From NCBI GenBank assembly GCA_002685965.1, contig NYZE01000058.1:67458-101137 (forward strand): 33,680 bases of DNA. Direction: 5' to 3'. This document shows, in pieces, positions 1-33,680 of this stretch. The notes below the pieces were generated by a model. It saw only the letters and a program-made list of their open reading frames with translations, was not told the origin of the DNA and did not search any database. Each line of letters starts with the position of its first letter. The stretch's first letter is position 1. Position numbers and translations under genes: made by a program. Origin of the DNA: Planctomycetota bacterium (lineage in GTDB: Bacteria; Planctomycetota; UBA1135; GCA-002748355).

Positions 1-2
1 AC

Positions 3-209
3 GCCATCACGGTAAATGCGATCTCTCCAGGCTTCTTGGATAGCGGCGGGATGCCGGCCGACGAACTCGAGCAACTGGCCGTCAGCATTCCGGCAGGCCA
101 CGTCGGGACGCCAAGCGATGCGGTCGGTGCAGTGCGCTTTCTGCTGTCGGATGCGGCCTCCTACGTCAACGGCGCACACCTCCAAGTAAGCGGGGGTTGG
201 GGCACATAG
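3..209 (+). CDS. SDR-family dehydrogenase/reductase, C-terminal fragment (5' end outside window)
   Basis: The reading frame is open from base 3 to a TAG at 207-209 and gives 68 residues. It contains the classical short-chain dehydrogenase signature after the active site (ITVNAISPGFLDSG) and the family's usual C-terminus (VRFLLSDAASYVNG, then HLQVSGGWGT). SDR enzymes are NAD(P)-dependent cytoplasmic oxidoreductases, and the fragment most resembles FabG-like 3-oxoacyl-ACP reductases or sugar/alcohol dehydrogenases. The Rossmann glycine motif and the YxxxK catalytic pair lie upstream of the window, so cofactor and substrate cannot be read. The family assignment is secure; the exact reaction is not. 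Confidence 0.9.
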   Translation, partial: AITVNAISPGFLDSGGMPADELEQLAVSIPAGHVGTPSDAVGAVRFLLSDAASYVNGAHLQVSGGWGT

Positions 210-373
210 CTAACGTCCCCATCGCCGTCGGCGAACAGACTCCAGAAGCCAAGCCCCCGAGAAGGCCCAGAAAAAGAACAAGGGGCGCTCGAGGATCGAT
301 CCGCAGGCAACGCAAGTGCCCGAAGGGCAGGAGCGTTGCCCCCTCACGCACCGGGGCCGATGATGCCCCCCTC

Positions 374-1630
374 ATGCCCCCACACCCCCTCTCGCGCCGT
401 CGGTTTCTCTCTCACATTGGCGTCGGTGCGGTCGGCGTTGGGCCGCTCCTGCGCGCATCGGGGCGCCCGCCCGTGTTGGACCGCGTCGCGCTCGGCATCG
501 TTGGGGTCGGCAGCTTGGGTGGTGGCGGACACCACCTGGGTCGTTGCCTTCGGATGAACGACATCGATGTGCTCGCGGTGTGCGACGCCGACTCGCAACG
601 GGTCGACAGAGCGGTCGCCAAGACGAACGGGCGCGCGCAGGGCTACCGGGACTTTCGCAGGCTGCTCGAGCGATCGGACCTCGACGCGGTTCTCGTCGTG
701 ACCCCGGATCACTGGCATGCGCTACACGCGGTGCATGCGTGTGAGGCGGGCTTCGACGTGTATTGCGAGAAGCCGCTCTCCTTGACGGTCGCCGGCGGAA
801 GAGAGATGGCGAATGCGGCGCGGCGCTACGGCACCGTCTTCCAGGTCGGGACCCAACAGCGCTCGGACAAGCGCTTCCGCTGGGCATGCGAACTCGTGCG
901 CAACGGCGAACTGGGCAAGATCCGCGAAGTCCGCGTCTGCATCGGGCGCGGACCCGAGGCAGCGCCCATGCCGAACGCGACACCACCAACCCAACTGGAC
1001 TGGAACATGTGGCTCGGCCCGGCGCCAGCCGTTCCCTACAACCAGCGCCGCAGCCACTACACCTTCCGTTGGTTCTGGGACTACTCGGGCGGGAAGATGA
1101 CCGACTGGGGCGCACACCACCACGACATCGCACAGTGGGCCCTCGACATGGAAGGGTCCGGACCGCGCGAGGTCGAGGCCGAGGGCGTCTGGCCCCAGGG
1201 CAACGCCTACGAGACGCCGGTCGATTTCAAGGTGCGCTACGTCTACGACAACGGCGTCGTCATGAACACGGTGTCCAAGGGCGAGAACGGCATCACCTTC
1301 GTGGGCGAACGCGGGGAGCTCTTCGTCAGCCGGGGCAAGATAAGCGCGACGGCGAAGGAACTCCTCGACAAGAAGGTCGGCACGATGCCGATCCAGCTCT
1401 ACGAGAGCACGAACCATCACGCGAACTTCGTGCAGTGCATCAAGGAGCGACGCGATCCGGCCAGCAATGTCGATGCAGCCCACCGCACGGCAACGGTGTG
1501 CCACATCGGCAACATCGCGATGCGGGTCGGTCGCAAGCTCAGCTGGGATCCGGAGGCGGAGCGTTTCACCGGCGATGATGCAGCCAACCGCCTCTTGGCC
1601 AAGCCGATGCGTCGGCCGTGGAGCCTGTGA
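374..1630 (+). CDS. Tat-exported Gfo/Idh/MocA-family oxidoreductase
   Basis: The product is 418 residues from ATG 374. The frame is open back to 197, but this start places a twin-arginine signal at the very N-terminus (SRRRFLSHIGVGAVGVG), which is the usual arrangement for these enzymes. Residues 41-50 (GIVGVGSLGG) are the NAD(P)-binding Rossmann glycine loop. EKP at 132-134 is the family's signature lysine motif. GAHHHD at 246-251 is typical of the exported subfamily abundant in planctomycetes and related bacteria. The family oxidises or reduces sugars and sugar derivatives; the substrate here is unknown. Folded export through Tat fits a cofactor-loaded periplasmic enzyme. The gene ends one base before the next start, so the two are probably one operon. 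Confidence 0.9.
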   Translation: MPPHPLSRRRFLSHIGVGAVGVGPLLRASGRPPVLDRVALGIVGVGSLGGGGHHLGRCLRMNDIDVLAVCDADSQRVDRAVAKTNGRAQGYRDFRRLLERSDLDAVLVVTPDHWHALHAVHACEAGFDVYCEKPLSLTVAGGREMANAARRYGTVFQVGTQQRSDKRFRWACELVRNGELGKIREVRVCIGRGPEAAPMPNATPPTQLDWNMWLGPAPAVPYNQRRSHYTFRWFWDYSGGKMTDWGAHHHDIAQWALDMEGSGPREVEAEGVWPQGNAYETPVDFKVRYVYDNGVVMNTVSKGENGITFVGERGELFVSRGKISATAKELLDKKVGTMPIQLYESTNHHANFVQCIKERRDPASNVDAAHRTATVCHIGNIAMRVGRKLSWDPEAERFTGDDAANRLLAKPMRRPWSL

Positions 1631-1631
1631 G

Positions 1632-3419
1632 ATGAGGCCACTCACCACCGCATGCTTGGCGCTGCTCGCGCTGGCCGGATGTCACAACCAGCTCCGGCCG
1701 TTCTCGACAGTCGAGGCTTCAGAGGTCACTGCGCGCAGAGCCGCCATCCGCAAGTTAGCCCTGACCACCACCGGCACACCTGCGTGCCTCGAGCTCGACG
1801 CCTTGCTCGACGACGCGGTGCTGGCCGGCGACGTGTTGTTCGCCCTCGAAAGGATCAGTGACCCCGAGGCTGAACGCATCCTGGTCGACCGCTTGCACCG
1901 CGCTTCGGCACTGCCCACATCGGCCATCATTCGTAGTCTCGGTGCGCGACGGGCGGCATCCGCAGTCCCCTCGTTGCTGACCTTCGCCGGCGCACAACGC
2001 CATCTGCACGCCGTGATCCCGGCCCTGGCTCGCATCGGCGACGATCGCGCCGAGGACGTGCTACGCGCCGCCCTGCAGAGCGACACTCGCTACGAAGCAG
2101 ACTGGCTGCGCTTCGTCGAGGGCGTCGCCCGGCGCGACCCAGAGCGGGCGGCCACCCTCTACGTCACGACGACCGAGACCGCGCGTCTGCCACAGACGCG
2201 CAGCGCCGCCCTGCTCGGCCTGGTCCGCGTTGACCACGCAGACATCGAACGCGTCGCACTTTTGCAGTTGGCTTCGACCAACGTACGCGAACGCCACCTC
2301 TCCCGCGCCCTGCTCGTGCGACGGCCGCCGAGCGGCCTCGCGACGCGTGTCGCCGCGCGCCTTGGCAGCACGACCGCGCCGATGCGCGGCGAGTTGCTGC
2401 GCCTCTTGACCGCGCTGCGCTACGTGGGCGCCAGGGAGCTCGTCCTGCGAGAGATCCAGCTCGACCGAGATTCGCGACCCGCCTTCCAACTCCTCCCCTC
2501 CTTCGATGGTGACGACATCGCCGAAGCCGCCCTCGGCGGCCTGCGCCATGAACGCCCGGACGTTCGCCGCGCAGCGAACGACGCGGTCCACCAACTCGCC
2601 GCGCTCCGCCTGGCCACCGACGACCGAAACGGCGCAAGAGCGCTCGTCGAGGCAACACTGCTGCAACCGGCCAGCGACGCGCTCCTAGGAGAGAGCGTCG
2701 ACCTGGCCGAGCGCATCGCCGACCCCGTCTTGCTACCACTGCTGCCGACCAACTCCCTGCTGCACCAGAGAGTCCTGAAGGCTCGCCTCGCGATCGCTGC
2801 GAACCTCACCGATAAGGCCTCGCGTCTGCGACTACTCGACGAGATCGCACGCGGCTCGACCGACCGTGGCACGCGCACCGGTGCCATCCGTCAACTCAAG
2901 AACCTCGGTGCGGACACGAGCCTCTACGCCCGTGCGGCTGGCTTCCTGCCGCGCTGGCACGTGCTCGGCTCCTTCCCGAAGGCCACCGACCCGAAGTCCT
3001 TCGAGATGCATCCCTTCGCCGCCGGCCCGACGCTCGACCAACCGTTCGAGGTCCGCGGCAAGCCCAAGCGCTGGAAGCAGCACGAGACCATCGACGCCGA
3101 CGGACACGTCGACCTCACCTTCCTGCGACCGAACTCGAACGCAGTGGCCTATGCCTTCCTCGAGCTCGACTGGCCCCGCGCCGAGAAGATCACTCTCAAG
3201 GTGGGCAGCGACGACGGCGTCGCCCTCTGGGTCAACGGCCAGCTCGCCCACGCCAACTTCACCACACGCGGCATCAGGACCGACAACGACACGGCCAAGA
3301 CCCACTTCCTCAAGGGCAAGAACCACCTCCTGGTCAAGGTCAGCCAGGGCGGCGGCGGCTGGGAGTTCTGCGTCCGCGTGGCCGACGACAAAGGCAAGCC
3401 GATCGACCTCACGAGATGA
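1632..3419 (+). CDS. HEAT-repeat lipoprotein with C-terminal PA14-like beta domain
   Basis: ATG 1632 gives 595 residues starting with a lipoprotein signal peptide (MRPLTTACLALLALAGC, lipobox LAGC, Cys17). The frame continues upstream inside the preceding gene, but the signal peptide fixes this start, one base after the previous stop. Residues from about 45 to 430 are alanine/leucine/arginine-rich paired helices of HEAT or armadillo type, a protein-binding solenoid. Residues from about 435 contain a beta-rich region with the phrase GSDDGVALWVNGQLAHAN, characteristic of PA14-like carbohydrate-associated domains. I infer a membrane-anchored periplasmic scaffold or sugar-binding protein working with the neighbouring oxidoreductase. 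No catalytic motif is visible. Confidence 0.75.
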   Translation: MRPLTTACLALLALAGCHNQLRPFSTVEASEVTARRAAIRKLALTTTGTPACLELDALLDDAVLAGDVLFALERISDPEAERILVDRLHRASALPTSAIIRSLGARRAASAVPSLLTFAGAQRHLHAVIPALARIGDDRAEDVLRAALQSDTRYEADWLRFVEGVARRDPERAATLYVTTTETARLPQTRSAALLGLVRVDHADIERVALLQLASTNVRERHLSRALLVRRPPSGLATRVAARLGSTTAPMRGELLRLLTALRYVGARELVLREIQLDRDSRPAFQLLPSFDGDDIAEAALGGLRHERPDVRRAANDAVHQLAALRLATDDRNGARALVEATLLQPASDALLGESVDLAERIADPVLLPLLPTNSLLHQRVLKARLAIAANLTDKASRLRLLDEIARGSTDRGTRTGAIRQLKNLGADTSLYARAAGFLPRWHVLGSFPKATDPKSFEMHPFAAGPTLDQPFEVRGKPKRWKQHETIDADGHVDLTFLRPNSNAVAYAFLELDWPRAEKITLKVGSDDGVALWVNGQLAHANFTTRGIRTDNDTAKTHFLKGKNHLLVKVSQGGGGWEFCVRVADDKGKPIDLTR

Positions 3420-3495
3420 GGCGGCACGACTCGACTGCCCATAGGGCACGAGAGTGCGCAACAGGGCATCCTTGGCTGAGGATGGCGGCTCGGGG

Positions 3496-3540
3496 TACAA
3501 CCTCGTGATGGTGCTGTCCCGCACGAGCTGGTCTGGATGA
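3496..3540 (+). promoter_or_regulatory. Possible -10 element and 10-codon leader ORF before the glycosyltransferase
   Basis: TACAAC at 3496-3501 lies 6 nt before an ATG at 3508, the same geometry as other putative leaderless starts in this window. The ATG opens a 10-codon ORF (MVLSRTSWSG) whose TGA at 3538-3540 overlaps the ATG of the glycosyltransferase at 3537-3539. A weak TTGGCT at 3472-3477 stands 18 nt upstream of the hexamer. A coupled leader peptide is an inference; the short length means it could be chance. Confidence 0.25.
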
Positions 3541-4727
3541 GCGATCCGAGCGCGACCCGCGTGCAAGCGGGCCGCCGCGTGCCGGTGGTCGCCGCGATCA
3601 GCGACATCCTGTCAGGCGTCGACTCCTGGGTCTGGCGGCTTGCTGCCGGTTTCGCCGGGCACGAGCGCTACGACTTCCGCGTGCTTGTCTGCAACCGAGC
3701 CCAGCCGCGCATCGGCGCCGCTGGCCACGCGCCATCAGCGCGGCAGGTGGCCAAGTTTCTGGACGCCGCGGCGCCGTGCGTCTTGTTGCCGAACTACGCC
3801 TGGCCCGCGCTGCGCGCCGTCGCACGACGCCCGGCCGCTTTACCCCGCATCTCGGTCATAGCCTACTGCCACGCCGACAGCGCCGAGGAGTACTACCATC
3901 CGCTCCAGTGGTACGAGCCGATCGTCGATCACTTCGTGGCCGTCAGTGACGCGTGCCGCTCGGGCGTGCAGCAGCGCATTCCATCGCGCGCCGACGACGT
4001 CGCCCTCCTGCCCTACGGCGTCGAGCGCGGCAGGCCACGCGACGCCCCACCGGCGGCTGCACCCCTGCGCGTCCTCTACGCCGGCCGCCTGCAACAAGAG
4101 CAGAAGCGGGCGCTCGACCTCGTTCCGCTCTGCGCCCGCCTCCACAACCGTGGCGTCGACATTCGTCTGACCATCGCTGGCGACGGCACCGAGCGAGCTG
4201 CGCTCGCGTCGGGGCTGGCACGACTGGCAGTCAACGTCAACTTTCTCGGCACGTTGCCGCACGATGCGATGGCCGAGCTGTACCGCCAGCAGGACGTCCT
4301 CGTGCTGGTCTCGGACTTCGAGGGAACAAGCAACAGCCTCCTCGAAGCGATGGCGAACGGCGTAGTTCCGGTCGTGACACGGACACAAAGCGGCGTACCC
4401 GACGTCGTGCGGGACAGGAAGAATGGCTGCATCGTCGACATCGGGGACATGGAGGCGATGGCCGCAGCGATCGCCGAGCTTGCGGGAGATCGGGCCCAAC
4501 TGCGACACCTGCAAGCCAGTGCCTCCAAGACCGCGGGCACGCACTCGATCGAGGGCAATGTCGCCACGCTGACGCAGATCTTCGATACCGCGCTCGAGCA
4601 AGCGCCACGCACCTGGCCGGCCGGGCGGTCGGTGCACCCAGAGCTGCCAGTCAAGGAAGGCGTGTTCGTGCCGCGGCGTTTGCGCCAACTGCGCGACTTC
4701 GTCCGCCGCAGGCTGGATCTCGGGTAG
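3537..4727 (+). CDS. GT4-family glycosyltransferase (first of three)
   Basis: The product is 396 residues with the GT-B fold. The C-terminal nucleotide-sugar domain starts near residue 180 (LRVLYAGRLQQEQKR, then LTIAGDGTE) and carries the retaining-GT4 E-x7-E region at FEGTSNSLLEAMANGVVPVV. The N-terminal acceptor domain is divergent (SDILSGVDSWVWRLAAGFA). There is no signal peptide or membrane segment, so it acts at the cytoplasmic face of the membrane. It heads a run of three GT4 genes and probably adds one sugar of a surface glycan. The C-terminal 60 residues are arginine-rich and might associate with the membrane. Donor and acceptor cannot be inferred. Confidence 0.88.
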   Translation: MSDPSATRVQAGRRVPVVAAISDILSGVDSWVWRLAAGFAGHERYDFRVLVCNRAQPRIGAAGHAPSARQVAKFLDAAAPCVLLPNYAWPALRAVARRPAALPRISVIAYCHADSAEEYYHPLQWYEPIVDHFVAVSDACRSGVQQRIPSRADDVALLPYGVERGRPRDAPPAAAPLRVLYAGRLQQEQKRALDLVPLCARLHNRGVDIRLTIAGDGTERAALASGLARLAVNVNFLGTLPHDAMAELYRQQDVLVLVSDFEGTSNSLLEAMANGVVPVVTRTQSGVPDVVRDRKNGCIVDIGDMEAMAAAIAELAGDRAQLRHLQASASKTAGTHSIEGNVATLTQIFDTALEQAPRTWPAGRSVHPELPVKEGVFVPRRLRQLRDFVRRRLDLG

Positions 4728-4743
4728 GCGCTCAGAACAAACC

Positions 4744-6168
4744 TTGGAAGTCACGCTCCACGCGACTACGTTCGGCCAGTTGGCCCGCACGCGCATTCTC
4801 CTCGTCACGCATCGCTACCCACCGCACCACACCGCGGGCGTCGAGCAGTACGCCCGGCAGATCGCGCTGGCCCTGCATGGTCGAGCCGAGGTCGTCGTCG
4901 CCACGACGCGCAAGATCATCTCGCTGCCGACCGGCACGATTCGGCGCCGCATCGCCGATGGGCTGCCGGTCATCGAAGTAGCCAACAACCTCGTCTACGA
5001 GCAGATCGACGAGGCCTGGAACAACCAGAAGATGGAAGCGGCCTTCGCGACCATCCTCGACGAGACGAAGCCCGATCTCGTGCACTTCCAGCACCTGCTG
5101 AACTGGTCGGCAGGGTGCCTACCCATCGCGCGCGAGCGTGAACTGCCGGTCTTTGTGACCCTGCACGACTACTGGCTCATGTGCTTTCGCTTCGGCCAGA
5201 TGGTCGACCACCTCAATCGCACGTGCCCCGCCCCCTCGCGCACGATCTGTGCCCCGTGCATGGCACAGACAAAGTTCCGGCAACCGGACACGGCGCGGCC
5301 GTGGGTTAGCCGTCTCATCGCGTTCCGCCGGCTGACGAAACTGCCGCTGGACGACGTACTCCGCTTTGCGCGGCGCTTCACGCCGGCACCGAAGACCGAC
5401 AATCGCAATCTGACGCCTGCCGAGGAAAACGAATGGGGCGAGGCCTTCGAGCGTCGTAGCCGCGACCTGCGCGCCGCAGTGGACTCCGCGACACGCCTCC
5501 TCACGCCTTCCCGCACCCTGGAAAGGGCCATGATCGCCTGGGGCATCGAGACCGACCGCATCGTGCAGCTGCCCCAGGGCCTCGACCACACACTCTTCGA
5601 GGGCGTACCACCCATCCGACGCGCCCCACGCCTGCGCATCGCCTACGTCGGCCAGATCGCACCGCACAAGGGCGTGCATGTGCTGATCGACGCCGTGCAG
5701 GCCATGGACCCGGAATCGGTCGAGCTCACGGTGTGCGGATCGTCGGCTCACTTCCCCGACTACGGCCGCCAACTCGCCAGTCAGGTGCACCGCTCACACC
5801 GCATCCGCTTCACCGGTCCGGTATCGCGCACCGAACTCGTGCGCCTCTATGGCGACTTCGACGTCCTGTGTGTGCCATCCCTGTGGAACGAGTGCTGCCC
5901 GTTGACGATCCAGGAGTCGCAGATGGCGGGTCGCCCCTGCGTGGTTTCCGCGCTCGGCGGCATGGCCGAACTCGTGCGCCACGATGTCGACGGCCTGCAA
6001 GTGCCGCCCGGTGACGTCGAGGCCTGGACCGCCGCCTTGGAACGCCTCGTCGACGAGCCCGAACTGTTGTCGCGACTCGCCGCGAGCGCGCCACCGGTGC
6101 CGACCATCGACGAGCACGTCGACGCGCTGCTCGAGATCTACGGTGCGACCGCACCACTGGCCCAGTGA
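4744..6168 (+). CDS. GT4-family glycosyltransferase (second of three)
   Basis: The product is up to 474 residues, with a TTG start at 4744; an alternative TTG at 4780 begins right before the first beta strand (RILLVTHRYPPHHTAGVEQ). Neither has a convincing Shine-Dalgarno, so the start is uncertain. The N-terminal domain has the conserved LHDYWLMCFRFGQ stretch followed by a four-cysteine insert near residues 160-178, seen in a subset of GT4 enzymes. The C-terminal domain includes IAYVGQIAPHKGVHVL and the nucleotide-sugar region SLWNECCPLTIQESQMAGRP. It lies 16 nt after the first glycosyltransferase and 10 nt before the third, suggesting one transcript and sequential action on one glycan. Confidence 0.87.
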   Translation: MEVTLHATTFGQLARTRILLVTHRYPPHHTAGVEQYARQIALALHGRAEVVVATTRKIISLPTGTIRRRIADGLPVIEVANNLVYEQIDEAWNNQKMEAAFATILDETKPDLVHFQHLLNWSAGCLPIARERELPVFVTLHDYWLMCFRFGQMVDHLNRTCPAPSRTICAPCMAQTKFRQPDTARPWVSRLIAFRRLTKLPLDDVLRFARRFTPAPKTDNRNLTPAEENEWGEAFERRSRDLRAAVDSATRLLTPSRTLERAMIAWGIETDRIVQLPQGLDHTLFEGVPPIRRAPRLRIAYVGQIAPHKGVHVLIDAVQAMDPESVELTVCGSSAHFPDYGRQLASQVHRSHRIRFTGPVSRTELVRLYGDFDVLCVPSLWNECCPLTIQESQMAGRPCVVSALGGMAELVRHDVDGLQVPPGDVEAWTAALERLVDEPELLSRLAASAPPVPTIDEHVDALLEIYGATAPLAQ

Positions 6169-6178
6169 CGCCGGCCCA

Positions 6179-7384
6179 GTGAAGATCGCCCTGCTCTCTT
6201 ACGAATACCCGCCCGAGACCGGGTTCGGCGGCATCGGTACCTACACCTGGTACCAGGCCCGCGGTCTCGTGCGTGCTGGCCACGACGTGCACGTGCTGGC
6301 CGGGGCAACCGAGCCCAGCGACCTGCGCGAGAGCGAGCACGACGGTGTCCGCGTGTTCCGCTACCGGGCCGATTTCGCGCGTAGCTTGCGCGTGCGCGCC
6401 CTGCGCGCCGGCAAGCTCTGGTGGAGCAAGAACCGCCTTGAGAACGGCATTAGCATGGAGCGCGGCTTGCGCCGACTACTCGAGCGGCACGTCTACGACA
6501 TCGTCGAGATGCCCGAATGTGGAGCCGACGGCCTGCGGATCGCCGGACGTATCGACGCACCGACACTGATCAAGCTGCATTCCCCTGCCCAGCTGATCAT
6601 GTCGACCTACGACGTGCGCAAGGCGGACATCATCCTCTGTTCCTTCCTCGAGCGCCGCGCGATGCGCCGCGTGACAGCCGTTACATCGTGTTCCCAGTTC
6701 CTGGCCCGTGAGGTCCAGACCAAGCTCGGCATCGGCAAACACATCGAGGTCATCTACAACGGCATCGATCTGACGCTCTTCGACAAAGCACCCCAGTTCG
6801 ACGCGCGCGAGCGCTTCGACATCCCGCACGACGTCCCGATGATCTTCTTCGCCGGACGACTCGAACCGCGCAAGGGCATCCACGTCCTCAAGGACGCGGC
6901 AGCCCGAGTCCTCGCGAACCACGAAGCCGCCTTCGTCTTCGCGGGCGATGACATGTTCGGATACGCCGAGAAAGAGATGAAGCCGTTCCTGGACGCCCAG
7001 GACCTACGCGGCACCTACCACTTCCTCGGCCAGCTCGATCTGGCCGGCGTCCGTTCGTGCCTGCGCCAGGCGGACATCTTCGTCATTCCCTCACTCTGGG
7101 AGAACTGCCCCTACTCGTGCCTCGAGGCGATGGCAGCCGGCCGCGCCATCGTCGCTTCCGATGCCGGCGGCTTACCGGAGCTCATCGAGCACGATGTCAG
7201 CGGCCTCGTCGCGGCGACCGAAGACGTCACCGGCACCGTCGACTGCCTCGAACGCTTGCTCGCGGATGCGGACCTACGACGTCGCTGCGGCGACGCGGCA
7301 CGTCGGAGCGTCGAGGAGTCACTGACCGACGTGCACATCGCCGAACAATCGGCGGCGTATTACGCGAAGGTCATCGCCCATTAG
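6179..7384 (+). CDS. GT4-family glycosyltransferase (third of three)
   Basis: GTG 6179 gives 401 residues beginning at the first Rossmann strand (KIALLSYEYPPETGFGGIG), the expected N-terminus for GT4; the open frame further upstream lies inside the preceding gene. The donor-binding domain includes FFAGRLEPRKGIHVL and the E-x7-E region ENCPYSCLEAMAAGRAIVAS. The protein is soluble and cytoplasmic with no signal peptide. It is 10 nt downstream of the second glycosyltransferase. The three enzymes are clearly related to each other but divergent, as expected for different linkages rather than recent copies. No polymerase, flippase or nucleotide-sugar synthesis genes are next to them, so the final product is unknown. 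Confidence 0.9.
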   Translation: MKIALLSYEYPPETGFGGIGTYTWYQARGLVRAGHDVHVLAGATEPSDLRESEHDGVRVFRYRADFARSLRVRALRAGKLWWSKNRLENGISMERGLRRLLERHVYDIVEMPECGADGLRIAGRIDAPTLIKLHSPAQLIMSTYDVRKADIILCSFLERRAMRRVTAVTSCSQFLAREVQTKLGIGKHIEVIYNGIDLTLFDKAPQFDARERFDIPHDVPMIFFAGRLEPRKGIHVLKDAAARVLANHEAAFVFAGDDMFGYAEKEMKPFLDAQDLRGTYHFLGQLDLAGVRSCLRQADIFVIPSLWENCPYSCLEAMAAGRAIVASDAGGLPELIEHDVSGLVAATEDVTGTVDCLERLLADADLRRRCGDAARRSVEESLTDVHIAEQSAAYYAKVIAH

Positions 7385-7390
7385 CGCGCG

Positions 7391-7516
7391 CCCCAAAGAC
7401 ACCACAGCTTCGGGGACGACGACGCCGGACTTGGGCTTCGGGCAGCCCACCAGAACGTCCAGCCACGAGGTCTTGCCAGATCCCGCCGCCTCGACGAGCG
7501 AATCGCTGCACCGCGG
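7391..7516 (-). pseudogene. Possible relic of a P-loop ATPase N-terminus
   Basis: On the minus strand the gap between the third glycosyltransferase and the zinc-finger gene reads LVEAAGSGKTSWLDVLVG followed about 10 residues later by VVVPEAV. This resembles the Walker A region and following 'VVPEA' strand of AAA-type small ATPases, or an ABC-type P-loop. The first glycine of GxxxxGKT is replaced by Glu. The frame opens just after a stop at 7517-7519 and runs into the glycosyltransferase's 3' end, so nothing complete can be encoded. It could be a gene relic or a chance match. Confidence 0.25.
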
Positions 7517-7527
7517 TCAAGCCTCGC

Positions 7528-7533
7528 TATCCT
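7528..7533 (+). promoter_or_regulatory. Putative -10 element (TATCCT) for the zinc-finger/HtrA operon
   Basis: TATCCT lies 25 nt before the GTG start at 7559. A GGAG at 7548-7551 stands 7 nt before the start and would serve as Shine-Dalgarno, so this transcript would carry a short leader, unlike several neighbours. No clear -35 box is visible. Confidence 0.35.
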
Positions 7534-7558
7534 GGCGGTTCGTCTTCGGAGACCACCC

Positions 7559-8440
7559 GTGAGCAACCCCTACCGCATCCTTCTCGTCGTCCTCGCCGCC
7601 GTCGTCGGGCTGAGCGCCCCGGCCCAGAGCAAGAAGAAGAAGGGTCAGTCCCTCATCCAGGTCATGCGGGCCACCACCGTCGACAAGGACGGACTTGCTC
7701 AGTGGAACAAGTGGGAAGCGCCTGCCTGCCCCGACTGCAAGACTTCCAGGCAGACCGACTGTCACATGTGCCGTGACCTCGAGGGCGAGCTGGCCAAGTG
7801 CCTCGAGTGCGCTGGCGCCAAGAAGAGCCCGTGCCGCACCTGTGCCGGCACCGGTCACATTCCTGACCCACTGAAATCGTGGATCTGTCCGAGTTGCTTC
7901 GGCGCCAGCGTCTTTCGCTGTTTTGGCTGCCACGGCAAGGGCGTGCACATGGTCAAGGGCGCCCCCAAACCTGCCAAGTGCATGCCGTGCAGCGGCAAGG
8001 GCACCTTCCCTTGTGCTGTCTGCAAGGGCAAACGCCTCGTCAAGGCCCCGCCGATAAAACCGACACTGGCGAAGGCGTCTACCAAGAAACTCAAGGCGGC
8101 GCGCAAGAAGGTCGCCGCTGTCTTCGAAGCGCTCAAGTCCTTCGAGCCGGACGGCCAGAAGGACCGAAAGTCAGTGAAGGCCTATCAGAAGCTCCTCAAA
8201 CCCGCCCTCCGGACGATGCCGGCACTCAAACGCTGTCAGACCATGGCCAAGAACCTCATGAAGTGGCACGGCAAGGGCGACGTATGGGTCGGCAACGACG
8301 AAAAGAAGTATGCAGTCTTCAAGCGCTTCGTGACGTTCAACAAATACTACCTCGAGCAGCAAGTAAAGCTGCTCGACCTGTGCATCGCGCGCGCCGAGCA
8401 CAACGACAAGGTCATCGCCGAGAAGAAGAACAAGGAGTGA
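7559..8440 (+). CDS. Exported DnaJ-type cysteine-rich zinc-finger protein
   Basis: GTG 7559 gives 293 residues with an N-terminal signal peptide (about residues 1-23, ending GLSAPAQS). Eight CxxC pairs occur at about 57-60, 68-71, 81-84, 92-95, 110-113, 121-124, 141-144 and 152-155. Several have the CxxCxGxG spacing of the DnaJ central zinc-finger, enough for four zinc sites. There is no J domain and no DnaJ C-terminal substrate domain; instead residues 165-293 are lysine-rich and helical. DnaJ-type fingers bind unfolded polypeptides in the cytosol, but here the signal peptide predicts an exported protein. The gene overlaps the next start (GTGA), so it is translationally coupled to the HtrA-like protein. 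A joint periplasmic protein-quality role is an inference. Confidence 0.8.
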   Translation: MSNPYRILLVVLAAVVGLSAPAQSKKKKGQSLIQVMRATTVDKDGLAQWNKWEAPACPDCKTSRQTDCHMCRDLEGELAKCLECAGAKKSPCRTCAGTGHIPDPLKSWICPSCFGASVFRCFGCHGKGVHMVKGAPKPAKCMPCSGKGTFPCAVCKGKRLVKAPPIKPTLAKASTKKLKAARKKVAAVFEALKSFEPDGQKDRKSVKAYQKLLKPALRTMPALKRCQTMAKNLMKWHGKGDVWVGNDEKKYAVFKRFVTFNKYYLEQQVKLLDLCIARAEHNDKVIAEKKNKE

Positions 8441-11289
8441 GAACGCTTTCGATTGCCGTCGCCCTCGTTTGCGCCGCATCGCTCGCGCAGACACCGATCA
8501 ACCGCACAATCCTCGCGCCGCCGCCGAAGGCGCACGCGCTGACGCCGCTCGCAGCAGCAATGCACAAGCACCGCGCCGCGATCGTGCACGTCTACGTCGA
8601 GGTCAAGAGCACGCGGTCGAGGCACTTCAAGTTCGAGCGCCCGAGTTCCGGGTGTGTGGTCTCCGACACCGGCCTCGTGGTCACGCACTGGGACCTCATC
8701 AAGGAGATCCTCGACAACAACGGCAGGCCCCGCAGCGACCGTCGGCTCCGCATCCAACTGCAGGGCGGCAAGAAGGTCAAGGCTGCCCTCGTCGCGCGCG
8801 ACGGCGCCAGCGGCTTGGCGTTGATCAAGCCACTCGACACCGCGGGACCGTTTCGCTTCGTCGAGCTGGCCGACTCGGCGAAGGCCGCGACGGGCGAGGA
8901 AGTCGGCGTGCTCAGCTTCCACGACGGCAAGGGCTTGCTCGGCTTCAGCGGTGTGTTGGCAAGACCACAGGCCCACACGCGGCGCGCCGGCAGGGTCATC
9001 GCACGATCGGACTTCCTCCTGACCGATGCCGTCGTCGACAGGCGCAGCCACGGTGGCGCGTTGCTCGACCGTCACGGCCGCCTGCTCGGCATCTGTGACG
9101 CCGAGCACGTGCAGCACAAGATCTCCGAACCAACGCTCAACGATCTCAAGAAGCCCAACTTCGGCATCGTCATACCCACCAGGACGATCCAGGAGGTCTT
9201 CACCAAGTGGCTTCCACAGCCACTGAAGAAGAGCCGCGGCAAGAGCGCGACCGCTGCTGCCCTGACCAAGGTGCACAGGTCGATCGTCGGCGTCCGTACC
9301 GGCGGCGAGGACGCGACCGACATAGGTCTGCTCGATCCGTATGCGACCGCCCGACACAAGGGTCTCGGTTCCGGCGTCCTGGTCTCCACGAACGGTCTCA
9401 TCCTGACCAACGCTCACCTCGTGAGCTCCGGCCGCATCCAGGTGACGCTGCACGATGGAAAGAGCTACAAGGCCACGCTGCTGGGCAGCAAGCGCTCGAT
9501 CAACGTCGCGCTGATCAAGATCGAGGCCTCGGGCAAGAAGCTGACGCCGGCAGCGCTCACGGATGCATCCAAGCTCATCCTCGGCGAAACCGTCATCGGG
9601 GTCGGCAACCCGTTCGGCAACCGCGCCCTGACCCCTTGTGTCGGCGTCGTCTCCGCCAAGCGCGGAGGCGGTCGATTTCAACTCGATCCAACCCTCGGCA
9701 ACCACAACGGCGGCGGGCCGATCATCGACCTGTCCGGCAAGGTGGTCGGTATCGTCGACGGCGGCGCCATCGACAAGATCGACAAGGCCTTCATGATGCG
9801 CGGCGACGACGCCAAGGTGGAAACCGGATTGTCGATCGCGACCGGCATGCAACGAGTACGCGAGATGTTTCCCGAGCTGAAGTCGGTACCTGTGATCGAT
9901 CACACCAGCGCCGACGTCGCAGTCCGCACAACCGCGCGCCGCAAAGCCGTGCAACGGGTCGCAGCGACGCTGCTCAACATCTACGTGAGCTGGAGTTCGA
10001 AGAAGGCCGACGAGGACGCCAACCCGTTCGCGGTCAGCAAGCCAAGGATCAGGACCAAGGGTCTTGGGTCCGGCGTCATCATCGATGCGTCCGGTCTGGC
10101 GCTGACCAACTGGCACGTCGTCGACAACGCCACCGACCCGGACGGCTCGACGCGCATGGACCACGTCGTGCACGCGCGTCGGCTCGGCGGCAAGACGCAC
10201 GAAGTCGAGGTACTGAGCATCTCGCGTGAGAACGATCTGGCGCTCCTGCAGCTGAAGCTCGCGAAGGGACAGACTGTCCCCGCGATGGAGATGGGCGATT
10301 CATCCGGCGTGACGATCGGCGAGCCCGTGTTCGCGTTGGGTAACCCACATGGCCGCGCCAACACGATCACCGCCGGCGTCGTCAGCGCGCTCGATCAAGC
10401 CATCCGCGTCAAGGGACGCTTTGCCAAGCTGCGCGGCTTGATCGAGACCGACACCGCGATCAACGGAGGCAACTCCGGTGGCCCCCTCGTCGACCTCGGC
10501 GGCCGACTGGTCGGCATCAACAGCGCAGGCGGCAAGCAGCACTCACGCACCAGCTACGCGATTGCCATCAACCTCGCCCGCTCCAAGGTGCTCGACGTGT
10601 TGCTGTCACCCGAGAAGCTGCGCAGCGTCTGGCTCGGCATGGCAGTCGGCGACGACGACGGCAAGACCGTCGTTCGCGCGGTCGAGAAGGACGGGCCTGC
10701 TGCCCGCGCCGGTGTCGCACCCGGTGACCTGCTCCTGGCGCTCGATGGGGAACCGGTGCGCTGGCGCGTCGGCTTCGCGCTCCGCCTGCGCAAGAAATCC
10801 AAGGACAAGCCGATCCGGCTGCGTCTCGCCCGCGGTGGCAAGCGCTTCGACAAGAAACTGACAGCGCTGAGCCACCAGGCCTGGGGCATGCGCCGGCAAA
10901 CCAAGCTCGAGACAGCAACGCTGTCGATCCAGAACGCCCGCAAGGCGGTCACCGACGCCTGCATTGCGCGTTATCGCAAGTTGACCGGCGATCCTGACGC
11001 GCAGCCGCAGAGCATCGATGCCAGCCTCGTGCGCATCGTCAAGGTGCACGACGCTGAGGCAGAGGTAAAGGCCGGCGACCTGCTCCTCGCCGTCGAGAAG
11101 GGTGGAGGTAGCGATACATCGCTCATCACCTTCCCAGATGTGACCGCCGCACGGCGGTTCTTCAACGCCCGCGAAAACTACCTGGACGTCCACGACGCCT
11201 ACGTCGACGGTAAGAACTTTCGTTGCTGGGTGTTCCGCGGCGGCGAGATCGAAGTGCTCGAACTCCACGCCAAGCGCGTGATGCTCTGA
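8437..11289 (+). CDS. Three-domain HtrA/DegP-like serine protease (two domains degenerate) with PDZ
   Basis: GTG 8437 overlaps the previous stop and gives 950 residues with a signal peptide (VALVCAASLAQ). The open frame upstream is in the zinc-finger gene. Three trypsin-like S1C domains follow. Domain 1 (about 45-255) has a histidine (H84) but Gly126 at the Asp position and His205 at the Ser position. Domain 2 (about 280-490) keeps H327 in TNAHLV but has V357 for Asp and G425 for Ser. Domain 3 (about 510-725) has the intact triad H560 (TNWHVV), D600 (NDLALL) and S680 (GGNSGGPLV). A PDZ domain occupies about 730-815 (GPAARAGVAPGDLLLALDG) and a weaker PDZ-like segment follows near 865-905. It is expected to be periplasmic, with one active protease and two probable pseudoprotease modules. 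Confidence 0.9.
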   Translation: MRTLSIAVALVCAASLAQTPINRTILAPPPKAHALTPLAAAMHKHRAAIVHVYVEVKSTRSRHFKFERPSSGCVVSDTGLVVTHWDLIKEILDNNGRPRSDRRLRIQLQGGKKVKAALVARDGASGLALIKPLDTAGPFRFVELADSAKAATGEEVGVLSFHDGKGLLGFSGVLARPQAHTRRAGRVIARSDFLLTDAVVDRRSHGGALLDRHGRLLGICDAEHVQHKISEPTLNDLKKPNFGIVIPTRTIQEVFTKWLPQPLKKSRGKSATAAALTKVHRSIVGVRTGGEDATDIGLLDPYATARHKGLGSGVLVSTNGLILTNAHLVSSGRIQVTLHDGKSYKATLLGSKRSINVALIKIEASGKKLTPAALTDASKLILGETVIGVGNPFGNRALTPCVGVVSAKRGGGRFQLDPTLGNHNGGGPIIDLSGKVVGIVDGGAIDKIDKAFMMRGDDAKVETGLSIATGMQRVREMFPELKSVPVIDHTSADVAVRTTARRKAVQRVAATLLNIYVSWSSKKADEDANPFAVSKPRIRTKGLGSGVIIDASGLALTNWHVVDNATDPDGSTRMDHVVHARRLGGKTHEVEVLSISRENDLALLQLKLAKGQTVPAMEMGDSSGVTIGEPVFALGNPHGRANTITAGVVSALDQAIRVKGRFAKLRGLIETDTAINGGNSGGPLVDLGGRLVGINSAGGKQHSRTSYAIAINLARSKVLDVLLSPEKLRSVWLGMAVGDDDGKTVVRAVEKDGPAARAGVAPGDLLLALDGEPVRWRVGFALRLRKKSKDKPIRLRLARGGKRFDKKLTALSHQAWGMRRQTKLETATLSIQNARKAVTDACIARYRKLTGDPDAQPQSIDASLVRIVKVHDAEAEVKAGDLLLAVEKGGGSDTSLITFPDVTAARRFFNARENYLDVHDAYVDGKNFRCWVFRGGEIEVLELHAKRVML

Positions 11290-11298
11290 GCCGCGGCG

Positions 11299-13578
11299 CT
11301 ACTTGGTCATGAACGTCGCCTTTACGCGCATCTCCCTGCCGCCCTGCCTCCAGGTCCAGATCGCGGTGATCATGCCCTTGATCTTCTCGAACGGATAGAA
11401 GGTCACGACACCCGGCGCCGTCGTGCGACGGATCTTGCCCGAGTCCATCACGATGACGCCGTCTATGCGCTTGCCACGATCGGTTGACACCGTGCACTTG
11501 TAGGAGGCTCGATCGCCGCTGATGCCGACGCCGAAGTGCATCGTCAACGGATAACCGACGCGCTTGAGGTCGCCCTTACCTTGTTTGGCCAGGACCGCCT
11601 GAAGCTCCGGACCGAGGTCGGCAACGGCCACGTCCCCAGGAATCCCGCGCATGCCGTCGCGCGGATGGGCAAAGTAGCCGCGCGCGCTCTTGGATGCCGG
11701 TGCGCCGAGCGCCGACACGGTATTCATGACGAGGATCTTGCCCTCCGTGAAGAGACCGATCGCGCCGATGTAGTTGTTGAGCAGGGCGTCGCGATAGCCC
11801 GGGATGTTCATCCACCTCTTGAACATCTTCTTGGCGCGGCCGAGGCTGCTGTTGGTCTCGACGATCGCCATCTGCGCGAACATCGCGCCGAGGTGCGTAC
11901 CGCCCACTTCTGCGTCCTGAGTATGCTCGTGCTCCGGGCCGCGCAGGTCCTTGTTGTCCCGCAGGTAGACCGCGTGGTCGCGGCAGCGCTTGGATAGGTT
12001 TGCCGACCACTTGACCGGGATCTTGCCGTGTTCCTTGCGCGCCTTGTTGAGCGCCGCGAGCCACTTCTCGACGCCCTTGCTGATCGACGCCAGCGGCGGC
12101 TGGTTGTTGCGGATCGCCTTGAGCACGGGGCTCGCCTCGGTCCAGAAGTCCTCCCAGCCCTTGTCGAGTTCGGCCAACGACAGGCCGTACTTCTTCGCGA
12201 ACTCATCCGCGAACTCGACCGATGAGACGCGAGCGTTCTGACCGCGCATGGTCAGCGCAAGGCGATCCATCTTCTGCAACAGCACAGGATCGCGGCGCAT
12301 CATGTAGTCGCTGAACGACCAGGCCTTGATGCGTTGCTGGTTGGTGAACTTGGCTGCTTCGCAGAACGGCAGATCGCGGGCCGGCACGCCGCCCGTGTTC
12401 TTCCAGGCCAGCTCGAGGTTGAGGTCCTTCCAGACATCGAAGTCTGGCGAGGTGTACTGCCGGTCCTCCTCCGATGCCGTCGTTCCCTGCTGCTTCTCGA
12501 GGTCGACCGAAAACAAACGGTTGTTGTTGAAGACCATGCCGACGAACGTGTGGCCGATGCCTTCGCGCAGGCCGGCGGACCCGAAGCGCGACCAGGTTTG
12601 CGCGACCTGGCGAACGCACGCATCCTGCAGGACCTTCTTGCTGCCGGTTGCGCCAACAACGATCCCGCCGAGGCCGGAGGTCGACGTGTTCTCGAGTTTC
12701 CACTCGAGATTGGGCACCATCTCCGCATTCGCCCTGAGAACCTGCTTGTAGGTATCCTTGGCGACGAAGTAGCACCACTCGGCGTTCCAGCGCGTCGCAT
12801 CATTCGGGAACGCACTCTTCGGGAACGCCACCTCGACGACGTGCAACGCGCGCTCCGCCCAGACGAGGGCCTCCTTGAGGTCCTCTTCCTGGTCGGGGTC
12901 ACCACGTAGCGTGAAGTGCTTCGACTTGACGGTCACGTACTCGACCTGCGCCTTGTCGAGCAGCGGCTGCTTCGAGTCGGTGAGCCTCTGCACCTGATAG
13001 TTGATCTTGGCCTGCGCCGTCACGGCGGCCTCGATCTTCTTGGAGTTGTTGTAGATCGTCTCCTCGAGATCCGTCCCGCTCAGCGCACCTACCGCCTTGA
13101 GCCTGAGTGCCGTCTCCGCTTCAGCGTCCTGGCGCACCCAGCGCAGTAGCATCTGGTAGTGGAACCGCGACTTGTCAGTGCGGTCCGCCTTCGCCCACTC
13201 CTTCGCCTTGCGCCGGTGCGCCGCAGCGAGACGCTTGCTCATCGACTCGTATTCGCGGAAGAGTTTTTCGCCTTCCTTGCCCGACCCCGAATCGGTTGTC
13301 GGATAGCTGAACCCCGACTTCGGCACCCACGGCCTGCCGGGACCGGCACGTGTCTCCCCGATGCCAGCGTGCGCTTCCTTGTTGTCGGCGTCGTAGAGCT
13401 TGATGACCCTCAGCCAGATCAGCTTGGCCTGACGCGGAAACCCCTTCTTCAAGGCCTTCTTCGCGAACGCGTTGAGGGTCTTCGCCTGTGACAGGTTGAA
13501 CTTGGCGTCATCGTCCTGACCCGGGACAGCAAGGCACAGGAGTGCCGCGGCCAGGCCCAGATGGAGCATGCGTGTCAT
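11299..13578 (-). CDS. Exported CAP (SCP/PR-1) domain protein with degenerate metallopeptidase-like region
   Basis: The ATG at 13578 gives 759 residues starting with a signal peptide (MTRMLHLGLAAALLCLAVPG). The frame is open further upstream, but the signal peptide and the -10-like element just before it fix the start. Residues 25-60 look like a TPR-type helical pair. Residues about 190-500 resemble a DUF1570/peptidase-MA-like domain: the GLREGIGHTF helix is present, but the preceding HExxH position reads RQVAQ, so zinc catalysis is unlikely. A CAP domain covers about 500-620 (LNKARKEHGKIPVKW, then CRDHAVYL). The last 140 residues are an unassigned beta-rich tail. CAP proteins are secreted and their bacterial roles are mostly unknown. 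It converges on the HtrA gene with a 9-nt gap. Confidence 0.75.
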   Translation of the reverse strand: MTRMLHLGLAAALLCLAVPGQDDDAKFNLSQAKTLNAFAKKALKKGFPRQAKLIWLRVIKLYDADNKEAHAGIGETRAGPGRPWVPKSGFSYPTTDSGSGKEGEKLFREYESMSKRLAAAHRRKAKEWAKADRTDKSRFHYQMLLRWVRQDAEAETALRLKAVGALSGTDLEETIYNNSKKIEAAVTAQAKINYQVQRLTDSKQPLLDKAQVEYVTVKSKHFTLRGDPDQEEDLKEALVWAERALHVVEVAFPKSAFPNDATRWNAEWCYFVAKDTYKQVLRANAEMVPNLEWKLENTSTSGLGGIVVGATGSKKVLQDACVRQVAQTWSRFGSAGLREGIGHTFVGMVFNNNRLFSVDLEKQQGTTASEEDRQYTSPDFDVWKDLNLELAWKNTGGVPARDLPFCEAAKFTNQQRIKAWSFSDYMMRRDPVLLQKMDRLALTMRGQNARVSSVEFADEFAKKYGLSLAELDKGWEDFWTEASPVLKAIRNNQPPLASISKGVEKWLAALNKARKEHGKIPVKWSANLSKRCRDHAVYLRDNKDLRGPEHEHTQDAEVGGTHLGAMFAQMAIVETNSSLGRAKKMFKRWMNIPGYRDALLNNYIGAIGLFTEGKILVMNTVSALGAPASKSARGYFAHPRDGMRGIPGDVAVADLGPELQAVLAKQGKGDLKRVGYPLTMHFGVGISGDRASYKCTVSTDRGKRIDGVIVMDSGKIRRTTAPGVVTFYPFEKIKGMITAIWTWRQGGREMRVKATFMTK

Positions 13579-13585
13579 GGTGAGG

Positions 13586-13591
13586 ATCTTA
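13586..13591 (-). promoter_or_regulatory. Putative -10 (TAAGAT) 7 nt before the CAP-protein ATG
   Basis: Read on the minus strand, TAAGAT is followed by exactly 7 nt and then the ATG at 13578. With the usual 6-7 nt from -10 to the first transcribed base, transcription would begin at or next to the A of ATG, giving a leaderless mRNA. No Shine-Dalgarno or clear -35 box is seen. Confidence 0.45.
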
Positions 13592-13766
13592 TCGTCGCCA
13601 CGCCGCTGCGACTGCTGCCCAGCGCCGATCACCACGGTCGCCATGGCGAGCAACGCCACACCCACAGGCCGGCGCCAGGCCCATATCGCGACAGGGAGGA
13701 CCCACCCATTGGACCCGGCATGATGGCCTCCAGCCCCTAGAACTGCTCCAAGGACACGGCTGCCGG

Positions 13767-13772
13767 TATCCT
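13767..13772 (+). promoter_or_regulatory. Putative -10 (TATCCT) 7 nt before the DUF1080 ATG
   Basis: TATCCT is followed by exactly 7 nt and the ATG at 13780, predicting a leaderless transcript. The 201-nt divergent space shared with the CAP gene holds this element and TAAGAT on the other strand; I see nothing else in it. Confidence 0.45.
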
Positions 13773-13779
13773 GCGCGCC

Positions 13780-14553
13780 ATGCGCACCACGGTCCTCGTC
13801 CTCGTTCTCCTCCCGGTCTGCGGTCAAGACCGCCTCGGCTACGACGACACGCCGCATCTTCCGGGAGGCAAGTGGCGGGTGCACGACGGCAGGCGACCAC
13901 AACCACGAGTCGTGACGCCCGGCACCAAACCCGGCCAGGCACCATCGGACGCGGTGGTCCTCTTCGACGGCGTCGACCTGTCCAAGTGGCAGAAGGGCAA
14001 TGGCAGCGACGCGCACTGGAAAGTCGAGGACGGCTACATGGAGGTACTGAAAGGTGGCGCGATTGACAGCCGCGACCACTTTGGTGACTGCCAACTGCAC
14101 ATCGAGTGGGCAACGCCGGTCGAGGTCAAGGGCAAGGGACAGGGCCGCGGCAACAGCGGCGTATACCTCATGGGCCGCTATGAGGTGCAGGTGCTCGACT
14201 CCTGGAACAACAAGACCTACCCCGATGGTCAGGCTGCCGCGCTCTACGGACAATCGCCACCGCTGGTCAACGCATGCCGCGCCCCGGGGGAATGGCAGAC
14301 CTACGACATCGTATTCCGCTCCCCTCGCTTCGCGGAGGGCAAGCTGTCCTCACCCGCACGGGCGACGGTCTTGCACAACGGCGTGATCGTGCAGGACGCG
14401 GTCAAGCTCATCGGCGCCACCACACACAAGCGTGCCGCCAAGTACCGACCACACAGCCCGAAGGGCCCGATCCGACTACAGGACCACGGCAATCCGGTGC
14501 GCTATCGAAATATCTGGGTGCGCCCGCTCGTAGCACCACAGTCGGATCGATAG
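13780..14553 (+). CDS. Exported DUF1080 protein (3-keto-disaccharide hydrolase-type domain)
   Basis: The product is 257 residues with a short hydrophobic signal (MRTTVLVLVLLPVCGQD); the cysteine at 14 might even be a lipobox. The DUF1080 beta-sandwich begins near residue 60 (VVLFDGVDLSKWQKG) and includes the conserved GNSGVYLMGRYEVQVLDS and GEWQTYDIVF stretches. It ends with GPIRLQDHGNPVRYRNIWV, the standard end of the domain. Some members hydrolyse 3-keto-glycosides produced by Gfo/Idh/MocA-type dehydrogenases. The Tat-exported oxidoreductase at 374-1630 could supply such substrates, but the genes are not adjacent and that link is inference. The DUF502 gene starts 4 nt after the stop, so they are probably cotranscribed. 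Confidence 0.9.
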   Translation: MRTTVLVLVLLPVCGQDRLGYDDTPHLPGGKWRVHDGRRPQPRVVTPGTKPGQAPSDAVVLFDGVDLSKWQKGNGSDAHWKVEDGYMEVLKGGAIDSRDHFGDCQLHIEWATPVEVKGKGQGRGNSGVYLMGRYEVQVLDSWNNKTYPDGQAAALYGQSPPLVNACRAPGEWQTYDIVFRSPRFAEGKLSSPARATVLHNGVIVQDAVKLIGATTHKRAAKYRPHSPKGPIRLQDHGNPVRYRNIWVRPLVAPQSDR

Positions 14554-14556
14554 ACA

Positions 14557-15166
14557 GTGAAGTCCCTCCTCGCACATTTCACACGCGCGATGATCGCCGG
14601 CATCGTGGCGACGCTGCCCGTGGCCGGCCTCGTGCTGACGGTTCTCTACCTGGAGAGCATGGTCGCCGCTGGCTGGAAGGGCATCGCCGCGATCAAGGAC
14701 CACTATTTCTGGGGCGTCGGTCTCATCGCCGTCGCCTTGGCCCTCTACGGCGTCGGCGTGTTCGTGTCGACCTTCCTCGGCCGCTGGGTCCTTTCGATCC
14801 TCGACGGGTTGCTGCGCCGGCTACCCATGCTCGGCGCGCTCTACCAAACCCTGAAGCAGATCCTCGGCTACGACGAGGGTGAAGACGCGGTGTTCGAACG
14901 GGTCGTCCTGGTCAAAAGCCGGGAGCACGAAGCCGAGGAGATCGGTCTCGTCACCAAGACGCTCAGCAATCCGGACGGCGAGGAGCGTCTGATCGTCTTC
15001 GTGCCGGCATCACCAACGCCGACCACCGGACGCCTGCTCGTGCTGGAGCCTTCCCTGGTGCGCGCCAGCAACATGACGGTCAACGAGGCGCTCACCGCGC
15101 TCGTCTCGGTAGGCAAGAGCCACGGCGAGAAGACCGTTGCGCGTCCAGAGAGCGCGGCCGCTCCCG

Positions 15167-15186
<20 letters not shown>
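14557..15186 (+). CDS. DUF502-family inner-membrane protein
   Basis: GTG 14557 gives 209 residues. Two transmembrane segments are visible, about residues 8-32 (MIAGIVATLPVAGLVLTVLY) and 49-75 (WGVGLIAVALALYGVGVFVS). They are followed by the family's conserved LLRRLPMLGALYQTLKQI and a soluble domain with VFVPASPTPTTGRLLVL. This matches DUF502, a widespread membrane family of unknown biochemical role. It lies 4 nt after the DUF1080 gene. Its 3' end overlaps the 3' end of the convergent propeller gene by 20 bases (15167-15186). The last 25 residues are alanine/glutamate-rich and appear disordered. Confidence 0.88.
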
Positions 15187-17344
<2,158 letters not shown>

Positions 17345-17358
17345 GTAATTGGACGACG

Positions 17359-17428
17359 TTCGACCCACCGGACCTGGTACTCTCCTCCGCCTAGATGCCC
17401 AGCATGCTACCAGGTCCGGTGCGTCGAA
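17359..17428. repeat. Inverted repeat, 21-bp arms, in the divergent promoter region
   Basis: Arms at 17359-17379 and 17408-17428 are reverse complements at 20 of 21 positions, separated by 28 nt. The core is ACCAGGTCCGGT. The right arm ends about 22 nt before the TATAGT of the plus-strand gene. The left arm lies 15-35 nt upstream of the minus-strand GTG. Each arm reads in the same orientation toward its own gene, as expected for paired operator sites or a duplicated upstream promoter element; a cruciform is also possible. Confidence 0.55.
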
Positions 17429-17449
17429 AAGACCTATCGCACCGCGCGG

Positions 17450-17455
17450 TATAGT
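17450..17455 (+). promoter_or_regulatory. Putative -10 (TATAGT) 7 nt before ATG 17463
   Basis: TATAGT is followed by 7 nt (CCCTCCG) and the ATG, predicting a leaderless transcript. The same hexamer, spacing and very similar spacer (TCCCTCG) precede the paralogous gene at 20205. No TTGACA-like -35 is evident. Confidence 0.5.
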
Positions 17456-17462
17456 CCCTCCG

Positions 17463-19130
17463 ATGTCGAATCGGGTGCGTAGTGGCGTTCTTGTCGCGTG
17501 CATGTCGCTGTTCGCCGCGTGCAACGGCCATACCGGGTCGGTGCTGTTCAGCGAGGTCGCCCATACGGGCGTCGATCACGTCCACACCGTGCAACTGACG
17601 GGGACCTACCCGCTGCCCGAGATCATGGGCGCCGGTTGTGCGGTCTTCGATGCCAACGGGGACGGCCGCCTCGATCTCTACTTCACCGATGCCGGCAGGG
17701 TCGACTCCAACAAGCCCCCTACCGGCGGCGCCCCGAACAGGTTCTACCTGCGCCAGGCCGACGGATCCTATCGCGACGCCACCGCCGAAAGCGGACTGGG
17801 CGACTCGGGCTACGGCATGGGCGTTGCGGTCGGCGACATCGACAACGACGGCGACCTCGACGTCTACGTCGGCAATGACGGGCCGGACGCGCTCTACAGG
17901 AACGACGGCACTGGCAAGTTCACCAACGTCACCAAGACATCGGGGATCGTCGCCTCGGAGTGGACCTGCTCGGTCGCCTTCCTCGACCATGACAACGACG
18001 GCTGGCTCGACATCTTCGTCGTCAACTACGTCTTGCACGACCCAGCGCAGCAGTGCCGGACCCAGAGCGGCCGCCCGAGCTACTGCAGCCCCAAGGTCTT
18101 TCCAGGCCTCCCGGACCGGCTCTATCGGAACAAGGGCGACGGCACCTTCGAGGACATCAGCGCGCAGTCCGGCATCGCTCACGTGGCGTCCAACGGGCTC
18201 GGTGTCATCGTGGACGACTTCAACGACGACGGCTGGCTCGACGTGTTGGTCGCCAACGACGGTGAAGCGAACCACCTCTGGATCAACAACAAGGATCGCA
18301 CCTTCCGCGAAGATGCACTCATCATGGGTGTTGCAGTCAACGCGCACGGCGCGGCGGAAGCGAGCATGGGCGTCGCGGCCGGCGACGTCGATGCAGACGG
18401 CGACGTCGATCTGTTCATGACGCACCTCCTGGAAGAGACCAACACCCTCTACCTGCGCGAGAACAACACCTTTGTCGACGGCTCCCTCAGAAGCGGTCTC
18501 GGCAAGCCGAGCTTTGCCTTTACTGGCTTCGGCACCGCGCTGTTCGACATCGACCACGACGGCGACCTGGACCTGGCCATCGCCAATGGTCGCGTGCAAC
18601 CGGCGCACGGCGCCGAAGACGGACCCGACGACCAGGTTTGGCAACGCTTCGCGGAACCCAACCAACTGTTCCTCGGCGACGGACGGGGCACCTTCGCGGA
18701 CAGATCCGGGACTTCAGGGGTCTTCGGCCAACCCTCGGAGGTCTCACGCGCGCTGGCGACCGCCGACCTCGATGCCGACGGCGACCTGGACCTGGTGCTT
18801 ACCAACTGCCGTGGCCGCGTGCGGATCTACGACAACGTCGCCCCGGACAAGGGGCACTGGCTGCAGGTGCGCGCCGTCGACAAGGCGCTGAAGCGCGAAG
18901 TCTTCGGCGCGGTCGTGTTCGTACATGCCGGTGGCCGTGTGCATCGCCGCACCGTCAGCCCGCAGAACAGCTACCTGACGAGCAGCGCTTCGACGACCCA
19001 CTTCGGGCTCGGCGCCGCCACACGCATCGAGCGCGCCGAAGTCCGCTGGCCAGGAGGCAAGCTCGAGACCTTCGCGGTCGAAGCTGTCGACCAGGTCGTC
19101 ACGCTGACGCGCGGCGAGGGTAAGCAGTGA
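17463..19130 (+). CDS. Seven-bladed propeller ASPIC/UnbV lipoprotein, copy 1 of tandem pair
   Basis: The ATG at 17463 gives 555 residues with lipobox FAAC (Cys20); the open frame upstream is non-coding promoter DNA. Seven calcium-binding blade motifs run from residue about 60 (FDANGDGRLDLY) to 445 (DLDADGDLDLVL). The ASPIC/UnbV domain fills about 475-545, with SPQNSYLTSS, THFGLGAATRIE and VRWPGGKLETF. It should be an outer-membrane or periplasmic lipoprotein that binds calcium in each blade. The protein is closely related along its length to the product of 20205-21860. Its stop overlaps the start of a TPR lipoprotein gene (GTGA), so the two are coupled and may form a complex. Confidence 0.93.
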   Translation: MSNRVRSGVLVACMSLFAACNGHTGSVLFSEVAHTGVDHVHTVQLTGTYPLPEIMGAGCAVFDANGDGRLDLYFTDAGRVDSNKPPTGGAPNRFYLRQADGSYRDATAESGLGDSGYGMGVAVGDIDNDGDLDVYVGNDGPDALYRNDGTGKFTNVTKTSGIVASEWTCSVAFLDHDNDGWLDIFVVNYVLHDPAQQCRTQSGRPSYCSPKVFPGLPDRLYRNKGDGTFEDISAQSGIAHVASNGLGVIVDDFNDDGWLDVLVANDGEANHLWINNKDRTFREDALIMGVAVNAHGAAEASMGVAAGDVDADGDVDLFMTHLLEETNTLYLRENNTFVDGSLRSGLGKPSFAFTGFGTALFDIDHDGDLDLAIANGRVQPAHGAEDGPDDQVWQRFAEPNQLFLGDGRGTFADRSGTSGVFGQPSEVSRALATADLDADGDLDLVLTNCRGRVRIYDNVAPDKGHWLQVRAVDKALKREVFGAVVFVHAGGRVHRRTVSPQNSYLTSSASTTHFGLGAATRIERAEVRWPGGKLETFAVEAVDQVVTLTRGEGKQ

Positions 19131-20176
19131 GACCGACCTGCCGACTCACCGCCTGTCTCGTGGCGCTCGTCGCTTGCGCTGGCTGCAACGACGATCCCAT
19201 CCTGCAGCCTGACCTCAGGGGATCCGAACGGCCTGTCCAGGAGCGCATCGAGGCACGCCGGCGAACCGTCGACGCGGCACCGACCGCTGACAACTGGGCC
19301 AGCTACGCATATGCGTTGGACGCCCACGGCTTCCTGCCCGAGGCCGAGCAGGCCTACCTGCGCGCGGCGGACCTGGATGCCAAGAAGGCCTTCGAGTACT
19401 TCCATCTCGCCGGCGTCGCCGCACGAACGGTCGACCAGAAGCGGGCCAGCGAGCACCTCCTGCGGGCACTGTCGCTCCGTGACGACTACATGGCAACGCA
19501 CCTGCACCTGGCCGACATGGAAGAGAAGCTCGAGCGACTCGCGGAAGCCAAGGAGCGCTACGAGGTCATCACATCGCGCTGGCAGTCGGCACATGCCGAA
19601 CTCGGCCTCGGACGTGTCTTGCTGCACGGCGGGGATGCGGTGGCGGCACTTCCACATCTCTTGAAAGCGCAGGGCATGGCCCCGACGCACGGCGGAATCC
19701 ACGAAGCTCTGGCACGGACCTACGCTCTGCTCGGCCGCGTCACTGAGAGCAGGGCGGCGGCGCGACTCGTCGGCGACTTGAACAATGACCCTCCCTTCCT
19801 GGATCCCTTGCAGCAGCGCCTCGCTGCCGAAGAGGTCCAGTCGGGCGCACGCTTTCGCCGCGGTGGCGCCTTGGCCGACGCCGGCCAACTACGGGAGGCC
19901 ATCCAGGAACTCGAAGCCGGCCTGGAAGTTCAGCCAGGCTACGACGCTGCCAGGCACTTCCTCGCCACCGTGCTGGCACAGGACGGACAGCTCGACAAGG
20001 CCATCTCTCACTTCAGCTACCTCCTGAAGGCGAACCCAACGGACAAGGATGCGCTGGAAGCGCGCGCCCGTTTGTTCGTCGCGCTCAACAAGCGAGTCGA
20101 GGCGCAACGCGACATCCAGGCCCTGCTGCGCATCGATCCCAACAACGCCTGGGCCCGGCAGCAGCGCGGCCGATAG
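19127..20176 (+). CDS. TPR-repeat lipoprotein, copy 1 of tandem pair
   Basis: GTG 19127 overlaps the preceding TGA and gives 349 residues. The signal peptide ends at CAGC (Cys20) or LVAC (Cys17). The rest is paired helices of tetratricopeptide type, with clear units such as AEQAYLRAADLDAKKAFEYF, AVAALPHLLKAQGMAPTHGG and LDKAISHFSYLLKANPTDKD. TPR arrays bind other proteins. Tight coupling to the propeller gene suggests the two lipoproteins work together at the same membrane. The product is clearly paralogous to that of 21857-22918, sharing the N-terminal layout and segments such as EVQSG/EVHSG and the ending R(L/I)DPxNAWA. Confidence 0.9.
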   Translation: MRPTCRLTACLVALVACAGCNDDPILQPDLRGSERPVQERIEARRRTVDAAPTADNWASYAYALDAHGFLPEAEQAYLRAADLDAKKAFEYFHLAGVAARTVDQKRASEHLLRALSLRDDYMATHLHLADMEEKLERLAEAKERYEVITSRWQSAHAELGLGRVLLHGGDAVAALPHLLKAQGMAPTHGGIHEALARTYALLGRVTESRAAARLVGDLNNDPPFLDPLQQRLAAEEVQSGARFRRGGALADAGQLREAIQELEAGLEVQPGYDAARHFLATVLAQDGQLDKAISHFSYLLKANPTDKDALEARARLFVALNKRVEAQRDIQALLRIDPNNAWARQQRGR

Positions 20177-20191
20177 CAGCGTCGACTGAGC

Positions 20192-20197
20192 TATAGT
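20192..20197 (+). promoter_or_regulatory. Putative -10 (TATAGT) 7 nt before ATG 20205
   Basis: TATAGT followed by TCCCTCG and ATG matches the element before copy 1 at 17450. It lies in the 28-nt gap between the two duplicated units, so copy 2 appears to have its own promoter and a leaderless start. The inverted repeat found upstream of copy 1 is absent here. Confidence 0.5.
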
Positions 20198-20204
20198 TCC
20201 CTCG

Positions 20205-21860
20205 ATGGCACCAGTGCCGCCGGCCCACCTCGTCCTCGTGTTGTTCTCGGCGCTGGCCGCGTGCGACCGCGATCCTGCTCCCGAGCTGTTTCGCGAGCTC
20301 ACCGGCACGGGCGTCGACCACGTGCACACGGTCGAGCTCACGGGTGGCTTTCCGATGCCAGAAGTGCTCGGCGCCGGCTGTGCGGTCTTCGACGCCAACG
20401 GCGACGGCCTGCAGGACCTCTACTTCACCGATGCCGGACGCGTTGACATGGGCACCGGCGGTCGTGGCGCGGCCAACCACCTCTATCTGCGGCAGCCCGA
20501 TGGCACGTATCGCGACGGAACAGCGCCCAGCGGACTCGGCGACACCGGCTACGGAATGGGTGTTGCAGTCGGCGACATCGATAACGACGGCGACCTCGAC
20601 GTCTACGTCGGCAACGACGGGCCGGATACCCTCTACGCCAACAACGGCGACGGCACCTTCGTCGATGTCACGGCCAGGGCCGGCATCAGGACCCCGAAGT
20701 GGTCCACTTCGGTCAGCTTCCTCGACTACGACAACGACGGTTGGCTCGACCTCTACGTCGTCCGCTACGTGCACTACGATCCGCGGCACCGTTGCTGGAC
20801 CCAGGACGGGCGCGCGACCTACTGCAGCCCGAATGCCTTTCCGGGCCTGCCGGACCGACTCTTTCGCAACCGGGGCGACGGCACCTTCGAGGACACGAGC
20901 GAGCGGGCCGGGATCGCTGCTGTGGCCTCGAATGGCCTGGGCGTCGTCGCCGACGACTTTGACGACGATGGCTGGGTGGACCTCTTCATCGCCAACGATG
21001 GGCAAGCCAATCACCTCTGGATGAACAACCGCGACGGGACCTTCCGCGAGGACGCCCTCGTCCTCGGTGTCGCCGTCAACGAGCACGGCATGGCGGAGGC
21101 GAGCATGGGTGTCGCGGCCAGCGACGTGGATGGAGACGGCAAGGTCGATCTCTTCATGACACACCTGACCGAAGAGACGAATACGCTCTACCTGCGCGAC
21201 AAGTTCGGCTTCCGCGACGCGTCGCAGACCAGCGGCCTTGGCGAAGCGAGCTACCAGTTCACCGGCTTCGGCACCGTCCTCCTCGACATCGAGCACGACG
21301 GTGACCTCGACGCGGTCATCGCCAACGGCCGCGTCCTGCCGCGCGCCGGCGACCCCACGGGCGACCGGGTGTGGCCGCTGTTGGCGGAGACCAACCAGTT
21401 GTTCCTCGCGAAGGCGCCAGGGGCCTTCGCCCCAGCCTGGGCCGGGCCTTCGTTCGATGAGCCGATCGAGATATCGCGGGGCCTCGCCGCAGCCGATCTC
21501 GACGGCGACGGCGACCTCGACCTGGTGTTGACGAACTGCGCAGGCAGGGTACGCATCTACGACAACGTCGCACCCAAGACAGGCCACTGGTTGCAAGTGC
21601 GCGCAGTGGACAAGGCGCTGCACCGCGACGTCTTTGGCGCTGTCGTGCGCGTGCATGCCGGCGGCAAGGTCCATCGTCGCACCGTCAGCCCGCAGAGCAG
21701 TTACTTGACGAGTAGCACCGCAACGTGTCACTTCGGACTCGGCCCAGCGACAAGCATCGACCGCGTGGAGATCCGCTGGCCGGGCGGCAAGCACGAGACC
21801 TTCCAGGTCGCCGGCGTCGACCGCCTCGTCACCTTGGCCCGAGGTGAGGGAAAGCCATGA
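20205..21860 (+). CDS. Seven-bladed propeller ASPIC/UnbV lipoprotein, copy 2 of tandem pair
   Basis: The product is 551 residues with lipobox LAAC (Cys20). It matches copy 1 nearly end to end, for example TGVDHVHTVELTGGFPMPE against TGVDHVHTVQLTGTYPLPE. Seven blade motifs are present, from FDANGDGLQDLY to DLDGDGDLDLVL, followed by the ASPIC/UnbV domain at about 470-540 (SPQSSYLTSS, CHFGLGPATSID, IRWPGGKHETF). Differences are concentrated between blades, as expected if the partner or ligand has diverged. The TGA overlaps the ATG of the second TPR lipoprotein (ATGA). The propeller+TPR cassette is therefore duplicated as a unit. Its ligand is unknown. Confidence 0.93.
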   Translation: MAPVPPAHLVLVLFSALAACDRDPAPELFRELTGTGVDHVHTVELTGGFPMPEVLGAGCAVFDANGDGLQDLYFTDAGRVDMGTGGRGAANHLYLRQPDGTYRDGTAPSGLGDTGYGMGVAVGDIDNDGDLDVYVGNDGPDTLYANNGDGTFVDVTARAGIRTPKWSTSVSFLDYDNDGWLDLYVVRYVHYDPRHRCWTQDGRATYCSPNAFPGLPDRLFRNRGDGTFEDTSERAGIAAVASNGLGVVADDFDDDGWVDLFIANDGQANHLWMNNRDGTFREDALVLGVAVNEHGMAEASMGVAASDVDGDGKVDLFMTHLTEETNTLYLRDKFGFRDASQTSGLGEASYQFTGFGTVLLDIEHDGDLDAVIANGRVLPRAGDPTGDRVWPLLAETNQLFLAKAPGAFAPAWAGPSFDEPIEISRGLAAADLDGDGDLDLVLTNCAGRVRIYDNVAPKTGHWLQVRAVDKALHRDVFGAVVRVHAGGKVHRRTVSPQSSYLTSSTATCHFGLGPATSIDRVEIRWPGGKHETFQVAGVDRLVTLARGEGKP

Positions 21861-22918
21861 GAGCGCCGTGCGCTTGGCCCTTCGTGGTGATCAGCGTCGC
21901 ACTCGCTGGCTGCAACGGCAGCGACAACGGCGGCCTGATCCCCCTCCCCGAACTCAGCGGCGTCGAGCCTTTGGTGCGGGAACGGATCCTGCAGCGGCGC
22001 CAGGCCGTGGTCGAAACGCCGAGCGCCGAGACCTGGTTGAGCTACGCCCTTGCACTGCATGCCCACGAATACCGCGCGGAAGCCGAGCAGGCCTACCTCG
22101 CGGCAGCGGCCGACATGAAGGACGAGCGCGCCTCCAGAGCCCTCCACCTGTGCGGCGTCGCCACGCGCCTCAATGACAAAGCGCGGGCCCGGGTGCACTT
22201 CCTCCGCGCCCTGAAATGGCGCACGGACTACATCCCAACGCACCTGAACTTGGCCGAGATCGACGAGCAGCTCGGCAATGTCGAAGAGGCCATTCGACGC
22301 TATGCGCTCGTCGCCAAAAGGTCGCAGTCGCCACACGCCGAACTCGGCTGGGGCCGCCTGCTGCTTCGTTCCGGCAACGCCAAGGAGGCGCTCTTACACC
22401 TGTTGAAGGCGCAACGACTCGACCCGAAGCTCCCCGCAGTCCATGAGGCCCTGGCGCGCGCCTTCACTCACCTCGGCCGGACGGCCGAGGCCAGGGCTGC
22501 CGCCGCCCGCGCGGGCGACTTCGGCGACGCGCGCCCCTTCCCTGACCCCTTTCGGGAGGCGCTACAACAAGAAGAGGTGCATTCGGGAGTCAACTTCGGC
22601 CGCGGTGAGAGCTTGGCTGAGAGAGGTCGCTTCAAGGAGGCGATCGTCGAGATGCGCGCTGCGCTCGCGGCGCAACCGGACTACTCCTTGACCCGCATCT
22701 ACCTCGCGACGGTCCTGGCAAAAGACGGACAGCTCGACGCGGCGCGCACAGAGCTCGATCTCGTCCTGGCAAGGAACGCCAACGACAAGGACGCACTCCG
22801 TTACCGGGCACAGGTCTTCCTAGATCAGAACAAGCGCCCCGAGGCCGAACGCGACCTCCGCGCCTTGCTCCGCCTCGACCCCACCAACGCCTGGGCGAAG
22901 AAACTGCTCGGCCACTAG
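21857..22918 (+). CDS. TPR-repeat lipoprotein, copy 2 of tandem pair
   Basis: ATG 21857 overlaps the previous stop and gives 353 residues with a good lipobox (LAGC, Cys19). Like copy 1 it begins with a short linker (PLPELSGVEPLVRERIL) and continues with TPR-type helix pairs, including AEQAYLAAAADMKDERASRA, EALLHLLKAQRLDPKLPAVH and FKEAIVEMRAALAAQPDYSL. It ends RLDPTNAWAKKLLGH. It is predicted to be a membrane-anchored extracytoplasmic protein-binding scaffold that partners the copy 2 propeller. Only 33 nt separate it from the next propeller gene, which carries its own -10-like element. Confidence 0.9.
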   Translation: MRAPCAWPFVVISVALAGCNGSDNGGLIPLPELSGVEPLVRERILQRRQAVVETPSAETWLSYALALHAHEYRAEAEQAYLAAAADMKDERASRALHLCGVATRLNDKARARVHFLRALKWRTDYIPTHLNLAEIDEQLGNVEEAIRRYALVAKRSQSPHAELGWGRLLLRSGNAKEALLHLLKAQRLDPKLPAVHEALARAFTHLGRTAEARAAAARAGDFGDARPFPDPFREALQQEEVHSGVNFGRGESLAERGRFKEAIVEMRAALAAQPDYSLTRIYLATVLAKDGQLDAARTELDLVLARNANDKDALRYRAQVFLDQNKRPEAERDLRALLRLDPTNAWAKKLLGH

Positions 22919-22939
22919 GTGAACGCCGGAGTCCAACCG

Positions 22940-22945
22940 TAGGAT
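22940..22945 (+). promoter_or_regulatory. Putative -10 (TAGGAT) 6 nt before GTG 22952
   Basis: TAGGAT is followed by CCACTC and the GTG start, similar to the other leaderless-type starts in this window but with 6 nt spacing. No Shine-Dalgarno lies between it and the GTG. Confidence 0.4.
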
Positions 22946-22951
22946 CCACTC

Positions 22952-25678
22952 GTGCGCCGCAATCGAAACGCCTTCGCCCTCGCTCTCGCGCTGGTGGCCT
23001 GCGCCTGCGACAACGGCGGCCCCGACCGCCAGCTCGCCAAGGAGATGGAGGTCATCGAGGAGGCGACCGAGTCGTTCGCGAACGCGCTCCTCGATATGTC
23101 GGTCGCCGTCCGTAACCGCGACAGCAAGACGGTCGCGCGTTTCTTCGCACCGCTCGTGCAAACGAACGGAATCCCGGGTGCCGCCGGTCAGCCGGAGACA
23201 AGTGGCTGGATCGTTCAGCAACATTGGATCGTCTCTGACCAGGTGTCCGGCATCACCGGCACGCAACTGGTGGCCCAGCTGGACCGGTTCCTTTCTGGCT
23301 GCACGGTCGAGGACGCGCGGTTCAAGGTCGCGAACTCGACCGTGTCCGGGCAAAGCGTGGTGGCCGCGGTCAAGTGGTGGCTCATCGCTCGCAACCCCAA
23401 GGGGCAGCGGGCCTGGACACGCGGTCGCGCCGATGCCGCCGCGACTCGCGACCGCGGGGCCTGGCGCCTCGACCGCTTCGTGGTCAAGAAGCTACACACG
23501 ATGACCGCGGTGGTTGATGTCTTCGACGAAGTCGCCGAGCCCGCGGGCATGGCAGCTACCGCTCGACCGGTCGCCGCGCGCAAGGACGAGCCTTTTGCGG
23601 CCTACGGCACAGCCACAGCGGACGTTGACCGCGATGGGTTGCTCGATCTGTTCGCCACGGGCGCCGACGGCAACCACTTGTACCGCAACCTGGGTGACGG
23701 CACCTTCGACGACATCGCCAAGCAAGCGCTCGTCCATCAGTTTCCACAAACGGTAACCGCGCCGCTGTTTCTCGACTTCGACAACGACGGCGACACCGAC
23801 CTCTTCCTATCGGCGATCGGCACGCAGGTGCTGCTCGAGAACCGGCTCGTCCCGGACAAGAAGCTCGTGTTCTGGGACGTGTCGAACAAGCGCGGTGTCG
23901 CCCGACCGGCAATCGGCTTCTCTGCCGTCGCCACCGACGTCAACGGCGACGGGTTCCCTGACATCTACGTCGCGTCGTACAACCGCTACGGAGAGGTACT
24001 CCCCGACAGCTGGGATGGTGCGAGCAACGGCACGCCCAACCTCTTGTTCGTGAGCAAGGGAGACGGCACCTATGCGGAGGCGGCCGCGCAATGGGGCGTC
24101 GCCGACCGGCGCTGGACCTACGCCGCCGGCTTCGCCGACGTCGATGAAGACGGCAAACCCGACCTCTATATCGCCAACGACTTCGGCGGCGGCAACGCGC
24201 TCTACATGCATCGCGGCGACAAGTTCGTCGACGAAGCCCGCTCACGCGGCGTCGTCGACGGTGGCTACGGCATGGGCGTCAGTTTCGCCGACTACGACAA
24301 CGACGGGCACCTCGACCTGCACGTGACGCGGATGTCATCGACCGCTGGCCGACGCATCCTGTCGCGGCTCGGCGGCGGCAAGCTGCCGACCAAGGACCGC
24401 CTCGAGCGCATGGCCGTCGGCAACGCGCTCTACCGCAACAACGGTGAGGGGCATTTCCAGGAGGTCACGGCGGAGGTCGGCCCATTCTCCGGCGGCTGGG
24501 CCTGGGGCGGCGGTTTCATCGACATCGACAACAACGGCTTCGAGGACCTCTACACCCCGAACGGGTTCATATCGGGGACCTCGCTCAAAGACACCTGAAG
24601 CCTCTTCTGGCGCCAGGTCGTGGCGTCCCAAGGCGACAAGGAAGGCGGCACGAAGCAGACCTTCGCCGAGCGTCAGGGCAACCTCTTCGCGGATGGCTTC
24701 TCGTTCAGCGGTTACGAGCGCGACCTCGTGATGCTGAGTCTCGGCAAGCAGGGCTTCCTCAACATCTCGGGGGTCTCGGGAGCAGACTCGCTCAGCGACG
24801 GCCGCGGCTCGTTGTTCGCAGACTTCGACAACGACGGCGACCTCGACATCTTCCTGCGCGCGATGCACGGGCCGGCGCACCACTTGCTACGCAACAACGT
24901 CGGCGACAGCCGCAACTGGCTGCGCGTCGCGCTGCGCGGCACAACCAGCGGCCACAATGCCTTCGGCGCCATCGTCCGCGTGACGACCAAGCACGGCGTG
25001 CAAACCAAGATGGTCACGGGTGGCTCGGGCTTCCTCGGTCAGTCCGACCCACGCTTGCTGTTCGGCCTCGACGATGCCGAGAAGGTCGAGTCGATCGAGA
25101 TCACGTGGCCCTCGGGCAAGAAGCAAGAACTCCCTGCCGTGGCGGCCGGCACCAGCCTGCTGGTCGTCGAAGGAACTGCGCCGACCTTGCTCACCGACAA
25201 GACCGGCAAGTTGCCGGACCCGCTCACTCCAGAGGCCCGCGTGTGGAAGACGCTGGCCTTCGCCAAGGGCGAACCGCTACCGGATGTGACCGTCGCCGTC
25301 GGCGCCGATCAAGTGAAGCTGGCAACTCTCTTGACCGCGGGCCGGCCCGCGCTCATCAATTTCTGGGCGACGACGTGCATCCCGTGCCGCACCGAAATGC
25401 CAGAACTGCAGCAGTTGCATGGCGAGGGTTTGGAGGTCGTCGGCATCAGCCTGGACCTGCCCGCGACGCGCGCACGGATTCCCGGCGTTGTGGCCGGACT
25501 GAAGGTCAAGTACCCGGTAGCCACGGTCGACGACGAGGCCCGCGGCCAGTTGTTCCGCAGCCCCGAGGTGCAGATTCCGCTGTCGATCTGGATCGACGCA
25601 CAGCACCGTGCGCAGGCGGTGTTTCGGGGTTGGTCGGCGAAGGCGAGGGCAGGAGTACTCGAGTTGGCGGGGAAGTAG
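22952..25678 (+). CDS. Candidate selenoprotein: propeller ASPIC/UnbV-TlpA thioredoxin lipoprotein read through in-frame TGA
   Basis: GTG 22952 to TAG 25678 is one frame of 908 residues interrupted only by TGA at 24596-24598 (codon 549). The N-terminus has a lipobox (LVAC, Cys17) and residues about 30-190 form an NTF2-like or unassigned domain. Blade motifs 1-6 lie before the TGA (DVDRDGLLDLF to DIDNNGFEDLY). Blade 7 (DFDNDGDLDIF), an ASPIC/UnbV domain (about 650-725) and a TlpA-like thioredoxin domain with CIPC (C809, C812) lie after it. A SECIS-like hairpin follows the TGA. If read through, Sec sits in DT-U-SLFWRQVV between blades 6 and 7. Without readthrough, the product lacks blade 7 and thioredoxin, and reinitiation at GTG 24620 would lack a signal peptide. 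A nonsense mutation or sequencing error remains possible. TGA is an ordinary stop elsewhere here, so code reassignment is excluded. Confidence 0.6.
24596..24627 (+). promoter_or_regulatory. In-frame UGA with bacterial SECIS-like stem-loop
   Basis: UGA (24596-24598) is followed by 10 nt and a hairpin: 5' arm GGCGCCA (24609-24615), loop GGUCG (24616-24620), 3' arm UGGCGUC (24621-24627). All seven pairs form, one being G-U. The loop begins 17 nt after the UGA. In E. coli fdhF the apical loop GGUC, closed by A and U, begins 18 nt after the UGA; here the closing pair is also A-U. The bulged U of the E. coli stem is absent. Confidence 0.55.
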
Positions 25679-25725
25679 CGGGCGCCTCCACCTCGCCCTA
25701 GCCTTGCCGACAAAGGAACGCCTAC

Positions 25726-26028
25726 TTGCCCGACCTACGCCACAACGCTGCCGCTTACCAGATCGACCTGCCCACGCCGATGCGCCCTGACGAGGTCGCA
25801 CCACCCGTCACCAGGCTGACCGGGATGGTGGCCATGGCAGTCGAACACTACTCGCCATTCCTGCCCGCGAAATCGCTCGTGTTCCCAGCGTTCGCGCATG
25901 CCGCACCCCGATGCCCAATCCATCAGCAGGGCGTTCATCCACCTGGCCACTGGACCGACGAAACCGACCTCGACAAGAACCACAAGCTGATCGCGGAGAG
26001 GAAGAAAGGCGCAGCATGGCCCGGATGA
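25726..26028 (+). CDS. Possible small hypothetical protein in the 337-nt gap
   Basis: TTG 25726 gives 100 residues with no recognisable family, signal peptide or membrane segment. In support, AAAGGA lies 8 nt upstream, third positions are mostly G or C as in the neighbours, and the TGA overlaps an ATG (26025) that is an alternative start of the large downstream gene. Against it, the start is a rare TTG, the sequence is proline- and histidine-rich, and any GC-rich stretch tends to stay open. Nothing else convincing occupies 25679-26015, although the minus strand also has an 82-codon open frame of similar weak quality. Confidence 0.25.
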   Translation: MPDLRHNAAAYQIDLPTPMRPDEVAPPVTRLTGMVAMAVEHYSPFLPAKSLVFPAFAHAAPRCPIHQQGVHPPGHWTDETDLDKNHKLIAERKKGAAWPG

Positions 26029-29000
26029 ACCGCGTGTTCCTTGTCGTAGCTCTGCTCGGCATCGGCGCCCTGGCCATCCTGCAGCCAGCTTGCACGCCCG
26101 AACCGAAGATCGGCGGCCGTGAAACGATCCCCGCCGACAAGCTCGACAAGATCCTCGCAGTGTTCAACCGCGGCGTCGCGCTGATGGAGCAGTATCAGCC
26201 GCAGAAGGCGGTAACGGCCTTCGAGCAGGCGGTACGGCTGGCGCCCAGCTGGGGCGACGCGCGCCTCAACCTCGGCATCGCCCTCCTCAACGCGCAGAGC
26301 GAGCAAGCATATCAGCGCGCCGAGCAGGAGCTGACCCGGGTCGCCACCGCCCAACCGGACAACCCGATCCCCCACTACGCACTCGGCGTGCTTCTGCGTC
26401 ACTTGAACCGCAGCGACGAAGCGCACAAGCACTTCGAACGCGTGCTGGCCATCGACCCGGACAGCAGCGACGTGCACTACCAGCTCGCAGAGATTGTGGC
26501 AGTCACTGATCCGGCCAAGGCGCAGGCCCACCTCGAGCGCGTCTTGCAGCGCGTTCCCCACCACGAGTCCGCGTGCTATCGGCTGCAAACACTGCTGCGC
26601 CAAACCGGGGACACGAAGCAGGCAGATGAGTTACTCGGTCGCTTCAACGAGCTCAGATCGTCGAAGTCCGGCATGACTGTCGGCTTCAAGTACGGGCAAA
26701 TGGGACGTTACGCGGAACTCGTCCGCACCTTTGGCCTTCCGAGCATCACCCGGGACGATGCCAAGGTCACCTGGAGCGAGCACGCGGCCGAGGCGGGCCT
26801 GCTCCAAGCATGCCTCGCCGACCGCGCAACGCCCCCCGGCCTCGCGATCGCCGACATCGACGGAGATCGCGAGCTCGACCTCGTCATAACCGGGACAGCG
26901 CGAGGCATCTCGTGCTATCGCAACCAAGGCGGGAAGTTCCAGGCGGTCACCGTGCCGGAGGTGCCCGGGGCCATCGGGGCCTTCTTCGGCGACTTCGATG
27001 CCGACGGAGACCCAGACCTCTACGTCACCTCTGACAAGGCCAATCGCCTGTTTCGCAACGACCGCTCATTCAAGTTCGTCGACGTCACCGAGGCGACGAA
27101 GACTGCGGGCGCGGCCACGGAGAGCTTCGGCGCCCAGTGGGCGGACGCGGACCACGATGGCGACCTGGACCTCTACGTCGCGAACAACGGCGCCCCGAAC
27201 GCGCTCTTTCGCAACAACGGCGATGGGACCTTCACCGACGTGGCAAGGGAGACAGGTGTCGACGGCGGCGATGCGCCAACGCTCGGCGTCGTGTTCCTCG
27301 ACGCGGATGGAGACCGCGACTTCGACATCTATCTGCTCAACGACGGCACGCCGAACGCGCTGTTCCTGAACGATCGCACGGGACGCTATTCGCCTGCGCC
27401 AACTTCCTTCGACGTGCTCGCTGATGCGGGAAGCGCGACCGGCGCGCACGTCCTGGACATCGACGGCAACGGTCTCGAGGACATCTTCCTCCTGCGCGGC
27501 GCTCACGAGCCCCTGGCATTCGTGCAGACCACCCGCGGGATCTTCACCCGCCAGTCGCTCACGCAAGCAGGCCATGTTCCTGGCGCGACCAACGCGGCGC
27601 TGGGCGACTTCGACCTCGACGGCGATGTCGACATCCTGATGCTCGACGTCGGACCAGCTGCGGCAGTCCGACACCAGTGGCTGCGCAACCCCGGCTTTAC
27701 GGCCACCCCGGTCGGCGAGCAACACGCGACCGCCACCGCTGGGGGCAGCGTCGCCGCCGACCTGGATGGTGACGGCACCCTCGAGGTCCTCGTGGTGCGG
27801 ACCGGCAGCAAGCCGGAGCTCTGGCGAACCCAACCGCCCGCCGGCCGCCACTGGCTCCGCATCCTGCCCGAGCGCAAAGCCGAGGCGGGCGGCGGCATCG
27901 ATCCGACCGCGGCGGGCCTGCAGGTCGAAGTGAAGACTGGTCGTCACCTGCAACTGCGACGCGTGCAAACGAGCGCCGGTTACCTGTCGAGTCCGCCGCT
28001 CGTCGCGCACTTCGGCATGCCGACGGGCAACGCCGACTATGTGCGTCTGCTCTGGGCGGATTCGGTGCTACAGAGCGAACTCGAGATCCCTGGCGACGGG
28101 ACCTGGATCGCGCACAAGATCGCACGCAAGCCATCGTCGTGCCCGATCATCTTCACCTGGAACGGCGAGAAGTTCGCCTTCGTCACCGACTTCCTCGGCG
28201 TCGGCGGCATCGGCTTCTTCGCCTCGCCCGGCGAGTCGGCACAGCCCGACCCGACCGAGGCGGTCCGTCTCCCACCCGAGCTCATCAAGGCGAAGAACGG
28301 GCGCTACCTGGTGCGGATCGCCGAGCCACTCGAAGAGGTGTCCTACTTCGACCAACTGCGACTGCGCGCCTACGACCACCCGGCAAGCGTCGAGGTGCAT
28401 CCGGACGAACGGTTTGCCGGTGGTCCACCGTGGCCGACTGGCGAGCCGCAGGCCATTAGACGCAGAGTGTTCCCGATCGCGGCGCGCACCGACACCGGCA
28501 AGGACGTTCTGGCGACGCTGCGCCACGCCGACCGTGACTCGGTCGCGCCGCCCAAGAGCAAGCGCTTCACCGGCTACGCCCGCGACCACTGGGTCGAGCT
28601 CGACTTCGGCAAGCAGCCGGCGCCCAAGCCAGGGCGCAAGACCATCCTCTATCTCTGGGCCTGGACGGAGTACACCTACTCGCACGTCAACTACGCCGCC
28701 TACCAGGCCGGGATCACGATGCAACCCGCGGTGATCGAGGTGCCGGACGGCGATACCTGGCGCGTCGCGATCCCACACGCCGGCTTCCCGGCCGGGCTGC
28801 CACGCATGATGACGGTCAACGTCAGCGAGCTGCCGCTCACCGAGGACGGGCGCCTGCGCCTGCGCACCAACATGGAGATCTTCTGGGACCAGGCCTTCCT
28901 CGCCGAAGACGTGCCGGTGCCGGACCTGAAAGAGCATGTGCTCGACCCCGTCGTCGCCGACCTGCGGCTCTTGGGCTACCCGCGCGAGTACTCGCCGGAC

Positions 29001-29393
29001 GGCCGCGACCCAACGATCTATGACTACCATCGCATCGACCACGGCGTGCCGTTCAAGACGATGGCCGGCGCCTACACGCGTTTCGGCGACGTGCGACCGT
29101 TGCTCCGCGACGTCGATGATCGCTTCGTCATCATGGGCAAGGGCGAGGAACTCGCCCTCGAGTTCGACGCCACCGCGCTACCGCCTCTCCCGGACGGCTG
29201 GTCTCGCACCCTCGTGCTCTGGTGCGACGGGTTCTGCAAGGACATGGACCTCTACACCGCGATGCCCGACACGGTCGAGCCGTTGCCGCACCACCGGATG
29301 GAGAAGTACCCGCCGCTGAAGCCGCCGTCCAATGCGGTGGAACTCAAGGCCTACCGCAAGAAGTGGAATACGCGCAGGGTGACGCTGCGCTAG
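26016..29393 (+). CDS. Large TPR + seven-bladed propeller protein with conserved-looking C-terminal domain
   Basis: ATG 26016 gives 1125 residues; AAAGG lies 6 nt upstream, and the frame further upstream has no signal peptide. ATG 26025, overlapping an upstream TGA, is an alternative. A hydrophobic N-terminus ends at QPAC (Cys26), a weak lipobox. Residues 50-235 hold TPR units (AVTAFEQAVRLAPSWGDARL and following). Seven blade motifs lie at about 285-600 (DIDGDRELDLV to DLDGDGTLEVL), followed by an ASPIC/UnbV-like region (SAGYLSSPPLVAHFGMP). The remaining ~420 residues begin SCPIIFTWNGEKFAFVTDFL and form an aromatic-rich beta domain I cannot name. The architecture fuses in one chain what the tandem pairs encode as separate propeller and TPR proteins. 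It is probably surface-located. Confidence 0.85.
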   Translation: MARMNRVFLVVALLGIGALAILQPACTPEPKIGGRETIPADKLDKILAVFNRGVALMEQYQPQKAVTAFEQAVRLAPSWGDARLNLGIALLNAQSEQAYQRAEQELTRVATAQPDNPIPHYALGVLLRHLNRSDEAHKHFERVLAIDPDSSDVHYQLAEIVAVTDPAKAQAHLERVLQRVPHHESACYRLQTLLRQTGDTKQADELLGRFNELRSSKSGMTVGFKYGQMGRYAELVRTFGLPSITRDDAKVTWSEHAAEAGLLQACLADRATPPGLAIADIDGDRELDLVITGTARGISCYRNQGGKFQAVTVPEVPGAIGAFFGDFDADGDPDLYVTSDKANRLFRNDRSFKFVDVTEATKTAGAATESFGAQWADADHDGDLDLYVANNGAPNALFRNNGDGTFTDVARETGVDGGDAPTLGVVFLDADGDRDFDIYLLNDGTPNALFLNDRTGRYSPAPTSFDVLADAGSATGAHVLDIDGNGLEDIFLLRGAHEPLAFVQTTRGIFTRQSLTQAGHVPGATNAALGDFDLDGDVDILMLDVGPAAAVRHQWLRNPGFTATPVGEQHATATAGGSVAADLDGDGTLEVLVVRTGSKPELWRTQPPAGRHWLRILPERKAEAGGGIDPTAAGLQVEVKTGRHLQLRRVQTSAGYLSSPPLVAHFGMPTGNADYVRLLWADSVLQSELEIPGDGTWIAHKIARKPSSCPIIFTWNGEKFAFVTDFLGVGGIGFFASPGESAQPDPTEAVRLPPELIKAKNGRYLVRIAEPLEEVSYFDQLRLRAYDHPASVEVHPDERFAGGPPWPTGEPQAIRRRVFPIAARTDTGKDVLATLRHADRDSVAPPKSKRFTGYARDHWVELDFGKQPAPKPGRKTILYLWAWTEYTYSHVNYAAYQAGITMQPAVIEVPDGDTWRVAIPHAGFPAGLPRMMTVNVSELPLTEDGRLRLRTNMEIFWDQAFLAEDVPVPDLKEHVLDPVVADLRLLGYPREYSPDGRDPTIYDYHRIDHGVPFKTMAGAYTRFGDVRPLLRDVDDRFVIMGKGEELALEFDATALPPLPDGWSRTLVLWCDGFCKDMDLYTAMPDTVEPLPHHRMEKYPPLKPPSNAVELKAYRKKWNTRRVTLR

Positions 29394-29431
29394 GCGCGGC
29401 CGACATGGCGAGGGAACAGTCGCCTCAGCGC

Positions 29432-29447
29432 CAAGAAGCACTTCTTG
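29432..29447. repeat. Short dyad (7-bp arms, 2-nt spacer)
   Basis: CAAGAAG and CTTCTTG flank CA in the gap after the large propeller gene. It has no T-run, so it is not an obvious terminator; it could be an operator-like dyad or chance. The rest of the 209-nt gap (29394-29602) shows nothing I can assign except the hexamer at 29591. Confidence 0.25.
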
Positions 29448-29590
29448 AGCAGGTGCCACGACGAGAGCGACACCGCCATGGCCGGGTCTTGGATGCCATC
29501 AAGGGCTGGAAGAGGTTGACCTCCTCTCAAACGGCCTTTGCATCGGACATTCGGTGAACTGAGCTTGGAGTGATGGGGCGGGAGTGGGAT

Positions 29591-29596
29591 TGTAGT
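29591..29596 (+). promoter_or_regulatory. Possible -10 (TGTAGT) 6 nt before ATG 29603
   Basis: TGTAGT differs from TATAGT by one base and lies 6 nt before the ATG, consistent with the leaderless geometry seen elsewhere. In-frame GTG 29570 and ATG 29573 upstream have only a poorly spaced GGAG. I therefore favour 29603. Confidence 0.3.
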
Positions 29597-29602
29597 GCGG
29601 CG

Positions 29603-31288
29603 ATGCCCTACCCAAGCCCCAGCACCCCGGCCAACCGGCCCCACCCAGACCCGCGTCGGGTTCCCGGTCGGCTCGCCGATGCGCGATCCGAGATCCCATC
29701 GGCGAGGCTCATCCTGTTCGGGGTTCTCGCGCTCGCCCTGGCGCTGCGCTTGCCGGGCTTCACCGAGAGCCTCTGGATCGACGAGCTCTACACCTCGAAC
29801 CTGTTCTGCGGTCCGACCGTCGTCCTGCTCAAGACGCTCTTCACCGACATTCACCCTCCGTTCTACTTCGTCTTCATCCACTTCTGGAACGGCTTGTTCG
29901 GCGACTCCGAGATTGCACTGCGTCTGCCAGCACTCCTGAGCGGTCTCGCCAGCATCTGGCTGATCTACCGCCTCGGCATCATGGCACACCGTCCCTCGAC
30001 CGGCCTCGTCGCCGCCTTTCTGCTCGCCGTGAACCCGGTGCACATCTGGTACTCGCAGGAAGCACGTCCCTACGCGACGACCATCCTGCTGACGCTCTTG
30101 ACCGTCTACGCGTTCTGGCGACTACTCGAGACGGAGCAAAGTTTTTTTTGGAGCCTGCTCTACTTCTGCTCGCTCACGGCGCTGGTCTTCTCGCACTATT
30201 ACCTCGCCGCCTTCCTCGTCGTGCTACCGCTGCTGGCCTGGTCGACCAAGTCGCCGGCGCGTGTTCGCATTCTGTTCGGCAGCATCGTGCTCATGGTCTT
30301 GGTCGGCCTCTACCTCGGAGCCAAGGCATATCTGTCGCACGTGCCGACGACCAAGTCCTACCTGCGAGCCTTCGACGCATCCGAGGCATACCAGCTCGCT
30401 TTCAACTGGTTCCTGACCGGAAACAGCTTCACACCGCAAGGTAACACCACAGCAGTCGGTGCCGCCCTGCTCGTCGTTGTGCAAGTGCTCGGCGTCGTCG
30501 CCTTCCTGGTCGGTTGCGCTCGCCTGCTGGGCAGTCCGGCGCGTGCGCGCGGCACGCAGGTGCTGCTGCTCATGCTGGTCCTGCCCGCCTGCCTGCTCGC
30601 ACTCACTCTGGTCGGCAAGAACCAGACCTACATCCAGCGCAGCGCCCTGCCGGCGCTGCCGTTCTTTGTCCTCGTCATCGCGGCAGGAATCGGTGGTTGG
30701 CGCCGGCTACCACTGCGTCGCACGTTCGTCGGCACAGCCATGACCGTCCAGACAGGCGTGCTGATCGCCTTCTTCGCGCATCGGGGCAGCTGGACCGTCT
30801 ACAAGCCGAACCCCGACTGGAAGAGCGTGGCGGCGCACCTCGAGCACGAGCTAGCGACGGGCGCCCCGAGCGAACTGCTCTCCATGTACCTGTCGCCGAC
30901 GCCCTTGACGTACTACAACCCACGCTTCCGTGAGGTGAAGCACTTCGGTCGCAACCAACAGAAGCTCGATCGCTTGCTCACCCGCTCGGCGAAGCTCTTC
31001 GGCAAGGACGGCATCCCGGGCAGCTGGATTCGCGGGTGGATCGAAGATCACTTCGGCGCCTACGAGCGGGAGCTCGCGGCTCACAAGCACAACATGCAAC
31101 TCGCCATTCACTGGGTCGGCAATCGGGACCCGCTCGACATCGACAAGGGTGAGTTCTGGTTGCTGGCGTATCGTGGGGCCACCCCGCAGAGGCTTCGCCG
31201 CGTCCTCGACGATCCCCGCACGTCCATCGTCTCGGTGCAGCGCTTCCAAAGCCTGCTCCTGTACCGGGTTCGGCGTGGCTCCATCTGA
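29603..31288 (+). CDS. GT-C (GT39/ArnT-like) membrane glycosyltransferase
   Basis: The product is about 561 residues from ATG 29603 (571-572 if an upstream in-frame start is used). After a proline-rich leader, a first membrane segment (LILFGVLALALALRLPGF) is followed by LWIDELYTS, the acidic loop typical of GT-C enzymes, and HPPFYFVFIHFW. NPVHIWYSQEARPYA is a hallmark of PMT/ArnT-like proteins. About ten further hydrophobic segments run to residue ~390, then a soluble C-terminal domain of roughly 180 residues. Such enzymes transfer a sugar from a polyprenyl-phosphate donor to lipid, glycan or protein on the outer face of the membrane. The downstream UbiA enzyme could make such a polyprenyl-linked donor. 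Its end overlaps the HAD gene by 14 bases. Confidence 0.88.
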   Translation: MPYPSPSTPANRPHPDPRRVPGRLADARSEIPSARLILFGVLALALALRLPGFTESLWIDELYTSNLFCGPTVVLLKTLFTDIHPPFYFVFIHFWNGLFGDSEIALRLPALLSGLASIWLIYRLGIMAHRPSTGLVAAFLLAVNPVHIWYSQEARPYATTILLTLLTVYAFWRLLETEQSFFWSLLYFCSLTALVFSHYYLAAFLVVLPLLAWSTKSPARVRILFGSIVLMVLVGLYLGAKAYLSHVPTTKSYLRAFDASEAYQLAFNWFLTGNSFTPQGNTTAVGAALLVVVQVLGVVAFLVGCARLLGSPARARGTQVLLLMLVLPACLLALTLVGKNQTYIQRSALPALPFFVLVIAAGIGGWRRLPLRRTFVGTAMTVQTGVLIAFFAHRGSWTVYKPNPDWKSVAAHLEHELATGAPSELLSMYLSPTPLTYYNPRFREVKHFGRNQQKLDRLLTRSAKLFGKDGIPGSWIRGWIEDHFGAYERELAAHKHNMQLAIHWVGNRDPLDIDKGEFWLLAYRGATPQRLRRVLDDPRTSIVSVQRFQSLLLYRVRRGSI

Positions 31289-32003
31289 GTCGGCCATCGC
31301 CCCTGTCCGCGCCATCCTCCTGGACGTGGACGGCACGCTCTACGACGCACGACGACTGCGCGCACGCATGGCCATGGCGCTCTTGCTCTTGGCATTCCGC
31401 GGCATCTCGCGGGCCCGCCGTACCTGGCGATGCATCCAAGCCTACCGCCGCGCCCTTGAGCAGGTGCGCCACGAGAAGCGCGATGGTCTTCCACTGGCTA
31501 GCCGTCACCTAGAACGTGCCGCAGAGCTCTCGGGAGAAACAACGGCGACGATCAGGGCAGTCGTCGATGAATGGCTACTCGAACGCCCCTTGGCATACCT
31601 CGCGAAAGCTCAGCGCACGGGGCTCATCCCCTTCCTCGACCGCGCCAAGGCAGCTGGGCTACGCATCGGCTTCTTCTCCGACTACCCGGTGCAAGCGAAG
31701 CTCACGGCGCTCGCCGTCGACACCTACGCCTCGCTCATGCTGTGCGGCACCGACCCCGAGATCGACGCCTACAAGCCCTGGCCCGACGGATTCCGCCAGG
31801 CTTGCCACACCTGGCGGCTCGCGGCTGCCGATGTCTTGTACATCGGCGATCGCTCGGAGGTCGATGCCATTGGCGCTGCCGCAGCCGGCATGCGTTGCGC
31901 GATTCTGTGCAGAGGCACACGGGTGCCCGATGCTGCCCCGGACTACATCCGAGTCGGCAACTTCGACCAGCTGGGTGATCTCCTGTTTCCGACTGCCTCG
32001 TGA
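31275..32003 (+). CDS. HAD-superfamily hydrolase (phosphatase)
   Basis: GTG 31275 gives 242 residues; earlier in-frame codons belong to the glycosyltransferase region. Motif I is ILLDVDGTLYD (nucleophile D17, acid D19). Motif II is the Ser in GFFSDYPVQAK, motif III the Lys in DAYKPWPDGF, and motif IV YIGDRSEVDAIGAAAAGM. A helical cap lies between motifs I and II, as in subclass C1. All catalytic residues are present. Its stop overlaps the start of the UbiA gene (GTGA). HAD domains are fused to UbiA prenyltransferases in some bacteria, so it may dephosphorylate a prenyl-phosphate-linked sugar intermediate; that is inference. Confidence 0.88.
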   Translation: MAPSESAIAPVRAILLDVDGTLYDARRLRARMAMALLLLAFRGISRARRTWRCIQAYRRALEQVRHEKRDGLPLASRHLERAAELSGETTATIRAVVDEWLLERPLAYLAKAQRTGLIPFLDRAKAAGLRIGFFSDYPVQAKLTALAVDTYASLMLCGTDPEIDAYKPWPDGFRQACHTWRLAAADVLYIGDRSEVDAIGAAAAGMRCAILCRGTRVPDAAPDYIRVGNFDQLGDLLFPTAS

Positions 32004-32953
32004 ACATCAAGCCCTACATCGAACTCGCCCGCATCGACCACTGGTTCAAGAACGCCTTCATGGTGGTCGGGATCCTCATGGCCGTGTTCTACCAGCCGGG
32101 CATCCTCGGCCCGGGCTCGGTGGCGCAACTAGCCCTGGCCGTACTCGCGACCTGCATCGTCGCCTCCAGCAACTACGTCCTCAACGAGATCCTCGACGCC
32201 CCGACCGACCGGGAACACCCGTCCAAGGTCGCGCGCCCGATCCCGGCGGGGCGTGCTGCCGTGCGCGTGGCCTGGCTCGAATGGTTGCTGTTGAGCGCAG
32301 CCGGACTCTGCCTCGCATTTCAGATCGGCGTAACGTTCGGCCTCGCAGCGCTGTCACTGTGGACCATGGCGCTCATCTACAACGTCCCGCCCGTGCGCAC
32401 CAAGGAAGTCGCCTACCTAGACGTGTTGACCGAGTCGGTCAACAACCCGATCAGACTGCTGCTCGGTTGGTTCGCCTTGCTGTCGGACCGTCTGCCACCG
32501 GTCTCGCTCCTCCTGTCCTACTGGGCAGTCGGCGCTTTCTTCATGGCGGCCAAGCGCTTCGCCGAGCTGCGCACGATCGGCGACCGGACACGCGCCGCCC
32601 GCTACCGCCGCTCGTTCGAGCGCTACGACGAACACAACCTGCTGGCCAGCATGTTCTTCTACGTCGCCGTATGCGCGTTCTTCGGCGGCATCTTCATCGT
32701 GCGCTGCAAGCTGGAACTCGTGCTGTGCGTACCCCTGATCGCGGGACTCTTCACCTACTATCTCCGACTAGGCCTGCGCAACAACAGTCCCGTGCAGGCG
32801 CCTGAGAAGCTCTACCGCGAACGCGGCTTCTTTCTCTACGGCCTGGTCTGCTTCCTCTGCTTCGCAGTCTTGCTGTTCACCCACATCCCCAGTCTCTACG
32901 AGTTGTTCCGCGTCCAAGCGCCCGGCGCCACCGCCCTTTGGACCATCGGCTGA
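32000..32953 (+). CDS. UbiA-family prenyltransferase, decaprenyl-phosphate phosphoribosyltransferase-like
   Basis: GTG 32000 overlaps the HAD stop and gives 317 residues with about eight to nine transmembrane helices. The first aspartate-rich motif (SNYVLNEILDAPTDREHPSK, about 57-76) binds Mg-polyprenyl phosphate. The second conserved loop is YNVPPVRTKEVAYLDVL. This set, with NEILD...DREHP, resembles the DPPR-synthase branch that transfers phosphoribose to polyprenyl phosphate, rather than quinone or heme branches. With the HAD phosphatase and GT-C transferase it suggests a three-gene route that makes and uses a polyprenyl-phosphate sugar for envelope glycosylation. The substrate is inferred from similarity only. 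Confidence 0.85.
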   Translation: MNIKPYIELARIDHWFKNAFMVVGILMAVFYQPGILGPGSVAQLALAVLATCIVASSNYVLNEILDAPTDREHPSKVARPIPAGRAAVRVAWLEWLLLSAAGLCLAFQIGVTFGLAALSLWTMALIYNVPPVRTKEVAYLDVLTESVNNPIRLLLGWFALLSDRLPPVSLLLSYWAVGAFFMAAKRFAELRTIGDRTRAARYRRSFERYDEHNLLASMFFYVAVCAFFGGIFIVRCKLELVLCVPLIAGLFTYYLRLGLRNNSPVQAPEKLYRERGFFLYGLVCFLCFAVLLFTHIPSLYELFRVQAPGATALWTIG

Positions 32954-33216
32954 GGCCGATCCTTGCGCCCTGGAAGGGCTTCAGACTCGCCGCGCCGAGG
33001 CCAGGGCGGACGCGGCAAGATCAGAGGGAACTCCACCTTCACGGTCGCCCTGACTGGCACGGCAAGCTCCAGGGGCGCGATCTTGCTGTCGAACGGCGCG
33101 CGCATACGCGTTCCCGAGACCCCGCCGCCAAGCGCGGCCGAAAAAGCGCTAGCTCATTCTTCCGCTGGCGCATCGGGCCCGCTTTGCTCGTGCCCTCCTC
33201 ACAACGGAGCGCCTCC

Positions 33217-33680
33217 TTGCCTCGAGCACCGGGCTACTATCGCCATCCCACGATCCACCGCGACCGCATCGTCTTCGTCTGTGAAGACGACCTCTGGTCC
33301 GTGACGACCTGCGGCGGTCCGGCGACTCGCCTGACCGCCAGCGCCGGCAGCGCCACGTTTCCCGTTCTTTCGCCTGACGGCAAGACCATCGCCTTCACCG
33401 GGCAGGACGACGGGCCAACGGAAGCCTGGGTCATGGACACCGACAGCGGCACGGCCGAGCGACGCAGCCACTTCGGCGGCATGCTCCGCACCGTCGCGTG
33501 GACGCCGGACAGCGACAACGTCGTCGTGCAGAGCCACTACGGACAAGCCTTCAGGAGCGACCTGCGTCTGTGGCACCTACCCGCGCTGCGCGGCCACGCG
33601 CGGGCGCTGCGGCACGGTCCATCAAAAGAGATCGCTTACCACCCGCGCTCGTCACCAGTCGTGCTCGGGATCAACGCCGG
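33217..33680 (+). CDS. Tricorn-protease-like protein, N-terminal propeller (3' end outside window)
   Basis: The frame is open from TTG 33217 to the window end (154 codons). The TTG has a GGAG 7 nt upstream; GTG 33190 in the same frame is an alternative. The sequence begins PGYYRHPTIHRDRIVFVCED and continues DLWSVTTCGGPATRLTAS, then FPVLSPDGKTIAFTGQDDG. These are beta-propeller units of WD40/TolB type found at the N-terminus of Tricorn protease homologues (S41 family). No signal peptide is seen. The PDZ and catalytic parts would lie beyond the window, so peptidase activity cannot be confirmed. The 263-nt gap before it (32954-33216) holds no gene, and no promoter I can support. Confidence 0.8.
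   Translation, partial: MPRAPGYYRHPTIHRDRIVFVCEDDLWSVTTCGGPATRLTASAGSATFPVLSPDGKTIAFTGQDDGPTEAWVMDTDSGTAERRSHFGGMLRTVAWTPDSDNVVVQSHYGQAFRSDLRLWHLPALRGHARALRHGPSKEIAYHPRSSPVVLGINA

Follow-up and report, generated by a model that had tools for sequence, protein, structure and literature searches.

A planctomycete gene on the plus strand of the window (the whole 33,680-nt stretch of DNA analysed here) very probably encodes a selenoprotein, an exported lipoprotein whose selenocysteine at residue 549 (Sec549) would be reduced by its own thioredoxin-like domain. Taken by itself, the reading of the internal UGA as selenocysteine is close to certain. The first-pass annotation had proposed a candidate selenoprotein at this site, and the proposal is now supported by selenocysteine machinery encoded in the genome, by a TGA conserved in dozens of genomes and by a covarying hairpin. 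Beyond that earlier reading, the protein belongs to a large, multi-phylum family with a second copy in the same genome and a link between selenocysteine and a C-terminal CxxC motif.

The gene, its domains and its neighbours

The frame runs from a GTG start at 22952 to a TAG stop at 25676-25678 and, as originally claimed, is broken only once, by the in-frame TGA at 24596-24598. Pfam domains flank this codon on both sides, with FG-GAP_3 before it and UnbV_ASPIC and AhpC-TSA/Redoxin after it, and the scores exceed the model cut-offs (131 bits against 26.9 for FG-GAP; 74.8 bits against 23.4 for UnbV_ASPIC). The features of the gene are as follows.

22952..25678, + strand: predicted full-length selenoprotein gene of 908 aa that includes Sec549 and ends at TAG; frame open when TGA is read as U
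22991..23002, + strand: lipobox-like LVAC (Cys17), predicted lipoprotein signal, sequence VRRNRNAFALALALVAC; assigned from the motif only
23621..24948 (outer limits approximate), + strand: FG-GAP/CRTAC1-like beta-propeller housing the Sec site (PF13517/PF01839, Foldseek)
24596..24598, + strand: UGA predicted to encode Sec549, motif D-T-U-S-L-F-W-R-Q-V-V; homologous TGA in the paralogue and in scores of homologues
24959..25159, + strand: UnbV_ASPIC domain, aa 670-736 (PF07593, E 5.1e-21)
25265..25519, + strand: TlpA/ResA-type thioredoxin-like domain, aa 772-856 (PF00578/PF08534; Foldseek ResA/TlpA)
25376..25387, + strand: CxxC (C809-I-P-C812), which may be the redox partner of Sec549, given its co-occurrence with Sec among homologues

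From the lipobox we infer that the protein is an exported lipoprotein. An AlphaFold model of the whole chain, with Sec549 modelled as Cys, reached a mean pLDDT of 86.4 and a pTM of 0.87; in it, residue 549 opens a helix (549-561) and C809 lies just ahead of, or at the start of, helix 810-822. Foldseek placed murine CRTAC1 (9etn) as the top match of the propeller, with an E value of 4.5e-29, and returned ResA/TlpA matches for the C-terminal domain at E values of about 1e-7. The redoxin-type fold and the CxxC motif that characterise the TlpA/ResA group are thus both present by Pfam, AlphaFold and Foldseek.

Related genes stand on either side, all assigned by Pfam.

17349..19130, + strand: upstream FG-GAP/UnbV_ASPIC gene in the same gene row, with a 4-nt overlap with the next ORF
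19127..20176, + strand: TPR protein paired with the 17349..19130 gene
20205..21860, + strand: second upstream FG-GAP/UnbV_ASPIC gene
21857..22918, + strand: TPR protein ending 33 nt upstream of the selenoprotein start
25911..29393, + strand: downstream TPR + FG-GAP + UnbV_ASPIC gene, start codon uncertain

Between 17349 and 29393, FG-GAP/ASPIC and TPR genes thus stand in a row around the selenoprotein gene, with 4-nt overlaps, and the row is likely one operon. Elsewhere in the window, a large trypsin/PDZ protein (7879-11289) and a CAP-domain protein (11299-14253) are encoded on opposite strands. TGA is the terminal stop of 8 of the 16 main ORFs of the window, and therefore a change of the genetic code is not indicated. 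The first-pass annotation had argued the same from at least ten genes, and its conclusion stands.

Evidence for selenocysteine at the internal UGA

Insertion of selenocysteine by SelB, Sec-tRNA-Sec and a SECIS hairpin is an established mechanism, which we assume for Sec549: SelB with its Sec-tRNA-Sec, together with the hairpin described below, would place selenocysteine at residue 549. A genome without this machinery had been named as grounds for abandoning the proposal, and selA, selB, selD and a UGA-decoding tRNA-Sec as the genes to look for; all four are present. The tRNA-Sec scores 73.4 bits, above the Rfam cut-off, and has the anticodon UCA; SelA is found at an E value of 5e-121 and the winged helix of SelB at 2e-16. 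The selD gene (L206, G000:C2:6586-7506) adjoins selA and itself contains an in-frame TGA at the classical Sec site of SelD (SSSGGUVAK). Among 33 genomes with the TGA type of the propeller gene, SelA was found in 28 and tRNA-Sec in four of the other five; neither was found in the remaining one, the TGA-bearing MAG G073. Within the order, SelA proved uninformative as a co-occurrence marker, since it is found in all 61 genomes, even where the propeller gene is missing.

The conservation of the UGA extends well beyond one genome. A paralogue with 36% identity (L012, G000:C29:6429-7877) has a single TGA at the homologous site (FDY-U-SEFWRTVV), followed by a 12-bp hairpin around GGCGCAC-GGUC-GUGCGCC. 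Close homologues occur in 34 of about 61 related genomes, most with exactly one TGA inside, and alignment at the nucleotide level puts the TGA of the homologues at the matching position. In named genomes, the TGA form was found in Planctomycetota, Akkermansiaceae, Roseibacillus and other Verrucomicrobiota, in Acidobacteria-labelled MAGs and in a MAG of the Gemmatimonadetes (Gemmatimonadota), often in several copies per genome; the closest of these relatives, at 56-57% identity, are in two Acidobacteria-labelled MAGs (L126, L128). At all 13 of the 60-mers sampled, L162, a Planctomycetota MAG with a name, agrees with the G042 gene region, and L129 agrees likewise with that of G025; G042 and G025 belong to the order of the window, which is thereby placed in Planctomycetota. 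A codon-level pattern searched in 392 genomes of the phylum gave about 150 among the matches listed, all but 8 of them with TGA and not TGY, and the reversed-pattern control gave 6. The TGY matches, considered as possible Cys homologues, are at chance level, about equal to that control, and the two that were inspected at sequence level lie outside FG-GAP/ASPIC-type proteins. The distribution in Verrucomicrobiota is patchy, with matches to the TGA pattern in one of 145 genomes, the query genome G068, which holds five of them. Only one distant relative was found in the viral contigs searched. Bacterial selenoproteins are marked by an in-frame UGA inside an otherwise conserved protein and by a UGA at the matching site of homologues from further organisms, and the present gene shows these features.

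Two further observations concern the wider family. In one genus (f69/g146), contigs C253 of G214 and C204 of G243 hold four or five Sec-type genes of the DYUTHFWRQV type in tandem over about 15 kb. Remote FG-GAP/ASPIC subfamilies also contain in-frame TGA codons (L160 1910 and 4371; L165 4371; L093 5497 on the plus strand and 5480 on the minus strand), where the context is DLULPF for L160 and L165, and DLUMDF and DCUGEF for L093. Hairpins bearing GGUC were read by eye, unscored, in L160 and L093; in the minus-strand gene of L093 the loop reads AGGUCU, as it does in E. coli fdhF.

The hairpin that follows the UGA lies where it was first described.

24609..24627, + strand: bSECIS-like hairpin, stem 24609-24615/24621-24627, loop GGUCG 24616-24620

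Its stem has 7 bp, with G-C and G-U as the outermost pairs, and begins 10 nt after the UGA, placing the loop at 17 nt. The likeness to fdhF in loop distance also holds, with GGUC starting at +18 here and, by the same count, at +19 in fdhF (NC_000913). Folded in isolation, the 19-nt hairpin has an energy of -10.6 kcal/mol (z -3.97 against shuffles). In a 61-nt fold, a competing pairing wins over it at an unremarkable energy (z -0.13). A single sequence is therefore weak support, and the case for selenocysteine is one of comparative data.

In an alignment of 44 distinct TGA sequences, a 6-bp helix (columns 15-20/26-31, numbered from the U of UGA) is 99.2% paired and has 35 doubly changed cells; none of 500 shuffles reached the observed pairing or covariation score, and sliding the register abolished the helix. 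Double changes occur at three pairs of this helix. These 44 rows were picked for pairing in one register, a bias that makes a second, independent set the fairer test: in loci that played no part in defining the helix, all six pairs are in register in 44 of 61 TGA loci and in none of 8 sense-codon loci, and many of the other TGA loci form stems in a different register. Across the two sets, compensatory changes are seen at pairs 18-28 and 20-26 and, in L136 and L151, at 16-30, where C-G becomes A-U together with a switch of the Arg codon from CGN to AGG. Outside the 44 rows, 8 TGA loci fit a 4-nt loop and 5 fit neither register. Forcing all TGA loci into one register gives only 75% pairing because a minority use the 4-nt loop, and splitting them by register resolves the discrepancy. 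The usual loops across the family are GGUCG, CGUGA or GUG. What is found, then, is a hairpin directly 3' of the UGA that is conserved with covariation, as a bSECIS should be.

Could the hairpin simply be a by-product of protein-coding conservation? The motif FWRxVV fixes many bases (TGG CGN), and z-scores against synonymous recoding are modest for each sequence, with a median p of about 0.1. Loci that share the motif nevertheless differ according to the codon at the site: the energy z against synonymous recoding is -1.41 for TGA and -0.28 for sense-codon loci (Mann-Whitney 5e-5), and in unselected loci a stem of at least 6 bp is found in 60 of 61 TGA but 8 of 22 sense-codon loci (Mann-Whitney on stem length, 2.5e-6). 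Together with the compensatory changes noted above, this contrast makes a purely coding origin of the hairpin very improbable. It also answers a point raised at the outset, that relatives with a sense codon other than Cys and no conserved hairpin would count against selenocysteine. The sense codons are indeed mostly not Cys; the hairpin, however, is kept by relatives that have TGA, and most of those with a sense codon lack it.

A genuine stop codon, or an error of assembly or sequencing in one MAG that leaves the gene broken or split, can be given hardly any weight. Seen in a single genome, a 548-aa ORF does end at the TGA and a further ORF follows, but the TGA recurs in the paralogue and, across several phyla, in scores of independent genomes, with protein conservation on both sides. 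The concern that resequencing might remove the TGA is met in the same way: with dozens of independent genomes carrying TGA at the same site, sequencing error is no explanation. Reading of the UGA as some other amino acid, by reassignment or leaky readthrough (as Trp, for example), is likewise very unlikely, although the residues at the site give it some room. Cys orthologues are usual for selenoproteins, and alignment of the homologues with TGA as X, as the first-pass annotation advised, showed the TGA to be conserved, with sense forms that are mostly E, N, Q, A, S, H or D. Cys was seen once, in a divergent verrucomicrobial homologue (L202, DYCTRFW) in whose genome neither SelA nor tRNA-Sec was found. 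The Cys/Sec pairing thus appears nearly absent from the family, and with Cys found only once, Sec cannot be derived from such a pair. Against a non-Sec decoding stand the use of TGA to end other genes of the window, the restriction to one TGA per gene at a single site, the presence of a UCA-anticodon tRNA-Sec and the full machinery, the covarying SECIS-type hairpin in TGA homologues, and the loss of CxxC that accompanies loss of Sec. Selenocysteine remains by far the better reading of the codon.

A possible redox partner on the same chain

The C-terminal CxxC motif is present in 83 of 88 Sec forms and in none of 26 non-Sec forms (Fisher 5e-21, on rows that, like the other alignment counts, are phylogenetically non-independent). 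On a tree, the Sec label changes about five times, with at least three changes forced by well-supported branches, and Sec and CxxC were lost together independently at least 3-5 times. All non-Sec lineages with a readable C-terminus are without CxxC; in some the C-terminal domain can still be recognised, as in L105, which has WATWDAPS in place of WATWCAPC. This co-occurrence and co-loss suggests a redox relay from Sec549 to C809-x-x-C812, which we regard as more likely than not. According to this model, Sec549, whose helix on the CRTAC1-like propeller it opens at the N-terminal end, would react with a putative substrate (a peroxide, a disulfide or another oxidant), and the oxidised Sec549 would be reduced by the thioredoxin-like domain of the same chain. 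A DsbD_TM/DsbD-type protein is encoded in the genome and could recharge C809/C812.

The link between Sec and CxxC is strong without being universal, because Sec forms without CxxC exist. Of the five among the 88 Sec forms, four have a Cys next to Sec, as CU or UxC (the plus-strand gene of L093, L111, L175 and L226), and the fifth, L100, has neither. Loci added later supply further forms with neither: L160, L165, L222, L223 and, in L093, the gene on the minus strand. In L226 (KDCUTFYWREVV) the residue just ahead of Sec is a Cys and the C-terminal CxxC is missing, which suggests that a local Cys may serve as an alternative partner. Such subfamilies leave some room for a Sec that is not coupled to the C-terminal domain and acts instead as a metal ligand or in a reaction with a partner protein. 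FG-GAP propellers commonly bind Ca, and several of the polar or charged sense replacements are plausible metal ligands; A and S, however, are unfit for such a role, and both the association of Sec with CxxC, with its repeated co-loss, and the Sec-adjacent Cys in several CxxC-less forms point the other way. We therefore consider uncoupled Sec possible but the less likely of the two, and retain the relay as our working model.

Novelty and comparison with known systems

These proteins appear from their sequences to form a new selenoprotein family that uses an already known insertion mechanism. Its unusual features are a Sec in a propeller, scarce Cys counterparts and a fused thioredoxin domain. 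Search methods such as deep-Sep depend on the Cys/Sec pairing rule and would miss a family with almost no Cys forms, which would explain why it has been overlooked. A beta-propeller Sec that hardly ever has a Cys counterpart also runs contrary to that rule. Standard annotation likely splits these genes in two, and many genomes would therefore need correction. The broader picture, to which we lean by a small degree, is that Planctomycetota and Verrucomicrobiota have a widespread, multicopy family of propeller selenoenzymes that are exported, with Sec outside any thioredoxin fold, almost no Cys counterpart and a one-chain relay with a fused TlpA domain. If this is true, the family would be among the larger overlooked selenoprotein families and one of the chief reasons for the retention of the Sec trait in these lineages. 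Because Sec and CxxC are lost together, the chemistry is open to direct testing.

The 2026 inventory of the prokaryotic selenoproteome lists 119 families (PMC13188914), and its table includes those of Haft and co-workers (2023, 2025). The propeller/UnbV_ASPIC family is absent from the 119 (PMC13188914) and is covered by no model in NCBIfam 20.0, in keeping with the original remark that no selenoprotein of the ASPIC/UnbV-TlpA family was known to the annotator. The literature searched gave no link between selenoproteins and UnbV or between selenocysteine and ASPIC, with the 2016 candidate table S9 of PMC4807772 (two planctomycetes) lying outside the comparison. The present family would add one to the inventory of about 119, in phyla with little-studied selenoproteomes.

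Each part of the protein has a known counterpart. As in the bSECIS of E. coli fdhF, a short stem whose loop contains GGUC comes after the UGA; the protein is a different one, lacking the molybdopterin domain of formate dehydrogenase H. The C-terminal domain shares its fold and CxxC with TlpA, ResA and DsbE and is fused here to a propeller selenoprotein. The UGC-containing/Prx-like TlpA/Redoxin selenoproteins (NCBIfam NF041054, WAxxUGC) resemble it in their TlpA/ResA-type domain and selenium-based redox chemistry, but carry Sec in the thioredoxin active site, where the present protein has an ordinary CxxC (WATTCIPC) and its Sec about 260 residues upstream, in the propeller; against NF041054 (WAxxUGC_long) it scores 26 bits, with a cut-off of 300. 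The nearest relatives by sequence and fold are CRTAC1 and the UnbV_ASPIC-FG-GAP proteins (PF13517, PF07593), with murine CRTAC1 (9etn) as the top match. The literature searched does not list these as selenoproteins, and they share the propeller and the ASPIC domain; unlike CRTAC1, the protein described here adds a predicted Sec-bearing helix and a thioredoxin-like domain.
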